Shown in pieces: positions 1 to 64,000 of a stretch of 64,000 nt of DNA (the stretch's first letter is position 1; each line of letters begins with the position of its first letter). This DNA comes from Halomarina pelagica (GTDB taxonomy: Archaea > Halobacteriota > Halobacteria > Halobacteriales > Haloarculaceae). A model generated the notes under the pieces. It was not told the origin of the DNA. It saw only the letters and a program-made list of their open reading frames with translations, and made no database searches. The position numbers and the translations under genes were made by a program. The stretch is taken from positions 1,116,001 through 1,180,000 of the forward strand of contig NZ_CP100454.1 of the NCBI RefSeq assembly GCF_024228315.1. Direction: 5' to 3'.

Positions 1-621
1 GTCACCGTCCCCGAGGGGCAGTACCGGACCGCGACGGCCATCGACGCCCACGCCGAGGAGCGAGGGCTGTCGTATCCCGAGAGCTACGTCCTCTCGGAGT
101 GGGGGCGAAACCGCGTCTACAACTACTTCGTCGGCGGCGAGGCGGCCTCCTACGGCTACGCGCGGGCGAACTACGACGCCTTCGTCGAGTCGACGACCCC
201 CGACCCGTGGTACGAGCGGTTCCGCGGGCGCGTGGGCTACGTCGTGGTCGGTGCCGACGACGCGCGCTTCTCGAACGCGATCGGCGCGCGCCTGCACGAC
301 CGCTACGGGAGTCGGGGGGACGGCGTCGCCGGCCTCGCCCACTACCGGGCGATCTACGCCAGCCCCGACGGGGAGTACGTCGCGTTTGCCGTGGTGCCCG
401 GCGCGACCGTCGTCGGCCCGGCGTCGGGCGAGTCGGTGGCGGTCGAGACGGGCGTCGAGATCGACGGCGCGTCCTTCGCCTACGAGCGGCGCGCTACGGT
501 CGAGGACGGGACGGTCCGCGTGACGGTGGCCTACCCGGGGACCTACTCGGTCGGCGGCGAGACGGTGTACGTCTCGGAGGCGGCGATCGAGGAGGGGCGG
601 ACCGTGCGCGTCGGCGGGTGA
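1..621 (+). CDS. C-terminal part of a probable membrane glycosyltransferase (AglB/STT3-like tail), 5' end outside window
   Basis: The reading frame is open from base 1 to the stop at 619-621, so only the last 206 residues are present. The fragment has no membrane segment. It starts in a region resembling the extracytoplasmic tail of haloarchaeal oligosaccharyltransferase-like proteins (SEWGRNRVYNYFVGGEA, then SYGYARANYD) and ends in beta-rich sequence of the PGTYSVGG type. The assignment rests on remembered similarity of these tail motifs; the catalytic part (WWDYG motif in STT3/AglB) is outside the window. Its neighbour 1.3 kb away is an AglM-like UDP-sugar dehydrogenase, which fits a glycosylation role. 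It could also be another large membrane protein with a similar outer domain. Confidence 0.5.
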   Translation, partial: VTVPEGQYRTATAIDAHAEERGLSYPESYVLSEWGRNRVYNYFVGGEAASYGYARANYDAFVESTTPDPWYERFRGRVGYVVVGADDARFSNAIGARLHDRYGSRGDGVAGLAHYRAIYASPDGEYVAFAVVPGATVVGPASGESVAVETGVEIDGASFAYERRATVEDGTVRVTVAYPGTYSVGGETVYVSEAAIEEGRTVRVGG

Positions 622-676
622 GCGCCGTCTCCCTGAACGTGACAAAAACTAACATTATCGATAGAGGTGGGGACGT

Positions 677-1045
677 ATGCCCGACTCACCGGAGCGAGGC
701 GACGATCGAGAGGCGGACGCGGCGTCTGCGAGGGGGTGTCCGAAGTGCGGTCGCACCGAGGCGAGGGTGGAGGAGATCACGACGACGAGCCCCGGCCTCT
801 CCGCCCTCGCCGACGTGGAGAGCCACGTCTTCACCGTGGTCACGTGCGGCAGGTGCGGGTACTGCGAGTTCTACCGGCGATCGGCCGACGTGGTCCGCCT
901 GTTCTACGGGGAGGGGCATCCCGACCCGGACCGGGAGACGGCGAGCAGGCGGTCCGACGGTTCCGTACACTACTGTAGCATGTGCGGCACCGACGTGGAG
1001 GCGGACGTCGGGGCGTGTCCCGGGTGCGGGCGGACGTTCGTCTGA
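677..1045 (+). CDS. Zinc-ribbon nucleic-acid-binding protein (DUF2082-like)
   Basis: The 122-residue protein has four CxxC knuckles: CPKC near residue 20, CGRC near 57, CSMC near 97 and CPGC near 113. The first pair encloses a segment ending FTVVTCGRCGYCEFYR, typical of the small Zn-ribbon family annotated as nucleic-acid-binding (DUF2082/zinc_ribbon_13). The second pair forms an extra C-terminal ribbon. The start at 677 is supported by a GAGGTGG ribosome-binding site at 664-670 and an AT-rich stretch at 641-659 that could hold the promoter. The function beyond zinc binding is unknown. It is followed convergently by a PIN toxin gene only 8 bp away. Confidence 0.8.
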   Translation: MPDSPERGDDREADAASARGCPKCGRTEARVEEITTTSPGLSALADVESHVFTVVTCGRCGYCEFYRRSADVVRLFYGEGHPDPDRETASRRSDGSVHYCSMCGTDVEADVGACPGCGRTFV

Positions 1046-1052
1046 CCGTCGT

Positions 1053-1487
1053 TCACGCCCGATACGGATTCGTCGGGGTCGTCAGTCGACGGACGCCGTC
1101 GACGCTGTCGAAGCCGGTGTCGAACGAGTAGACGTACGGGAGGTCGCAGTCGCGAGCGACCGCAACGAGGAGCGCGTCGACCAGCGAGAGTTGGGCCTGC
1201 TCGCGATAGACCGAAACCCCTCGCTGCCACACCTGGCTCGTCGTTCGATTGAGATGGACACCGGTGCTCTCCTCGAGCATCGACAGCGCTCGTACTGCGT
1301 CGTCGTGTGGTACCTGCCGCGTGAGCGCGTTCATCACCTCCGCGAGGACGAAATCGATCACGACGAGCGTCGGGAGGTCGCCGCGGTCGGCGGCACGCAC
1401 GACGGCGAGACCCTCCTCGTGGAACTGATCGCGACGGCGGAACGCCCCGTACACGACGTTCGTGTCGACGAGCGCGCGCTGTGTCAC
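1053..1487 (-). CDS. PIN-domain ribonuclease toxin (VapC-like)
   Basis: This 144-residue PIN-domain protein is probably the toxin of a type II toxin-antitoxin pair that cleaves RNA. The acidic metal-binding residues expected of PIN domains are visible: D8 in ALVDTNVVYG, E50 in VLAEVMNAL, D104 in SLVDALLVA and D123 in SFDTGFD. Translation starts at a GTG (1487-1485) that directly abuts the TAG stop of the upstream antitoxin gene with no spacing, so the two are translationally coupled. The gene order antitoxin-toxin fits VapBC. The RNA target cannot be read from the sequence. Confidence 0.85.
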   Translation of the reverse strand: MTQRALVDTNVVYGAFRRRDQFHEEGLAVVRAADRGDLPTLVVIDFVLAEVMNALTRQVPHDDAVRALSMLEESTGVHLNRTTSQVWQRGVSVYREQAQLSLVDALLVAVARDCDLPYVYSFDTGFDSVDGVRRLTTPTNPYRA

Positions 1488-1805
1488 CTACCGATTCCCC
1501 GCTTCGTCGGCGTTCGGTTCTTCGTCGCGCGGCGACGCGTCGAGTTCGCCGGCGGGTTCGACGCCCACCGCGTCGTGGTCGGTAGCGTCGTTACGTCCCT
1601 CGAATCCGTCGAAGTCCTCGAAGACGCCCGACCGTCTGCGGATGACCTCGACGCTCAGTTCGCCCCCCTTCCAGCGCCAGCGAAGGCTGTCCCCGTCCTC
1701 GATGTCAGCGCGCTCGCGAACGTGCGCGGGGATCGAGGCCTGGTTTCCCGAGACGGCCCCCTCCCCGAGGAGTTCGTCGTTCTCGGCCTCGGCGTCGCTA
1801 CTCAT
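1488..1805 (-). CDS. AbrB/SpoVT-type antitoxin (VapB-like)
   Basis: The 105-residue protein has an N-terminal swapped-hairpin AbrB domain. The segment SGNQASIPAHVRERADIEDGDSLRWRW is split here as GNQASIPAHVRER followed by DIEDGDSLRW, with a beta strand after it. The second half is acidic, low in predicted structure, and presumably binds the PIN toxin encoded immediately downstream. In such pairs the antitoxin binds its own promoter. The start at 1805 has a TATA-like box at 1830-1836 and also an AGGAGGTG site (rc of 1818-1825). A TACGTA-centred palindrome at 1810-1815 sits where an autoregulatory operator would be. Confidence 0.8.
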   Translation of the reverse strand: MSSDAEAENDELLGEGAVSGNQASIPAHVRERADIEDGDSLRWRWKGGELSVEVIRRRSGVFEDFDGFEGRNDATDHDAVGVEPAGELDASPRDEEPNADEAGNR

Positions 1806-1829
1806 GGCCGTACGTAGGCACCTCCTGAC

Positions 1830-1836
1830 TGATAAA
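1830..1836 (-). promoter_or_regulatory. TATA-like box of the vapBC-type operon
   Basis: The sequence TTTATC on the minus strand is centred about 28 bp before the ATG at 1805, the usual distance for haloarchaeal promoters with very short leaders. A TACGTA palindrome lies between it and the start codon. Confidence 0.5.
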
Positions 1837-1894
1837 CCACACTACCGCCCACACTAATCGACCGTGCGTCCGCAGAACGGTGGTGGAGGCGACG

Positions 1895-3193
1895 CTACCA
1901 GGTCAGCCCCTCGTAGGTGATCCCGTCGCGGCGCTCGACGATGCGGCGGCCGTCGATCACGATCGGGTCGGCCATCGCGTCGAACTCCTCGTCGAGGGCG
2001 GCGAACTCGTCCCAGTCGGTGACGACGAGCGCGCCGTGGGCCCCTTCCAGGGCCTCGGCGGCCGAGCCGACGTACTCGACGTCCGGATACAGGTCGCGCA
2101 TGTGCGCCGCGGCGGCCGTCGGGTCGTAGGCGACGACCTCAGCGCCGCGCTCCGCGAGCCCCTCGATGACGAGCTTGGCGCGCGAGCCGCGGATGTCGTC
2201 GGTGCCGGGCTTGAACGCGAGGCCGAGGACGGCGACGCGCTTCCCGGCGACGTCGGCGTGACCGTCGAGGAGTTCGAGCATGCGCCGGGGCTGGCGGTCG
2301 TTGACGCCGACCACCGCGTCGAGTAGCTCCGGCTCGTAGCCCGCGGATCGCGCGGCCGCCCGGAGCGCGTCGGTGTCCTTCGGGAAGCACGAGCCGCCCC
2401 AGCCGACGCCCGAGCGGAGGAAGGCCGCGCCGATGCGGTCGTCGAGCCCGATGGCCTCCGCGACCTCGTAGGAGTCCACGCCGAACTCCTTGCAGATGTT
2501 CCCGAGTTCGTTGATGACGCTGACCTTGGAGGCGAGAAAGACGTTGTTCGCGTACTTGATCATCTCCGCCTCGCGGCGGCCCGTCCGGACGATCGGGATC
2601 TCGCGGTCGCCCACGAGCGGCGCGTAGAGTTCCTCGAGCAGCGAGAGCGACCGCTCGTCGCCGGCGGTGCCGAAGACGATCTTGTCCGGGTCGAGGAAGT
2701 CCTCGACGGCGGTCCCCTCGCGCTGGAACTCGGGGTTCACCGCGACGTCGATATCCTCCCCGACGGTCCTCCCGCTGGTCTCCTCGAGCAGGGGGGCGAG
2801 GCGCTCGTCGGTCGTTCCGGGGACGACCGTGCTCTTGATCACGACGAGGTGGAAGCCGTCCTTCTCGGCGAGCGCCTCGCCGATGTCGCGGACGCCTGCT
2901 TCCATGATCGAGAGGTCGATGCTCCCGTCCTCGCGGGAGGGTGTGGGGAGCGCGACCATCGTGAGGTCGGTGTCGCGGAGGGCGGCGTGCTCGGTCGTCG
3001 CGCGGAGGCGGTCGCCGGCGTGTTCGGAGAGCAGTTCCGGGAGTCCGGGCTCGTGGATCGGCGGCTCGCCGGCGTTCAACCGCTCGACGACCCCCTCGTC
3101 GATGTCGATGGCGACCACGTCGTGTCCGAGGTCGGCGAAGCAGGCGGCGACGGACGAACCGACGTAGCCGCTGCCGACGACTGAGACGTTCAT
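1895..3193 (-). CDS. aglM: UDP-glucose/UDP-sugar 6-dehydrogenase (AglM-like)
   Basis: The 432-residue enzyme oxidises a UDP-hexose to a UDP-uronic acid using NAD. It has an N-terminal Rossmann motif ([10 protein letters not shown]), a middle domain with VNPEFQREG and [12 protein letters not shown], and the catalytic cysteine in [10 protein letters not shown] near residue 260. The C-terminal UDP-binding domain contains [14 protein letters not shown]. Length and motifs match the UDP-glucose 6-dehydrogenase family; haloarchaeal AglM makes UDP-glucuronate for N-glycans. A GTG codon directly precedes the chosen ATG at 3193 and is a less likely start. The supplied uronic acid would feed the surface-glycan genes elsewhere in the window. 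GDP-mannose dehydrogenase activity is a less likely alternative. Confidence 0.88.
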
Positions 3194-3301
3194 CACCCGT
3201 CCCGTCCACGCGCGAGCACTTCAGCGGTTCGGCTACTCGTCCGGGAGGCTCACCGCCCGCGAACTATCACGGCCCCTCTGGTCCCCAATCGTGACAATGG
3301 C

Positions 3302-3311
3302 TAGTTATTTC
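3302..3311 (+). promoter_or_regulatory. TATA-like box of the lactonase operon
   Basis: TAGTTATTT is centred about 28 bp before the ATG at 3335. This predicts a leaderless or nearly leaderless transcript. Confidence 0.5.
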
Positions 3312-3334
3312 TGCCTCTTTGGTAACGGTTCCGC

Positions 3335-4135
3335 ATGGTCGACGCAACCATCCACGTCATCGACCGGGGCGGCCTCGAGTGCGACCTCAACTACCTCGTC
3401 CAGGGGAACACGCTCGGGAGCCACGACGAGCCGAATCCCGACACCGACTACGTCGAGATCCCGGTGTACAACCTGGTCATCGAGCACCCGGAGGCGACGA
3501 TCCTGTGGGACACCGGCTCGCACCACGACGCGGCGAACGGCCACTGGCCGGAGGGGCTGGTGCAGGCGTTCTACCCCCACGACGCCCACGAGCACCGCCT
3601 CGACGACGATCTGGAGGCCGCGGGCTTCGGCCTCTCGGACGTCGACGCCGTCTTTCAGACGCACCTGCACCTCGATCACGCGGGCGGGCTGGAGTTCTTC
3701 GACGGTACTGATATACCGGTGTACGTACACGAGGAGGAAGTGAAGTTCGCCTACTACAGCGCGAAGACGCCGAAGGGCAGCGCGGCGTACGTCCTCGGCG
3801 ACTTCGACCACGACCTCAACTGGCAGATCCTCCACGGGGAGCGCGAGGAGCACTTCGAGGACGTGGAGTTCGTCCGCCTCCCGGGGCACACGCCCGGACT
3901 CACGGGGACGGTCGTCCACCTCGACGGCGAGACGGTGATCTTCGCCGGCGACGAACTCTACCAGCGCGAGAACTACGAGGACGAGATCCCGCTCGGGGCG
4001 GGGCTCCTCTGGAGCAACACGGACTGGTTCGAGAGCCTCCAGCGGATCAAGGACCTCGAACGCCGCCACGACGCCGAGGTGGTCTACGGCCACGACCCCG
4101 AGCAGTTCGAGCGCATCGCGTCGGGGTGGTCCTGA
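3335..4135 (+). CDS. Metallo-beta-lactamase-fold lactonase (AHL/gamma-butyrolactone lactonase family)
   Basis: The 266-residue protein has the dinuclear zinc motif HxHxDH in THLHLDHAGG (near residue 112), a second metal ligand in LPGHTPGL, an acidic ligand in FAGDE, and a final histidine in YGHDPEQF. The N-terminal half (VYNLVIEHPEATILWDTGS) matches N-acyl-homoserine lactonases of the AiiA/AttM group, which open lactone rings. The stop codon overlaps the start of an iron alcohol dehydrogenase gene (TGATG at 4133-4137), so the two are co-translated. That pairing resembles the BlcC-BlcB arrangement for gamma-butyrolactone breakdown, which suggests a metabolic lactone rather than a signal molecule. 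The substrate is inferred. Confidence 0.8.
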   Translation: MVDATIHVIDRGGLECDLNYLVQGNTLGSHDEPNPDTDYVEIPVYNLVIEHPEATILWDTGSHHDAANGHWPEGLVQAFYPHDAHEHRLDDDLEAAGFGLSDVDAVFQTHLHLDHAGGLEFFDGTDIPVYVHEEEVKFAYYSAKTPKGSAAYVLGDFDHDLNWQILHGEREEHFEDVEFVRLPGHTPGLTGTVVHLDGETVIFAGDELYQRENYEDEIPLGAGLLWSNTDWFESLQRIKDLERRHDAEVVYGHDPEQFERIASGWS

Positions 4136-5451
4136 TGGGGACGGGCTACGAGCGGTCGGTCTCCGCGCCCGAGCACGCGCAGGCCCCGGAGACGGTCTGG
4201 CACCTCCAGATGCCACAGATCCGCTTCGGCCGGGACGCGGTCGAGGAACTCGCCTACCAGCTACGCGACCTGGGCGTCGCGGGGGACGCCCGCGGCCTGC
4301 TCGTCACCGACGAGACGCTCGTCGACCTCGGGCACGCCGGGCGCGTGCGCGACGAACTCGAAGACGACGGCCTCTCGGTCGACGTCTTCGACGGGTCGAA
4401 GCGCGAGCCCTCGGTGCAGGACATCGAGGAGTGTATCGACTTCGTCCGCGAGGCGGTCGGCGAGGCGGGCTACGACTTCTACGTCGGCCTCGGCGGCGGG
4501 AGCGTCATGGACACGGCGAAGACGACGCGGGCGGTCGTCGCGAACGGCGGTGAGATCCTCGACTACGTCGCCGAGCCGACGGGCGAGGGCGAGTCGCTGA
4601 CCGAGTCGGGGCCGCCGCTCGTTCTCGTGCCGACGACTGCGGGGACGGGCGCGGAGATCTCGCCGGTCGCCATCCTCTCGGTCGAGGAGCAGGAGATCAA
4701 GGAGGGGATCTCGAGCAACCACGTCCGCGCGGACGCGGCCGTGCTGGACCCGACGCTCACGACGACGCTCCCGCCCGACCTGACCGCCCGGACGGCGATG
4801 GACGCGCTCGGCCACGCGATCGAGGGCTACACCACCCACGAGTACGACCAGCTCCTCCGCGCGAGCGACCCCGCGACCCGCCCGGTGTACGCGGGCCGGA
4901 CGCCCGTCACGGAGCTGTTCTCGGAGAAGGCCATCTCGCTGCTCTCGGGGAGCGTCCGCACCGCCGTCAACAACGGCGACGACCTCGACGCGCGGGCGGA
5001 CATGCTCCAGGGGGCGCTGTTCGGCGCGATCGCCGGGCTGACGGCGGGCGCGACGCTCTGTCACGCCATCGCCTACCCGGTCGGCAACCGCTATCACACC
5101 TACCACGGCGAGACCATCGCGGTACTCACCCCGGCGAGCACGCTCGGTTACAACGCCGCGAGCGACCCGCCCCGGTTCGCCCGCATCGCGGAGATGCTCG
5201 GCGCGGACACGTCGGGCATGCACACCCGCGACGCCGCGATGCAGGGCAAGGAGGAGTACGTCAGGCTCCAGCGCGACCTGAACGTCCTCCCCTCCGGGCT
5301 GCACGAACTGGCCGGCATCGAGGAGTCGGACCTCGACTGGCTCGCGACCCAGACCGTCGAGACGCAGGCGCGCCTGCTGCGCTGCAACCCGCGGCCCGTC
5401 ACCGCGGAGGACGTGCGCGGGATCCTGGAGGACGCGCTCCACAACTGGTGA
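4135..5451 (+). CDS. Iron-containing alcohol dehydrogenase (hydroxyacid dehydrogenase type)
   Basis: The 438-residue protein is a group III iron alcohol dehydrogenase. The NAD-binding segment is GGGSVMDTAK, followed by PTTAGTGAEISPVA. The metal site histidines lie in DALGHAIEGY, LCHAIAYPVG and YHTYHGE. A roughly 25-residue insertion after EGYTTHEYDQLL is typical of hydroxyacid-oxoacid transhydrogenase-like members, which oxidise 4-hydroxybutyrate. The ATG at 4135 overlaps the lactonase stop; an upstream GTG at 4126 is less likely. With the lactonase it could convert a lactone to a hydroxyacid and then to a semialdehyde. No semialdehyde dehydrogenase is adjacent. Confidence 0.85.
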   Translation: MGTGYERSVSAPEHAQAPETVWHLQMPQIRFGRDAVEELAYQLRDLGVAGDARGLLVTDETLVDLGHAGRVRDELEDDGLSVDVFDGSKREPSVQDIEECIDFVREAVGEAGYDFYVGLGGGSVMDTAKTTRAVVANGGEILDYVAEPTGEGESLTESGPPLVLVPTTAGTGAEISPVAILSVEEQEIKEGISSNHVRADAAVLDPTLTTTLPPDLTARTAMDALGHAIEGYTTHEYDQLLRASDPATRPVYAGRTPVTELFSEKAISLLSGSVRTAVNNGDDLDARADMLQGALFGAIAGLTAGATLCHAIAYPVGNRYHTYHGETIAVLTPASTLGYNAASDPPRFARIAEMLGADTSGMHTRDAAMQGKEEYVRLQRDLNVLPSGLHELAGIEESDLDWLATQTVETQARLLRCNPRPVTAEDVRGILEDALHNW

Positions 5452-5470
5452 GGGGGCGCTGACGTCCGAG

Positions 5471-7330
5471 CTACCTCCCGGACGTCCCCACACCCTCCCC
5501 GAGTTCCAGCCCCATCGGCTCGATTCCGGCGCTGGTGCGCCCGCTCATCCGCCCGAGGTAGAGCGCGGAGTTGATCAGTCCAACGTGGCTGAACGCCTGG
5601 GGGTAGTTGCCGACCTGCACCCCTTCGCCCTCGTCGATCTCCTCGGCCAGCAGGCCGAGGGGGTTCGCGTAGTCGAGCACGTTCAGGAACACCTCCCGCG
5701 CCTCCTCGACGCGGCCGGAGAGCGCGAGCGCGTCGACCAGCCAGAACGAGCACAGCACGAACGTCCCCTCCTCCCCCGGCAGGCCGTCGTCGCCGTCGTA
5801 CCGCCGGACCAGCCCCTCCTCGGTCATCAACTCCGCCCGGATCGCGTCGATGGTGCGCTGGACGCGCTCGTCGTCGAACGGGAGGAACCCGACGAGGGGG
5901 ACGAGGAGCGCCGTCGCGTCGAGCGCGTCGTCGTCGAACGCCCGGACGAACGCCCCGCGCTCCTCGCTGTAGCCCTTCTCGAGGACGGCCTCCCTGATCT
6001 CGTCCCGAACTGCGCGCCAGCGGTCGAACGGGGCGTCGAACCCGCGCTCCTCGGCGATGGCGACGCCGCGGTCGAGCGCGACCCAGCACATCAGCTTCGA
6101 GAACACGAAGTGACGGGTGCCGCCCCTGACCTCCCAGATACCGGCGTCCGGCTCCCGCCAGATCTCGGGGACGTAGTCGATTATCCCCCGGACGGCGTCC
6201 CAGTCGTCGCGTTCGAGCGAGCCGTCGTCGCTGACGGTCTCGTAGATCGCGAGCACGAGTTCGCCGTAGATGTCGAGCTGTCGCTGGTGGATCGCGCCGT
6301 TCCCGACGCGGACGGGCGAGGAGTCCCGGTAGCCCGAGAGGTGCTCGAGTTCCCGCTCTGCGAGATCGGGGTCGCCGTGGAGGCCGTACAGCGGCTGTAT
6401 CCGCTCGGGGTCCTCGGCGCGACAGCGGTCGAGGAACCACTCGAAGTAGGACCTCGCCTCCGCCCCGTGGTGGAGGTTCGAGAGCGCCTGGATCGTGAAC
6501 GCCGCGTCGCGGAGCCAGTTGTACCGGTAGTCCCAGTTGCGGACCCCGCCGACGTCCTCGGGGAGCGACGTGGTCGGGGCGGCGGCGATGGCACCGGTCT
6601 CTCGGTGGGTCAGCAGTTTGAGCACCAACCCGGAGCGGACGACCAGGTCGTGCCACGGGCCGCCGAAGACGCACTCCGACTCGTCGCAGGTGTGCGCCCA
6701 CCCGCGCCAGAAGGAGACGGTGTCGTCGAGGAGTCGCCTCGCCCGCCCGTCCGCGACCGGTTCGGCGTCGCCGTACCGGAGGACGAACCACTCGGCGTCG
6801 CCCGCGGTCAGCGCGACGGTGGCGGTCGCCCCGTCGTCGCTCACGTCGAACGGGCGGTCTGTCATCAGGAGGGCGGTCTCGTCGCCGCCCGCCGCGAGGA
6901 GTCCGCCGTCCCGGGCCTCGACGATCGTCTCCGCGCGGGCGTAGTCGAATCGGGGTTCGAACGCGATCTCGACCTCGGCCCGTCCGCGCTCGCAGGTCAC
7001 CCGGCGGTATATCGCCGGGGAGCGGGTCCCCCCTCCCTCGTCATCGACGATCGGCATGAAGTCCGTCACCGCGAGGTCGCCCATCGCGGTCCGGAACTCG
7101 GTTCGGAGGACGTTCGTTCGGTCGAGGTACCGCTGGGCGGACGCGTAGGCGGCGGCCGGCCGGATGCGGAAGTGCCCGCCCCCATCGGCGTCGAGGAGGT
7201 GCGCGAAGACGCTCGGCGATTCGAGGTGCGGGAGCGGGCACCAGTCGATCGACCCGTCGACGCTCACGAGCGCACACGTCTCGAGGTTCCCGACGAGCCC
7301 GTAGTCTTCGAGTGGTGGATACTCGCTCAT
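5471..7330 (-). CDS. Glycoside hydrolase family 15 protein (glucoamylase/trehalase-like)
   Basis: The 619-residue protein begins with the family-typical LEDYGLVGNLETCALVS and DGSIDWCPLP, followed by a beta-rich N-terminal domain to about residue 230. An alpha/alpha barrel follows, containing NWDYRYNWLRDAAF and the substrate-site region AGIWEVRGG. Near the C terminus, EEIDEGEGVQVGNYPQAFSH contains the segment usually carrying the general base. No signal peptide is visible, so it acts in the cytoplasm on glucans or trehalose-type sugars. It lies convergent to the dehydrogenase gene 19 bp away. A TATA-like GATAATC sits about 32 bp before the start. The exact substrate cannot be told. Confidence 0.87.
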   Translation of the reverse strand: MSEYPPLEDYGLVGNLETCALVSVDGSIDWCPLPHLESPSVFAHLLDADGGGHFRIRPAAAYASAQRYLDRTNVLRTEFRTAMGDLAVTDFMPIVDDEGGGTRSPAIYRRVTCERGRAEVEIAFEPRFDYARAETIVEARDGGLLAAGGDETALLMTDRPFDVSDDGATATVALTAGDAEWFVLRYGDAEPVADGRARRLLDDTVSFWRGWAHTCDESECVFGGPWHDLVVRSGLVLKLLTHRETGAIAAAPTTSLPEDVGGVRNWDYRYNWLRDAAFTIQALSNLHHGAEARSYFEWFLDRCRAEDPERIQPLYGLHGDPDLAERELEHLSGYRDSSPVRVGNGAIHQRQLDIYGELVLAIYETVSDDGSLERDDWDAVRGIIDYVPEIWREPDAGIWEVRGGTRHFVFSKLMCWVALDRGVAIAEERGFDAPFDRWRAVRDEIREAVLEKGYSEERGAFVRAFDDDALDATALLVPLVGFLPFDDERVQRTIDAIRAELMTEEGLVRRYDGDDGLPGEEGTFVLCSFWLVDALALSGRVEEAREVFLNVLDYANPLGLLAEEIDEGEGVQVGNYPQAFSHVGLINSALYLGRMSGRTSAGIEPMGLELGEGVGTSGR

Positions 7331-7488
7331 GTCACACGCCCCGAACCACGCGCCCCGCGATTATCAACGCGGAGGGGTCGTGCGGACCGCGCGGCAGAGC
7401 GATCCGGCGTCCGGTTCGACGTGTCGACCCACCTGTCGGCTCACCTGAGGTAAGTACATCCGATCTCGACCCCTCCTAGCGGGCGATC

Positions 7489-7863
7489 ATGACGGACGCT
7501 CCGGGGCGACTCCAGGTCTGGTGCGACGGCGAGGAGTGGTGTCCGATCACGTCGACGGCCGCGCTCATCGGGAAGAAGTGGCACCCGGTGATCGTCCACC
7601 GACTGCTCACGCACGGCCCGAGCGGGTTCAACGAACTCAGGGCGGCGGTCGACGGCATCTCGAGCAAGGTCCTCTCCGACAGCCTCGACGACCTGGAGCG
7701 GAAGCACTTGGTGGACCGCGAGGTCGTCAGCGATCGACCGTTCCGCGTCCGGTACTCGCTGACCGACCACGGCGAGTCGCTCCGACCGGTCATCGCGTCG
7801 ATGCACGACTGGGGGACGGAGCACCTCGAACCCGCAGAGGACCGGGAGTCGTCGATCGCGTAG
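7489..7863 (+). CDS. HxlR-family transcriptional regulator
   Basis: This 124-residue winged-helix protein matches the HxlR/MarR-like family: CPITSTAALIGKKWHPVIVH, then FNELRAAVDGISSKVLSDSL as the recognition region, then VRYSLTDHG as the wing. The N-terminal cysteines (WCDGEEWCP) sit where redox-sensing HxlR proteins have theirs, but sensing is not established. It is divergent from the GH15 gene and convergent with the acyl-CoA ligase gene (4 bp between stops), so it may regulate either neighbour. Confidence 0.87.
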   Translation: MTDAPGRLQVWCDGEEWCPITSTAALIGKKWHPVIVHRLLTHGPSGFNELRAAVDGISSKVLSDSLDDLERKHLVDREVVSDRPFRVRYSLTDHGESLRPVIASMHDWGTEHLEPAEDRESSIA

Positions 7864-7867
7864 CGCG

Positions 7868-9595
7868 TCAGGCCGACCCCTCTGCGCCCTCCCGGTCCCG
7901 CAGGTCTGCCCGCCTGACCTTCCCCGTCGTCGTCGTCGGCAGTTCGTCGATGAATTCGACCTCGCGGGGGTACTCGTACTGGGCGAGGCGGTCGCGGACG
8001 AAGGTCTGTAACTCCTCTCGGAGCCCGTCCCCCGCCTCGTAGCCCGGAGCGAGGACGACGAACGCCTTCGGCACCTCCCCGCGCTCCTGGTGGGGGACGC
8101 CGATGACGGCGGCGTCGGCGACGGCGTCGTGGCCCGACAGCGACTCCTCGATCTCCTCCGGTCCGATCCGGTAGCCCGCGCTGATGATGACGTCGTCGGT
8201 GCGGCCCCTGAACGTGAAGTAGCCGTCGGCGTCCACCGTCCCGAGGTCCTCGGTGAGGAGCCAGCCGTCTCTGACCTTCGCCGCGGTCTTCTCCGGCCGG
8301 TTGAGGTACTCCTTGAAGCAGACGGGGTCGCCCTCGTAGCGGACCGCGATCTCGCCCAGCGCGTCCGGTTCGTCGATCGGTTCGGCGGTCTCCGGGTCGA
8401 CGATCCGCACGTCGTGACCGGGGCCGCGCAGGCCCATCTTCCCCTCGCGGAACTCGGCGAGGGCGGTGCAATCGCCGACGATGAGATTGGCTTCGGTCTG
8501 GCCGTACCCCTCGTGGACGGCCACGCCGCCGGAGCCGCGATCCGACGCCGCGTCCGACCCTCCGCCGCCGAACGTCTCCGCGGCCCAGTCGACGATGCTC
8601 TGGCCGAGCGACTCGCCGCCCGAGGGGATGACGCGGACGGTGTCCACGTCGTAGCGCTCGCCCGGGTCCTCGACCTGCATCATCATCCGCAGGGCGGTCG
8701 GCGGCGCGAAGTAGTTCGTCACGCCGTACTTCTCGATCAGCGAGAAGGCCGTCTCGGGGTCGAACGGCCCGCCGGCGTACGCGAGGACGGGCTTCCCGTA
8801 GTAGAGGCCGGGGAAGAGCACGTCGAACAGCGAGGCGACCCACGCCCACTCGGCGGGCGTCCAGTAGACGTCGTCCTCCTCGATGGCGAGGTTGCAGAAG
8901 GTCGTGAGAAAGAGCGGGAGGTGGCCCAGCAGCATCCGGTGGGCGTGGACGACGCCCTTCGGCGCGCCCGTCGTGCCGGACGTGTAGATGACGATGGCGT
9001 CGTCCTCGGCGTCCGTGTCGGCCGTCTCGAACGCGCGGTCGTGGCCCTCCAGCGCGTCCCACAGTCGTTCTTCGTCCCCCTCGGGTTCGCAGTCCACGGT
9101 CAGCACCGTCGAGAGCGCGTCGAGGTCGTCGCGGACCGCCCGGAGCGTGTCGACGTTGGCGGCGTCCACGACGCACGCGACCGCCTCGCTGTCCTCCAGG
9201 CGGTAGGAGAGCGCGTCCGGACCGAACAGCGTGCTGAGCGGGACGGAGACCGCCCCCAGCTTCCAGGCGGCGACGTGCGCGAAGACGGTCTCGGGCTTCT
9301 GCGGGCAGTTGACGCCCACGCGGTCGCCCGCCGTCACGCCCCGCGCGGCGAGGTAGTTCGCCAGCCGATTCGAGATATCGCGCAGCTCGCGGAAGGTGTA
9401 CCGCCGCTCGCGCCCCTCGTCGTCCTCGGCGTAGAGGGCGACCCGGTCGGGGTCGTCCGCCCAGCGGTCACAGACGTAGGCGGCCATGTTGAACCGCTCC
9501 GGGACCTCCCACTCGAACGCCGAGAGGAGGTGGTCGTAGTCGTCCCAGTCGCGTTCGTGAAACCAGTACGTATCGAGTCGTGGTGCGTCGGTCAT
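7868..9595 (-). CDS. AMP-forming acyl-CoA synthetase (medium-chain/acetyl-CoA synthetase-like)
   Basis: The 575-residue enzyme activates a carboxylic acid to its acyl-CoA through an acyl-AMP. The P-loop-like motif IVIYTSGTTGAPKGVVH, the YGQTEANL motif and the hinge FRGRTDDVIISAGYRI are present. The catalytic lysine lies near the C terminus in TTTTGKVRRADLR. The overall pattern is closest to the ACSM/medium-chain branch. It follows the cyclase gene with 7 bp between them and is therefore probably its operon partner, suggesting joint catabolism of an aromatic or amide-derived acid. The acid itself is not predictable. Confidence 0.87.
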   Translation of the reverse strand: MTDAPRLDTYWFHERDWDDYDHLLSAFEWEVPERFNMAAYVCDRWADDPDRVALYAEDDEGRERRYTFRELRDISNRLANYLAARGVTAGDRVGVNCPQKPETVFAHVAAWKLGAVSVPLSTLFGPDALSYRLEDSEAVACVVDAANVDTLRAVRDDLDALSTVLTVDCEPEGDEERLWDALEGHDRAFETADTDAEDDAIVIYTSGTTGAPKGVVHAHRMLLGHLPLFLTTFCNLAIEEDDVYWTPAEWAWVASLFDVLFPGLYYGKPVLAYAGGPFDPETAFSLIEKYGVTNYFAPPTALRMMMQVEDPGERYDVDTVRVIPSGGESLGQSIVDWAAETFGGGGSDAASDRGSGGVAVHEGYGQTEANLIVGDCTALAEFREGKMGLRGPGHDVRIVDPETAEPIDEPDALGEIAVRYEGDPVCFKEYLNRPEKTAAKVRDGWLLTEDLGTVDADGYFTFRGRTDDVIISAGYRIGPEEIEESLSGHDAVADAAVIGVPHQERGEVPKAFVVLAPGYEAGDGLREELQTFVRDRLAQYEYPREVEFIDELPTTTTGKVRRADLRDREGAEGSA

Positions 9596-9602
9596 GGTCG
9601 TG

Positions 9603-10568
9603 TCACTTGATGGCGATGGGGTTCACGGGCGAGCCGGTGCCGCCGACGATCTTGAGCGGCGCGCCGACGTAGAGGAAGTCGTACTTCCCGTCGTCGTCGC
9701 AGTCGGCCGCGAGTTCGTCGAGGCGGTTGATCTCGTTGAACGCGACCCCCTGATCGCGGAGGAGCGCGCCGTGCAGCGGGAGGATCGTCTCCGTCTCGTC
9801 GGAGACGGTCTGTTCGTTGGCGACGGTGTCGGTTCCGAACGCGGGGATCTCCATCCCGTGGAACCACTCGACGAGGTCCCGCGAGTAGGTGATGCCCGGT
9901 TCGGCGAACTCGTCGCCGTAGAAGGCGTCCGCCCCCTCTTCATAGAACAGCTCGATCCACCCCGTTCGGATGATCGGCACGTCGCGCTTCTCGATCTCGA
10001 CGCCCTGCTCGTCGGCGCAGTCGAGCAGTTCGTCGAGGGTGATGCGCTCGCCGCGGTCGAGGCGGTCGCGCCCGCGGTGGCGCGCCACGTCGAGCAGGAC
10101 GCCGCGCCCGACGACGCCGTGTTCGGCCATCGGCTCGATCGAGCAGTACTCCATCCCGCCCTTGGTGGTGCCGGCGTCGAAGCCGTTGTAGAGCCGATCG
10201 TCGTACCAGACGTGTCCGAGCGCGTCGAACTGCGTCGTCCCCTGGAGGAACATGTAGACGACGTCGTCGGCGTACTCGAGGCCCGCCGCGCCCGGCACGT
10301 CGACCTTTCCGGCCTCGAAGTGTCCCTTGTCGAGTTCCATGTAGTGGTCCGCGCCGGAGCGCCCCGGCCAGACCGGATCGCCGCCGGGCCGACCGATGGG
10401 AAGCCCCAGCGTGAACGTCTTCCCGTGTTCGACCGCCCGGACGCCCCGCAGCACCTCCTCCTCGGTGAGGTAGTTCAGTGCGCCGACCTCGTCGTCGTCG
10501 CCCCATCGCCCCCAGTTCGAGGGGGCGTCGGCTAGCAGTTCCGCGATGTCCCGCTCGTCAGTGCTCAT
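9603..10568 (-). CDS. Cyclase-family metal-dependent hydrolase (kynurenine formamidase-like fold)
   Basis: The 321-residue protein matches the cyclase family (Pfam Cyclase). The metal-binding region reads QGTTQFDALGHVWYDD, the larger-subfamily version of the HxGTHxDxPxH motif. GTDTVANEQ and LPLHGALL supply the later ligand region. The chosen ATG at 10568 follows a GAGGCGAG-like ribosome site; an upstream in-frame start at 10634 would add 22 unconserved residues. Family members hydrolyse amide or lactone bonds, for example N-formylkynurenine or isatin. The downstream acyl-CoA ligase suggests that the released acid is then activated. Confidence 0.8.
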   Translation of the reverse strand: MSTDERDIAELLADAPSNWGRWGDDDEVGALNYLTEEEVLRGVRAVEHGKTFTLGLPIGRPGGDPVWPGRSGADHYMELDKGHFEAGKVDVPGAAGLEYADDVVYMFLQGTTQFDALGHVWYDDRLYNGFDAGTTKGGMEYCSIEPMAEHGVVGRGVLLDVARHRGRDRLDRGERITLDELLDCADEQGVEIEKRDVPIIRTGWIELFYEEGADAFYGDEFAEPGITYSRDLVEWFHGMEIPAFGTDTVANEQTVSDETETILPLHGALLRDQGVAFNEINRLDELAADCDDDGKYDFLYVGAPLKIVGGTGSPVNPIAIK

Positions 10569-10666
10569 CGATAACTCGCCTCGTTTCCGATGTGCCCCTC
10601 TCGATGATAAGTGTAGTTTACGTCGTCGTGACACTCACGGCGACTGAATCCGCGCGGGTGACGAAC

Positions 10667-10675
10667 CTATTTGTC
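10667..10675 (+). promoter_or_regulatory. TATA-like box of aglF
   Basis: CCTATTTGT is centred about 27 bp before the aglF ATG at 10698, predicting a leaderless transcript that starts the glycan locus. Confidence 0.5.
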
Positions 10676-10697
10676 CGGGGGCGGTGACGGACTGGAC

Positions 10698-11459
10698 ATG
10701 CAAGCAGTCGTGCTCGCGGCCGGTGAGGGGACCCGCCTGCGTCCGCTCACCGAGGACAGGCCGAAGGCGATGGTCGAGGTCGACGGGAAGCCGATCCTCA
10801 CCCACTGCCTCGAGCAACTGGTCACGCTCGGGGCCGACGACCTCTTCATCGTCGTCGGCTACCTGAAGGAGGTGATCATCAAGCACTACGGGGACAGCTT
10901 CGAGGGGATCCCCATCACCTACTGCCACCAGCGGGAGGCGAAGGGGTTGGCTCACGCGCTGCTGACCGTCGAGGAACACATCGACGACGACTTCATGCTC
11001 ATCCTGGGGGACAACGTCTTCGAGGCGAACCTCGCGGACGTGGTGCGCCGCCAGGCGGAGGACCGCGCGGACGCCGCCTTCCTCGTCGAGGAGGTGCCCT
11101 ACGAGGAGGCCTCGCGGTACGGCGTCTGTAACACGAACGACTACGGCGAGATCGTCGCCGTCATGGAGAAACCCGAGGACCCGCCGACGAACCTCGTGAT
11201 GACGGGCTTCTACACGTTCACGCCCGCCATCTTCCACGCGTGTCACCTCGTCCAGCCGTCGAACCGCGGCGAGTACGAACTCAGCGACGCGGTCAACCTC
11301 CTCATCCAGAGCGGGCGCACCATCGACGCCATCCGCATGAAGGGCTGGCGGATCGACGTGGGCTACCCCGAGGACCGCGACGAGGCCGAGCGACGGTTGC
11401 GCGAGCCGACGGAGGGGGCGACCGCCGAGGCCGACGGGGCGGGTTCCTCGGAGGAATAA
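10698..11459 (+). CDS. aglF: UTP-glucose-1-phosphate uridylyltransferase (AglF-like)
   Basis: The 253-residue nucleotidyltransferase starts MQAVVLAAGEGTRLRPLT, the nucleotide-binding signature, followed by RPKAMVEVDGKPIL. LGDNVFEANL carries the metal-binding aspartate, and VMEKPEDPPTNL and MTGFYTFTP follow. The sequence strongly resembles Haloferax volcanii AglF, which makes a UDP-sugar for N-glycosylation; the AglM-like dehydrogenase 7 kb away could use its product. The ATG at 10698 is chosen over an upstream GTG because of the promoter spacing. The acidic tail after residue 230 is variable. A 14-bp palindrome (CGGTCCGCGGACCG, 11468-11481) lies just after the stop and may help end transcription. 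Confidence 0.9.
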   Translation: MQAVVLAAGEGTRLRPLTEDRPKAMVEVDGKPILTHCLEQLVTLGADDLFIVVGYLKEVIIKHYGDSFEGIPITYCHQREAKGLAHALLTVEEHIDDDFMLILGDNVFEANLADVVRRQAEDRADAAFLVEEVPYEEASRYGVCNTNDYGEIVAVMEKPEDPPTNLVMTGFYTFTPAIFHACHLVQPSNRGEYELSDAVNLLIQSGRTIDAIRMKGWRIDVGYPEDRDEAERRLREPTEGATAEADGAGSSEE

Positions 11460-11762
11460 GGGGCGGTCGGTCCGCGGACCGTCGCGCCGGCGTCGAGGCG
11501 TGAGCCGTCGTCTTCGATCCGCCGGGGCGGTCCGTCGATACCCCCACTAGCCGGTACACGTATCAGGGAGGACCCGCCAGGGGGACGTTCGTCCCCCCCG
11601 ACCGGTCAGGAGGAGCGCTCGTCCCCGTCGTCGTCGGCTGCGCCGCGCGATATTGCGTCACCGCAACCGAATACCGCGGGTCGGTGATAGTCGTGCGTTC
11701 GGGCACATGGCCGGAGGATTCATCCCGAAACCGGTCCTCCCCACACTATCAGAGAGGGCAGA
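11460..11762. other. Intergenic region between aglF and the sulfatase-fold gene
   Basis: No convincing gene was found in these 303 bp. The stretch holds a perfect 14-bp palindrome at 11468-11481 right after aglF and a GAGAGGGC ribosome-binding-like sequence at 11752-11759 before the next start. A clear TATA box was not recognised. Confidence 0.5.
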
Positions 11763-13202
11763 ATGAACTCGTATCCAAATATTCTACTACTCGTTCTGGA
11801 CAGCGTTCGGGCGAAGAACACGAGCGTCCACGGGCATCGTAACGACACGACGCCGTTCCTGCTCGACTTCGCCGGCGAGGCGACGGTCTACTCGCAGGCG
11901 CGAGCGCCGAGCATCCACAGCGTCGCCAGCCACGCGAGCGTCTTCACCGGTTCGCACGTCGAGGAACACGGCGTCACCGAGCACGAGTCCGGGCTGGACC
12001 CGGACGCGACGCTCTGGCACGAGTTGCGGACGGCGTTCGGCTACCGGACGGGGATCTTCTCGCCGAACCTGGTGGTGATGGAGACGTCGAACCTGAGCGA
12101 GCCGTTCGAGACGCGCGTCGGGCTGAAACGCTCGCTCGACCGCCGGCTGTACGAGACGGGCGTGAGCCCGAGCGACTTCGACGAGCACGTCTCCGCGGGG
12201 TCGTACCTGCGCGCGAGCCTGGCCGACGACCACCCGATCCAGTCTGTCCTCAACGGGGTCTACTACCGGTACGGCTCGCACGCCGACCGGGCGCACGACC
12301 CCGAGACCGAATCGGCGGAGGTCTACCTCGAGGAGTTCCTCGAGTGGGCCGAGGCGGAGTCCGGCCCGTGGGCGGCGTGCGTCAACCTCATGGACGCGCA
12401 CTACCCCTACGTCCCCCGGGAGGAACACGACCGCTGGGGCGGGCCGAACCTCCGCCGCGTCCAGGAGGACATCACCGGGACGCAGTCGCGGCAGTTCCTC
12501 ACCGGCCGTCCCTGGGGCGAACTCGCGGCGCTCGAGTGGCTCTACGACGGCTGCATCCACCAGATCGACGCCGCGCTTCGCGGGTTCGTCCGCGACCTCA
12601 AGGAGGCGGGGCTGTACGAGGACACGCTGCTCGTGATCACGAGCGATCACGGCGAGGGCTTCGGCGAACGGAGCCTCGTCACGCCGCGGGTCCGCCACGT
12701 CGATCACAGCTGGGGGATCGGCGAGGAACTGACGCACGTGCCGCTCGTCGTGAAGGCACCGAGCCAGCACCGGGGCCGTCGCGTCGACTCGCCGGTGAGC
12801 CTCACCGACTTCAGGGGGGTCGTCGAGGGGTACCTCGACGGCTACGCCGGCGGCAACCCGTTCGCCGACCTGGGGCGCGAGGAGGTCCTCGCCTCGACGT
12901 TCCGCGTCCCCGCGCCCGGCGACGTGCTCCCCGACGGCGTCGAGCGGACCGACTACGTCGGTCCCTGGCGGGCGGTGTACCAGCCCCAGGACGGCGTCGT
13001 CTACAAGTACGTCACGCACGGGACCGACGAGGCGACCGTGCACGTGCGCGACGCGCAGACCGCCTCCCTCGCCGAACGGGACCAGCCGGGCATCGTCGAG
13101 GAGGTCTTCGACAGGATGGAAGCGAGCGACGTCGCCACCGGGGCCCGGGACCTGAGCCGCGACGTCGAGGCGCAACTCGAAGACCTCGGCTACATGCGCT
13201 GA
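11763..13202 (+). CDS. Sulfatase/alkaline-phosphatase-fold protein
   Basis: The 479-residue protein begins with the metal-binding strand NILLLVLDSVRAKN and contains the later metal sites LMDAHYPY and VITSDHGEGFGE, the hallmarks of the alkaline phosphatase superfamily. At the nucleophile position it reads RAPSIHSVASHASVFTG: the CxPSR cysteine that true sulfatases convert to formylglycine is absent, so a serine or threonine is probably the nucleophile. That favours a phospho- or sulfo-group transferase or hydrolase acting on glycan rather than a classical sulfatase. No signal peptide is seen. It is still GC-rich, unlike the genes downstream. Its place between aglF and the sugar transferase argues for glycan modification. 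Confidence 0.82.
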   Translation: MNSYPNILLLVLDSVRAKNTSVHGHRNDTTPFLLDFAGEATVYSQARAPSIHSVASHASVFTGSHVEEHGVTEHESGLDPDATLWHELRTAFGYRTGIFSPNLVVMETSNLSEPFETRVGLKRSLDRRLYETGVSPSDFDEHVSAGSYLRASLADDHPIQSVLNGVYYRYGSHADRAHDPETESAEVYLEEFLEWAEAESGPWAACVNLMDAHYPYVPREEHDRWGGPNLRRVQEDITGTQSRQFLTGRPWGELAALEWLYDGCIHQIDAALRGFVRDLKEAGLYEDTLLVITSDHGEGFGERSLVTPRVRHVDHSWGIGEELTHVPLVVKAPSQHRGRRVDSPVSLTDFRGVVEGYLDGYAGGNPFADLGREEVLASTFRVPAPGDVLPDGVERTDYVGPWRAVYQPQDGVVYKYVTHGTDEATVHVRDAQTASLAERDQPGIVEEVFDRMEASDVATGARDLSRDVEAQLEDLGYMR

Positions 13203-13254
13203 CGCCCGCCACCCGCCGCCCGCTCGCCGGTGCGGTCTCTCGCCCCATCACCTC

Positions 13255-13430
13255 TCGCCGTTCCCGCTTCTTCCCGTCCCCGTCTCTCCCCGCCCCTCCC
13301 CTTCTCCTTCTCTCTCCTCCCTTTCCGCTTCTCCTTCTCTCTCCTACCCTCCCGCTTCTCCGTTTTCGCTCCCTCCTTTCACTTCCCGTTTCTCGCCCCG
13401 TCCTTCGCTTCTCCTGCGTCTTCCCCTTCG
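13255..13430. repeat. Homopyrimidine/homopurine tract with a 27-bp-spaced direct repeat
   Basis: On the plus strand, the 60 bases from 13261 contain only four purines and the next 60 only five. Inside it, CTTCTCCTTCTCTCTCCT occurs at 13301-13318 and again at 13328-13345. Such mirror-like polypurine tracts can form triplex DNA; that consequence is an inference. Confidence 0.8.
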
Positions 13431-13510
13431 CGTCCGCGCGTCCGGTGAGCAAGCCCGCCGCGCGAACCGTCCGCCGCGCGAGCGGTGTTCTCCAAGGGCC
13501 CGGGATAGTT

Positions 13511-13524
13511 CTTATATAAATAAT
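13511..13524 (+). promoter_or_regulatory. TATA box upstream of the sugar transferase gene
   Basis: CTTATATAAATAA is the strongest TATA-like sequence in this region. It is centred about 55 bp before the ATG at 13572, so the transcript would have a leader of roughly 25-30 nt. Confidence 0.55.
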
Positions 13525-13571
13525 GTCTTCAAGCACAAAGTTTATTCGAACAGTGTAATACATTTCTTCTG

Positions 13572-15005
13572 ATGGTAGGGGCGTGGCGGTACAGGCTGGG
13601 CAGCGTCGGGGTCGTCGCCGGGGTCACGGCGCTCGCCGTCGTCGTCGCGAACGCCCCCGCGGCCCAGGGGCTGGCGACGTCGCTCCCGCTCCTGTCGCGA
13701 CTCCCCGCGACGACGATGCGCGAGGCGGCGCTCGCGCCGGCGATCCTCACGACGGTCGCCGTGGTCTCGCTCGCGTTCCTCCCCCTCTTTCGCCCGAAGC
13801 GCCGCCGGATCCTCGACGCCGTCACCCTGACCCACCGGCGACTGCTGGTGGCGGCCGCGGGTCTTGCGGCCGTGGGCTACTTCGACTACACCTATCGACT
13901 GCCCCGGACGACGCTCCTGCTGGTGACGGGGACGCTGTCCGTCGCGCTGCCCGCCTGGTTCGTCTCGGCGCGACCGCGGCCGAGCGGCGACGGCGACCGC
14001 GCCGTCGTCGTCGGGGACGACCCCGAGGGCGTGGCGGCGATCCTCGCGGCGACCGAACTCGAGGTCGTGGGCTACGTCTCCCCCCCGGCGCAGTTCCACG
14101 ACGGCTCCCCCGTTCGGCCGTCGTTCGCGACCGACGGCGGGGTGGCGACCCCCCTCGACGCGGGGCGACGCGCGCTGGCCGACCTCCCCTGCCTCGGGGC
14201 GCTGTCTGACCTCGAGTCGGTGTTCGCCGACTACGACGTGGACACCGCGCTGCTCGCGTTCGCGCGGCCCGACCGGGAGCAGTTCTTCGGCACGCTCGAC
14301 GCCTGCGACCGATTCGGCGTGAACGCGAAGGTCCACCGCGAGCACGCAGAGAGCGTGCTGGTAGCCGGTCGCGGCGGCGAGCTGGTCGACGTGGACCTGG
14401 AACCGTGGGACTGGCAGGACCGGATGCTGAAGCGGCTTTTCGATGTGGTGTTCACGACCGTCGGGCTGGTGGTGCTGTTGCCCGTGATCGCGGTGATCGT
14501 CGTTGCCGTGAAGCTCGACAGCGAGGGACCGGTGCTCTACTCCCAGGAGCGGACGGCGGAGTTCGGAGGGACGTTCACCGTCTACAAGTTCCGGAGCATG
14601 GTGCGGGACGCAGAGAGGGAGACGGGAGCCGTGTTGAGTGCGGAGGACGACGGCGGGGTCGACCCGCGGGTCACCCGCGTCGGGGCGTTCCTCCGGCGGA
14701 CGCACCTGGACGAGATCCCGCAACTGTGGTCGATTTTAGTGGGGGACATGAGCGTGGTCGGGCCGCGGCCCGAACGGCCGGAGTTGGATACTGATCTTCA
14801 GGAGGATGTCGGTAACTGGAGGCGTCGGTGGTTTGTAAAGCCTGGACTCACCGGATTAGCACAGATTGAAAGCATGTCCTCATCGGAACCAGATCGGAAA
14901 TTACAACTTGATATTAGATACATTCGTGCCCGATCATTTAATTCTGATATTAAAATAATACTCCGTCAAATCTGGACCGTTGGAAAAATCATCGTATCCG
15001 AATGA
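13572..15005 (+). CDS. Polyprenyl-phosphate sugar-1-phosphate transferase (WcaJ/bacterial sugar transferase type)
   Basis: The 477-residue protein would attach the first sugar-phosphate to a lipid carrier at the membrane. Four hydrophobic segments lie in residues 5-135, followed by a soluble Rossmann-like region ([11 protein letters not shown]) and a fifth hydrophobic stretch near 295-318. The catalytic domain follows: [34 protein letters not shown] and [10 protein letters not shown]. This is the usual polytopic layout of exopolysaccharide-initiating transferases. Codon use changes abruptly at about base 14784, just after VGPRPERPE: upstream is GC-rich, and the last 70 codons are AT-rich like the next genes. 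The gene therefore looks like a recombinant of two alleles. The reading frame is intact. Confidence 0.88.
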
Positions 15006-15107
15006 CTCACACGAACCTATGGACACTTTCTCGGTCTGTCTGGGTAATGACCTTAGCATCTGGTTTGTTCGAGTTCTACCTAAAATATCAAAATGTGGTC
15101 TTGAACC

Positions 15108-16565
15108 ATGAATAAAAGCCTTACCGAACAGTTTTCGGTTGCTTTTCTTGGTGGTATCTTCGGCCGTGCTCTCCGATACAGCTTCAGCCTTATTATTGCT
15201 CAAGGTTTAGGTCTTGATGCACTCGGTCTTTTCGCGTTTGGATTGGTCTTGCTTAAAGTTGGTAGCGTCATCGCCCGTGTTGGATTTGATACTGCAGCGC
15301 AAAAATTCGTTCCAATATATCAGAATCATGGAGATAACCCCAGAGTGACGGGGATTATCTTGGTTTCAATTTTCACTCCGCTTCTGGTCGGTGTCATCCT
15401 CAATTTACTTTTCTACGTCACTTACGAACAAGTGCAGGCAGTCATCGGATCAAACTTTACTGCCACCATACCATTGTTTATCGCTGGAATTCCATTATTT
15501 TCGGTAATGATGGTCTGTATGGCTGCCACACGTGGCTTCAAAGACACGAAATATGCGGTTATCATTCGAGATATCGGCCAAACTGGTAGCGGTTTCGTGT
15601 TTATTGTAATCGGTGCATCTGTGGTTTCAGACTTCACGATCACCATTATCGGCTATCTCGCCTCACTTTTCGTTGGCATTGGGCTCGGGATCTTCTCTTT
15701 ATACCGGCTTGGTGGTTTTAACCGAGTAAGGCAGCCAATATTTGAGATTCGCGAAAACTTCCGGTTCTCACTTCCTGTTGCAATCGTCGCTGTTACTCAA
15801 TATTTAATCTCTTGGACGGATGTCCTCGTTCTGGGATTATACTCTTCGCCAACTCAACTCGGCTGGTATCAAGCAGCATTTCAGACCACGGTTTTGCTCG
15901 CAGTTGTTCTGGAATCGGTAAATGCGATTTTTCCATCTGTTGTTGCAGAATATTCTCATACTGGTCAAATTAAGCGACTGAAACGTGTCTATGTTGCTGC
16001 TACGAAGTGGATCACCTATCTCACGGTTCTCGGTTGTTTGTTCTTGATTATTTATAGGACAGAGGTCCTCTCTATTTTCGGTGAACCGATTCAAGTCGCA
16101 CAATCAGCACTCGTTATATTGAGTGTTAGCCAATCAATGGCCGCAGTCGTTGGTCCAGCGGGTTACCTACTCTCAATGACCGGTCACGAACGCGTTGAAC
16201 TACTGAATACTGTTTCAGCTTGTCTTATAAATATCGCCTTGAATCTAGCTTTGGTCCCAGCCTCTGGAATTGTCGGGGCTGCTATCGCAACTGGGATTTC
16301 TTTGACACTATTGAACATACTTAGAGCCGTTGAGGTATGGTACTTTTTCAGAATTATCCCGTACTCGGTTAACTATTGGAAGGGGTTTATGGCGATCTCA
16401 GGTTCAACTGCATTGATGACCGTTATTAATGTGCTTGAACTTCCTCTTTCTACGCTTGAACTTCTTCCGCTGGTTAGTATTGGATCACTACTACTATTTT
16501 TCATACTTTACCGGTTCCTTGGAATGGACACAAGCGATGCCATTCTTTTCAAATCAATTTTATGA
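15108..16565 (+). CDS. Polysaccharide flippase (Wzx/AglR-like, MATE-like fold)
   Basis: This 485-residue, very hydrophobic protein has about 12-14 predicted membrane helices and the layout of oligosaccharide flippases. It includes an N-terminal FGRALRYSFSLIIAQGLG and the pattern LGLFAFGLVLLKVGSVIARVG, here cited in parts as LGLFAFG and VIARVGFDTA. It would move a lipid-linked glycan across the membrane. The gene is AT-rich compared with the window average and follows the recombinant sugar transferase. A second, diverged flippase sits at 45124-46530, so the genome window encodes two export routes or two versions of one. Confidence 0.85.
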   Translation: MNKSLTEQFSVAFLGGIFGRALRYSFSLIIAQGLGLDALGLFAFGLVLLKVGSVIARVGFDTAAQKFVPIYQNHGDNPRVTGIILVSIFTPLLVGVILNLLFYVTYEQVQAVIGSNFTATIPLFIAGIPLFSVMMVCMAATRGFKDTKYAVIIRDIGQTGSGFVFIVIGASVVSDFTITIIGYLASLFVGIGLGIFSLYRLGGFNRVRQPIFEIRENFRFSLPVAIVAVTQYLISWTDVLVLGLYSSPTQLGWYQAAFQTTVLLAVVLESVNAIFPSVVAEYSHTGQIKRLKRVYVAATKWITYLTVLGCLFLIIYRTEVLSIFGEPIQVAQSALVILSVSQSMAAVVGPAGYLLSMTGHERVELLNTVSACLINIALNLALVPASGIVGAAIATGISLTLLNILRAVEVWYFFRIIPYSVNYWKGFMAISGSTALMTVINVLELPLSTLELLPLVSIGSLLLFFILYRFLGMDTSDAILFKSIL

Positions 16566-16635
16566 ATACCGTGGCGGTGATAGAACACCGAAAAGTACTA
16601 TAACGGTTACATAGTGGATAAGATGTGGTTTCAGT

Positions 16636-17565
16636 ATGGGTACACTAAGTTGGACTATGCGCACGCTTGAACGTCTGAGGTCCCGGAATATAACCGCTCT
16701 TGAACAATCTGGTTACGAATTATACCAAGGCCTCTGTTCCCGTACGGGCGCGCTTTATCAATCCCATCACCCGAATGGAATGAATATCTATGAGGAAGAC
16801 TGGAGTGTTCTTATTATCCTTGATGCCTGTCGGATTGATCTGATCGCTGAACTTGCAAGTCAGTACGACTTCCTCTCGAACCCAGGGACGTTTACTTCAC
16901 TTGGAAGTTCATCTGAGGAGTGGATGTCGAAGAATTTTACGAGAGACTATGATGGTGAGATGGCCAACACGGTGTATATTTCGGGAAATCCGTTTACCGA
17001 CCGTGTTCTAGATGATGACTCATTTTTAGTTTTAGATGAAGTTTGGCGATATAACTGGGATGAATCTCTCGGTACAATTCGACCTCGGCCAATTACAGAC
17101 CGTGCCATCACCTTGGCTCGTGAAACAAATCCTGATCGAATGATCGTTCACTATATGCAACCCCATTTCCCTTCTATCGCACAGCCGGACTTCGGATCAA
17201 GGATGGACCCCAATGATTTTGACGGTATTTGGAAGTCTGCTTGGACCGATCTTCAAACAGGGGTAATCTCCGAAGAAGCATTGTGGGACGCATACCTCCA
17301 AAATCTCCACTGTGTCTTAGATGACGTTGCCCTCTTGCTCGCGAATCTCGATGCAGATTCTGTTGTAATTTCAGCGGACCATGGTAATGCGATAGGAGAA
17401 TGGGGATTATACGGGCATCCTGCACATGTTCCACTTCCCTGTCTTGTAACGGTTCCATGGTACACAACTTCGAGTACCGATACAGGTGAGTATAAACCGA
17501 CGACAACAGCCAGTTCAACTACTGGTGAAGTGTCTGACCAACTCCGCCGTCTCGGATATTTATAG
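16636..17565 (+). CDS. Small sulfatase-fold (alkaline phosphatase superfamily) protein of the glycan cassette
   Basis: The 309-residue protein carries the N-terminal metal strand VLIILDACRIDL, a candidate nucleophile region SLGSSSEEWM, and the C-terminal metal ligands SADHGNAIGE and YGHPAHVP. This arrangement is that of sulfatase-like hydrolases and phosphoglycerol or phosphoethanolamine transferases, without the formylglycine cysteine motif. No signal peptide is seen. It lies in the AT-rich cassette between the flippase and the O-antigen-ligase-like gene (14 bp upstream of the latter). It may add or remove charged groups on the glycan. It is clearly different from the GC-rich sulfatase-fold protein at 11763-13202. 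Confidence 0.78.
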   Translation: MGTLSWTMRTLERLRSRNITALEQSGYELYQGLCSRTGALYQSHHPNGMNIYEEDWSVLIILDACRIDLIAELASQYDFLSNPGTFTSLGSSSEEWMSKNFTRDYDGEMANTVYISGNPFTDRVLDDDSFLVLDEVWRYNWDESLGTIRPRPITDRAITLARETNPDRMIVHYMQPHFPSIAQPDFGSRMDPNDFDGIWKSAWTDLQTGVISEEALWDAYLQNLHCVLDDVALLLANLDADSVVISADHGNAIGEWGLYGHPAHVPLPCLVTVPWYTTSSTDTGEYKPTTTASSTTGEVSDQLRRLGYL

Positions 17566-17579
17566 GTATCCTCCCAATA

Positions 17580-18836
17580 ATGTCTCCCAAGATCGCCAAG
17601 TATCTCTACCTCCTGTCAATTGGATTCTTGTTTTATCGAGGTCCTAAATTTGGTCTTGTAAAATACGCTGACATTGCTATTATCCTAGCTGCCGGAGCAT
17701 ACCTTATCTCTTATCGCCGGAAGATTCGTCTTCCAGCTACTATTCCATACCTCTTGACGACATTTTTTCTCTCCATGCTTATTTCTCTCCTCCATTCCCC
17801 TCTCCCATTATCGTCAAACAGTATATTTGATATATTCCGATATGTTCTTGTTTTCGTACTGTTTGGTATGACTTTTCACTACGTTTCTACTGCTAAAATC
17901 CGGTTCACGGTTCTTCGTAACACATTTTTATTAGCCGGCCTCCCAAGTATTTCACTTTCTATTGGAGCTTTTGCTCTTTTTCAAGTTGGGTATACCCCGG
18001 TCTGGGTAATATCGTTCCTTCATAGGCCGACCGAAGCTAGAACAATGCCCCTGTTCTATGATCCGAACCATTATGGGAGCGTCGTGACTATCGGCTATCT
18101 CTTTGCTTGTCATTACGCAATAGCACATCTTAGAAAGGAACCGCATTCTGTCTTATCCGTTTCTATAATTATTCTGCCAGCACTTTTTGCATTTGCTGCG
18201 TTCACCACTGGCTCACGGACGGCAATAGGAGTTGTATTTACTACTACCATACTTCTTACGGCTATATTCATCATTCAAGCAGTTCAAATTTCAGTACTTC
18301 GTCATGTACTTCCTTCTGCTGTTGTGTTCGGTGTTCTCCTTCTTATCGGATACCAGCTGTGGTTACCCGACGCAATTCAGTTCGTACTTTTATTACTTCG
18401 ACTAGACTTCCGAAACGGTGGCGTTCTTACTTCTCTTAATATCCGGTATTCTTTGTGGAAAGGGGCCTTTCGAACGTGGATCGACCACCCGCTATTCGGC
18501 GTAGGACCTAATAACTATATCCACTATATCCCCTATCTTCCTGATGAGTGGCGTCCAGAGCGTGCAAATTACCCGCACAACATGTACTTAGGATTGCTTG
18601 CAGAATTGGGGGTTACTGGGTTTATTTTAGCAGGAACTATTATTGGGATTACTGCGAAACGAGTCTCTAAGGTCGCATTTCACTGGCCAACCTCACGGAA
18701 CGTGATTACGTTTACACTCTTACTTGCGATGCTTGAATGGGGCTTCTTCCTCGACATCTTTACCTCACGACGTCTTTGGTTCATATTTGGGCTTGCGCAT
18801 GCTATCGGATCGCAAGAAATAGACTCTGGTAACTAA
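17580..18836 (+). CDS. O-antigen ligase/polymerase-like membrane protein
   Basis: The 418-residue protein has about ten hydrophobic segments. Between the later ones lies a loop with the arrangement seen in the WaaL/Wzy family: the region FRTWIDHPLFGVGPNNY followed by NYPHNMYLGLLAELGVTG with its conserved histidine. Such proteins polymerise or ligate lipid-linked glycan on the outer face of the membrane. With the flippase and the initiating transferase, it makes a Wzx/Wzy-like set in an archaeon. The gene is AT-rich. Whether it polymerises repeat units or ligates them to an acceptor cannot be told. Confidence 0.78.
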   Translation: MSPKIAKYLYLLSIGFLFYRGPKFGLVKYADIAIILAAGAYLISYRRKIRLPATIPYLLTTFFLSMLISLLHSPLPLSSNSIFDIFRYVLVFVLFGMTFHYVSTAKIRFTVLRNTFLLAGLPSISLSIGAFALFQVGYTPVWVISFLHRPTEARTMPLFYDPNHYGSVVTIGYLFACHYAIAHLRKEPHSVLSVSIIILPALFAFAAFTTGSRTAIGVVFTTTILLTAIFIIQAVQISVLRHVLPSAVVFGVLLLIGYQLWLPDAIQFVLLLLRLDFRNGGVLTSLNIRYSLWKGAFRTWIDHPLFGVGPNNYIHYIPYLPDEWRPERANYPHNMYLGLLAELGVTGFILAGTIIGITAKRVSKVAFHWPTSRNVITFTLLLAMLEWGFFLDIFTSRRLWFIFGLAHAIGSQEIDSGN

Positions 18837-18878
18837 CGGAACATATATGTGTCGGTGTTTGTTATCTTCAACAGAACG

Positions 18879-19778
18879 ATGGCTCCTCTCGTCTCGTATA
18901 TTATCGCTACTTACAACCGAAAAAACGATCTTGTGGAGTGCATCAAGTCAGTACTGGAACAGGAATATCGCCCTCGCGAAATAATCATTATCAGCAATAG
19001 TACTGACGGAACTGAGGGGCTTTTCGAATTTGACGGAGAATTAAACAAAGATTGTATTAAATTCCACCAATTTAATGGTCGAATGGGGGTGGCAAAGGCT
19101 CGCAATGTAGGCTATGTGATTGCAGCTGGAGATATCTTCGTTACTTTAGACGACGATGCAATCTTGACAGACTCACAAGCTACCAACCAAATAGTAGATC
19201 TATTCGAATCATACGACAGGATAGGAGCACTTGCTTTTAGGAGTATAAATTACTACACAGGTAAAGTAGATACTGCGGAGTTCCCTTATCGAAATAATGA
19301 TCGGCCTTTTGATGAGCCGTTTGAAGCCACATATTTTGTTGGTGTAGGGAATGCATTAAAGCGCTCCGCAGTTGATGAGGTTGGTCTTTACCCAGATACA
19401 TTCGAATACGGATTCGAAGAACTTGACATCTCATTACGGTTGCTTGATGCCGGGTATCGAATACGATACGTTCCGTCGGTCACGGTTAAGCACAAACAGT
19501 CTCCACATGGACGCTTTCCTGGACGGAAAGTCGCTCAGAAACGCCTTGAGAACCGTATCCGTGTTGGAGTTCGACATCTCCCATGGAAGTACGTTGTGGT
19601 TTCATCTGTCCTTTGGACGGCATATGCATTCTATCTCTCTAAATTTGATCCCCGGCCTGTGATACGTGCCCTTTACGAGATTTATGCGTCATGGAATATA
19701 TTGATGTCAGATAGGAATGTCATAAGGGAGGATACTATTCAAAAGCTCGTAGCAAACTCTGGCCGTCTCTACTACTGA
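18879..19778 (+). CDS. Family 2 glycosyltransferase
   Basis: The soluble 299-residue enzyme begins MAPLVSYIIATYNRKND, the normal GT2 start. The nucleotide-sugar site contains GMGVAKARNVG in the form RMGVAKARNVG and the metal-binding DDD in VTLDDDAIL. EYGFEELDISLRL matches the ED motif holding the catalytic base. A GTG at 18849 would add ten residues but breaks the family-typical N terminus, so the ATG at 18879 is preferred. It belongs to the AT-rich cassette and would add a sugar on the cytoplasmic face. The donor and acceptor are unknown. Confidence 0.85.
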   Translation: MAPLVSYIIATYNRKNDLVECIKSVLEQEYRPREIIIISNSTDGTEGLFEFDGELNKDCIKFHQFNGRMGVAKARNVGYVIAAGDIFVTLDDDAILTDSQATNQIVDLFESYDRIGALAFRSINYYTGKVDTAEFPYRNNDRPFDEPFEATYFVGVGNALKRSAVDEVGLYPDTFEYGFEELDISLRLLDAGYRIRYVPSVTVKHKQSPHGRFPGRKVAQKRLENRIRVGVRHLPWKYVVVSSVLWTAYAFYLSKFDPRPVIRALYEIYASWNILMSDRNVIREDTIQKLVANSGRLYY

Positions 19779-19812
19779 TGATTAACCAATTCGTTACTTA
19801 TTTATCATACTT

Positions 19813-20991
19813 ATGATATCGGAGCTGTTTACCGTTGTCCTCATCATCAGTCTAAGTCTCTGTGTGTATGCCTATATTGGCTATCCAGTAGTGCTCTTGG
19901 GTCTTATTTTCTTTAGCACAGCCCTGCCCGATATTGACGAGAATACGGACTTCTTACCGTCGGTAACAATGGTAGTAGCTGCTCATAACGAGGCTACCAT
20001 AATTAAACAAAAATTAAGAAATATTGAACAAATCGATTACGAAGGTGAGTTTAATTGTCTTGTAGTTTCGGACTCAACGGACAATACTGATACTCTCGTG
20101 GAACGTTTTAAAGGGCCCAGAACCTCTCTTCTTTCACTTGGGGAGCGAAAGGGTAAGAGTTACGCACTGAACGTTGCTGCTTCAACGGCTAACGGTGATG
20201 TACTCGTCTTCTCTGATGCAAACACGATGTTTGATTCTGATGCTCTCTCTACCCTTATCAAACCGCTTTCAGATCAATCCATTGGCTGTGTCACCGGATC
20301 GCTTCGGTTGATTGACGCCCAAAGCCAGACAATAGAGAGTATCTATTGGCGATACGAACTCTGGCTTCGCCAACTTGAAACTGATCTTGGAACGACTGTT
20401 AGTATTAACGGAGGTATGTTGGCGATCCGGCGTAAAGACTTTGACCCCCTTCCTGAATGTGCGGTCACTGACGATATGGTAACTGCATTACGGGAAGCGT
20501 CTACTGATCGGCGGATTGTTTTTGTGCCGGGGGCAACGGCAACCGAGTATACTGCCGGTGGACTTTGGGAGGAATACTCTCGACGGAAAAGAATTGGAGT
20601 TGGAAACTACCAGACTCTTGTCTGGTTCGCCAACCTACTTAATCCAGCTCATAGCTTGACAGCTTTCGAATTCGTTTCGCATAAAGTACTTCGGTGGTGT
20701 ATGCCTTTTCTCCTTGGATCTCTCACGTTGTCTAACGTGATCTTGGTCATTCTTTCGTCTTCCCCTGTATTTGATGCGCTTATGGTATTACAATCTGTAT
20801 TTTATCTACTCGCTGCTATTGGTATGATTAGTTCCAATCTCCGGAGTAAACCAATATTCTCGATGCCATCCTACTTTGTAGTTATGAACATTGCGTTTAC
20901 TGTCGGGATTTGGAAATTTCTGATGGGTGTAACCCACGATGTCTGGGAAGCAACACCGCGAGTAAACGACCAAGTAAAGGATCGCGACTAA
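19813..20991 (+). CDS. Membrane-anchored family 2 glycosyltransferase
   Basis: The 392-residue protein has an N-terminal membrane helix (LFTVVLIISLSLCVYAYIG), a GT2 catalytic domain and three to four C-terminal helices. The catalytic motifs are VTMVVAAHNEA, the DxD-like FSDANTMFDSDA, TDDMV, and a (Q/R)RxRW-like segment EEYSRRKRIGVGN. The layout resembles processive or polyprenyl-phosphate-using GT2 enzymes. It is the last gene of the AT-rich glycan cassette. The switch back to GC-rich sequence comes within the next 200 bp. Confidence 0.83.
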   Translation: MISELFTVVLIISLSLCVYAYIGYPVVLLGLIFFSTALPDIDENTDFLPSVTMVVAAHNEATIIKQKLRNIEQIDYEGEFNCLVVSDSTDNTDTLVERFKGPRTSLLSLGERKGKSYALNVAASTANGDVLVFSDANTMFDSDALSTLIKPLSDQSIGCVTGSLRLIDAQSQTIESIYWRYELWLRQLETDLGTTVSINGGMLAIRRKDFDPLPECAVTDDMVTALREASTDRRIVFVPGATATEYTAGGLWEEYSRRKRIGVGNYQTLVWFANLLNPAHSLTAFEFVSHKVLRWCMPFLLGSLTLSNVILVILSSSPVFDALMVLQSVFYLLAAIGMISSNLRSKPIFSMPSYFVVMNIAFTVGIWKFLMGVTHDVWEATPRVNDQVKDRD

Positions 20992-21271
20992 AATATTTGG
21001 TATTCGAGGAACGTACGAGGTACCTTCTGACTTTATTATCTACTTGGTAAGTTTCTAATGGCTTCTAACTCGTGAAAACCGCGATATGTACATGTTTCCG
21101 GGGATATTACTCACGTCCATTCTCTCTTCTCTCTCCACCCGACCAGACCGATGATTTGTTTTGTTCCCTATAGCTCGCCGACGTAGCACCGCCATGAACA
21201 GGTACGCCCCCTCTACCACTTCTACTCCCCCGAAACCGTCATGTACCCTCCGCCAATCGCTCACAACGATC

Positions 21272-22411
21272 ATGGTTTCGGAACGCGAGTACGACGTAAT
21301 CGTCCTCGGTGTGGGTGGGATGGGGAGCGCCGCGGTCTACCACCTCGCGCGCCGCGGCGTCGACGTCCTCGGCATCGAGCGGTTCGACGTCCCGCACGCG
21401 ATGGGGTCGTCCCACGGCATCACGCGCATCATCAGGCGGGCGTACTACGAGCACCCGTCGTACATCCCGCTGATCGAGCGGGCGTACGACCTGTGGGACG
21501 ACCTGGCGGAGGAGACCGGCCGGCCGGTCATCCACCGGACGGGGTCGGTCGACGCGGCCCCGCCGGGGAACGTCGTCTTCGAGGGGTCGCTGCGCTCCTG
21601 TGCGGAGTACGACATCCCCCACGAGGTGCTGACGGGCGCGGAGCTGGCCGAGCGGTTCCCCGGCTACCGGCTGCCGGAGGACTACCGGGCGCTCTACCAG
21701 CCCGACGGGGGGTTCGTCGTCCCGGAGCAGGCCATCGTCGGGCACGTGGAGGCCGCGGGGGCCGCGGGGGGTGAGGTGCGCGCCCGCGAGCGGGTCACCG
21801 GGTGGGAGGAGACGGCCGACGGGGGCGTCCGCGTCGAGACCGACCGGGGGACCTACCGCGCCGACCGGCTGGTCCTCGCCGCGGGCGCGTGGAACTCCGC
21901 GTTCGCCGACGAGCTGTCGGGGCTCGCGGTCCCCGAGCGGCAGGTGCTCGCGTGGTTCCAGCCGGAGACGCCCGCGACGTTCCGCCCGGAGAACTTCCCC
22001 GTCTGGAACGTGAGCGTCCCGGAGGGGCGGTTCTACGGCCTACCGATCTACGACGTGCCGGGGTTCAAGCTCGGGAAGTACCACCACCGCGACGAGGAGG
22101 TCGACCCGGACGACTGGAACCGCGACCCCGAACCGGAGGACGAGCGCCTCCTGCGGGAGTTCACGGCGAAGTACTTCCCGGACGCCGCCGGGCCGACCAT
22201 GCGCCTCGCCACCTGCATGTTCACCAACTCCCCGGACGAGCACTTCATCCTCGACACGCTCACCGACCACCCGCAGGTGGCCGTCGGCGCGGGCTTCTCC
22301 GGCCACGGCTTCAAGTTCGCGAGCGCGATCGGCGAGATCCTGGCCGACCTCGCGCTCGACGGGACGACCGACCACCCCATCGACATGTTCGCCCTCGATC
22401 GATTCGAGTGA
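21272..22411 (+). CDS. Monomeric sarcosine oxidase / N-methyl amino acid oxidase
   Basis: This 379-residue FAD enzyme would oxidise sarcosine to glycine and formaldehyde with release of hydrogen peroxide. The FAD motif VLGVGGMGSAAVYHLARRG is at the N terminus. SSHGITRIIRRAYYEHP follows the family pattern, and the cysteine in ATCMFTNSPDEHF is the covalent flavin attachment site of monomeric sarcosine oxidases and N-methyltryptophan oxidases. GAGFSGHGFKFA is the second flavin contact. The ATG at 21272 is chosen because upstream codons lack family similarity. It fits the betaine degradation genes that follow, as the last demethylation step. Confidence 0.86.
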   Translation: MVSEREYDVIVLGVGGMGSAAVYHLARRGVDVLGIERFDVPHAMGSSHGITRIIRRAYYEHPSYIPLIERAYDLWDDLAEETGRPVIHRTGSVDAAPPGNVVFEGSLRSCAEYDIPHEVLTGAELAERFPGYRLPEDYRALYQPDGGFVVPEQAIVGHVEAAGAAGGEVRARERVTGWEETADGGVRVETDRGTYRADRLVLAAGAWNSAFADELSGLAVPERQVLAWFQPETPATFRPENFPVWNVSVPEGRFYGLPIYDVPGFKLGKYHHRDEEVDPDDWNRDPEPEDERLLREFTAKYFPDAAGPTMRLATCMFTNSPDEHFILDTLTDHPQVAVGAGFSGHGFKFASAIGEILADLALDGTTDHPIDMFALDRFE

Positions 22412-22416
22412 TCAGC

Positions 22417-22512
22417 GCCTCGACGCTTCGACGTTTCGACGACTCGATACCTCGACGCCTCGACGACTCGACACCTCGACGCCTCGACGCCTCGACGCCT
22501 CGACGACTCGCG
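22417..22512. repeat. Tandem octanucleotide repeat, consensus GCCTCGAC
   Basis: Eleven consecutive 8-bp units at 22417-22504 follow the pattern GNCTCGAC with small variations (GCCTCGAC, GACTCGAC, ACCTCGAC, GTTTCGAC), plus a degenerate twelfth unit to 22512. Almost every unit contains the palindrome TCGA (one ends TCGAT), giving an 8-bp rhythm. It begins 5 bp after the sarcosine oxidase stop and lies between convergent genes. Confidence 0.9.
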
Positions 22513-22621
22513 CGAGGGGTTCACACCGTGTGATCGGCTGGCGTGGCGTGTCGGACCCGCCCGCGGCGGTCGTCCCTCACTGGTTCGACCGCCGGAGCGA
22601 CGACGATCGAACGCCCGCGGG

Positions 22622-24295
22622 TCAATCGTCCTCCGACGCGTCTCCCCCGGGTACCTCGCCCGACGACCGCCCGCCGATGAGCATGTCGTCGCCGCGGACG
22701 GCGGCACCCTCCTGGACGAGGACCCGGCCGTGGGTGCTGGAGAACTCCCGGATCATGCCGTAGACGGCGACGAGGCCGACGGCCGCGACCGGGCCCCCGG
22801 TGATGATGGCGGCCTGCTGGAGCGCCTCGGTGCCGCCGATGACGACGAGGATGGAGGCGACGAGGCCCTGCAGGACCCCCCAGACGAGACGGTTGAGTTC
22901 GGAGGGGCTCTCCTTTCCGCCGGTGGTCAGCATCGCGATCCCGAGCGTCGAGGAGTCGGCCGAGGTCACGAAGAACGTGATCACGAGCAGGAAGAACAGC
23001 GCCGACAGGAGTTCGCCGGCGGGCAGCGCCTCGAAGAGCGGGTAACCCGACGCCGCGATGCCGTAGTTCGGGTCGTTGATGACGCCCAGGATGTCGGCCG
23101 CGCCGCTCGCCTGCAACCGCATCGACGTGCCGCCGACGATCATGAACCACGGCACCGTCGCCAGCGTCGTCGCGACGACGCCGACGAAGGTGATCTCCCG
23201 GATGGTCCGCCCCCTGGAGATCTTCGCGAGGAAGATGCCGGAGAACGGTGCCCAGGCGAACCACCACGCCCAGTAGAAGACGGTCCACGCGCCGACGAAG
23301 CCGGCGTCGCCCGATCCCGTGCCCGTGAACAGGCTCATCGCGACGAACTCCTGGAGGTAGGTGCCGACCGCCTGCGTCCCCAGGTTCAGGACGAAGAACG
23401 GCGTGCCGACGACGAACACGACGACGGCGAGCAGCACGAACACGATCACGTTGAGTTGCGAGAGCCGCTTGATGCCCCTGTCGACCCCCGAGACGACCGA
23501 GAGCGTGAAGATCACCGTCACGCCCGTGATCGTGAGGATCGTCCCCAGGTCGCCGAACGAGTAGCCGAGTTCGTACTCGACGCCGGCGAGCAACTGCTGG
23601 CCGATGAAACCGAGCGAGGTGGCGATGCCGCCCATCGTCCCGAACACCGCGACGACGTCGACGGCCTTCGCCGTCAGGCTGTCCTCTAAGTTGTCGACGC
23701 CGACGAACGGGGCCAGCAGGGTGGAGAACCGGAACGGCGCGCCCCTGTTGTACGCGAAGTAGCCGATCGGAACGCCGACGATGAGGTAGGCGCTCCACGC
23801 CGAGATCCCCCAGTGGAAGAACGTGTACTGGAGCGAGCCGAGCATCTTCGCCCGCGCCGAGGCGTCCGGCCCGGTCAGCGGCGTGCCGTTCCCGAAGTGG
23901 TAGATCGCCTCCGCCGGCCCCCAGAACACGATGCCCGCGGCGATCCCCGCCGAGAAGAACATCGCGAAGTACGTCAGGAAGCTGTGCGCCGGTTCGACGT
24001 CCTCGCCGCCGAGCTTGATCCGCCCCCACGGCCCGACGATGAGGAACGCGGTGAAGGCGACGAAGATCAGCATCGACCAGAGGTAGAACCACGACAGGTT
24101 GCTCCACAGCCACCCGTTGAGGTCGCCGATCAGCTTCCCCAGCAGGTTCACCTGCCGGCCGTCGACCGTGACCGTCGGACTCACCGCGTAGGCCACGATG
24201 AACGCGACGGCGACGGTCACCCCCGCGCCGAACACCAGCGGGTCGATCTCCTCTCTGAACTCCTCGATTCTGCCCCGAGTTCGTGATTGGCTCAT
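22622..24295 (-). CDS. BCCT-family betaine/carnitine/choline transporter
   Basis: The 557-residue protein has about 12 membrane helices and the BCCT family signature WAWWFAWAPFSGIFLAKIS. The tryptophan-rich helix near residues 165-190 (FFHWGISAWSAYLIVG) also matches. BCCT carriers bring in quaternary amines such as glycine betaine, driven by sodium or protons. The start at 24295 is preferred over an upstream ATG at 24379 because conserved sequence begins at MSQSRTRG. Its position between sarcosine oxidase and the betaine-demethylating genes points to betaine as substrate, used as osmolyte and nutrient. A TATA-like TTCTTATC lies near 24457-24466, so a leader of about 140 nt is possible. Confidence 0.88.
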   Translation of the reverse strand: MSQSRTRGRIEEFREEIDPLVFGAGVTVAVAFIVAYAVSPTVTVDGRQVNLLGKLIGDLNGWLWSNLSWFYLWSMLIFVAFTAFLIVGPWGRIKLGGEDVEPAHSFLTYFAMFFSAGIAAGIVFWGPAEAIYHFGNGTPLTGPDASARAKMLGSLQYTFFHWGISAWSAYLIVGVPIGYFAYNRGAPFRFSTLLAPFVGVDNLEDSLTAKAVDVVAVFGTMGGIATSLGFIGQQLLAGVEYELGYSFGDLGTILTITGVTVIFTLSVVSGVDRGIKRLSQLNVIVFVLLAVVVFVVGTPFFVLNLGTQAVGTYLQEFVAMSLFTGTGSGDAGFVGAWTVFYWAWWFAWAPFSGIFLAKISRGRTIREITFVGVVATTLATVPWFMIVGGTSMRLQASGAADILGVINDPNYGIAASGYPLFEALPAGELLSALFFLLVITFFVTSADSSTLGIAMLTTGGKESPSELNRLVWGVLQGLVASILVVIGGTEALQQAAIITGGPVAAVGLVAVYGMIREFSSTHGRVLVQEGAAVRGDDMLIGGRSSGEVPGGDASEDD

Positions 24296-24593
24296 GTGTG
24301 GACCTCCGCACGCCGCAGCGTGCCGTCGCTCCCTCTCCGGTCGGATCGACGCCGACGGGCGAGCGCTCGCGTCCCGCACCCCTCCGGCGTCCCCCTCCCA
24401 CTGCCGTTCGCTACCAAGCGACAGAGCGTTCGTGTGACGATGCCCACACGGGGCGATAAGAATTGGTGACAGTCTGTGGCGGTGTTTTTATACCGTCGAC
24501 CCCGCGGGCACGGCCGTTCGGTGCGGTCCGACCGTTCGGCGCGACGTGACGGTCGACGGGGTACGCGGATCGCCCCGGACGGGGGCGTCCGTC

Positions 24594-25835
24594 TCAGGCG
24601 TTGATGTGGACGACCTCGTAGCCGTGATCCCGGATCGACCGGATGATCGACCGGGCGTGGCCCGCGCCGCTCGTCTCGATCCGGAAGACGAGGTAGGCCT
24701 CGCCGACGTCGAGTTCGGGCGCGTCGCGCTCGTGGCGGATGGTCTGTATGTTCGCGTTGTGTTCCGCGATGACGCTCGACACCTCGGCCATCTTGCCGGG
24801 GCGGTCGTCGATGCGGACGCGGAGCCGGAGCAGTTGCTCGCGGTCGGTGAGCGCGTGGACGAGCACCGTCTGGAGCATCGTCATGTCGAGGTTGCCCCCG
24901 CAGAGCAGCGGCATGACGGTCTCGCCCTCGACGTCGAGGGCGAGACCGTCGCCCAGGAGCGCGGCGACCGACGCCGCGCCCGCCCCCTCGACGACCTGCT
25001 TCGCCCGCTCCAGGAGCAGGAGCACGGCGCGCGCGATCTCGCCGTCGGTGACGGTGACGACCTCGTCTACGTGCTCCTCGATGAGCGAGAGCGTGAGTTC
25101 GGAGACCCCGCCGGTCGCGATGCCGTCGGCGATCGTGTTCACCGAGTCGAGCGTGACCGGCCCGCCCTTCTCCAGGCTGTCGGCGACCGTCGCCGCGCCC
25201 TCGGCCTGGACGCCCACGATCCGCGTCTCGGGAGCGAGTTCCGCGAACGCCGTCGCGATCCCGGAGATGAGTCCACCGCCCCCGATCGGGACGATCACCG
25301 TGTCGACCCCCGGGAGGTCCTCGTACATCTCGATCCCGAGGGTCCCCTGCCCCGCGACGATGGCGGGGTCGTCGTAGGCGTGGACGAAGGTCGCCTCCGA
25401 GTCGGCCACGAGGTCCCGGGCGTGGGCCATCGCCTCCTGGAAGTCACGCCCGACGAGTTCGACCGCCGCGCCGTAGCCCCGCGTGGCGTCGACCTTCGCC
25501 TGCGGGGCCGCCCGGGGCATGACGACGGTCGATTCGACGCCGAGGCGGGTCGCCGCGAGCGCGACCCCCTGGGCGTGGTTGCCCGCGCTGGCCGCCACGA
25601 ACCGCTCGATCCCGTCCTCGACGCACCGGCTGATCTTGTTGTACGCGCCGCGGGTCTTGAACGACCCCGTCCACTGGAGGTGCTCCATCTTGAGGTGGAC
25701 CTCGCCGCCCGTCAGCCGATCGAGCGACGTGCTCCGCTCGACGGGGGTGCGCTTCACCACCGTCTCGTCGTCGAGTCGCTCCCGCGCCGCCTCGACGTCG
25801 GCGAACGTGACCGTCTCCCCTGAACTCCGGCTCAT
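24594..25835 (-). CDS. ilvA: Threonine/serine ammonia-lyase with C-terminal ACT domain
   Basis: The 413-residue PLP enzyme deaminates threonine, and commonly serine, to 2-oxo acids. The PLP lysine is in WTGSFKTRGAYNK, followed by SAGNHAQGVA, the glycine loop GGGGLISG and CGGNLDM. An ACT regulatory domain covers roughly residues 335-413 (LRLRVRIDDRPGKMAEVS). Length and layout fit the catabolic TdcB-like or IlvA branch with one ACT domain. It starts 16 bp after the dimethylglycine dehydrogenase gene and is thus probably in its operon. That suggests removal of serine formed from betaine-derived glycine, though isoleucine synthesis remains possible. Confidence 0.87.
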   Translation of the reverse strand: MSRSSGETVTFADVEAARERLDDETVVKRTPVERSTSLDRLTGGEVHLKMEHLQWTGSFKTRGAYNKISRCVEDGIERFVAASAGNHAQGVALAATRLGVESTVVMPRAAPQAKVDATRGYGAAVELVGRDFQEAMAHARDLVADSEATFVHAYDDPAIVAGQGTLGIEMYEDLPGVDTVIVPIGGGGLISGIATAFAELAPETRIVGVQAEGAATVADSLEKGGPVTLDSVNTIADGIATGGVSELTLSLIEEHVDEVVTVTDGEIARAVLLLLERAKQVVEGAGAASVAALLGDGLALDVEGETVMPLLCGGNLDMTMLQTVLVHALTDREQLLRLRVRIDDRPGKMAEVSSVIAEHNANIQTIRHERDAPELDVGEAYLVFRIETSGAGHARSIIRSIRDHGYEVVHINA

Positions 25836-25851
25836 GACTCCGCCTTCGGAC

Positions 25852-28350
25852 TCATCGAAGTAGCCTCTCTCGATCCGGGTCGAACAGCGGTTCGTCCCGC
25901 ACGGTCGCGCCGTAGCGCTCGCCCTCGTACCGGATCTCGACCGAGCGACCGGGTTCGGCGTACGCCGCCGGCAGGTAGCCGTAGACGATCCCCGCGTCGA
26001 TCGTGTAGCCGTAGTCGGCACGCGCGGCGTATCCGAGCACCTCCTCGCCGTCCGTGATCGGCCGCCCCGCGTCGACCACCGCGCCCGGCTCGTCGAGCGT
26101 CATCGGTGCGAGCTTCCGGTCGACGCCACGATCGCGCGCCGCGAGCAGGGCGTCCTTCCCGACGAAGTCGGTGTCGAGGTCGACCGCGAATCCCAGCCCG
26201 GCCTCGTAGGGGTCGTACGCCGGCGTGAGGTCGGACCCCCAGAGCCGGAAGCCCTTCTCCATGCTCATCGAGTTCAGCGCGGCGTCGCCCATCGCGAGGA
26301 CGCCGTGGTCCTCGCCGGCCGCCCAGACGGTCTCCCAGAGCTTCGCGCCGTACTCCATCGGGGCGTACAGCTCCCAGCCGAGTTCGCCCACGTAGGAGAC
26401 GCGCAGCATGGTGACCGGCACGCTCCCGACGTACGTCTCCCGCACCGAGAAGAACGGGAACGCGTCGTTCGAGAGGTCCGCCTCGGTGACCGGTTCGAGG
26501 GTCGCCCGGGCGTTCGGCCCCCAGACGCCGAGCCCGCAGTGGCCCGAGGTGCGGTCGACGACCGTCACCGAGCCGTCGTCGGGGGCGCGCTCGCGGATCC
26601 AGCGGCCCTGCTCGGTGCCCGACGCCCCGCCGCCGGTCAGCAGGAGGAACCGGTCCTCGGCCAGCCGGGAGACCGTCAGGTCGGCGAGGACGCCCCCGGC
26701 CTCGTTCAGCATGGTCGCGTACCGGACGCGCCCCGGCGACACGTCGACGTCGTTGGAGAGCAGCCCCTGGAGGTAGTCACGCGCCCCGTCGCCGGTCACC
26801 TCGATCACGGTGAACGGCGTGAGGTCGTACAGCCCGACGCGGTCGCGGACGGCCCGGTGCTCGACCCCGTGGGCCGGCGACCAGCCCCGACCCAGCCAGC
26901 CGGACCGATCGGGCACGTCGTACTCGTCGCGGAGCGCCTCGTTCGCCCCGTACCACTGCGCCGACTCCCAGCCGCCGCCGTCGTAGAACTCCGCGTCCAG
27001 CTCCCGCTGGTGGGGGTGGTAGGGGCTCCGCCGGAGGCCGCGCTGGCCCCGCGGCTGCTCTCGCGGGTGGACGAGCTGGTAGACCTCGCGGTACTGCTGG
27101 CCTCCGCGGTCGCGGACGTACGACCGCGCGCCGGCGTGGGGCTGGAACCGATCGACGTGCGCCCCGGTCACGTCCACGCGCTCGCCGTCGAGTCGCGGGA
27201 CGCCCCGCTCCATCCACTCGGCGATCACGTTCCCCGCGCCGCCGGACTGGGTGACCCAGATCGCGAGCGCCCACCAGAGGCCGTCCACTCCTTCGGTCTC
27301 CCCCAGGATCGGCATCCCGTCGGGCGTGAACGAGAACATCCCGTTGATCCGCGAGGTGAACTCGCAGTCTCCGAGCGCGGGGACGAGTTCGCGCGCCGCG
27401 TCGTAGGCGGACCGGTCGTGATCGGGGTGGGTGTTCTCGTAGAAGTGCTCCGCGGTGAACTCGCGGATCGAGGGCATCTCGGGGGCCTCCTCGGGGGCGA
27501 GGATGTCCTCCGGGTCGACCAGCAGCGGCGCGTGGTTGTACGAGCCGACGCCGTAGCGCTCCCCGTGCTGGCGGAAGTACAGCGAGTAGTCCTGGTGGCG
27601 CAGGATCGGCTGTTCGATCTCGCGGGTCGCCCCGGCCAGCGCGTCGAGTTCGTCCGAGACGAGGTACTGGTGGGCGCAGGGGACGAGCGGGACGTCCACG
27701 CCGACCATCTCGCCGAACAGCGGCCCCCAGATGTTCGTGGCGACGAGCACCTCGTCGGCGGCGACGCGCCCCCGGTCGGTGACGACCGCGCGCACCGCGC
27801 CGTCCTCGATCTCGACGTCCGTGACCGTCGTGTGGCCGTAGAACTCAGCACCCCGCTCGCGGGCGCGCTCGGCCATCGTCTGGGAGACGTCGACCGCGTG
27901 GGCCTTCCCGTCCGTCGGGACGTAGTACCCCCCGTGGATCACCGACTCGTCGATCTGGGGGACGCGCTCGGCGACCGCCTCCGGCGGGAGCAGTTCGCCG
28001 CCCTCGATCCCGTAGGCCATCCCCCGCTCGCGCTTTCGCTTCAGGTACGCCCAGCGCTCCGGGGTGTGGGCCACCTCGATGCCGCCGCACGCGCGAAAGC
28101 CGTCGAGGTCGGCGTACAGCTTCCGGGTGTACGCGGCCATCCTCGTCATCAGCTCGTTCCCGGCCGTCTGGAACACCAGCCCGGGGGCGTGGGAGGTCGA
28201 GCCGCCGGTCTCGAACAGCGGTCCCTGATCGACGACGACCACGTCCTCGCGGCCGAGGGCGGTCAGGTGGTAGGCGGCGCTACACCCGACGCACCCCGCG
28301 CCGACGACGACCGTTCCCGCCCTCGACGGCAGCGTGTCCTCTGCTGTCAT
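25852..28350 (-). CDS. Dimethylglycine/sarcosine dehydrogenase-like FAD-GcvT fusion
   Basis: The 832-residue protein joins an N-terminal FAD-dependent amine oxidase domain (about 1-370: VVVGAGCVGCSAAYHL) to a C-terminal GcvT-like aminomethyl/folate domain (about 440-832). The GcvT part contains TPFTVIEVTGDGARDYLQ and EKGFRLWGSDLTPAYDP. The histidine in GGSTSHAPGLVF matches the covalent flavin site of dimethylglycine dehydrogenase. The enzyme would demethylate dimethylglycine (or sarcosine) and pass the one-carbon unit to a folate. It is divergent from the Rieske betaine demethylase gene and upstream of the Thr/Ser dehydratase. The start at 28350 has a TATA-like box 27 bp before it. Confidence 0.87.
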   Translation of the reverse strand: MTAEDTLPSRAGTVVVGAGCVGCSAAYHLTALGREDVVVVDQGPLFETGGSTSHAPGLVFQTAGNELMTRMAAYTRKLYADLDGFRACGGIEVAHTPERWAYLKRKRERGMAYGIEGGELLPPEAVAERVPQIDESVIHGGYYVPTDGKAHAVDVSQTMAERARERGAEFYGHTTVTDVEIEDGAVRAVVTDRGRVAADEVLVATNIWGPLFGEMVGVDVPLVPCAHQYLVSDELDALAGATREIEQPILRHQDYSLYFRQHGERYGVGSYNHAPLLVDPEDILAPEEAPEMPSIREFTAEHFYENTHPDHDRSAYDAARELVPALGDCEFTSRINGMFSFTPDGMPILGETEGVDGLWWALAIWVTQSGGAGNVIAEWMERGVPRLDGERVDVTGAHVDRFQPHAGARSYVRDRGGQQYREVYQLVHPREQPRGQRGLRRSPYHPHQRELDAEFYDGGGWESAQWYGANEALRDEYDVPDRSGWLGRGWSPAHGVEHRAVRDRVGLYDLTPFTVIEVTGDGARDYLQGLLSNDVDVSPGRVRYATMLNEAGGVLADLTVSRLAEDRFLLLTGGGASGTEQGRWIRERAPDDGSVTVVDRTSGHCGLGVWGPNARATLEPVTEADLSNDAFPFFSVRETYVGSVPVTMLRVSYVGELGWELYAPMEYGAKLWETVWAAGEDHGVLAMGDAALNSMSMEKGFRLWGSDLTPAYDPYEAGLGFAVDLDTDFVGKDALLAARDRGVDRKLAPMTLDEPGAVVDAGRPITDGEEVLGYAARADYGYTIDAGIVYGYLPAAYAEPGRSVEIRYEGERYGATVRDEPLFDPDRERLLR

Positions 28351-28374
28351 GTATCGTGATCCGGTCAACCCCGG

Positions 28375-28380
28375 CATAAG
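28375..28380 (-). promoter_or_regulatory. TATA-like box of the dimethylglycine dehydrogenase gene
   Basis: CTTATG on the minus strand is centred about 27 bp before the ATG at 28350. Confidence 0.45.
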
Positions 28381-28633
28381 CCTCCGTGTGAGATAGCTAA
28401 CCCATTGAAGCCCCGCCGTCGAACGGGTCGCGAGCCTCACGTTCCCCCGTCGGTTCGCGGGGATCGGTGGGCGACCCCTCTACGACCCGGTTTGCGGTGT
28501 CCAGCCGAGCGATCGCCGGCCGAGCGACCACCAGGGGGCTTTCTGGGTCGTGTTTGCGGTCCCCGTTCTCCTATCCGCACACGACCCCGGTGTTCGTCCC
28601 GCACTTATACGTCTGGGATACTGGCGGTCAACG

Positions 28634-28642
28634 CTTTTTAAC
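28634..28642 (+). promoter_or_regulatory. TATA box of the Rieske betaine demethylase gene
   Basis: CTTTTTAAC is centred about 26 bp before the ATG at 28664, predicting a leaderless transcript. Confidence 0.6.
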
Positions 28643-28663
28643 GGATATGTCGATCAATAGCAC

Positions 28664-29851
28664 ATGACACGATGGAACGACGGCACCGACGAGGTCGGCA
28701 CCGTCAGCGCCGACATCACCGAGGAGACGAACGCGCTCCCGGCGAGGTACTTCACGGACCCCGAGGTCCACGAGATGGAGAAGGAGGCGGTGTTCTCCCG
28801 GTACTGGATCTACGCGGGGCACGCGAACGCCGTCCCGGAGCCGGGTGACTTCTTCACCCGGACGGTCGGCGACCGGCAGGTCGTCGTCGTGCGCGACCGC
28901 GACGGCGAGGTGCGGGCGTACTACAACGTCTGCGCCCACCGCGGGTCGAAGATGGTCGACGACACCCCGATGACCGAGCCGGGTAACATGCGGCGGATCA
29001 CGTGCCCGTACCACCTCTGGACGTACGACCTCGACGGGACACTCGCGAGCACGCCGAAGAGCTTCGAGGAGGCGAGCCTCAACCCCGACCTGGAGGACGA
29101 CGAGGTCGCGACGCTCGACCCCGAGCGAAACGGGCTCATGGAGGTGCACACCGACGCGATCGGCCCGCTCGTGTTCGTCAACTTCGAGGACGACCCGACG
29201 CCGCTCGCGGAGCAGGCGGGGACGATGAAAGCGGAACTCGAGGCGCTGCCGCTCGAGGAGTACGAACTCGCCCGCCGGTACGTCTCGGAGGTGGAGTGCA
29301 ACTGGAAGACCTTCGGCGGCAACTACTCCGAGTGCGACCACTGCCAGTCCAACCACCGGGACTGGATCGAGGGGATCCGGCTCGACGAGTCCGAACTCGA
29401 GGTCAACGACTACCACTGGGTCCTCCACTACACCCACGAGGAGGACGTGGACGACGAACTGCGCATCCACGAGGAGCACGAGGCCAAGTTCTACTACCTC
29501 TGGCCGAACTTCACCGTCAACATGTACGGGACCGCCGACGGCTACGGCACCTACCTCATCGAGCCCATCGACGAGGGGCGGTTCCAGCTCGTCGCGGACT
29601 ACTACTTCCGGGACGCCGACCTGAGCGAGGAGGAGGCCGAGTTCGTCCGCACGAGCCGCCAGCTCCAGGAGGAGGACTTCGAGCTGGTCGAACGCCAGTA
29701 CGAGGGGTTGCGGATGGGAGCGCTCGGGCAGGCACAGCTCGGCCCGAACGAACACACGCTCCACCGCTTCCACCGCCTCGCCCAGGAGGCGTACGAGGCG
29801 TACGAGGCGAGCGACGCGCCCGACGCGCCCGACGCGCCCGCCCGGTCATGA
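28664..29851 (+). CDS. Rieske non-heme iron oxygenase, probable glycine betaine demethylase (GbcA-like)
   Basis: The 395-residue oxygenase subunit has the Rieske [2Fe-2S] ligands in YNVCAHRGSKM and ITCPYHLWTYD. The mononuclear iron site lies in NYSECDHCQSNHRDWI. The family includes choline monooxygenase, stachydrine demethylase and GbcA, which removes a methyl group from glycine betaine as formaldehyde. Its neighbours (BCCT transporter, dimethylglycine dehydrogenase, sarcosine oxidase) strongly favour betaine as substrate. The ferredoxin-reductase partner (GbcB type) is not in this window. The C terminus ends in a repetitive tail of EAY/EAS/DAP triplets encoded by a 9-bp repeat. Its TGA overlaps the next gene's ATG. 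Confidence 0.85.
   Translation: MTRWNDGTDEVGTVSADITEETNALPARYFTDPEVHEMEKEAVFSRYWIYAGHANAVPEPGDFFTRTVGDRQVVVVRDRDGEVRAYYNVCAHRGSKMVDDTPMTEPGNMRRITCPYHLWTYDLDGTLASTPKSFEEASLNPDLEDDEVATLDPERNGLMEVHTDAIGPLVFVNFEDDPTPLAEQAGTMKAELEALPLEEYELARRYVSEVECNWKTFGGNYSECDHCQSNHRDWIEGIRLDESELEVNDYHWVLHYTHEEDVDDELRIHEEHEAKFYYLWPNFTVNMYGTADGYGTYLIEPIDEGRFQLVADYYFRDADLSEEEAEFVRTSRQLQEEDFELVERQYEGLRMGALGQAQLGPNEHTLHRFHRLAQEAYEAYEASDAPDAPDAPARS
29786..29839 (+). repeat. Six 9-bp repeats at the 3' end of the Rieske gene
   Basis: Codons run GAGGCGTAC twice, GAGGCGAGC once, then GACGCGCCC three times, encoding EAY-EAY-EAS-DAP-DAP-DAP. This is probably replication slippage in an unstructured tail. Confidence 0.8.
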
Positions 29852-30243
29852 GCGAGGAGCCCCGAGCGCCGTTCGTCGTCGCCTGCCCCGACTGCGAGGT
29901 GCGAACGGCGACGGACGACCCCAACGAGACCGTCGCGTTCTACCGGCGACACCGCGCCGTGACCGGTCACGACCTCGCGTGGGAGCGCGCGGAGTTCGAC
30001 GGCGCCGACGACCTCCGACCGGACGCGGACGGGACGGACGGTCCGGGCGGTGGTGAGGCCGTCCTCGCCGCGATCGTCGACGACCTGGAAGGTACCTACG
30101 GAAACGGCGTCCCCGTCGGGATCGTCGCCGCGGCGATGGGCGCGCGCGGCGTCCCGATGGGCGAGACGCTCGAGCGTATCCGGGCGCTGCGGATGCGCGG
30201 AGCGCTGTACGAACCGAGGGACGATCACCTCGCGTCTGTCTGA
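29848..30243 (+). CDS. Small zinc-finger plus winged-helix-like protein, co-translated with the Rieske oxygenase
   Basis: This 131-residue protein starts at an ATG overlapping the TGA of the Rieske gene (ATGA, 29848-29851). Near its N terminus is CPDC followed 18 residues later by HxxxxxH (RRHRAVTGH), a plausible C2H2-type zinc site. A loose acidic linker follows, then about 60 residues (GEAVLAAIVDDLEGTYGNG to LRMRGALYEP) that look like a helix-turn-helix/winged-helix domain. I do not recognise a named family. It might regulate or assemble the oxygenase. Its 3' end overlaps that of the convergent Bat-like regulator gene by 19 bp. Confidence 0.7.
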   Translation: MSEEPRAPFVVACPDCEVRTATDDPNETVAFYRRHRAVTGHDLAWERAEFDGADDLRPDADGTDGPGGGEAVLAAIVDDLEGTYGNGVPVGIVAAAMGARGVPMGETLERIRALRMRGALYEPRDDHLASV

Positions 30244-30902
30244 TCGCCCCGGTCCTCCCGGAACGTCGCCTCGATGAGCTTCGCCGTCCCCCGGCGGAGG
30301 CGGCCGCCGACCGCCGTCGGCGAGATGTCGAGCGCCTCGGCGAGGTCCTCGAGCGACGTCTCGCGCGGCTCGCTGAAGTACCCCCGTTCGTAGGCGAGCA
30401 GCAGCGCGACCTCCTGGGCCTCCGTCAGCCCCGTGACGCCGCCGATGGTCCACTCGTCCTGCCGGTAGAGCTGCTTCAGCTCGAACGCGATGCCCTCCTC
30501 CTCGCAGTACTCCCACAGCAGCGTGAGCGACTCCCTGTCGGGGAGCTGGAGCCGCACCGACCAGCCGGTGCTGTCGCTCTCGGCTTCGAGCATGAGCCCG
30601 CCGACCTCGACGGTCTTCGGGGAGAGCAGTTTCGTCCCGTCGGGGTGTGACAGCCGGTAGATGCGCGTCGACGCCGACTCCGAGATCAGCACCGACTCGG
30701 CGACCGTGTGATCCGCCTCGAGCGCCGCGTCGAACGTCTCGAGCGCCTCGCTCTCGCCCTCGACCAGGAAGAAGAACATCCCCGTCTCGGGATCCGTCCC
30801 CGAGTGGGGGACGACCTGAACGGACACCTCCGGGACCGCCCTGATGGTGGGGGTCAGCGCGAGGTCGGGGTGGGCGATGTACACCTCCGCGATGACGTTC
30901 AC
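30225..30902 (-). CDS. Bat-type HTH_10 transcriptional regulator
   Basis: The 225-residue protein has an N-terminal beta-rich bacterio-opsin-activator-like domain and a C-terminal HTH_10 domain (LTEAQEVALLLAYERGYF, then LEDLAEALDISPTAVGGRLRRG). No PAS or GAF domain precedes it. Such haloarchaeal regulators usually control neighbouring metabolic genes, so this one is the best candidate regulator of the betaine locus. It ends 19 bp inside the convergent small zinc-finger gene. Confidence 0.82.
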   Translation of the reverse strand: MNVIAEVYIAHPDLALTPTIRAVPEVSVQVVPHSGTDPETGMFFFLVEGESEALETFDAALEADHTVAESVLISESASTRIYRLSHPDGTKLLSPKTVEVGGLMLEAESDSTGWSVRLQLPDRESLTLLWEYCEEEGIAFELKQLYRQDEWTIGGVTGLTEAQEVALLLAYERGYFSEPRETSLEDLAEALDISPTAVGGRLRRGTAKLIEATFREDRGDQTDAR

Positions 30903-31140
30903 GGCCGGTCGCCCCGCGGAACGCTCGCCGAGGGGTCGCCCCGGCCCGCGTACGGCCCCGTTCGCCGGTCGGTCGCCGCTCGTCGCGCGGGAGGAACGAC
31001 GCGCCGGGTCGAGGATGGTGTGCGCATTCGTACCACGACAATGTCGAACGTCCGTCGTAAGGGTTGCGCCCCCGCGACCCCCCGGTCGCGCGGGCGACGA
31101 GAGCCGTCGCCGCCTCCGGGGGGGCCGCTCGCCACCCGCA

Positions 31141-31491
31141 TCACGGCCCGCGGTCGCAGTACGAGACGACGTGCGACTCGTCGAGCGCCGTCTCCGCGGT
31201 CCCGTACCCGGCGAGCGACACCCGGTCTGGTTCCGGCTCGTAGGTGAGTTTCCCGCGGTCGACCAGCGCCGGGACGTGCGTCCGGTACAGGTCGAGGTAG
31301 CAGTCGAGCACGGCCGTCGCCGGGATCTCGGGGACCGGCCGCCGGTGGGTCCGCACCGCCACCTCGTCGGCGAGGTCCGCGAGCGTGAGCGTGACGTGCT
31401 CCTCGAGCAGCGAGCGCACGATCCCCGGAACGGGGCGCGCGGCCGTCCCCGTTCGAGCGTCGTCGCCGGCGTCCGTCCCGGACGGCGACAC
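31141..31491 (-). CDS. Small haloarchaeal winged-helix protein (DUF7344-like), module copy B
   Basis: The C-terminal ~95 residues align by eye with the product of 33570-33926: both contain L-TLADLADEVAVR, PALVD-G-LTY and a shared ending TALDESHVVSY. These proteins belong to a small haloarchaeal winged-helix family commonly found beside Bat-like regulators. The start is uncertain: a GTG at 31491 gives 116 residues, whereas an ATG at 31701 would give 186 residues with an Arg/Pro-rich, unconserved extension typical of out-of-frame GC-rich sequence. A palindrome shared with the other module lies at 31710-31728. Confidence 0.6.
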   Translation of the reverse strand: MSPSGTDAGDDARTGTAARPVPGIVRSLLEEHVTLTLADLADEVAVRTHRRPVPEIPATAVLDCYLDLYRTHVPALVDRGKLTYEPEPDRVSLAGYGTAETALDESHVVSYCDRGP

Positions 31492-31709
31492 GGTCAGGCC
31501 CCCGATCGATCGGCGGTCGTGAGCGGGCCCCCGACGCGCGGGCGGATCGACGGCGGGGCCGAGGCCGGGGCCTGGCCGCACGGGACGTCGAGCGACCCGA
31601 CCATACGCCCGACGGCGGTCTCGAAGCGAGGACGCCGAGTCGATCGGCGCGTAGCGATCACGCGGGTCATCGGTCTGTGGGGATCCGGCGCGGTGCGACA
31701 TTATCGCCG

Positions 31710-31728
31710 GGGCTAGTCTGACTAGCCC
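31710..31728. repeat. Palindrome GGGCTAG-N5-CTAGCCC, shared by both regulator modules
   Basis: The 15-bp core GCTAGTCTGACTAGC (31712-31726) recurs at 34336-34350 with only its central base changed. It overlaps the stop codon of the PAS/GAF regulator gene and lies upstream of the small winged-helix gene. Confidence 0.75.
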
Positions 31729-33353
31729 GACGGGTAGCGGCGGTCCTCGTCGAACAGGGCGACCATCACGGCGTTGAGACCTTTCCGGAGGTGTTTGTGG
31801 AAGGTGGGTGCGGTGATGCCCATGGCGGCGGCGACCTCCTCGGCGGTGCTCTCTCTGGACCACTCGAAGTAGCCCGCACGGTAGGCCGCCTCCAGCGCGT
31901 CGCGCTGGCGCGCCGTCAACCGCTCGATCGGTTCCGGTTCGTCCCCCGGCGGCTCCCGTCGCGTCGATCGGTCGACCTCGCGCTTTCGTACGAGTTCCGT
32001 CTCGGGAAACGAGGTCCTGAGTTGCTCGACCAGCGCGCGGACGTCGGTCTCGGGGGAGACCTCGCAGACGAAGTCGGCGACGCCGCCCTCGACGACGATC
32101 GATCGGACGTTCGCGCCGTACTCCGCGAGCGTGAGCGTGACGAAGCTCTCCACGAGCTGGAACTGGAGGAGCGCCTCGTCGTCGCGCTCGCGGATCACGC
32201 GACACTCGCTGACGGTCGGCTCGTCCAGGGCGGCGTCGACGACGACCTGCGGGTCGACGCCGGAGATCGTCTCGTAGACGAGCAGCGTGCCGTCGGACGC
32301 CGGAACGAGGCTCTGGAGTTCGCCGCGGTACCCGTGCGTGGCCGAGAGGTCGATGAGGAACGACCGGCGGTCGGTGCTGCGAAACGTGAGTTCCACGACG
32401 GTGTCCGAGAGAAGCTGGCGCTCGTTCTCGATCGTGTGGTAGGCGTACCCGGTGACGGTACCGAGTTCGCGGAGGATACGCCGCTCGTACTCGTCGAACG
32501 CGTCCGAACGGTCGGTCGCGAGGCCGACGACGCCGTAGACGATCCTGCCGTAGGTGAGCGGAACCACGACGGCGCGGCGTTCCGCCGCGTCGACCGCGGC
32601 CGAGCGAGCTACCGGCGGATGGGGCGCGTCCGCCGTCACCACCTGTGGTTCCAGAGTGTCGACGGCACGACGAAGCGCGCCGTCGTCCGCGTCGCCGATG
32701 CCGACGGCGACGGTCCCCCCGTCGGCGACCGCGTCTCCCGACCGCGCGCGGAGGACGACCTCGTCGCGCTCGGAGTGATAGTCCGCGATCCAGACGTCCT
32801 CGTACAGATCCGCGCTCGCGAGCCGATCGCAGAGCGGCTGGTACACCTCCTCTCGCGTCGACGCCCCGAGGAGGACGTCGAGCGCGCCCCTGACGCAGTC
32901 GCCGACGCGCTCGACGTGTTCGAGTTGCGCGCACCGACGGCTGAGCTTTCGTTCGGTCGCTTCGAGGTCCACCTGCGCCGTGACGTCGTACGCCACGTCC
33001 ATCACGCCCTCGACCGTCCCGTCGCGCCCGCGAATCGGGGCGACGACCTGTCGGTAGGTGCGGTCGTCGTCTCCGTCCGGCAGCGTCATCTCGCGTTCGA
33101 CGACCTCGCCGGAGTCGCGGGCCGCCTCCTTCGGTTCGCGGAGCCGGCTCGCGACCTCGGCCGGGTAGATGTCGTCGTCGCGCTTGCCGAGCATCTCCGC
33201 CTCAGGGACGCCGTCGACGAGCGGTCGGTACACTCGAGAGTACCGCAGTTCCGCGTCGGTACGACTCGCACCGACGGCCCCGTTTCGCGCGACGTGGGCG
33301 AGGTGGTCGTCTAGTAACTGGCTCTCGGCTTCGTGATCCGTGTCCCCCGACAT
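31722..33353 (-). CDS. PAS-GAF-Bat/HTH_10 sensor-regulator, module copy B
   Basis: The 543-residue protein has a PAS-like sensor region (about 20-125), a GAF domain (about 155-310, beginning RVGDCVRGALDVLLGAST), the bacterio-opsin-activator domain (about 320-470) and a C-terminal HTH_10 (LTARQRDALEAAYRAGYFEW, then AAAMGITAPTFHKHLRKG). It is a soluble one-component regulator; the signal is unknown. A GTG five codons upstream is less likely than the ATG at 33353. Its last 47 residues are encoded by DNA almost identical to the paralogue at 34374-35966, although the rest has diverged. Confidence 0.85.
   Translation of the reverse strand: MSGDTDHEAESQLLDDHLAHVARNGAVGASRTDAELRYSRVYRPLVDGVPEAEMLGKRDDDIYPAEVASRLREPKEAARDSGEVVEREMTLPDGDDDRTYRQVVAPIRGRDGTVEGVMDVAYDVTAQVDLEATERKLSRRCAQLEHVERVGDCVRGALDVLLGASTREEVYQPLCDRLASADLYEDVWIADYHSERDEVVLRARSGDAVADGGTVAVGIGDADDGALRRAVDTLEPQVVTADAPHPPVARSAAVDAAERRAVVVPLTYGRIVYGVVGLATDRSDAFDEYERRILRELGTVTGYAYHTIENERQLLSDTVVELTFRSTDRRSFLIDLSATHGYRGELQSLVPASDGTLLVYETISGVDPQVVVDAALDEPTVSECRVIRERDDEALLQFQLVESFVTLTLAEYGANVRSIVVEGGVADFVCEVSPETDVRALVEQLRTSFPETELVRKREVDRSTRREPPGDEPEPIERLTARQRDALEAAYRAGYFEWSRESTAEEVAAAMGITAPTFHKHLRKGLNAVMVALFDEDRRYPSG
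31786..31927 (-). repeat. 142-bp HTH-coding segment nearly identical to 34429-34570
   Basis: By eye, only two of the 142 positions differ between the two copies, and both changes are synonymous. The flanking parts of the two genes are clearly diverged. This pattern suggests gene conversion. Confidence 0.85.
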
Positions 33354-33569
33354 CGTCCCTGAACGCACGATTCGCCGGTGGACGTCCCCGACGACAGCGT
33401 CGTACGTGGCTACTCCGAGTGCCCTACATAGGCGTTGTGATTCGGCTTCAGATGTCCAGGCGAGCGCACCGACCCGGATCGACTCTCCGGTCGCCCGTCG
33501 GGGTCAGTCCTCCGGTGGCGCGTCGGGTTCGCTCGCCCGCTCGCCCGTCGGGGTGACTCTCCTCGGCTC

Positions 33570-33926
33570 TCACTCCTCCGACGGCCGTTCCGGGGCGTAC
33601 GAGACGACGTGCGACTCGTCGAGGGCGGTCTGCTTCGGTCCGTGTCCGTCGAGCGCGACGGTGTCGGTCTCCTGATCGTAGGTGAGAACGCCGACGTCCA
33701 CCAGCGCGGGGACGTGCTCGTCGTAGAGGGCGGTGTAGTGGTCGAGGACGACCTCCGGCGACAGCTCGGTGAGCGGGCGGTCGTGCTCGCGGACGGCCAC
33801 TTCGTCGGCGAGATCGGCCAGCGCCAGGGTGAGGTGTTCGCGGAGGATCGTCATCACGAAGTAGCGCGTCGGGTAGATGTCGCCGAGGTCGTGGACACCG
33901 CCCTCGGCGTCCTTCGGCGACGTCAT
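33570..33926 (-). CDS. Small haloarchaeal winged-helix protein (DUF7344-like), module copy A, second gene
   Basis: This 118-residue protein contains LTLALADLADEVAVREHD, VLDHYTALYDEHVPALVDVG and ends with the conserved TALDESHVVSY. It is a paralogue of the product at 31141-31491. The start ATG at 33926 overlaps the stop of the upstream small gene by 4 bp, so the two are co-translated. Its role is probably DNA binding or partner binding with the Bat-like regulator upstream; no function is established. Confidence 0.75.
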   Translation of the reverse strand: MTSPKDAEGGVHDLGDIYPTRYFVMTILREHLTLALADLADEVAVREHDRPLTELSPEVVLDHYTALYDEHVPALVDVGVLTYDQETDTVALDGHGPKQTALDESHVVSYAPERPSEE

Positions 33927-34294
33927 CGCTGCCCCGTGACGACGTCTCCGCGGTCGTCCGCCCGGGCGAGCATCAGGTACGGCCGCAACCGATCGGCCAC
34001 CGGTTCGCGTTCGACGATCCGGTCGGTCGGGTCGTAGGTGACGACGCCCGCGTCGTCGAGTTTGGGGAGGTGCGTGTGGTGGAGGGTGAGGGCGAACCGC
34101 CCGGCGGTCGGCCCGTTTCGGTCGTCCGTCAGCGACTCGGCGAGGTCGTTCAGATCGACGCGACGCTCGTAGCGATCGAGGTACGTCAGAACGCGCCGTC
34201 GCCGTCGATCGCCGAGCAGTTCGAAGATCGCATCGACCGACAGCGCTCGCTCGACCGTCCGTGCCTCCGATCGACTCCCGGGCACCCCACTCAT
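33923..34294 (-). CDS. Small haloarchaeal winged-helix protein (DUF7344-like), module copy A, first gene
   Basis: The 123-residue protein has a winged-helix core: ALSVDAIFELLGDRRRRRVLTYL, DLNDLAESL, then HHTHLPKLDDAGVVTYD. This pattern (short HTH ending in LPKLxxAGVVxYD) is typical of the small haloarchaeal DUF7344-type proteins. The promoter is well defined: a TATA box at 34323-34329 and a palindrome at 34335-34351 just upstream of it. Its last four bases overlap the next gene. Confidence 0.78.
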   Translation of the reverse strand: MSGVPGSRSEARTVERALSVDAIFELLGDRRRRRVLTYLDRYERRVDLNDLAESLTDDRNGPTAGRFALTLHHTHLPKLDDAGVVTYDPTDRIVEREPVADRLRPYLMLARADDRGDVVTGQR

Positions 34295-34322
34295 GCTTAT
34301 CTGCCCATCGCCCCAGGATAGG

Positions 34323-34329
34323 AATAAAT
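34323..34329 (-). promoter_or_regulatory. TATA box of the small winged-helix gene pair
   Basis: ATTTATT on the minus strand is centred about 32 bp before the ATG at 34294. The palindrome at 34335-34351 lies immediately upstream of it, where an activator would bind. Confidence 0.55.
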
Positions 34330-34334
34330 GGGGA

Positions 34335-34351
34335 AGCTAGTCTAACTAGCT
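34335..34351. repeat. Palindrome AGCTAG-N5-CTAGCT, candidate operator
   Basis: The core GCTAGTCTAACTAGC (34336-34350) differs by one central base from the copy at 31712-31726. Its centre is about 17 bp upstream of the TATA box of the small winged-helix gene pair. Confidence 0.75.
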
Positions 34352-34373
34352 CTCGGAAAACGACTCGTGCCGG

Positions 34374-35966
34374 TCACGCCGGGTCGTTCTCCTCGAACAG
34401 CGAGGTCATCAGGGTGTTCAGGCCCTTTCGGAGGTGTTTGTGGAAGGTGGGTGCGGTGATGCCCATGGCGGCGGCGACCTCCTCGGCGGTACTCTCTCTG
34501 GACCACTCGAAGTAGCCCGCGCGGTAGGCCGCCTCCAGCGCGTCGCGCTGGCGCGCCGTCAACCGCTCGACGAGCCGTCGGGACTCCGATTCCCGGACGG
34601 GTGTGGTGCGAGGACGTTCGCGCTTGCGTACGAGTTCCGTGTCCGGCGACGCCGTCGTGACGTGCTCGACGAACGAGCGAACGTCGGTCTGGGGGGAGAC
34701 CTCGCAGACGACGTCCATGACGCCGTCCTCGATGACCATCGACCGGACGTTCGCGCCGTACTCGGCGACCGTGAGCGCGATGAACCCGGCGACCAGCTGG
34801 CACTGGACGAGCGCCGCCTCGTCGGTCGCGTCCTCGCGTATGACCCGACACTCCCGTACGTCCGGACTGTCGGCCATCGACTCGAGGACGACCCGCGGGT
34901 CGACGTCGCGCACCTCGACGTACGCGAGCAGCGTCCCGTCCGGCGCGGGGACGAGACTCTGTAGCTCGAACCGTCCGCCGTACTCAGCGCTGGCGGCGAC
35001 GGCGTGCAGTCGGGTGTCCGTGCTGCGAAACTCCACCTCGACGACGGTGTCTGAGAGGAGCAGCTGTCGGTTCTCGATGGCGTGGTAGGCGTAGCCGACC
35101 ACGGCACCGACCTCGGCCAGGACGACCCGCTCGTACTCCTCGAAGGCGGCCGGCCGGGCGGTGTACAACCCGAGCACGCCGTAGACGGTCCCGCCGTGAG
35201 CGAGCGGGACGACGCCGCCGCCCGCGAGGTCCCGGTCGAGATCGATCGGAAGCGGCGTCGACCCGAGGTGCTCCGCGGGATCGGTGACGACCTGTACGTC
35301 GTTCGTTCGGACGGCGCGCGCTATCGGGTCGTCCTCCGAACTCGCGAGATCGACGACGAACGACCCGAGTTCCGCCCCCTCCACGACGCCGGAGAGCGAA
35401 CGAAGGATCACCTCGCCGCGCTCCGGGTGGTAATCGCCGATCCACGCGACGTCGTAGACGTCCGTCGCGACGAGTTCGTCGCAGACGGACTCGTACACCT
35501 CCTCGCGCGTCGACGCGCCGAGGAGGACGCCGATCACCGGTCTGACGCCGTCGAGGATGCGCTTCGTGCGCTCGAGTCGCTCGAATCGCTCCCGGAGCCG
35601 CGCCTCGCGCTCCTCGCTCCCGGTGGACTCCGTCGCCGTGACGACGACCCCCGTGACGCCCCCCTCGGTCCGAAGCGGGGCGACGCGCTGGTGGACGAAC
35701 CGCGGCTCCCCCGACGCCCGCTCGAGGGGGAGTTCCCCCCGCCACGGTTCGCCCGCGAGCGCCGTCCGTCGGGCCTCCTCGGCCGACGCGACGGCCCCCT
35801 CCGGCACGACCTCCCGGTAGGGGTGACCGACGACCTCGCTCGCCTCGTACCCGGTGAGTCGCTCGAACGCCGGGTTCGCGTACTCGACGGTCCCATCCGA
35901 ACCGCAGACGACGACCGCGTGCCCCACCTGTTCGACTACCGCTCTAAATTTCGCGTCTTCGGACAT
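34374..35966 (-). CDS. PAS-GAF-Bat/HTH_10 sensor-regulator, module copy A
   Basis: The 530-residue protein starts with a canonical PAS domain (FRAVVEQVGHAVVVCGSDG, then YANPAFERLTGYEASEVVG), a PAC-like stretch, a GAF domain (about 155-315), a bacterio-opsin-activator domain and a C-terminal HTH_10 identical over 47 residues to that of the paralogue at 31722-33353. No membrane segment is seen. The ATG at 35966 is chosen because the PAS domain begins right there; the upstream extension to 36086 is unconserved. It is followed by the palindrome and the two small winged-helix genes. Confidence 0.86.
   Translation of the reverse strand: MSEDAKFRAVVEQVGHAVVVCGSDGTVEYANPAFERLTGYEASEVVGHPYREVVPEGAVASAEEARRTALAGEPWRGELPLERASGEPRFVHQRVAPLRTEGGVTGVVVTATESTGSEEREARLRERFERLERTKRILDGVRPVIGVLLGASTREEVYESVCDELVATDVYDVAWIGDYHPERGEVILRSLSGVVEGAELGSFVVDLASSEDDPIARAVRTNDVQVVTDPAEHLGSTPLPIDLDRDLAGGGVVPLAHGGTVYGVLGLYTARPAAFEEYERVVLAEVGAVVGYAYHAIENRQLLLSDTVVEVEFRSTDTRLHAVAASAEYGGRFELQSLVPAPDGTLLAYVEVRDVDPRVVLESMADSPDVRECRVIREDATDEAALVQCQLVAGFIALTVAEYGANVRSMVIEDGVMDVVCEVSPQTDVRSFVEHVTTASPDTELVRKRERPRTTPVRESESRRLVERLTARQRDALEAAYRAGYFEWSRESTAEEVAAAMGITAPTFHKHLRKGLNTLMTSLFEENDPA
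34429..34570 (-). repeat. 142-bp HTH-coding segment nearly identical to 31786-31927
   Basis: This is the partner copy of the segment described at 31786-31927, offset by 2643 bp, with two synonymous differences seen by eye. Confidence 0.85.
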
Positions 35967-36185
35967 GACTCTCGCGTCCACACGTACACCGACCGCGCCG
36001 ACGCCGCGCCGGTTGCTAGCAGTTGTGTGGCCCCTCACGAAAGTTGGTCCCGGTCGACCCTTAGTCGTGCCGGTTGTTTCGTCCAAAACCGAGATACGCC
36101 GCGGGACTGACTGGTCCGAGACGGGGACGACGGTCGGGCGGCCCCGGACGCTCTCGTCGCCGCGGGTCGCTCGCTCCTCGTCCGG

Positions 36186-37160
36186 CTACTCCCGCAGGAG
36201 GTCGCGGACGCTCGCCTCCACGGACTCCTGGGGTTCCCAGCCGAGCACGTGGCGGGCGGCCTCGGTGTCGACCTCGAACGAGTCGACGAGCGTCTCCCCG
36301 CTCCGGGGGTTCTCGACGAGTTCCACGTCGGGGTCGAGGCCGCGCTCCTCGCGGGCGATCTCCCGGACGAGTTCGGCCACGTCGACGACGCCGGGGTCCT
36401 CGTCGGTCGCGATCTCGAACTTCTCGACGCCCGTCTCGCCGTCGGCGTGCTGCTCGACCAGGCGCTCCGCGCTGCGGACGAACGCCCGCGCCACGTCCTT
36501 CACGTGGACGAAGTTGCGCGACTGCGTGCCGGGCTCGTAGACGGTCAGCGTCTCGCCGGCGAGCGCGCGGTTCACGAAGAAGTTGATGACCGTCCCCTTC
36601 GACACCGTCCGGCCGTCGATCTCGTGTTCGCCGTAGAGGTTCGCGACCATGAACTGGTGGGCCGGGAACGCGCCGTCGGCGTACCACTCGATGGCGGTCT
36701 CGTTGAGCACCTTCGTGCGGCCGTACCAGTTGAGCGGGTCCCGCGGGAGGTCGATCGTGATCGGGAACTCGTCGGGGTCGCCGATGACCGCCATGGAGAA
36801 GGGAAAGCCGAGCGCCGCGCCGGTCTTGCGGCAGAACCAGGCGACGTTCTCGGTTCCGAGGACGTTCACCTCGTAGGCGAGGTCGGCGTGCTCGTCGCAG
36901 TCGTCGACGCCGCTGAGCGCCGCGAGGTGCAGGACGACGTCCGCCCCAGAGAGCGCGTCCTCCAGTTCCTCGCGGTGACGGACGTCGACGTGCTCCACGG
37001 GTACGTCCCCGATCTGCCGAATCTCCCCGAGGTAGAAGTTGTCGAGGGCGGTCACCTCCCAGTCGGGGTGGTCCTGCGATAGTTCGTAGACGACGCGGCT
37101 GCCGATGTAGCCCGCCGCGCCGGTGACGGCGACGTGCGGTGAATCGCTCTGGGATGTCAT
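36186..37160 (-). CDS. NAD-dependent sugar-nucleotide epimerase/dehydratase
   Basis: The 324-residue SDR enzyme has the NAD motif TGAAGYIGSRVVYEL at the N terminus and the catalytic YxxxK in NWYGRTKVLNE, plus the family strand HLAALSGVDDC. The C-terminal half contains EPGTQSRNFVHVKDVARAF, typical of UDP-glucose 4-epimerase and related dehydratases. It is the last of three co-directional SDR genes with short gaps (19 bp from its neighbour). Together they likely make one or more modified UDP- or dTDP-sugars for surface glycans. The exact reaction is not deducible. Confidence 0.85.
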   Translation of the reverse strand: MTSQSDSPHVAVTGAAGYIGSRVVYELSQDHPDWEVTALDNFYLGEIRQIGDVPVEHVDVRHREELEDALSGADVVLHLAALSGVDDCDEHADLAYEVNVLGTENVAWFCRKTGAALGFPFSMAVIGDPDEFPITIDLPRDPLNWYGRTKVLNETAIEWYADGAFPAHQFMVANLYGEHEIDGRTVSKGTVINFFVNRALAGETLTVYEPGTQSRNFVHVKDVARAFVRSAERLVEQHADGETGVEKFEIATDEDPGVVDVAELVREIAREERGLDPDVELVENPRSGETLVDSFEVDTEAARHVLGWEPQESVEASVRDLLRE

Positions 37161-37179
37161 CGTGGGTAGATAGTGACAG

Positions 37180-38106
37180 TCAGGGTTTGAATGCCTTTGC
37201 CAGATCGCGGACGCCCTCGCGGAGCGTCCACTCCGTCCCGTAGCCCGTCTCCGCGATGCGGTCGAAGTTCACGTGGTAGGACGGGCCGGGGTGTTCGTCC
37301 TCGAGGTACGTCACGTCCACCGGACCGACCTCCTCGGCGACGATCTCGGCGATCTCGCTGATCCGGTAGTTCCCCTCGTTCGAGCCGACGTTGTAGACGA
37401 GGTGCTCCCAGCGGTCGGGTTCGAGCGCGGCGTGGGCGTACGCCGCCGCCGCGTCCCGGACGTGGATGAAGGGCCGCCAGTTCGACCCGTCGCCGTAGAC
37501 CGTGAGTGGCCGACCCGTGAGCGCCCGGAAGACGAACGTGTTCACCACGAGGTTGAACCGGACGCCGGGGGCGTCGCCGTAGTTGGTCGCCATCCGCAGG
37601 GCGACGCCGTCGAAACCGAACTCGTCGATGGCCTCGCGCAGCAGCCCCTCGCACTCGTGTTTCGTCTCCGCGTAGGGGTTGATCGGATCGGGTTCGACCG
37701 TCTCGTCGAGGTCCCTGCTCGTCGCGCGCCCGTAGAGGTTACACGACGAGGCGACGACGACGTTCCCGACGCCGAGCTTTCCCGCCGCGGTGAGGACGTT
37801 CTCCGTCCCCTCCAGGTTGGTCTCGAAGGTCTCCTCGCGGCGGTCGTGGGTGCTCGACGCGCCCGTGATGGCCGCGAGGTTGACGACGGCGTCGCAGCCG
37901 CGCATCGCGCTCTCGACGTTGCCGTACTCGCGCACGTCGCCGAGGCGGAAGTCGATGCCATCCGTGAGCGCGCCCTTCAGCGCGCGCGGGGATCCCGTGG
38001 AGGTGTCGTCCATCACCACGACCCGGTCGACCCGCTCGTCGCGGTCCAGCAGGGGGACGAGCACGCTACCGATGTAGCCGAGACCGCCCGTGACGAGGAC
38101 GTCCAT
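37180..38106 (-). CDS. NAD-dependent sugar-nucleotide epimerase/dehydratase (GalE-like)
   Basis: This 308-residue SDR enzyme starts MDVLVTGGLGYIGSVLVPLL and has the catalytic YxxxK in NPYAETKHECE, with VNLAAITGASSTHD as the conserved middle strand. LTVYGDGSNWRPFIHVRDAA is the usual substrate-domain segment. It begins 3 bp after the UDP-sulfoquinovose synthase gene ends and precedes the third SDR gene, so it is the middle of an operon. A 4-epimerase role is plausible but unproven. Confidence 0.85.
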   Translation of the reverse strand: MDVLVTGGLGYIGSVLVPLLDRDERVDRVVVMDDTSTGSPRALKGALTDGIDFRLGDVREYGNVESAMRGCDAVVNLAAITGASSTHDRREETFETNLEGTENVLTAAGKLGVGNVVVASSCNLYGRATSRDLDETVEPDPINPYAETKHECEGLLREAIDEFGFDGVALRMATNYGDAPGVRFNLVVNTFVFRALTGRPLTVYGDGSNWRPFIHVRDAAAAYAHAALEPDRWEHLVYNVGSNEGNYRISEIAEIVAEEVGPVDVTYLEDEHPGPSYHVNFDRIAETGYGTEWTLREGVRDLAKAFKP

Positions 38107-38109
38107 CCC

Positions 38110-39279
38110 TCACTCCTCCAGGACGTCGGGGAGGAAGCGGTCCTCGTGGGACGTGATCGTCTCGGAGTAGCGCGTGAGCGTCTCGAGGATGTCGCGGACG
38201 CCGCCCTCGAAGGTCTGGCGCTGCTCGCCGATGACGGACATGTACCGGTCGTTCTCCATCTCCATCTTGTGCGTCTCGTCCTCGTCGCGGGGGTTCTCGA
38301 CGTGCGTGACCTCGACGTCGAGGTCGAACTCGTCGCCCACGGACGCGATGGTCTCGGCCATCCCGACGATGCTGATGGGGCGGGTGACCTGGTTGTAGAC
38401 GACGTGTCCGTCCGGGCGCTCGGCGTGGTCGGTGAGCGCCAGCCGCGTGAGCCCCTCGACCGTGTCCTCGAGCGAGATGAACGGCTTTCGCTGCTCGCCC
38501 TTGCCGTACACCGTGAGCGGGTAGCCGGCGACGGCCTGCGCGCAGAAGCGGTGGGCGACGACGCCGAAGTAGTAGTCGAAGTCGAAGCGCGTCTTCAGGC
38601 GGTCGTCGGCGCGCGTCTCCTCGGTCTCCGTGCCGTAGACGATCGCCGTCCGCACGTCGGAGATGGGCAGGCCGAACTGCCTGTGGGCGAGCCGCAGGTT
38701 CGCCGCGTCGTGGCTCTTCGTGAGGTGGTACCACGACCCCGCCATCGCCGGGTAGGGGACCTCGTCGCGGTCGCCCTGGTTCTCCATGGTCGCCCCGCCC
38801 TCGGGGATGGGGAAGTTGGGCGCGCCGTAGACGCCGGTGGTCGTCGTCTCGATGAGGTGGGTGTCCGCGAAGCCGTTCTCGTGCAGGCCGAACGCGAGGT
38901 TTCGCGTGGCCTGCATGTTGTTGTGCTGCGTGAAGTTCGCCCGCTCGCCGTTGATCTGCGAGTACGGCGCGCTGGGCTGGGCGGCCGTGTGGACGACCGC
39001 TCGCGGCTCGTGTACCTGCAACAGTTGGTCGACGAACCCGCGGTCGGTCAGGTCGCCCTCGACGAACGAGAGGTTGTGAACGTCGTGGACCTCGCGCGCG
39101 GCGTCGAGGCGGTCTCGGATGGTCGCGATGGGCGTCGCGCTGGTCGAACCGACCGACTCGACCCACTCGCGTCGAGAGAAGTTGTCCACGATGACGACGC
39201 GCTCGTCGGTCCGGTCGGCGATGCGGAGAGCCGTCGGCCAGCCGACGTAGCCGTCGCCCCCCGTCACGATGATGCTCAT
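38110..39279 (-). CDS. UDP-sulfoquinovose synthase (SQD1/Agl3-like)
   Basis: The 389-residue enzyme matches the SQD1 family, which makes UDP-sulfoquinovose from UDP-glucose and sulfite. Family-specific features are the N-terminal GGDGYVGWPTALRIADRTD, the catalytic YxxxK in SWYHLTKSHDAANL, and TEETRADDRLKTRFDFDYYF. VAGYPLTVYGKGEQRKPFIS follows, then NPRDEDETHKME near the C terminus. In archaea such an enzyme (Agl3 in Sulfolobus) supplies sulfoquinovose for N-glycans; use for sulfolipid is an alternative. It is the first gene of a three-gene SDR operon. A perfect inverted repeat lies directly before its ATG. Confidence 0.85.
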   Translation of the reverse strand: MSIIVTGGDGYVGWPTALRIADRTDERVVIVDNFSRREWVESVGSTSATPIATIRDRLDAAREVHDVHNLSFVEGDLTDRGFVDQLLQVHEPRAVVHTAAQPSAPYSQINGERANFTQHNNMQATRNLAFGLHENGFADTHLIETTTTGVYGAPNFPIPEGGATMENQGDRDEVPYPAMAGSWYHLTKSHDAANLRLAHRQFGLPISDVRTAIVYGTETEETRADDRLKTRFDFDYYFGVVAHRFCAQAVAGYPLTVYGKGEQRKPFISLEDTVEGLTRLALTDHAERPDGHVVYNQVTRPISIVGMAETIASVGDEFDLDVEVTHVENPRDEDETHKMEMENDRYMSVIGEQRQTFEGGVRDILETLTRYSETITSHEDRFLPDVLEE

Positions 39280-39280
39280 T

Positions 39281-39303
39281 AGTTACTCACCAGCCGAGTA
39301 ACT
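39281..39303. promoter_or_regulatory. Perfect inverted repeat upstream of the UDP-sulfoquinovose synthase operon
   Basis: AGTTACTC (39281-39288) and GAGTAACT (39296-39303) form 8-bp arms around a 7-bp spacer, 2-24 bp before the ATG at 39279. With a TATA-like box at 39317-39323, it would cover the transcription start, as a repressor operator would. Confidence 0.6.
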
Positions 39304-39316
39304 GAGTTGCGGGCAC

Positions 39317-39323
39317 AAATATC
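39317..39323 (-). promoter_or_regulatory. TATA-like box of the SDR operon
   Basis: GATATTT on the minus strand, about 41 bp before the ATG at 39279, predicts a leader of roughly 14 nt starting inside the inverted repeat. Confidence 0.5.
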
Positions 39324-39401
39324 TTCCTGCCCGGCGGCGAGGGGGAACGCGCTCCCCTCGCCTCGCCCCCCACCCCGCCCTGCCCCGCCTGCCCTCGGCG
39401 A

Positions 39402-41087
39402 TCAACCGAATCTGGTCGCCCGCCTGCCGAACCCCCTCGCCAGCGTCCCCTCCTCGATTCTGAGGACCGTCGGCCGACCGTGCGGGCACGCGTACGGTCG
39501 ATCGCACTCGCCGAGGCGGTCGAGCAGGTCCCTCGCCTCGTCCCGCGAGAGGGCGTCGCCCGCCTTCAACGACGGGTGACAGGCGAGGTCGGCAAGCAGC
39601 GCGTCGCGCGGATCGTCCGGACGCTCACCCGTCAGGAGCGTGTCGAGGGTGTCCTTCAGCGCGCGGGGATCCGCCACCCGACCCAGCGGCGCGGGGACGC
39701 CCGTCACCCGGTAGCTGCCGCCGCCGAACGCCTCGACGCGGAAGCCCGCGGCGGAGAACGTCTCGCGGTGGGCGTCGAGTAGGCTCGCCTCCCGGGGCGA
39801 GAGCGAGAGCGTCGCCGGTGGGTCGAGCGCGGCGGTCGGCACCTCGCCCTCGACCGCCGCGCGCAGTCGCTCGTAGTTCACCCGTTCGTGGGCGGCGTGC
39901 TGGTCGACCACGAGCAGGTCGTCGTCCGCCTCACAGAGCAGGTAGAGGCCGCGGAACTGTCCGATGACGGTCAGCTCGTCGAAGCGCGATTCTGCGGGGG
40001 CGAGCGCCGTCTCCGTGTCGAAGCTCACCGCCGCCGCTTGCGAGAGGTCGGCCGTCGAGAGCGCCTCGCGGACGGCCCGCTCGAGGGTCCGGGCGACGCG
40101 CTCGGGATCGCGGAACCGCACCTCGGCCTTCGCCGGGTGGACGTTCTGGTCCACCCCGCCGGGCGGCACCTCGACGTTCACCGCCGCGATGGGCGCGCGG
40201 CCCCCCGGTAGAAGGTTCCCGTAGCCGGCGAGGACGGCGTTGCGGAGGTCGCCGTCGCGGACCGGCCGGCCGTTGACCGCGAGGTAGACGTGCTCGGGGG
40301 AGGCGCGCGTCACGGAGGGATAACACGCCACGCCCTCGACGCGGACGGCGGGGGCGTCCGCGTCGACGCTCGCCCCGTCGACGCTCGCCTCGTCGCCCGC
40401 CTCCGCGACGGCGACGAGTTCAGTGCTCTGTCCCGCCACGGTGCGGTCGTAGACGGCGAGCAGCGCGTCGACGCGCTCTCCCGTCCCGGGCGCGGAGAGG
40501 ACGGTCCGGCCGTCGTGCGTGAGCCGGAAGCGGACGGCCGGGTGGGCGAGCGCGTAGCGCGAGACGGCGTCGCTGATCCGGGCGAACTCGCGCTTGGGCG
40601 TCCCCAGGGACTCGCGACGCGCCGGCACGCGGTCGAAGAGGTCCCGCACCTCGACCGTGGTCCCGACGGCGTGGCCCGCCGCCTCGACGCCCGTCCCGCC
40701 CTCGCCGACGGTGACGCGCGTGCCGCTCGCTCCCTCACCCTCGGCCCGCGTCGTCACCGCGAGGTCGGCGACGGACGCGATGCTCGGCAGGGCCTCGCCG
40801 CGGAAGCCGAGCGTCCGCACGCGCTCGACGTCCTCGACGCCCGAAATCTTGCTCGTCGTGTGGCGCTCGACGGCGAGGACGGCGTCCTCGCGGGTCATCC
40901 CGTGCCCGTCGTCGGTGACGCGGATCAGGTCCAGTCCGGCGTTCTCGACTGCCACCTCGACGCTCCCCGCGCCCGCGTCGAGGCCGTTCTCGATCAGTTC
41001 GACGACGACGCTGGCCGGGCGGGTCACCACCTCGCCGGCGGCGATGCGCGCGACGGTCGCCTCGTCGAGTCGCTCAATCGTCGCCAT
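39402..41087 (-). CDS. mutL: DNA mismatch repair protein MutL
   Basis: The 561-residue protein has the GHKL ATPase motifs [21 protein letters not shown] and [13 protein letters not shown] in the first 110 residues. The C-terminal endonuclease motif [12 protein letters not shown] is present, along with CHPSLKAGD and CPHGRPT, so it belongs to the nicking type of MutL. It works with MutS to start repair of mismatched bases. The gene overlaps the 3' end of mutS by 14 bp, so the pair is co-translated. Confidence 0.95.
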
Positions 41088-43839
41088 CGAGCCTCCGTTG
41101 CAGGTCGTGCAGGTACGTCAGCGCTTCGAGCGGGGTCATGTCTGCGATGTCTAATCCGCCTACCTCGGCTTCGAGCGCGAATGTGCCTTGCGATCGTGGC
41201 GGTTCGGACCCCTCGTCGGTCGCGTCTCCGTTCGTCCCGTCGCCGTCCGCCGCGTCGCTCGCGCCCCCGGAGCCGTTGGCGCTCGCGCGCCCGTTGCGCG
41301 CCGCGGCCGCGTCGCGGGCGATCGACGGGTCACCCCCCTCGCGACCCTCCTCGCCGGCGAACGCCGCGAGCGTGACCGCCCCGTCCTCGCCACCGCCGTC
41401 TCCCGGCTCCTCGTCGCCCGGCAGTCCGTCCGCGAGGAGGGCGCGCGAGCGCTCGATGACCGTCGGTGGGACGCCCGCCAGCCGGGCGACCTCGACGCCG
41501 TAGGAGGCCTCCGCCGCCCCCTCGACGACCGAGTGGAGGAACGTCACCGCCTCGCCGTCGCGCTCGACGGTGAAGTGGAGGTTCGCCACGCCCTCGCGGT
41601 CGGCGGCGATCCGGGTCAGCTCGTGGTAGTGGGTGGCGAACAGCGTCGTCGCGCCGACCTCGTCGTGGACGAACTCCGTCACCGCCCACGCGATGGCGCG
41701 CCCGTCGGCCGTGCTCGTCCCCCGCCCGACCTCGTCGAGCAGGACGAGCGAGTCCTCGGTGGCGTGGTGGAGGATCTCCCGGAGTTCGGCCATCTCGCGC
41801 ATGAACGTCGAGTGGCCGCCCGCGATGTCGTCGCTCGCGCCGACGCGGGTGAACACGGCGTCCGTCACGGGGAGGCGCGCCCGCCGGGCGGGGACGAAGC
41901 TCCCCACCTGCGCGAGCACGACGATCAGCGCCACCTGCCGCATGTAGGTGGACTTCCCGCTCATGTTCGGGCCGGTGACGACCGCGACCCGCCGGTCGCG
42001 CAGGTCGGCGTCGTTCGGGACGAACGCCTCCTCGGTCGTCTCGACGACGGGGTGGCGGCCCCCCTCCACGTGGATCCCCGCCGCGCCGAACTCGGGGCGG
42101 ACGTAGTTCCGCCGGACGGCCACGTGCGCGAGCGCGGCGAGCACGTCGAGTTCCGCGAGCACGCCGGCGACGCGCTGGACGCGCTCGGCCTCCTCGGCCA
42201 CCTCCGCGCGCACCTCGGCGAACAGGCGGTACTCGCGGGCGTCGGCGCGATCGGCCGCGCCCAGGATCTCGTCCTCGCGACGCTTCAGCTCCGGCGTGTA
42301 GAACCGCTCTGCGTTCTTCAGCGTCTGCCGGCGCGTGTAGTCGTCCGGCACGTGGTCGAGGTTGGGGTTCGTCACCTCGATGTAGTAGCCGTGGACCTCG
42401 TTGTAGCCGACCTTCAGCGAGTCGATGCCGGTGCGCTCGCGCTCTGCGGCCTCCAGGTCGGCGACCCACTCGCGGCCGTCGCGTTCCGTCGCCCGTAACT
42501 CGTCCAGGTCCTCGTCGAACCCCTCGCGGATGACGCCCCCCTCGGTGATCTCGACGGGCGGCTCGGGGTGGATCGCGCGGCCGATCAGCCCCCGCACGTC
42601 CTCGAGTTCGTCGAGCGCCTCCCGACGCTCGACCAGCGGATCGCTCTCGGCGTCGGCGAGGGCGGCCCTCACCTCCGGCACCGCGTCGAGGGTGTCCTTC
42701 AGCGCGCGGAGGTCCCGCGCGTTCGCCCGCCCGCGGGAGACGCGCGTGATGAGCCGCTCGACGTCGTAGACGTCCCTGAGCAACTCGCGGACCTCCTCGC
42801 GGACGAGCGACAGCCCCGCGAGTTCCTCGACGGCGTCGTGGCGCGCCTCGATCCGCTCGCGGTCGACGAGCGGCCGCCTGAGCCAGTGGGTGAGTTCCCG
42901 CCGCCCCAGCGCGCAGGCGGTCTCGTCGACGACGCCCAGCAGGGTGTGCTCGTCGCCCCCCTCGCGGTTCTCGAACACCTCGAGCGACCGCAGCGCGGTC
43001 GTGTCGAGGCGCATCCCCTCGCGCGGATCGTAGCGCGCGAGGCGCGTGACGTACTCCAGCCCGCCCGCCTCGACGCCCTGGGTGTACTCCGCGTAGGCGA
43101 GCAGCGCCCCCGCCGCGCGCACCTCCGCCGCGTCGTGGAGCGCCTCGCTCGCGCCGTACGCCTCGACGCGGTCGCGGGCGGCCTCGACCTCGAACGCCGA
43201 CTCGCGGAAGGGCGTGCGCATTCCGTCCACCTCGAAGTCGTGCGCGAGGTCGGGCGCGGCGATGACCTCCGCGGGGGCGAAGCGGTCGAGTTCGTCCTGC
43301 ACGACGGCGGGCGACGCGCTCGTCACGCGGAACTCGCCGGTCGAGACGTCGATGAACGCGACGCTCGCGCGGTCGTTCGCGCCCCCGTCCGCGGTCGTAT
43401 CCGCGCCCGCCAGCGCGGCGACGTAGGTGTTCCCGCCCGCTGCGAGGAGTTCGTCCTCCAGCACCGTGCCGGGCGTGACGATGCGCGTCACCGCCCGCTC
43501 GACGACGCCCGACGCCTCCGCGGGGTCCTCGATCTGGTCCGCGATCGCCACCCGGTAGCCCGCGTCGAGCAGCGCCTCGACGTAGGGGGCGACGTTGTCG
43601 ATCGGGACGCCCGCCATCGGATAGGTGCCCGTCGAGTCCTCGCGCTGGGTGAGCGTGATCTCGCAGACGCGGGCGGCCTCCTCCGCGGCGTCGCAGAACA
43701 GCTCGTAGAAATCACCGACCTGAAACAGAACGAGCGCGTCGGCGTACTCCTCGGTGAGCGCGAAGTACTGCGACATCATCGGCGTCAACTCGTCGCGGTT
43801 CGCCGCCATCTTCGCCGGCGGCCCGGTGACCGACTCCAT
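41074..43839 (-). CDS. mutS: DNA mismatch repair protein MutS
   Basis: The 921-residue protein has the mismatch-binding FxE motif in VGDFYELF, the Walker A motif [13 protein letters not shown] and the Walker B region [16 protein letters not shown], followed by FATHYHEL. The order of domains I-V is that of MutS1. A poorly conserved acidic linker rich in Gly, Asp and Ser comes before the final helix ([17 protein letters not shown]). The ATG at 43839 is preferred; an internal ATG at 43809 is possible. It is divergent from the AT-rich glycosyltransferase gene at 43979. Confidence 0.95.
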
Positions 43840-43947
43840 GTCCGCACACGGGTGGCGGAGGTACAAGTGTCGTACGCCTCGGTCGTGTGCCGCAGCGTAA
43901 AACGTCACACCGTGGGGCTATTATAATATGTCTCCGAGCATGGTATG

Positions 43948-43957
43948 AATTAATTAC
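43948..43957 (+). promoter_or_regulatory. TATA-like box of the second glycan cassette
   Basis: GAATTAATTA is centred about 26 bp before the ATG at 43979. A second candidate, CTATTATAATAT at 43918-43929, is about 55 bp upstream. Confidence 0.45.
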
Positions 43958-43978
43958 TGTGGGTCCTTTCGACCCGAT

Positions 43979-45127
43979 ATGAGCCATCCTGCTGTGGCGT
44001 ACTACGTACCGATAATCTCTGACGTGTGGAGTACGACGCGATACCAACATGCGATGGCGATCGCAACTCTCGAAAACGATACGACGTTAATAACAGAGCG
44101 TTCCCCGCCAGAATCGATTCGAACCGAGTTCGACCACGTTCATGTATTATCTTCACTAAAAACTTCAGGCGTACCGTACAGTCAGTTCCCTGATTCGAGG
44201 ACCATCGAAGTCCTCTCTCGGCCGCTCCGAGCGGCCAAGGTCGCAAAGCGACGGCTTGGTCCTGATGGAGTGTACGTCACTACGTTTCACTATATCCCTG
44301 CGCTCTCAGGTTGGATGTCTGGCCTGAAATGGGTGGCTGACATCTACGACGATCCGACCCAGTACCTCTTGGCGAATCCTGAATCGATTACTCATCGGTT
44401 ACGTCTGCCCGTCTTAAAATATCTCCTCAACAGAGCGGATATCGGCTATAACGTTTTGCATCCTACTTCCCCGAACACATTTGGAACAGAAATCGAGTAC
44501 GGCATTAACGGTGCACCGGTCGAGGTCTTCGCCCCGAGAAAAAAAGCCTCGCGTCCCCCACTACAATGCGTTGTCGTCGGAAAGACCGAACCGGAGCAGG
44601 GGATAGACCTGCTCATGCGCGCGCTACGATTAGTAGAGGGTCCTGTTCACGTCGATATTTATGGGGAACCGATCGAAGCGAGTCGTAAATTAGCCGTGAA
44701 ATACGATCTAAACGACGTGGTAACTTTCCACGGCTGGGAACCCCACGAAACTATCATCGAAGCGGTGAGCAGGGCTCATGTCGGTCTCTCTCTTCTTCCT
44801 AGACGAACCGATTGGACGTACTCGTATCCGATCAAGATCGGCGAGTATCTGGCCGCCGAGACGTTACCGGTTGCGACCGGCCTGCCAGCGACACGTCGAC
44901 TGGCCGGCGATGCCGGCATCTACGTGGCTCCCGATCCAGAAGAGATCGCGGATCAGCTCGACGCTCTTGCATCGATCGATGACGAACAGTTCCTGTCTTA
45001 CCGTCAGACGTGTAGACAGCAGGCAAAAAAGATCGATTGGGCGGATGAACGGGAGCGATTCGTAGCGGCTATTCTCGGCCGCAGTTCAACATCGATCGAG
45101 GAAATCTCTCGGCGCACGTACTCATGA
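43979..45127 (+). CDS. Family 4-like glycosyltransferase
   Basis: The 382-residue soluble protein has two Rossmann-like halves. The C-terminal half contains the GT-B donor-site pattern: VVVGKTEPEQGIDLL, then VTFHGWEPHETII, then YSYPIKIGEYLAAETLPVAT. The N-terminal half is poorly conserved, as usual for acceptor domains. It would add a sugar to a lipid-linked glycan. Base composition is AT-richer than mutS next door, and the stop overlaps the ATG of the flippase gene (ATGA at 45124-45127), so the two are coupled. Confidence 0.8.
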   Translation: MSHPAVAYYVPIISDVWSTTRYQHAMAIATLENDTTLITERSPPESIRTEFDHVHVLSSLKTSGVPYSQFPDSRTIEVLSRPLRAAKVAKRRLGPDGVYVTTFHYIPALSGWMSGLKWVADIYDDPTQYLLANPESITHRLRLPVLKYLLNRADIGYNVLHPTSPNTFGTEIEYGINGAPVEVFAPRKKASRPPLQCVVVGKTEPEQGIDLLMRALRLVEGPVHVDIYGEPIEASRKLAVKYDLNDVVTFHGWEPHETIIEAVSRAHVGLSLLPRRTDWTYSYPIKIGEYLAAETLPVATGLPATRRLAGDAGIYVAPDPEEIADQLDALASIDDEQFLSYRQTCRQQAKKIDWADERERFVAAILGRSSTSIEEISRRTYS

Positions 45128-46530
45128 ATCTCCGAAACGCTATTGGGAAAGTTCTATCGGCGAACGTGCTCAGTTCGGTGCTCAGCTTTACAGGCCTCGC
45201 ACTATTCGCCCGAGAACTTGGTCCGTCTGGACTTGCCCCGTTTTTCCTGTTCCAAGCGGCGGTTGGTCTCCTCGGTCTCCTGGCGAATTTCGGACTAACG
45301 AGTGCGGTAGAAAAGCGGATCTCGGAGAGACAGCACGCCGGGAGGACGCTATCTACTGCCATTCTTTTGAAAGCATTGCTACTGATTCCTATCACCGTAG
45401 GAGTCATTGCGATCCGACCGTCGATTAACGAATATATTGGTGCGAACGTCGCGCTCCTACTCGTCGGCGGCATCATTGTTCAACAATTTGGCACCCTCGG
45501 GTTAAAGGTCATTAATGGGGAACTACGGGTCGGTGACACGGCAGTAATCATTCTCGGCCAGAAAGTCGTCTGGGTCGGACTTGGATGGATACTCATCGAA
45601 GCCAACTACGGCGTTTACGGCATTATCTGGTCGTTCATCGTTAGCTGGTCGGTCGTGATTGCGTGGACCATCGTCCGATCGGACACTGATCCAAGCAAAC
45701 CGACGGTTTCTATGGCCCGTTCGTTGTTATCATTCGGGGGTTACGCGGCGATCGGTTCCGTTGGTGGGTACGTCTACGGATGGCTTGACGTTGCGATCCT
45801 CGGGTTGTTCGTAGCACAGAAGGACATTGGTATTTATGAAGTCACGTGGCGAGTCGCTGGATTCGTCATGATCTTTCAAACTGCCGTTCGAACTGTCATC
45901 TTCCCTCAAATCAGTCAGTGGAACGCTACCGATAATACCCAGCAGATTGAGTCGTTGCTTGAGCGAGCACTAGTCCCGTCGTTACTTTTTGCTATCCCCG
46001 CGCTCGTGGGGGGGATCTTGGTCGGCGGTAACGCACTCTCCGTCATATTCGGTCCTCGGTTTAGCGCCGGCTACCTCGTCCTGATTATATTTTTAGTCGA
46101 GAAAATCTTCCGAGTTATTCACCTCACGCTCAGTCCTACCCTGTTTGCCATCGATGAACCTCGCTTCGGATATCGCGGTAGCGCTGTCGCTGTCGTTGCG
46201 AATATCATTCTCAACTTCACACTTATCCCTGAATTCGGTATCATAGGTGCCGCAATCGCGACGGCGACGTCGTCTCTTCTTGGTGCTGCGGTGAACATCT
46301 GGTACCTTACCCGATTTATATCTATTAGACTTCCAGTGAATGATATCCGGTGGATGATCGTCTCCTCGTCGGTGATGGCTCTCATTGTTGCTATCGCCGA
46401 TGCAGTGATCAAAGTCAACGGTCCGATCCTCCTCGGATTAGTCGTATCGTTCGGCGTCGTCTCCTACGGAATTTGCATTCTCGTTTACACCCCGATCCGA
46501 TCGGAGGTTCAGAGACTCGTTGGGGGCTGA
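45124..46530 (+). CDS. Second polysaccharide flippase (Wzx/AglR-like)
   Basis: The 468-residue protein has about 12-14 hydrophobic helices and the flippase pattern FARELGPSGLAPFFLFQAAVG at the N terminus, cited here as FARELGPSGLAPF. TLIPEFGIIGAAIATATSS lies near the C terminus. It differs in sequence from the flippase at 15108-16565. It is co-translated with the upstream glycosyltransferase and would export the lipid-linked product. The next gene downstream is cut by an insertion element. Confidence 0.84.
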   Translation: MNLRNAIGKVLSANVLSSVLSFTGLALFARELGPSGLAPFFLFQAAVGLLGLLANFGLTSAVEKRISERQHAGRTLSTAILLKALLLIPITVGVIAIRPSINEYIGANVALLLVGGIIVQQFGTLGLKVINGELRVGDTAVIILGQKVVWVGLGWILIEANYGVYGIIWSFIVSWSVVIAWTIVRSDTDPSKPTVSMARSLLSFGGYAAIGSVGGYVYGWLDVAILGLFVAQKDIGIYEVTWRVAGFVMIFQTAVRTVIFPQISQWNATDNTQQIESLLERALVPSLLFAIPALVGGILVGGNALSVIFGPRFSAGYLVLIIFLVEKIFRVIHLTLSPTLFAIDEPRFGYRGSAVAVVANIILNFTLIPEFGIIGAAIATATSSLLGAAVNIWYLTRFISIRLPVNDIRWMIVSSSVMALIVAIADAVIKVNGPILLGLVVSFGVVSYGICILVYTPIRSEVQRLVGG

Positions 46531-46607
46531 ATAGTGATATACACTCCAGAGATAAACTATTATTAGGGATCAAACCAATATGATTTTACTAACGGTAGTA
46601 GTATTAT

Positions 46608-46860
46608 ATGTTGGGCAATAAATACAAAATATTGGTTTCGGCTCTGGTCAACTGTGTAACTCTCGGTATCGTCGCGACGAATCTCACTGGCCAACTATTT
46701 CCGGGATTCCACCTGTCAATATTGGCGTGCGCCATCCTCCTCGTAACATACACACTCTACGTCGATGTGCCTGACTACACCGTTACGCTGTTTACTGTAG
46801 TTCTCTTGGCAGTCGTTTATCGTCTCTATATCTTTGGTTCGCTCTTGCGTAGGAGATTGT
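46608..46860 (+). pseudogene. Truncated membrane protein gene, interrupted by an IS1595/ISH4-type element
   Basis: The frame opens at ATG 46608 and encodes three hydrophobic segments (KILVSALVNCVTLGIVATNL, LSILACAILLVTYTLYV, TVTLFTVVLLAVVYRLYIFG). It then runs into the left end of the insertion element near 46840, where the hydrophobic character stops and the last ~50 codons are out-of-frame IS sequence. It looks like the N terminus of a polytopic membrane enzyme of the glycan cassette. No matching C-terminal part is found beyond the element, so the rest has been lost. The original function cannot be named. Confidence 0.6.
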
Positions 46861-46900
46861 TGATACTGCAGAGCGGTCGCTGCGGAGTCGAAGAGGACAA

Positions 46901-46922
46901 GGGCACCGCGTCAGCGGTGCCC
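46901..46922 (+). promoter_or_regulatory. Perfect hairpin in the transposase leader
   Basis: GGGCACCGC and GCGGTGCCC form a 9-bp stem with a GTCA loop, ending 7 bp before the transposase ATG at 46930. It would hide the region where ribosomes bind and could limit transposase synthesis from outside transcripts. Confidence 0.65.
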
Positions 46923-46929
46923 GACACGA

Positions 46930-47814
46930 ATGATTCCGCTAGATGTGTTTGGGTCGGAATCGGTCGCAGCGGACCTGTTGGCGCAGGTTCGCTGGCGTGA
47001 CGGTGTTACCTGTCCTCGCTGCCGTTCTGACCGAACGGTCAGAAACGGCAGCTACAGAGAGTTTCAGCGGTATCTCTGTAAGAATTGTGACCGCACGTTC
47101 AACGACAAGACGGGCACAATCTTTGCTCACTCGAAGATCGCGCTCCGCCGGTGGTTGTTCTCGATCTACGCGTTTCTCCGGTTTAACACCAGTCTCCGCC
47201 AACTACAGTGCGAAATCGAGGTAACACACAAGACGATGCACCGGCGCATCGAGCGCTTCGCCAGAGCGCTCGATGCGCCTTCCCTCGATCTCGTTGGTCC
47301 GGTTGAAATCGACGAAGTGTACGTCAACGCGGGGAAGAAAGGCCGCGAGCGCGACCAGGAGTCGCGCTCGCGTGGCCTGTCCACGCGCGGGCGAGGTTCG
47401 TACGATGGCGACAAGCCACCCGTGTTCATAATCGCTGATCGCGGGACCGGACAGCGGTACGTGATTCCAGCGAAAGCCGCCGACGAATCGACGATTCGAC
47501 TCCTCCTTGCTGACCGCAAAGAGGAGTCGCTCACGGTCTATACCGACGGCTTTCGAGCGTACGAACCGCTCGAAGACGACGACGCATTCGACCGCGAATA
47601 CGTCGTCCACGGCGACGGCGAATACGCCGATGAGGAAGTTCACGTCAACACCTGCGAGAGCCACGCGTCGCTGACGCGACGGTGGCTCTCGCCCCATCGA
47701 GGCGTCTCGAAAGACAAGTTGACGCAGTATCTCAGAGCGTTCCAACTACGTCGGGAACTGTTTCGGAAACCCGGTCGAGACGCTCTCAAACACGCTGTTC
47801 GAGCGACGCTGTGA
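46930..47814 (+). CDS. IS1595-family (ISH4-type) transposase
   Basis: The 294-residue protein begins with a zinc ribbon (CPRCRSDRTVRNGSYREF, then YLCKNCDRTFND) followed by a helix-turn-helix region and the DDE-type (ISXO2-like) catalytic domain, with PVEIDEVYVNAGKKG and LTVYTDGFRAYE supplying acidic residues. A C-terminal segment with HASLTRRWLSPHRGVSKDK, cited as LTRRWLSPHRGVSKDK, is family-typical. It appears full-length and may be active. The start is chosen at 46930, just after a hairpin. Confidence 0.9.
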   Translation: MIPLDVFGSESVAADLLAQVRWRDGVTCPRCRSDRTVRNGSYREFQRYLCKNCDRTFNDKTGTIFAHSKIALRRWLFSIYAFLRFNTSLRQLQCEIEVTHKTMHRRIERFARALDAPSLDLVGPVEIDEVYVNAGKKGRERDQESRSRGLSTRGRGSYDGDKPPVFIIADRGTGQRYVIPAKAADESTIRLLLADRKEESLTVYTDGFRAYEPLEDDDAFDREYVVHGDGEYADEEVHVNTCESHASLTRRWLSPHRGVSKDKLTQYLRAFQLRRELFRKPGRDALKHAVRATL

Positions 47815-47833
47815 AATCAACAATGTGCTACGG

Positions 47834-48436
47834 ATGAGCGTCAGCATTAAATTGCCATTGGATGACGACGCGATTAGTAGAGAGGTCGACATTGTTGCCT
47901 ACCGAGATGGCTACTTTCGGTCGAGTAACAATACTCCCGATGAGTTGCTAGACCGGATCTTTGGAAACCTCGCAATCATACTTCAATATAGGGACAAACT
48001 GACACCATTTAGTGAGCTATTGGAGGATTATATAGGGGTCAAGAGTCTAGGGATTGGAGAAACTAAGCGAAGAGAACGGATGAGAACCAATCGTGCGTTC
48101 AAGAAGCTAGTCCAAAATCACTTTACGGCTGTAGACTTTGATGAAAGTGAAATTGAGGTCTGCATGGCTCTTATTGCAAACATTGGTATTGAGCTTTGTA
48201 AGATTGATTTGACGCAGGAGGATCTACCAGAAATAGCGGGCTTTGACGGCGATAATATAGATTACAAAGGCAAAATAAGTGATTTTTTTGCAGCATACGC
48301 CACCCTAGTGGAAGATGGTTTTCGACCGGACTTTGACCAGGTTGCAGGCCATCTTTATCATATTATGACGGCTTCGGATGAGTATGATACGTTGACTGAG
48401 ATGCTGAGGTACGTTGAGGAAACGTATGATATCTGA
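47834..48436 (+). CDS. Unrecognised protein, first gene of a two-gene module
   Basis: This 200-residue soluble protein is not recognised. It has no membrane segment, no cysteine pair and a mixed, mostly helical look, with a basic patch (GETKRRERMRTNRAFKKLV) in the middle and an acidic C-terminal half. It is AT-rich compared with nearby core genes. The ATG at 47834 lies inside the right end of the insertion element; a GTG at 47825 is an alternative. Its last 11 bases overlap the start of the next gene, so the two are probably translated together and may act together. Confidence 0.65.
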   Translation: MSVSIKLPLDDDAISREVDIVAYRDGYFRSSNNTPDELLDRIFGNLAIILQYRDKLTPFSELLEDYIGVKSLGIGETKRRERMRTNRAFKKLVQNHFTAVDFDESEIEVCMALIANIGIELCKIDLTQEDLPEIAGFDGDNIDYKGKISDFFAAYATLVEDGFRPDFDQVAGHLYHIMTASDEYDTLTEMLRYVEETYDI

Positions 48437-49613
48437 TTTTGAAGCTAATTTCTTATCTCTTACTTTAGGGGAGGTGACTCGCGGAAATCCAGTTATAGAT
48501 ATGGAGTTCACAGAGAGTGATATTGAGGATTTTCGTAGTCGCTGTGAGTCTGATTCTAGCTCCAATTCTCAAGTTCGTAGATTCTTTGAACGCTCCGGGT
48601 ACAGTGTTTGTCAGTCTTGTGAAGGAATTTCTACTCGATGTGATTGTGTAGATTCCGAGCACGCAGAAATCTATCTGCTTTCTCCAGAGGCGATCGTGGA
48701 AGACTGGTGTGACCATATCGGTAGATTAGAAATCTATGAAGATTCGTTTATTGAGGAGCAGAAGACAGGTTGGAAAGTCAAAACGATATCTCGAGAGTTT
48801 GGTGTTCTGGAATTTAATTTTGTGTCAGATAGCAGCCTTATCGTTGATTTTGACCCGAGCATCTCAAGCAAGGAATTTCTAGTCTCGTTAGTAGAGTCAG
48901 AGCAAGTAGGGAAACGAGATTGCCACTTCATGTGGTACGAGCTTCTAACACTCAATGATCACGAAACACTGCTATCGGAAATCCGAGATTCATTCACGAT
49001 ACTGTCGGAGAATATCTGTAGTCTTGACTCAGAGGCGACAACCAATAACGCAAACGCAATTCGAAACCATATCGAAAAATATCTTATTAGTGAAAATTTC
49101 GAGAGGGTTGATGCTCAACGCGAAGCAAGCGGTGTAGGCCAAGTGCTTGATTTTACTGACGTATACTCTGCTGTTCAGGCGGGGGAAGACATCGTAGTAA
49201 TCTGTGGCTGTCAAAAAAGTTCGGATGACATCCACTTACATTATACCGATGGTGAAGAAATTCTGCCAGTATCTGATTGTCAACCAGCCGATGATTGTGC
49301 CACTCGGATGAAAGACCGGATTGCTAAAAGCGAAAATTTGAGAGAAAACACATATGAGATGAATGGGCGTACAAGAGCAGTTGCTTTGGCTACGGGCCTT
49401 GTAAGCATCGGTCCTCTAATTACTATCGCTACTGGAATTCTCAATCTCAGCCCTGAGAATTTTTCTGGAGAGCCCTATCATTTGGGTGCTATCGTTACCA
49501 CACTGCTGATAATACTGTTCTTAGCGTTAGTCTTACCCTCGATTAGGATGGCTCTGTTCTCTTGGGACATTCGTAGTCCTCGAACAAGATTCAGGGTCTG
49601 GGGTGGTCACTAG
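48426..49613 (+). CDS. Unrecognised protein with a Cys cluster and two C-terminal membrane helices
   Basis: The 395-residue protein has a possible zinc site C62-x2-C65-x6-C72-x-C74 (SVCQSCEGISTRCDC), a long soluble region rich in beta strands, and two membrane helices near the C terminus. The first helix is about 318-338 (ALATGLVSIGPLITIATGIL) and the second about 354-376 (AIVTTLLIILFLALVLPSI). They are separated by a short loop and followed by a basic tail. I recognise no family. The layout of a soluble sensor-like part with a two-helix membrane end is seen in membrane-acting effectors of some immune systems, but that is only an analogy. The ATG at 48426 overlaps the upstream gene by 11 bp. 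Confidence 0.65.
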   Translation: MISDFEANFLSLTLGEVTRGNPVIDMEFTESDIEDFRSRCESDSSSNSQVRRFFERSGYSVCQSCEGISTRCDCVDSEHAEIYLLSPEAIVEDWCDHIGRLEIYEDSFIEEQKTGWKVKTISREFGVLEFNFVSDSSLIVDFDPSISSKEFLVSLVESEQVGKRDCHFMWYELLTLNDHETLLSEIRDSFTILSENICSLDSEATTNNANAIRNHIEKYLISENFERVDAQREASGVGQVLDFTDVYSAVQAGEDIVVICGCQKSSDDIHLHYTDGEEILPVSDCQPADDCATRMKDRIAKSENLRENTYEMNGRTRAVALATGLVSIGPLITIATGILNLSPENFSGEPYHLGAIVTTLLIILFLALVLPSIRMALFSWDIRSPRTRFRVWGGH

Positions 49614-49785
49614 CGGCACTCTGATTTACTTGGTTGAATCTGGCTTTGTCATTGATACGCTGCGTCAACACCATCCTCGCAAATCATACGGACCACCTAC
49701 TAGATTACCATCAGGCATCTATTGGCAGAATATTCTCGCACTGAAAAGGACTTTCGCTGAGGAAGGGCTATTTCTGGACGTTTAA
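49603..49785 (+). CDS. Possible small hypothetical protein or remnant
   Basis: A 60-residue frame starts at a GTG 11 bp before the end of the upstream gene and lies in the +1 frame relative to it. The predicted protein (for example SGIYWQNILALKRTFAEEG near its end) has a protein-like composition but no known motif. It could be a small gene, a frame-shifted tail of the upstream protein, or a remnant of a lost gene. Support is weak. Confidence 0.3.
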   Translation: MVTSGTLIYLVESGFVIDTLRQHHPRKSYGPPTRLPSGIYWQNILALKRTFAEEGLFLDV

Positions 49786-49967
49786 TCGAAAGAAGCATAT
49801 GTTAGATTATTTCATTATTAATGTGGCGATGAGAACGGGGTATTTGGGCGGCCTCGGCACTCATAGGGCTCCTCATCACCGGGTGCCTACCCCGGTTCGG
49901 CCCGAACGCCTCGTCATCGGCCGGTCGAGAGGAGACGCCGACGCGGTAAATCGGTTACCTCACAGCG
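49786..49967. other. Right edge of the AT-rich patch, no gene seen
   Basis: Composition switches from AT-rich to GC-rich near 49850. Two small adjacent hairpins (CCGGG/CCCGG and GTTCG/CGAAC, 49879-49904) lie in the GC-rich part and could act in transcription termination between the convergent genes. No tRNA or integrase site was found. Confidence 0.4.
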
Positions 49968-51206
49968 TCAGACCGACTCCACCCACCAGCCGAGCAGGCG
50001 TTCGATCTCCTCGCGCTTCTCCGGCGTGTCCTTCCGGGTGTGTGAATCCAGCTCCCGGCCCTTCTCCTCGAGGACGTTCTCCTCGAGCACCTCGCTCGCC
50101 TCGCGGAAGGACTGCTCCGCGCCGTAGGCCTCGGCGGAGCCGGAGAACCGCCCCCGGTCGGTGAACAGGCGGACGGTGGTCAGGATCAGCGGGACGCCGC
50201 GGAGGCGCTCCTCGTGCTCGTGGAAGCTCACGGTCGCCTCCTGGACGGTCAGGTCCCCGTGCTTGTCGTCGATCGCCTCGATGCGCTCGGCGATGTCCTC
50301 GCGCGTGAGCGTCACCAGCAGGTCGACGTTGCGGAGCTGGACGGGGAGTCGTTCCTCGGGGGTCCAGGTGAGCGACCGGAGGGCGTCCGTCTCGGTGACG
50401 ATGCCGGTCGCGTACCCCTCGTCGGTGACCACGACGAGCGAGGAGACCCCGTTCTCGAGCATGCGGCCGACGGCGTCGGCGAGCGACTCCCCCGGCGTGG
50501 CGGTCAGGACGGTCGGCGTCATCACGTCCCGCGCGGGCAGGTCGAGCAGGCGGGCTTCGAACCCCGAGCGCTCGCCGTAACCGCCGGTGGTTCGATAGCC
50601 CTCGCGGGAGCCCGCGCCGCCGTGGGCGTCGAACCCCTCCGCGCTCCCGCCCTGCTCGCGGTCCACCTGCCGGACGGTGAACTCGACCAGGTCGTAGACG
50701 CTGATCATCCCCTCGGGCGTCCGGTCCTCGATCACCGGCACACGGGTGAACCGGTGCTCGCGAAGGGTGTGGATCACCTCCCCGACGGTCGTCTCGGGCG
50801 TGACCGTGACGGGATCGCGCGTGTAGACGTCCGAGACGGAGAGCGCGTCCAGGTTCTCGCGGACCGCCCGGAGGAGGTCCTCGGCGACCACGACGCCGTC
50901 GAACCGCTCGCCCTCGAAGACGGGCAGCAGCTTCAGTCCGTTTTCGACCATGAGCCGCGCGACCTCGCGCACGTCCTCGGTCCGCCCGACGGTCGGCGGA
51001 CTCGTCGCGAGGTTCATCGCGGTCTCGTCCGGCGGGTGGTGGGAGGCGAGCAGTCGCTTCCGCGTCACCAGCCCCTCGAACGCCCCGCCGTTGGTGACGA
51101 CGACGGCGTCGACGTCCTCCCGCTCGAACGCCCCGCGGAGCTTCGATGCGGTCGTCTTCACGTCCCGTTCGACGAAATCGGTCGTGACCAGATCGGCGAT
51201 GTCCAT
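49968..51206 (-). CDS. Protein with four CBS domains
   Basis: The 412-residue protein contains four CBS motifs in two pairs. The first pair is at residues 1-135 (DLVTTDFVERDVKTTASKL and GRTEDVREVARLMVENG). The second is at about 140-340 (SVSDVYTRDPVTVTPETTVG and ARDVMTPTVLTATPGESLAD). A less conserved C-terminal domain follows. Such proteins bind adenosyl nucleotides and regulate partners; no partner is fused or adjacent here. The ATG at 51206 is chosen because the conserved MDIADLVTTDF begins there. It is divergent from the VWA lipoprotein gene. Confidence 0.85.
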   Translation of the reverse strand: MDIADLVTTDFVERDVKTTASKLRGAFEREDVDAVVVTNGGAFEGLVTRKRLLASHHPPDETAMNLATSPPTVGRTEDVREVARLMVENGLKLLPVFEGERFDGVVVAEDLLRAVRENLDALSVSDVYTRDPVTVTPETTVGEVIHTLREHRFTRVPVIEDRTPEGMISVYDLVEFTVRQVDREQGGSAEGFDAHGGAGSREGYRTTGGYGERSGFEARLLDLPARDVMTPTVLTATPGESLADAVGRMLENGVSSLVVVTDEGYATGIVTETDALRSLTWTPEERLPVQLRNVDLLVTLTREDIAERIEAIDDKHGDLTVQEATVSFHEHEERLRGVPLILTTVRLFTDRGRFSGSAEAYGAEQSFREASEVLEENVLEEKGRELDSHTRKDTPEKREEIERLLGWWVESV

Positions 51207-51396
51207 TGGCGTCGTCCCCCATCGATATCGAGGACTCAGCGCAATGAGGGTTGCCCCGGGAAGTGCAACCCCCACCGGTGCCGGCCGTCCCGGTCAGTGC
51301 GCTCGTCGGCGGAACGTCGATCCCCTGCGTCGGTGTCTCAAACGGTCGTTTCATCCTACGGAACAGTTACCGCCGTGCCAACGTCTCTCACGAACG

Positions 51397-53031
51397 ATGT
51401 CAGACCGACTCCTCCCCCTCGCGACGGCCGTCCTGCTCGTTCTCGCTGGGTGTTCCGGTGCCGCACCCGGCGGCGACGGCGGCGGTGCGTCCGGAGGTAG
51501 CGCCGTCGGCCTCGCCGTCGGGGGCGCACAGGACGTCAACGACTTCCGGAACAACGTCCACGAGGGCTACCTCCCGCACCCGGGGAGCCTGACCGCCGAA
51601 GGGCTGTTCCACGACTACTACTTCGAGACCGGAGGACGCGAGTCGTGCGAGCGGCTGTTCTGTCCGTCTTACGCCCGTGCGGTGTCGCGCGACCCCCTCT
51701 CGAACGAGACGGAGCGGTACCTCGCCGTCGGATTGAACTCCGGCATCGAGTCGTTCGAGCGCCCGCCGCTGAACCTCGTCGTCGTCCTCGACACGTCGGG
51801 GTCCATGGACGCCGAGATGACCGAGTACTACTACGACAACGGGACGGCGAGCAGCGAGACGCGCTCGAAGCTCGCCGTCGCCCGCGAATCGGTGCTCTCG
51901 CTCACGGCGCACCTCGACGAGGACGACCGCTTCGGTCTCGTCACGTACAGCGACGACGCGCGCGTCGTCCACGAGCTACGGTCCGTCGGCGAGACGAACC
52001 TGGACGGGCTCCGCGACCGCGTCAGCGACGTTCGCGCCGGCGGCGGGACGAACCTCGAGGCCGGGATGCGCGCCGCGGAAGCGATGGTCGCGGACGTCGC
52101 GACCGACGGCGACCGCGAGACGCGCGTCGTCTACGTCACCGACGCGATGCCGAACCTCGGTGAAACGAGCGGCGAGGCGCTCCACAGTCGTCTGAAGGCG
52201 ATGGCCGACGCGGGGGTCTACTCGACGTTCGTCGGCGTCGGCGTGGACTTCAACCCGCGGCTGGTCGAGCGCATCAACGCCGTCCCGGGCGCGAACCACT
52301 ACGTCGTCGAGTCCGCCTCGGCGTTCCGCGAACGGATGGACGAGGGGTTCGACTACATGGTGACGCCGCTCGTGTTCGACCTCACGCTGACGGTCGAATC
52401 GGACGCCTACGACGTCGAGGCGGTCTACGGATCGCCCGACGCCGACCCCGCGACGGGCGAGATGTTGCACGTGCACACGCTGTTTCCCTCGCGCAAGACC
52501 GAGAACGGGACGGAGGGCGGGGTCGTCCTCGTGCGGGTGAACCGGACGGACCCCGAGGCCGATCCGGCGCTCGCGCTGACCGCGTCCTACGAGACGCGCG
52601 ACGGCGAGCGCGAGACGGTCGAGCGGACGGTGTCCTTCGACGGTCTCGCCCCCGGAACGTACGACACGACCGGCGTCCGGAAGGCCGTCGCGCTCGGCCG
52701 CTACGTCGACCTGATGCACAACTGGCTGGCCTACGAGCGCGAGGCCGCGGCCGGCGACCCCGAGGAGCCCGCATCCGGCATCGAGCGCCGAGAGCGGCCG
52801 CTCGGCGAGTGGGAACAGCGATCGACGGCGCTCCGCGTCTCGCCGGTCTACGCGGAGCGCATCGCGGCGTTCCGCGACTACTTCGCCGCCGAGCGCGACG
52901 CCCTCGACGACCCGACGCTCGACCGCGAACTCGACGTGCTCTCGACGCTCCTCGCGGCGGCCGATCCGAGGAACGCTGAGGCGTCGTCGGGCGACGGGGC
53001 CGAGAGCGCCGGCGCGAACGCGACGGCCTGA
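51397..53031 (+). CDS. VWA-domain lipoprotein
   Basis: The 544-residue protein has a lipoprotein signal peptide (LLPLATAVLLVLAGC) whose cysteine near residue 21 would be lipidated. A VWA domain follows with the metal-binding DTSGSMD motif, GGGTNLEAG and VYVTDAMPN, at about 125-310. A C-terminal domain resembles that of YfbK-type VWA proteins. It sits on the outer face of the membrane and probably binds another protein through a divalent metal. The ATG at 51397 is set by the signal peptide. The neighbours give no hint of a partner. Confidence 0.85.
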   Translation: MSDRLLPLATAVLLVLAGCSGAAPGGDGGGASGGSAVGLAVGGAQDVNDFRNNVHEGYLPHPGSLTAEGLFHDYYFETGGRESCERLFCPSYARAVSRDPLSNETERYLAVGLNSGIESFERPPLNLVVVLDTSGSMDAEMTEYYYDNGTASSETRSKLAVARESVLSLTAHLDEDDRFGLVTYSDDARVVHELRSVGETNLDGLRDRVSDVRAGGGTNLEAGMRAAEAMVADVATDGDRETRVVYVTDAMPNLGETSGEALHSRLKAMADAGVYSTFVGVGVDFNPRLVERINAVPGANHYVVESASAFRERMDEGFDYMVTPLVFDLTLTVESDAYDVEAVYGSPDADPATGEMLHVHTLFPSRKTENGTEGGVVLVRVNRTDPEADPALALTASYETRDGERETVERTVSFDGLAPGTYDTTGVRKAVALGRYVDLMHNWLAYEREAAAGDPEEPASGIERRERPLGEWEQRSTALRVSPVYAERIAAFRDYFAAERDALDDPTLDRELDVLSTLLAAADPRNAEASSGDGAESAGANATA

Positions 53032-53063
53032 CCCGACGCCGGGTCGACGGCGCTCGCCCCGTT

Positions 53064-53108
53064 CACCTCACTTCGCCTCACCTCACTTCGCCTCACCTCA
53101 CTTCGCCC
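53064..53108. repeat. Three 15-bp tandem repeats
   Basis: CACCTCACTTCGCCT occurs three times in a row (last base of the third copy changed) between the convergent VWA and deoxyhypusine synthase genes. It is likely slippage in non-coding DNA. Confidence 0.85.
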
Positions 53109-53125
53109 ATCTCTCCCCTCCTCGC

Positions 53126-54157
53126 CTACCCCTCGACTCGTTCGCGAACCCCGGCGACGAGCAGCGGGAGGTAGACCGTCGCGTCGCCGAGGACGGTGAC
53201 GTTGCGGGCGTCCTTCTCGAGTTTGCCCCACGAGCGCGCCTCGTCGAGCGTCGCGCCCGAGAGCCCGCCCGTCGCGGCGGGGTCCATCGTGATCTGGACG
53301 GCGTAGTCGTACGCGCCGGGCGTGACGAGCATCGTCTGGAGGGTGAAGTTCTTCGGGACGCCCCCGCCGACGAGGAGACAGCCCGCGCGCTCGGCCTCGT
53401 AGGCGAGGTCGGTCAGGGGCGTCACGTCGCGGAGCGCGTCGAGCGAGAAGGCGGAGGTCTGGGAGTACATCCACGCCTGCAACCCCAGCACGGAGTCCTG
53501 CACCGCCGGACAGTAGATCGGCACGTCGGACTCGTAGGCGGCGGCCGCGACGCCCGCGTCCTCCTCGACCCCCTCGCGCTCGTTCACCTCGGCGTTCGCC
53601 CGCCCCAGCTCGCGGCAGAGCCGCTCGATGCTCACGGTCCCCTCCTCCGCGAGCGGGGGGAAGACCTCCTCGCGGAGGTGCGACTCGAACGACGCGAAGT
53701 GCTCCTGGGGGAGGTAGACGTTGTAGATGCGATCGACCTCCTCGTCGCGGAGTCGCTCGTCGAACTCGCGTTCGGTCATCCCGGGATCGCCCGCTCCCTC
53801 GTGCGGCCCGGCGCGACCGTGGTGGTGCTTGCCGCCGATCGCCTCGACGGCGTCGTGCGTGAGGTTCGCGCCGGTCGTCACCAGCGCGTCCACGTAGCCG
53901 TCGCGGAGCAGGTCGGAGACGACCCGCCGCATCCCGGTCGGGACCATCGCGCCCGCGAGCGAGAGGAAGACGGTGCAGTCCTCGTCGGCGAACATCTCGC
54001 TCGTCACGTCCACCGCCTCGTGGACCGTCGCCGCGCCGATGCCCGCCCTGCCGTACTGCTCGACGAGGTCGCCCACGGACATGCCCGCGGTGACCCGCGC
54101 GTGACCCAGCGGGTCGTGCCGGAACTCCTCGCGGTCGGAGTCGGAGTGATCGCTCAT
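53126..54157 (-). CDS. dys: Deoxyhypusine synthase
   Basis: The 343-residue NAD-dependent enzyme attaches an aminobutyl-type group to one lysine of aIF5A. The catalytic lysine lies in DEARSWGKLEKDA. The NAD site features VTTGANLTHD, GGGVPKNF and ITMDPAATGGLSGA. An internal His/Gly-rich insertion (GGKHHHGRAGPHEG) interrupts the usual sequence. The ATG at 54157 is chosen because conserved sequence begins soon after. aIF5A and agmatinase lie 2-3 kb away, completing a hypusine set. Confidence 0.92.
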   Translation of the reverse strand: MSDHSDSDREEFRHDPLGHARVTAGMSVGDLVEQYGRAGIGAATVHEAVDVTSEMFADEDCTVFLSLAGAMVPTGMRRVVSDLLRDGYVDALVTTGANLTHDAVEAIGGKHHHGRAGPHEGAGDPGMTEREFDERLRDEEVDRIYNVYLPQEHFASFESHLREEVFPPLAEEGTVSIERLCRELGRANAEVNEREGVEEDAGVAAAAYESDVPIYCPAVQDSVLGLQAWMYSQTSAFSLDALRDVTPLTDLAYEAERAGCLLVGGGVPKNFTLQTMLVTPGAYDYAVQITMDPAATGGLSGATLDEARSWGKLEKDARNVTVLGDATVYLPLLVAGVRERVEG

Positions 54158-54212
54158 TGCCGCCACTCGGCGGGGCGACGATTTGAATACTGGGAAACGA
54201 GGCGACCTCGAC

Positions 54213-54974
54213 CTACAACCCCGTCGGGTGCGGGAGGTAGGTCGTCTCCAGGCCCCACTCCGCACACAGCGCCCGCAACGCTCGCACGCCGAACGTCTCG
54301 GTCGCGTAGTGGCCCGCGAGGAGGACGGTCACCCCCGCCTCGCGCGCCTCGTGGTACACCTGCTGTTTCCCCTCGCCGGTCACGAACGCGTCCGCGCCCG
54401 CCTCGCGCGCCTCGTCGAGCCAGTCCGCGCCGCTCCCGGTGACGATCGCCACCGACTCCACCGCGTCGGGACCGAAGTCCAGTACTCGTGTTCCCGCACT
54501 CCCCTCGAGCGCGTCGAGCGAGTCGCGGATCGATTCGACCGTGCGCGGCCCCTCGAACCGCCCGCGCCGGCCGATCGTGACCGGCCCCAGCGCGCCGAAC
54601 GGCTCTCGGTCCACGAGTCCGAGGTGGTCCGCGAGGCCCGCCGCGTTGCCGAGTTCGGGGTGACCGTCGAGCGGGAGGTGCGAGACGTAGAGCGCCACGT
54701 CCTCCTCGATCAGCGGCGCGAGGCGGCGGTACTCGCGGCCCGTCACGCGGTCGAGCCCGCCCCAGATCAGCCCGTGGTGGGTGACGAGCAGGTCCGCGTC
54801 GGCCGCGACGGCGTCCTCGGCGGTCGCCTCGGCGGCGTCCACCGCGAACGCGACGCGCTCTATCTCGGCCTCGTCGGGACCGACCTGCAACCCGTTCGCG
54901 CTGGCGTCCGCGTCGGCGTACTCGTCGGTCCGCAGGCGGTCGTCGAGGCGCTCGGCGAGCGTCGAGAGCTTCAT
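54213..54974 (-). CDS. Nif3-like dinuclear metal-binding protein
   Basis: The 253-residue protein matches the Nif3/YbgI/GTP cyclohydrolase I type 2-like family. The metal ligands appear in LLVTHHGLIWGG, SHLPLDGHPELGN and LAGHYATETFGV. Members form toroidal hexamers with two metals per subunit; their biological role is unsettled, with DNA-binding and hydrolase functions proposed. The ATG at 54974 has a CTTAGG TATA-like box about 26 bp upstream. It is divergent from a tiny basic gene at 55069. Confidence 0.87.
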   Translation of the reverse strand: MKLSTLAERLDDRLRTDEYADADASANGLQVGPDEAEIERVAFAVDAAEATAEDAVAADADLLVTHHGLIWGGLDRVTGREYRRLAPLIEEDVALYVSHLPLDGHPELGNAAGLADHLGLVDREPFGALGPVTIGRRGRFEGPRTVESIRDSLDALEGSAGTRVLDFGPDAVESVAIVTGSGADWLDEAREAGADAFVTGEGKQQVYHEAREAGVTVLLAGHYATETFGVRALRALCAEWGLETTYLPHPTGL

Positions 54975-55068
54975 GCCGGCGGATCGGTCGCCACGCCTAA
55001 GAAGCCCCCCGCCGTATCGAAGGACACCTGTCACCGAGAGGTGAGAGTCCCGAGGAGGTAGAGTACGC

Positions 55069-55176
55069 ATGGGCAAGTTCAGCAAGGCGCTGCGCGTCTG
55101 GCGACGACTGCCGCGCAGCACGAAACGGCGCATCACGCGCAAGGCACGGCGGGTCGTCCGGCGGGTCAAACCGTAG
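55069..55176 (+). CDS. Very small, strongly basic protein (35 residues)
   Basis: The frame encodes a 35-residue peptide (starting MGKFSKALRVWRRLP) in which nearly half the residues are Lys or Arg, unusual in a haloarchaeon whose proteins are acidic. It has a near-perfect GAGGAGGT ribosome-binding site at 55052-55059, ten bases before the ATG, stronger than that of most genes here. A bulged hairpin (arms GGACACCT/AGGTG...TCC, 55021-55050) precedes it. It could bind RNA, DNA or the ribosome. No family is recognised. It is short enough that chance cannot be excluded. Confidence 0.5.
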   Translation: MGKFSKALRVWRRLPRSTKRRITRKARRVVRRVKP

Positions 55177-55262
55177 ACCGCGCGGCCCGCATCGACCCGC
55201 TTCCGTCGATTCGATTCCTCGCGGTCGGTCCGCGACGGACGACGAGCGGCGCGTCCGTCGAG

Positions 55263-56066
55263 TTAGGCGTCCGCCGCCGCGTGCGCGAACACGAACGCGC
55301 GGAGGAGCTTTCCGGCGAGCGTCGCGGCCTGCCCGTCGTCGCGGTCGTTCACCTCGACGACGTCGAAACCGACGCAGTCGGGAGCGAGCGACCTGACGAT
55401 CCGGTGCATCTCGCGGGGCGTCAGCCCGAACGGTTCCATCGTGCCCGTCCCCGGCGCGTAGGCGGGGTCGGCGGCGTCGACGTCGACGCTTAGGTAGACC
55501 GGCCCCTCGACGTCCGGGGCCCACTCGCCAGCCTCCTCCGGGGGGACGACCGTCACGTCGTCCGCCGCGGCGCGCTCCCACTCGGCCTCGCTGCCGGTCC
55601 GCGCGCCGACGATCACGGCGCGCTCCGCGACGTCGAGCGCGTGGCGGACGACCGTCGAGTGGCTGAGCGGGTTGCCGTCGTACTCGCGGCGCAGGTCCAG
55701 GTGGGCGTCGAGGACGACGACCGTCGCGGGGGCGCAGGCGCGGACGCCCGCGATCGAGACGGTGTGCTCGCCGCCGAGCAGGAGGGGGAGCGCGCCGTCG
55801 TCGCGCACGTCGGCGAGCGTCCCCCCGAGGAAGTCGAGGTACTCGGCGGCGTCGTCCCAGGCGTGGAGGTCGCCCGCGTCGTGGACCCCCAGTTCGGTGA
55901 AGTGCGCCGCTGTCAGGTGGTCGAAGTCGTCGAACGTGCGGGAGAAGGTCCGCACGCGGTCGGGACCGAACCGGGTCCCGGGTTGAAACGACGTGGAGAC
56001 GTCGAGGGGCGCACCGAGGAGGACGTAGTCGGCGTCGTCACGATCGGCGAGCGCCCCGGGGAACAT
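55263..56066 (-). CDS. speB: Agmatinase-family ureohydrolase
   Basis: The 267-residue enzyme has the binuclear manganese site of the arginase/agmatinase family: GGEHTVS, DAHLDLR and SVDVDAADPAYAPGTG. It begins immediately after the aIF5A stop (ATG at 56066, stop at 56069-56067), so the two are co-transcribed. Work in Haloferax volcanii indicates that archaeal deoxyhypusine synthase uses agmatine and that an agmatinase homologue next to aIF5A removes the guanidine part, leaving the deoxyhypusine side chain. The gene order here fits that role better than polyamine synthesis. Confidence 0.9.
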   Translation of the reverse strand: MFPGALADRDDADYVLLGAPLDVSTSFQPGTRFGPDRVRTFSRTFDDFDHLTAAHFTELGVHDAGDLHAWDDAAEYLDFLGGTLADVRDDGALPLLLGGEHTVSIAGVRACAPATVVVLDAHLDLRREYDGNPLSHSTVVRHALDVAERAVIVGARTGSEAEWERAAADDVTVVPPEEAGEWAPDVEGPVYLSVDVDAADPAYAPGTGTMEPFGLTPREMHRIVRSLAPDCVGFDVVEVNDRDDGQAATLAGKLLRAFVFAHAAADA

Positions 56067-56441
56067 CTATACGATCTTGCGCTGGCCTTCGTACTCCAGG
56101 TACTCGATCTCGTCGTTCGAGGACGGGTCGACGCCGTCGGGGACGCGCATCGTGATCGTCTCGTAGGTCTCGAGGTCCATCACCTGCATGTCGTTCCCGT
56201 CGACGTTGATCACCTGCCCCTGCTTGCGATCGATGATGGGCACCCACACCTTGGCGTCGACGGGCTGGGTGAAGTTGCGCTTCTTGCTGTCGAAGACGCC
56301 CTTGCCCTCGACGCGGGCCTTCGCGCTCCCGTGCTTGCCGGGCTTGGCCGTGCTGTAGGCGTTGATGACGCAGGGCGTGTCCTCGATCATGACGTAGCTG
56401 CCCTCCTGCAGGTCGCGAACCTCGGTCTGCTGTTTCGCCAT
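56067..56441 (-). CDS. eif5A: Translation factor aIF5A
   Basis: The 124-residue protein has the N-terminal SH3-like domain with the modification loop [14 protein letters not shown], in which K36 is the lysine converted to (deoxy)hypusine, followed by an OB-fold domain. It helps ribosomes through hard-to-join sequences. The ATG at 56441 is fixed by the conserved [12 protein letters not shown] start. The agmatinase gene follows directly, and deoxyhypusine synthase is 2 kb further along the same strand. Confidence 0.95.
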
Positions 56442-56683
56442 GGATGCGGCTATCCGGGCTGGCAGTATAAACGGTGCGAATCCAGGTCTTTCTTCGTCGG
56501 GTACGCCCCGCTGAGACGCGCACCGCCGTTCCACCGGCCCCCGGACGAACGCCGCCGGCGCGGACGGAGTGAGCACCCGGCGAACCGTCTCGCTTCTCTC
56601 GCGGATACGCGCCGGTAGTCGTGTCCGCTCCGGTCGATCAGACCGACGACCGAGAGCCTCCGGAGTTCATGCGGTAGGGGACG

Positions 56684-56926
56684 GTTCGAACCACGTTCTC
56701 CGGAGAGGACGTCACCTCCGTGCTCACGACGTTCGGATACGTTCCGAAATCACACCGCGGAAGCCACGTCCGTCTCCGGTACGAGCACCCCGAAACCGGG
56801 GAAGTCCGGCACGTCGACGTCCCGTTGCACGACGAAATCAGGATCGGGACGCTCCACTCCATCGCCGAGCAGTGCGGTGCAAACGACTTTCGCGCCTGGT
56901 GCCGGTGGATCGACGAGAATCGATAA
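56684..56926 (+). pseudogene. hicA: HicA-like mRNA interferase, start region apparently damaged
   Basis: The sequence RGSHVRLRYEHPETGEVRHV, then VPLHDEIRIGTLHSIAEQCG and RAWCRWIDENR, matches haloarchaeal HicA toxins with the active-site histidine in GSHV. The family N terminus (RTTFSGEDVTSVL) is present in frame, but the codon where ATG/GTG is expected is GTT at 56684-56686. A TAG stop lies just upstream at 56675, after an in-frame ATG at 56669. Translation could only begin at GTG 56720, losing the first strand and part of the first helix. No HicB antitoxin gene is recognised upstream. Confidence 0.6.
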
Positions 56927-56945
56927 ACGCGAATCGTAGAGGACG

Positions 56946-58013
56946 CTACGCGTGTCTCTCCAGAAAGTCGTCGAGCCTGGCGAGTCCCTCCTCCAGTTCG
57001 TCGGTCGGGAGGCCGAACCCGATCCGGAAGTAGTCGGGTTGGCCGAAGGCGTCCCCCGGCGCGAGCACGACTGACTCCTCGCGGACGACGCGCTCGCAGA
57101 ACGACCGGCCCGTGGCGAACCCGTCGGGGACGGTGACGAAGCCGTTAACGCCAACCGGGTCGTGCCAGTCGAGGCCGTGGCGTTCGACGAACGCGCGGGT
57201 CAGTTCGCGGTGCTCGCGGGCGAGTTCGCGGTTCTCCGCGAGGAGTTCGTCCCTCGCGTCGAACGCCTGCCGGGCGACGTGCTGACCGATCGCGGACGGC
57301 GAGATGGTCGTGTAGTCCTTCCAGTTCCAGGCCGCGCTCACCACCTCGGGCGGCCCGCAGAGCCAGCCGAAGCGCAGCCCCGCCAGCCCGTAGGCCTTCG
57401 TGACGCTCGTCGTGCTGACGCCGCGCTCGCCCATGCTCGCGACCGGCGGGAGGGGGTCGTCGGCCAGCGGCCGGTACACCTCGTCGCAGAGGAGGTACGC
57501 GCCGGCGTCGGCCGCGAGGTCGTAGAGCGCCCGGATCGTCCCCGCAGAGAGGTAGCGGCCGGTCGGGTTGTTCGGGTTGTTGCACACGAGGAGTGTCGTC
57601 TCCGGACGGATCGCGTCCGCCACGGCGTCGAGGTCGAGGTCCCAGGCGGGCGGTTCGAGGTCGACCGTCGTCACCTCGCCCACCGCGTCGGGGAGCGAGC
57701 GCAGCGACTGGTAGGTCGGCGTGACGACGACGGCGTGCTCGCCCTCGTTCAGCAGCGAGAGGAAGGCGAGCAGGTTCGCCTCTTGCGCGCCGCAGGTGAA
57801 CAGCACGTCGTCCGCCTCGCGGCCGTACTCGGCGGCCACGTCGGCGCGGAACGCGGGGTCGCCGTTCGTCGGGATCACGTAGCCCAGTTCGCCCGGATCG
57901 GTGTCGAACCGCGAGGCGGGGAGGCTCCGGACGCCGCTCTCCGCGAGCATGACGTCCGCCTCGTGTTCGACGCGCGCGAACCACCGCTCCAGCGCGAACG
58001 GCTCGATGTCCAT
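56946..58013 (-). CDS. PLP-dependent class I/II aminotransferase
   Basis: The 355-residue enzyme has the fold type I motifs NNPNNPTGRYLS, YLLCDEVYRPL and the PLP lysine in TSVTKAYGLAGLRFGW. R in FRIGFGLP near the end would bind the substrate carboxylate. The ATG at 58013 is chosen; upstream codons in frame are antisense to the UbiB gene. The substrate amino acid is not deducible. A TATA-like sequence (CATTAGG, rc 58036-58043) is about 27 bp upstream. Confidence 0.87.
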   Translation of the reverse strand: MDIEPFALERWFARVEHEADVMLAESGVRSLPASRFDTDPGELGYVIPTNGDPAFRADVAAEYGREADDVLFTCGAQEANLLAFLSLLNEGEHAVVVTPTYQSLRSLPDAVGEVTTVDLEPPAWDLDLDAVADAIRPETTLLVCNNPNNPTGRYLSAGTIRALYDLAADAGAYLLCDEVYRPLADDPLPPVASMGERGVSTTSVTKAYGLAGLRFGWLCGPPEVVSAAWNWKDYTTISPSAIGQHVARQAFDARDELLAENRELAREHRELTRAFVERHGLDWHDPVGVNGFVTVPDGFATGRSFCERVVREESVVLAPGDAFGQPDYFRIGFGLPTDELEEGLARLDDFLERHA

Positions 58014-58054
58014 GTTCGCGGGGTTCGGCGAGGGACCTAATGGCTGTACGTGGT

Positions 58055-59845
58055 TTAGACTCGGCCCTCGTCCCCGGACCGATCCGCTCCGACCGGCGCG
58101 CTCGTCTCCCCGGAACCGTCCGTTCGGTCGGTTCCGCCGGCGGAATCGGCGGCGGAACTGGCGGCCCCCGCGCTCGTCCCGTCGAGCCCGCTCGCCCCGC
58201 GCTGACGGAGGTTCTGCCGGGTGAACTGCGGTTGCGCGCGGATCCCCTTCGGCGTCCGGAACGATCGGTAGAGGAGGAAGGCGGTGAGGAGCGCGAGCGC
58301 GCCGCCGACCGCGGCACCCTCGTACGCCCCGAGGGAGTAGGTGAGCGCCGTCGAGAGGGTGAGCGCCGCGAGGAGGAGCCCGAGGACGACGCGCCTCGCC
58401 AGCCGATCGACGACCTGGTTCGAGTCCTCGATCCGGGCGCGGACGGCGACGTCGTTTCGCTCGAGTCGGTCGAGCGTCCGCTCCAGTTTCGGGGGCACGC
58501 GAACGATCGACTGGGTGGCCCGGTTGACCTCCTCGACCCGGTCCTCGAGGAACTGCTGGACCCCCGCTTCGAGGTAGCCCCGCTCGCGGAGGTAGCTCGT
58601 CGCCACCTCGATGAAGTCGAACCGCGGGTCGAGGGTGACGCACACCCCCTCGACCACCGTGGCGACGCGCAGCACGAGCGCGAGGTTCGGCGGGAGCCGA
58701 AGCGGAAACTCGTAGATGGTGTCCTCGACCTGGTTGACGATCTGCTGGACGCGGTACTGCTCGATCTGCTCGCCGCGCACGTCCGCGATAGCCAGTTCCA
58801 TCACGCTCCCCATCGTGTCGCGGTCCGCCTCGGGCGAGAGCGTCCCCATCTCGATGAGCGCGTCGAGGATGGCGTCGATGTCCTGGTTGGCGATGCCGAC
58901 GTAGAACTCGACGATCTTGTCCTGGATGTACGGCGGGACGCGCCCGCTCATCCCGAAGTCGTAGAAGACGAGCGTACCGTCGTCCTGCACCGCGAGGTTG
59001 CCGGGGTGGGGGTCGGCGTGGAAGACGCCGTCCTCGACGATCATCTGGAGATAGACCCGCTGGAGGTTCTCCGCGAGGCCCGTCCGGTCCACCCCGAGCG
59101 CGTCGAGGTCGTCGACCTCGGAGATCTTCGTCCCGCCGAGGTACTCCATCGTGAGCACGCGGTCGGTCGACCGCTTCTCGATCACCCTCGGGATGCGGAT
59201 CGTCGGGTTGTCGGTGAAGTTCGCGCGGATCTCCTCGAGCATCCGCGCCTCGCGGGCGTAGTCCATCTCCTCGCGGATCACGACGCCGAACTCGTCGGCG
59301 AGCGTCTCCAGCGAGAACGACTGCGCCTCGCCGACGAACCGCATCAGGAGGGGGAGCGAGAACTTGATGACGCGGAGGTCGGCCTCGACGAGCGACTCGA
59401 TGTTCGGCCGCCTGACCTTCACCGCGACGCGCTCGCCCTCGCAGCGCGCCACGTACACCTGCCCGAGGCTCGCGCCGCTGATCGCGTCGGTGTCGAAGTC
59501 CTCGAAGACCTCCTCCGGAGGGCCGAGTTCCTCCTCGATCACCCGCCGCGCCTCGGGCCACGGCGCGGGCGGGACCTCGTCCTGGAGGGTGGCGAACTCC
59601 TCTACGTACTCCGGCGGGAGGATGTCCGGCCGCGTGGAGAGCAACTGGCCGAGCTTGATGAACGTCGGGCCGAGCGTGAGCATGGACGCGAGCAGCGCTC
59701 GCGCGCGACGGCGGCGCGTCTCCGGCGAGACCTGTCGGGGGGAACCGAACACCAGGAAGCGCCGGCGGTCCCTGGCGTACGCGAGGAGGATGGGCAGGAA
59801 CTGCCACGCGACGACGAAGAATCGCCGGTAGGCGCGGACCGTCAC
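58055..59845 (-). CDS. UbiB/ABC1-family atypical kinase-like protein
   Basis: The 596-residue protein has the family's KxGQ motif in FIKLGQLLSTRPDILP, the alanine-rich loop GASLGQVYVA, AVKVRRPN, and the metal-binding HADPHPGNLAV and YDFGMSGR. Two hydrophobic helices near residues 500-545 (LGLLLAALTLSTALTYSLG and AAVGGALALLTAFLLY) anchor it. The Ser/Ala/Gly/Asp-rich tail is disordered. Members bind ATP and support biosynthesis or distribution of membrane lipids such as quinones; the archaeal role is not settled. Confidence 0.9.
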   Translation of the reverse strand: MTVRAYRRFFVVAWQFLPILLAYARDRRRFLVFGSPRQVSPETRRRRARALLASMLTLGPTFIKLGQLLSTRPDILPPEYVEEFATLQDEVPPAPWPEARRVIEEELGPPEEVFEDFDTDAISGASLGQVYVARCEGERVAVKVRRPNIESLVEADLRVIKFSLPLLMRFVGEAQSFSLETLADEFGVVIREEMDYAREARMLEEIRANFTDNPTIRIPRVIEKRSTDRVLTMEYLGGTKISEVDDLDALGVDRTGLAENLQRVYLQMIVEDGVFHADPHPGNLAVQDDGTLVFYDFGMSGRVPPYIQDKIVEFYVGIANQDIDAILDALIEMGTLSPEADRDTMGSVMELAIADVRGEQIEQYRVQQIVNQVEDTIYEFPLRLPPNLALVLRVATVVEGVCVTLDPRFDFIEVATSYLRERGYLEAGVQQFLEDRVEEVNRATQSIVRVPPKLERTLDRLERNDVAVRARIEDSNQVVDRLARRVVLGLLLAALTLSTALTYSLGAYEGAAVGGALALLTAFLLYRSFRTPKGIRAQPQFTRQNLRQRGASGLDGTSAGAASSAADSAGGTDRTDGSGETSAPVGADRSGDEGRV

Positions 59846-59851
59846 GTCACC

Positions 59852-60208
59852 CTACGCATCGGTTACCGGGATCCGCTCGTCCGGCGCGGTCGACGTCTTC
59901 GGCAGCGTGAGTTCGAGCACCCCGCGCCGCATGGTGGCCTCGGCACCCTTCCCGGTCGCGTCGGGCGGGAGGCGCAGTTCCGCGTCGAGAAAGAGCGAGC
60001 GGTTCTCGCGCAGGTAGCGGAACTCGTCGGGGAGGTCCTTCTCGCGCTGGACCTCGAGCCGTAGCTTCCCGTCGTCGACGCGCGCGTCGACGGTGTCGGC
60101 GGTCGCGCCGGGGAGGTCGACGACGACGAGGTAGGCGTCCTCGGACTCGAGCAGGTCCGCGAACACCGCGTCCGGGAGGTCCCGCAACGCGTCTCGCAGG
60201 GCAGACAT
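59852..60208 (-). CDS. Hsp20/alpha-crystallin-family protein
   Basis: The 118-residue protein has an alpha-crystallin core: YLVVVDLPGATADTVDARVD, RLEVQREK, then a final strand MRRGVLELTLPKTS in which the usual A/I-x-L-x-N-GVL-x-L pattern appears as GVLELTLP. It is a probable small heat-shock chaperone or a related regulator. It ends 6 bp before the UbiB gene on the same strand and is probably its operon partner. It is divergent from the moeA pair. Confidence 0.85.
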   Translation of the reverse strand: MSALRDALRDLPDAVFADLLESEDAYLVVVDLPGATADTVDARVDDGKLRLEVQREKDLPDEFRYLRENRSLFLDAELRLPPDATGKGAEATMRRGVLELTLPKTSTAPDERIPVTDA

Positions 60209-60302
60209 GCCCGAAGATACTCACGCGAGAGCGAAAAACCCCCCGGTCACGGTCGACGGGAGGCGACCGGCGCACCTCCCGTGGACGCGACGATAGCCGA
60301 CG

Positions 60303-60309
60303 CTTTTAC
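60303..60309 (+). promoter_or_regulatory. TATA-like box of the moeA operon
   Basis: CTTTTAC is centred about 26 bp before the ATG at 60332, so the transcript is probably leaderless. Confidence 0.55.
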
Positions 60310-60331
60310 CGCGGGGGACGAACGTGAGCGT

Positions 60332-61594
60332 ATGACGGACGTAAGCGAGTCCGGGTTCAAGTCGGTGACCCGGGTGGCGGCGGCGCGCGAGCGACTGCTC
60401 GCCGCGGCGACGCCCCACGACCGCACCGATCGCGTTTCGCTCCTGGGATCGACCGGCCGGGCGCTGGCCGCGCCGGTCGACGCCGAACGGGACGTCCCCC
60501 ACTACGCCCGCGCGGCGATGGACGGGTACGCCGTCCGCGCGTCGGACACCTTCGGCGCGAGCGACCGCTCGCCCGCCGTCCTCCACGAGGCGGGAGACGA
60601 GGTGGGCCCCGGCGAGGCCGCCCGCGTCCACACGGGCAGCGCCCTCCCGCCGGGCGCGGACGCGGTGGTGATGGTCGAGCGCACCGAGCGCGTCCCGGGA
60701 AGCGGGGCGGAAGGGGAGGGCGGCGACGCCACCGACCGAGACGGCGGCGAGGTCGAGGTGTTCGACGCCCTCGCGGAGGGCGAGAACGTCGGCCCCGTTG
60801 GCGAGGACGTGGCGACCGGGCAACGGCTCTACGAGGCGGGCCACCGGCTCCGACCCTCCGATCTCGGCCTGCTGAAGTCGACGGGCGTCCGCGAGGTCGA
60901 GGTGTACGACCGGCCCACCGTGGGGGTGATCCCGACGGGCGAGGAACTCGTCCAGCGCGATCCCGCCCCCGGGGAGGTGGTCGAGACGAACGGTCTCACC
61001 GTCTCGCGGTACGTCGAGGCGTGGGGCGGCCGGGCGACCTACCGCGAGGTCGTCACCGACGACCCCGAGGCGCTCCGGGCGGCCATCCAGCGCGACCTCA
61101 CGAGGGACGTGATCGTGACCACCGGCGGTTCCTCCGTCGGCGCGCGCGATCTCATCCCCGACGTGGTGGACGACCTCGGGGAGGTGCTGGTCCACGGCGT
61201 CGCGCTGAAGCCCGGCCACCCCTGCGCGCTCGGGGTCGTTCACGACACGCCGATCGTCATGCTGCCGGGCTACCCCGTCGCCTGCATCGTCAACGCCGTG
61301 CAGTTCCTCCGCCCGCTCCTGAAGTACGTCGGACACCTCCCCGAGTCGCCCCTCCCGACCCGCGAGGCGCGTCTGACGCGCAAGATCCGGAGCGAGCCCG
61401 GCGTCCGGACCTTCGTCCGGGTGCGGACGGAGGAGACCGGGGACGGGCTGGAGGCGACCCCCACGCGCGCGAGCGGGTCGGGCGTCCTCTCGTCGGTCGC
61501 GCTGGCGGACGGCTGGGTGGTCGTCCCCGAGTCGCGCGAGGGGGTCCCCGAGGGGGAAACGGTATCCGTCGAGGACTGGGAGTACCAGCCATGA
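60332..61594 (+). CDS. moeA: Molybdopterin molybdenumtransferase MoeA
   Basis: The 420-residue enzyme inserts molybdate into adenylylated molybdopterin. It has AMDGYAVRASDTFG near the N terminus, the MPT-binding segment VIVTTGGSSVGARD, and LPGYPVACIVNAVQF. The ATG at 60332 has a TATA-like box 26 bp upstream. The stop overlaps the start of a second moeA gene (ATGA at 61591-61594). This copy has the canonical TGGSSVG motif, so it is the more likely bona fide insertase of the two. Confidence 0.92.
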   Translation: MTDVSESGFKSVTRVAAARERLLAAATPHDRTDRVSLLGSTGRALAAPVDAERDVPHYARAAMDGYAVRASDTFGASDRSPAVLHEAGDEVGPGEAARVHTGSALPPGADAVVMVERTERVPGSGAEGEGGDATDRDGGEVEVFDALAEGENVGPVGEDVATGQRLYEAGHRLRPSDLGLLKSTGVREVEVYDRPTVGVIPTGEELVQRDPAPGEVVETNGLTVSRYVEAWGGRATYREVVTDDPEALRAAIQRDLTRDVIVTTGGSSVGARDLIPDVVDDLGEVLVHGVALKPGHPCALGVVHDTPIVMLPGYPVACIVNAVQFLRPLLKYVGHLPESPLPTREARLTRKIRSEPGVRTFVRVRTEETGDGLEATPTRASGSGVLSSVALADGWVVVPESREGVPEGETVSVEDWEYQP

Positions 61595-63525
61595 GAAAGG
61601 AGTTCCGCGACCTCGCACCGCCGGAGGAGGCACACGAGGCCATCGCGTCGCTCGATCTCGCGGCCGGCGCGGAGGAGGTCCCCCTCCGGGACGCACGCGG
61701 GCGCGTCCTCGCCGAGCGGGTGGACGCCGAACTGGACGTGCCGGGGTTCGACCGCGCCACCGTCGACGGCTACGCGGTCCGCGCGCGCGACACCTTCGGC
61801 GCGGACGAGGCCGACCCCGCAGTCCTCGACCTCGTCGGCGTCGTCCACGCCGGTACCGAGCCCGACGTGGTCGTCGGCGAGGGCGAGTGCGCCGAGATCT
61901 CGACCGGCGCGGTCCTGCCCGACGGTGCCGACGCGGTCGTGATGGTCGAGCGGACGAGCGAGCGCGACGGGGCGATCGAGATCCGCACCGGCGTCGCGCC
62001 GGGCGACCGCGTCATGTTCGCCGGGGCGGACGTGGCGGCGGGCGAGCGGGCGCTCGGCCCCGGGACGCGGCTCACCCCGCGCGAGATCGGCCTCCTGTCG
62101 GCGCTCGGCGTCGAGGAGGTGCCCGTCCGCGCGCGGCCCCGGGTGGGGATCGTCTCGACCGGCGACGAACTCGTGCGCCCGGGGGAACCGCTCTCCAGCG
62201 CCGCCGGCGAGATCTACGACGTCAACAGCTACACGATCGCCACCGGCGTCGAGGAGGCCGGCGGGGAGGCCGTCCTCTACCCGCACGCCGGCGACGACTA
62301 CGACCAGATGGAGCGGTTGCTCGTGCGGGCCGCCGAGGAGTGCGACCTCGTACTCTCCTCCGGGTCGACGAGCGCGAGCGCCGTGGACGTCATCTACCGA
62401 GTGGTAGAGGAGCAGGGCGAACTCCTGCTCCACGGCGTCGCCGTCAAGCCGGGCAAGCCGATGCTCGTCGGCCGCCTCGAACGGTCGGCGTACGTCGGCC
62501 TCCCCGGCTACCCCGTCTCCGCGCTCACCATCTTCTCGACGTTCGTCGCGCCCGCGATCCGGCGCGCGGCGGGCGTCCCCGAACCGGCGGCGGCGACCGT
62601 CGAGGGGCGGATGGCGACCCGGGAGCGCTACGCCGAGGGACGGCTGCGGCTGATGCCCGTCGGGCTGGTCGAGAGCGGGCCGACCGTGTCGGCCCGAGAC
62701 GGGGGCGGTGAAACCGCCGGGGACGACGGAGGCGACGGCGCGGGCGAGACGCTCGTCTACCCGGTCGACAAGGGGAGCGGCGCGACGACGAGCCTCGTGG
62801 AGGCCGACGGCATCGTCGAGATGCACCCCGACACGGGCTACCTCGACGCCGGCGAGCGCGTCGAGGTGCGCCTGTTCTCGCCGGACGTGCGCGTCCCCGC
62901 GCTCTTCGCCGTCGGCGAGGACGATCCCGCCCTCTCGCGCATGCTCGATCGGATCGACCGACCCCGGTTCATCGCGTTCGGGAGCCGCGAGGGGTTGCGC
63001 CGCCTGCGCAACGGCGTCCCCGACGTGGCGGTGACGACCGTCGGCGGTGCGCCCGGCTTCGAGACGGCCGAACTCGGGTCGTGGACCCGCGAGTGGGGGC
63101 TCGTCGTCCCGGCCGGGAACCCCGACGGCGTGACCGGTCTCGCCGACCTCGTCGACCAGGACCTGCGCTTTATCAACCGCACGTCGGCGTCCGGCCTGCG
63201 GACGAGTCTGACGGAGGCGCTGGCCGACCTCGCCGAGGAGCGCGGCGCGAGCCGACACGACGTCGTCGACGCTATCGACGGGTTCGAGGCGGGCGTCCGC
63301 GCCCACGAGAGCCCGGCGCGGAAGGTCCTCGCGGGGGACGCCGACGTCGGCCTCGGCCTGCGGGCGACGTCGGCGCGGCTCGACGTGGACTTCGTCCCGG
63401 TCGGGACGGAGACGGTCCGCGCGTTCTCGACCCCGGATCGCGCGGGGAAGCCGGCGGTGCGGGCGCTCGCCGCCGCCATCGACGACGGCGACGCGTTCGA
63501 CGACCTCCCCGGTTACGACGGCTGA
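61591..63525 (+). CDS. moeA: MoeA fused to a C-terminal periplasmic-binding-like domain
   Basis: The 644-residue protein has a MoeA portion (about 1-410: RATVDGYAVRARDTFG, LPGYPVSALTIF) and a PBP-like domain (about 425-644) with FINRTSASGLRTSLTE and VGLGLRATSARLDVDFVPVG. This fusion is known in archaea. The insertase loop reads SSGSTSASAVD instead of TTGGSSVGARD, suggesting altered function. The PBP-like domain resembles molybdate/tungstate-binding or LysR effector domains. Paired with the first MoeA by an ATGA overlap, it may choose between metals or sense cofactor. Confidence 0.88.
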   Translation: MRKEFRDLAPPEEAHEAIASLDLAAGAEEVPLRDARGRVLAERVDAELDVPGFDRATVDGYAVRARDTFGADEADPAVLDLVGVVHAGTEPDVVVGEGECAEISTGAVLPDGADAVVMVERTSERDGAIEIRTGVAPGDRVMFAGADVAAGERALGPGTRLTPREIGLLSALGVEEVPVRARPRVGIVSTGDELVRPGEPLSSAAGEIYDVNSYTIATGVEEAGGEAVLYPHAGDDYDQMERLLVRAAEECDLVLSSGSTSASAVDVIYRVVEEQGELLLHGVAVKPGKPMLVGRLERSAYVGLPGYPVSALTIFSTFVAPAIRRAAGVPEPAAATVEGRMATRERYAEGRLRLMPVGLVESGPTVSARDGGGETAGDDGGDGAGETLVYPVDKGSGATTSLVEADGIVEMHPDTGYLDAGERVEVRLFSPDVRVPALFAVGEDDPALSRMLDRIDRPRFIAFGSREGLRRLRNGVPDVAVTTVGGAPGFETAELGSWTREWGLVVPAGNPDGVTGLADLVDQDLRFINRTSASGLRTSLTEALADLAEERGASRHDVVDAIDGFEAGVRAHESPARKVLAGDADVGLGLRATSARLDVDFVPVGTETVRAFSTPDRAGKPAVRALAAAIDDGDAFDDLPGYDG

Positions 63526-63546
63526 GCCGGCGAGCGCCCGCGCGCT

Positions 63547-64000
63547 TCAGTCGCTCGCGGGGGGCTCGTCGATCAGTTCGTCCAGTCGCGTCACCCGGCG
63601 GTCCCCGAGGACGCACAGTCCGCGGCGGTCGTGGCCGTGGCGCTCGACGTGGATCCCGTCGAGCCCCGCGTTCCACGCCGCGCCGACGTCCTGCGGGCCG
63701 TCGCCGACGAGGACGCCGCGCTGGCCGTCGGCGGCGTCGACGCCGAGTCCCGCCATCGCCGTCCTGACGGGCGCTGGATCCGGCTTCCAGCCGAGTTCGT
63801 CCGTGCAGCAGACGACGGCGTCGAACCAGTCTGCGATCCCGAGGTGGGAGAGCGCCGCGTCCGTGAGCCACTGCTGGGAGTGGGTGACGAGGCCGGTCGG
63901 TCGGGCGAGTTCGCCGACGAAGGCGGCGTCGTCGTAGAGGTAGGAGTGCTCGGCGCGAGCGATCGGATCCTCGACCTCGTGGAAGACCGTCCAGAAGCTC
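63547..64000 (-). CDS. HAD-superfamily phosphatase, N terminus outside window
   Basis: The frame runs from the right edge of the window to a stop at 63547 (about 150 residues). It contains LVTHSQQWLTDAALSHLG (motif II region), DELGWKPDPAPVRTAM with the motif III lysine, and LVGDGPQDVGAAWNAG with the metal-binding aspartate of motif IV. This is the pattern of HAD phosphatases of the phosphoglycolate phosphatase type. The nucleophilic aspartate (motif I) lies beyond the window. It is convergent with the moeA fusion gene. Confidence 0.85.
   Translation of the reverse strand, partial: SFWTVFHEVEDPIARAEHSYLYDDAAFVGELARPTGLVTHSQQWLTDAALSHLGIADWFDAVVCCTDELGWKPDPAPVRTAMAGLGVDAADGQRGVLVGDGPQDVGAAWNAGLDGIHVERHGHDRRGLCVLGDRRVTRLDELIDEPPASD

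Follow-up and report, generated by a model that had tools for sequence, protein, structure and literature searches.

Evidence for a replacement-type surface-glycan island in Halomarina pelagica with its left seam inside the initiating sugar transferase gene

Results

The window analysed here, a stretch of 64,000 nucleotides from the genome of Halomarina pelagica (G000), holds what we take, with a probability of about 0.9, to be a genomic island of the replacement type, devoted to a surface glycan and joined to the resident DNA, on its left side, within the initiating sugar transferase gene; the left seam was most likely made by a crossover in a conserved stretch of that gene. The gene shows an abrupt compositional step, and only one half of it matches its homologue in the related species Halomarina halobia; the two genomes share the flanks on both sides and carry non-homologous cassettes between them.

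The initiating transferase

The transferase gene (13572-15005, plus strand) encodes 477 amino acids in a frame that stays intact across the step, as the sequence-only reading had stated. The product matches PF02397 (Bac_transf) above the Pfam cut-off over residues 287-470 (E 7.9e-60, profile positions 1-177 of 179) and has GPRP at residues 397-400; D380, E381 and G397-P398-R399 are invariant across 38 aligned relatives. With an AlphaFold model of mean pLDDT 86, a Foldseek comparison of the catalytic domain returned WbaP (8t53, E 6.6e-15) and PglC (8g1n, TMt 0.77), the TM value against the whole WbaP chain being low (0.37). Sequence and model together indicate that the protein is very probably the enzyme that starts a lipid-linked glycan, with WbaP and PglC as its closest solved relatives. 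It has PF02397, the D-E dyad and GPRP in common with the WbaP-type polyprenyl phosphoglycosyl transferases (PDB 8t53, 9s7s; PglC 8g1n), which are its top matches in both sequence and structure; unlike those structures, it has an N-terminal region without sequence match, and a second catalytic class among its relatives, described below, lacks the second proline of GPRP.

A compositional step inside the gene

Third-position GC content (GC3) is 0.93 up to codon 405 and 0.36 thereafter. A switch from GC-rich to AT-rich codons had been proposed at about 14784, and this agrees well with both measures that we obtained: the maximum-likelihood GC3 changepoint lies at 14787 (2-lnL support set 14772-14787; likelihood ratio, LR, 110 against 15 for the best of 1000 permutations), and the step in identity to H. 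halobia falls between 14777 and 14789. Once Met and Trp codons are omitted the LR becomes 116, the highest value among the 33 ORFs of at least 300 aa in the window (runner-up 46) and among 86 homologues (runner-up 64, in H. halobia), and above the maximum of 77 found in 191 control genes taken from upstream flanks. The AT-rich codon use was also said to run on into the flippase and glycosyltransferase genes, and it does: the 0.36 of the transferase 3' end is followed by 0.41, 0.41, 0.40, 0.41 and 0.43 in the five next genes, against 0.94-0.97 in the flanking genes.

In the H. halobia transferase the switch to AT-rich codons comes further along the gene, near codon 423, where KPGLTGLAQ is encoded. 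Apart from this one and a small number of weaker steps at other places in the gene, no step like that of the window was seen in the other full-length homologues (n=86). The idea that such steps are a family-wide feature was rejected, as an LR above 25 occurs in 7 of 86 homologues and in 11 of 191 controls (Fisher p 0.44); since the homologues are not significantly above the controls, the step is not a general property of the gene, and composition alone is a weak detector.

Comparison with Halomarina halobia

Our key comparison genome, Halomarina halobia PSR21 (G004, NZ_CP119992.1), belongs to the same genus and carries the same locus. Amino acid identity between the two transferases is 90-91% over codons 1-405 and 57% over codons 406-470. 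We accordingly divide the window gene into a resident part (13572-14786, plus strand; codons 1-405; 90% identical), comprising the N-terminal region, D380-E381 and GPRP, and a putatively imported 3' end (14787-15005, plus strand; codons 406-477 and the stop codon). At the DNA level the two genes differ at 14777, are identical over 14778-14788 and differ next at 14789, the first difference of AT type, so that the left junction is confined to the interval 14778-14789 (plus strand). Identity to H. halobia on the left side is 83-95% up to 14788, and about 59% over the remainder of the gene. The fraction of identical codons among identical residues is 0.83 for codons 1-281, 0.79 for codons 282-405 and 0.29 for codons 406-470, and because the fall from 0.79 to 0.29 is synonymous, relaxed constraint on the protein alone cannot account for the divergence. 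Among 88 pairs of genes with catalytic-domain identity of at least 0.85, only the window and H. halobia have a C-part identity below 0.8 (0.57).

The sequence-only reading had called for relatives that share one half of the gene only, and H. halobia is such a relative, sharing codons 1-405 and the left flank and neither codons 406-477 (57% aa) nor the cassette. Separate trees for the codons before and after the switch were also proposed there. The tree of the C-part, whose 66 columns are too few, does not reject the pairing of G000 with G004 (AU p 0.65), and on codons 282-405 a single clade of the four Halomarina genes is likewise not rejected (p 0.18). The case for exchange thus rests on the divergence jump, the synonymous jump and the flanks, and not on topology.

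The cassette and its flanks

Left of the transferase lie two resident genes on the plus strand, each 83% identical to its H. halobia counterpart: a nucleotidyltransferase (NTP_transferase, 10671-11459; PF00483, E 8e-44) and a sulfatase-family protein (11763-13202; PF00884, E 9e-29). The segment between the latter and the transferase (13203-13500) is strongly pyrimidine-rich and poorly conserved, and differs in H. halobia. The cassette itself, also on the plus strand, consists of a flippase (Polysacc_synt, 15108-16565; PF01943, E 2e-14), a sulfatase-like protein with a weak PF00884 match below the cut-off (16636-17565; E 0.0015), a membrane protein of the Wzy_C/O-antigen-ligase kind (17580-18836; PF04932, E 1.5e-19) and two family 2 glycosyltransferases (18849-19778 and 19813-20991; PF00535, E 1e-19 and 2.5e-16). 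The right junction is placed at 21223-21224: homology with H. halobia restarts at 21224, at 95% identity and 48 bp before the start codon (21272) of a resident FAD-dependent oxidoreductase (DAO, 21272-22411, plus strand; PF01266, E 2e-56; 95% to H. halobia).

Between the two seams lie 6435 bp in the window and about 8.9 kb in H. halobia. The two cassettes are unrelated and contain the same kinds of genes: each has a Polysacc_synt flippase, glycosyltransferases, a protein resembling a phosphodiesterase or sulfatase, and a Wzy_C-like protein, which in H. halobia scores below the Pfam cut-off. Such an arrangement is the trace expected of allelic exchange of a glycan cassette. The surface glycan is probably made by a Wzx/Wzy-like route. 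The locus thus combines three features of replacement islands: equivalent but non-homologous content at the same place, conserved flanks on both sides, and borders free of the marks of illegitimate or site-specific recombination. For the raised synonymous divergence expected beside such borders the picture is mixed, identity to H. halobia being 83-86% near the island and 91-95% further out on the left flank, and 95% at the very border on the right. The right flank is itself mosaic, with a stretch of 71% identity (22742-24137) between two stretches of 95%. By eye, a second AT-rich island (43979-49960) is visible in the window beside a mutS-like gene, containing a flippase-like protein (45124-46530), a glycosyltransferase-like protein and a transposase-like ORF (46930-47814).

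Position of the left seam

Across the 86 homologues, the 20-codon DNA windows of highest identity (mean up to 0.78) have their first codon at 374-383. The resulting block, codons 374-399, encodes a motif given as 25 residues, and the seam of the window sits at its 3' edge, just past a conserved stretch of 29 residues in the transferase. Because DNA identity stays high wherever a protein motif is conserved, the crossover may lie somewhat earlier in the motif than the visible step, its exact point not being fixable. In the AlphaFold model residue 405 falls at the start of a helix (403-412) that follows the strand and the loop with GPRP; as modelled, the Asp380-Glu381 dyad and the GPRP loop come from the resident part, and the KPGLTGLAQ segment and the last helices from the imported one.

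The transferase gene is a recurrent left border of a variable cassette, in other genera as well. Comparison of each gene with its closest congeneric relatives showed similarity kept upstream and lost downstream of the transferase 3' end in the pairs G002/G007 (Halomarina), G026/G116 and G026/G117 (g20) and G062/G059 (g4); in most Haloarcula pairs it is the downstream region that is conserved instead. Since the step in H. halobia comes later, both Halomarina lineages would have been replaced and the ancestral state is not seen, and at least two exchanges had the transferase gene as their left border.

Origin of the seam

We propose that the resident flanks were kept and the variable cassette between them exchanged. 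Incoming DNA would have carried its own transferase gene adjoining its own cassette, and a crossover in the conserved stretch would then have left an in-frame hybrid, in which the resident N-terminal part, the catalytic Asp-Glu and the GPRP loop are joined to the last 72 residues of the donor's enzyme. The hybrid is presumably active. The sequence-only reading had already proposed a crossover in a conserved stretch with a whole glycan cassette swapped; the swap is borne out by the half-match to H. halobia, the shared flanks and the unrelated cassettes, and its homologous character at the left seam is something that we infer from the anatomy of the junction, no donor having been found. The donor would have been haloarchaeal. 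A search with the cassette DNA in 392 genomes of the order gave nothing close (best 65% over 480 bp), and the flippase protein, searched in the 392 genomes and plasmids, gave nothing closer than 44-49% aa, in other families of the order. At none of the 11 loci of its nearest relatives does a transferase lie within 1.5 kb of the flippase, so those loci are not donors of the junction. For the C-part of the transferase, the best match in 391 genomes of the class was about 64% aa.

The seam could also have formed in two steps, an older cassette swap having been joined further downstream and a second swap or small conversion having then placed an edge at codon 405. The later compositional edge of H. 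halobia would fit such a history, as would the internal patches of the transferase gene that have been exchanged alone in Haloarcula. GC3 is, however, low throughout, from codon 406 to the end of the fifth cassette gene, which makes a single import the simpler account, and we consider two steps unlikely. Far less probable is the entry of a mobile element of the integrase type that restored the 3' end of the gene it entered, as some islands in tRNA or housekeeping genes do. The imported part does restore a complete reading frame, as such elements would, but we found no direct repeat joining the two borders, no integrase in the cassette and, at the right border, no transferase 3' end displaced or left over; in H. 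halobia the same flanks enclose a different cassette and not an empty site.

We regard as scarcely tenable the view that nothing was exchanged inside the gene and that a faster-evolving 3' end drifted towards the composition of its AT-rich neighbours. It is true that, in most pairs of genes, conservation is lower in the C-part than in the catalytic core. Yet synonymous identity falls together with protein identity, the GC3 step is confined to about a dozen bases, the same-class control pairs described below show no such fall, and the adjoining cassette is itself non-homologous; as a full explanation this view is refuted. An assembly chimera or contamination joining two genomes at 14.79 kb, for which an estimated genome contamination of 4.55% might speak, is equally hard to credit given that the resident flanks on either side align to H. 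halobia in unchanged order, that the frame is intact on a contig of 3.5 Mb, and that H. halobia independently has an AT-rich cassette at the same place and a step nearby.

Two classes of catalytic module among relatives

The seam of the window is not unique, and sequence comparison indicates that the transferase gene is mosaic throughout the family. A survey of 86 Haloarculaceae-type transferase genes from 13 genera revealed two classes: class P (63 of 86 genes), with motifs of a ten-letter type and about 22 residues in the stretch 344-365, and class A (the other 23), with GPRA-W-EE and about 16 residues there. Both classes are present in 9 of the 13 genera. The number of class changes required on trees is 15-16 for codons 1-281, 15 for codons 282-338 and 1 for the module after codon 343, and at least 12 cross-class pairs are independent and on well supported branches. 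Mutual information between class and residue is about zero for positions 1-343, jumps at 344, right after KFRSM, and falls again past about 440. Judged from these alignments and trees, the class of the catalytic module (codons 344-440) appears almost unlinked to the separately inherited N-terminal part and to have been exchanged among lineages on many occasions.

Class A enzymes, for example L037 and L039 (in G002 and G007), keep the catalytic Asp-Glu but are missing the second proline of GPRP, a residue typical of the enzyme family.

Local comparisons bear on how the classes came to be mixed. In Haloarcula G063/G065 and in the g2 pair G027/G112 the flanks on both sides are collinear (97-98% covered), and the difference is confined to the 3' half of the gene, together with a few hundred bases after it in G063/G065. 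Synonymous identity falls in the closest cross-class pairs (Haloarcula, p 7e-5, 2e-3 and 1e-3; g2 pair, 0.03; g13 pair, 0.03) and shows no fall in 17 same-class controls. Convergence as the origin of the two classes is therefore rejected for the closest pairs, in which the synonymous fall points to exchange; in older pairs synonymous sites are near saturation, and there the conflict between trees alone supports it.

Several genomes hold further copies. In G075 the copy in the main locus is of class P and one at another place is of class A, which offers a possible internal source. A tandem, broken second transferase copy with stops is present in G080 (G080:C33:1479-4370), and in G122 a transferase 3'-end fragment (G122:C6:188299-188824) lies about 16 kb away on the other strand.

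The difference between classes is not to be confused with the seam of the window: the transferases of the window and of H. halobia both belong to class P, with a seam some 60 codons beyond the class junction.

Discussion

Exchange of flexible genomic islands of the replacement type by homologous recombination has been described before, including in Haloquadratum walsbyi (Lopez-Perez et al. 2014, PMC4033161). The island reported here resembles those in its constant locus, its conserved flanks, its equivalent but non-homologous surface-glycan clusters of differing size and the lack of marks of illegitimate recombination. It differs from them in that the left seam could be placed, to about 12 bp, within a catalytic gene, where it has left a hybrid initiating enzyme, and in that our comparison is between species and the identical island was not found in another lineage.

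Haloarchaeal surface loci diversified by recombination also include the cell-wall island GI1 of H. walsbyi (PMC4535781) and the glycosylation clusters of Haloferax (PMC5867893), where within-gene recombination was analysed in aglJ, aglD, aglB and S-layer genes. As far as the available portions of these two reports go, no initiating PF02397 transferase is described in them as a seam; in the window, by contrast, part of such an enzyme's catalytic domain belongs to the exchanged unit. In serotype switching at the pneumococcal cps locus the border genes act as breakpoints (PMC5850285), but that system is bacterial and operates within a species, whereas the window is haloarchaeal, the comparison is between species and the seam lies inside the initiating transferase. 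Our literature search, whose incomplete coverage makes it no proof of novelty, returned no report of seams inside a haloarchaeal PF02397 transferase or of the exchange of two module classes.

The exchange of surface-glycan islands is therefore known, with the seam usually placed only somewhere in the flanks. In the window the seam has been located to within about 12 bp inside the glycan-starting enzyme, and the resulting natural hybrid is open to experimental testing. Across the family, the pattern of classes suggests that conserved catalytic motifs also serve as handles for recombination. We lean, with some reserve, towards seeing the haloarchaeal initiating transferase as a two-part gene, in which a lineage-bound N-terminal part has been recombined repeatedly with one of two exchangeable classes of catalytic module, the crossover usually falling in KFRSM (codons 339-343) and sometimes in GPRPERPEL or KPGLTGLAQ. 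If this holds, the seam of the window is a further variant, one that took the cassette along. Exchange of the module may allow the first glycan sugar to be altered while the pathway as a whole is kept. We would guess that the two classes differ in the sugar they use, which, if true, would explain why only the catalytic half moves, and the family-wide pattern makes it directly testable, in harmless halophilic archaea, whether the exchanged module sets the first sugar.
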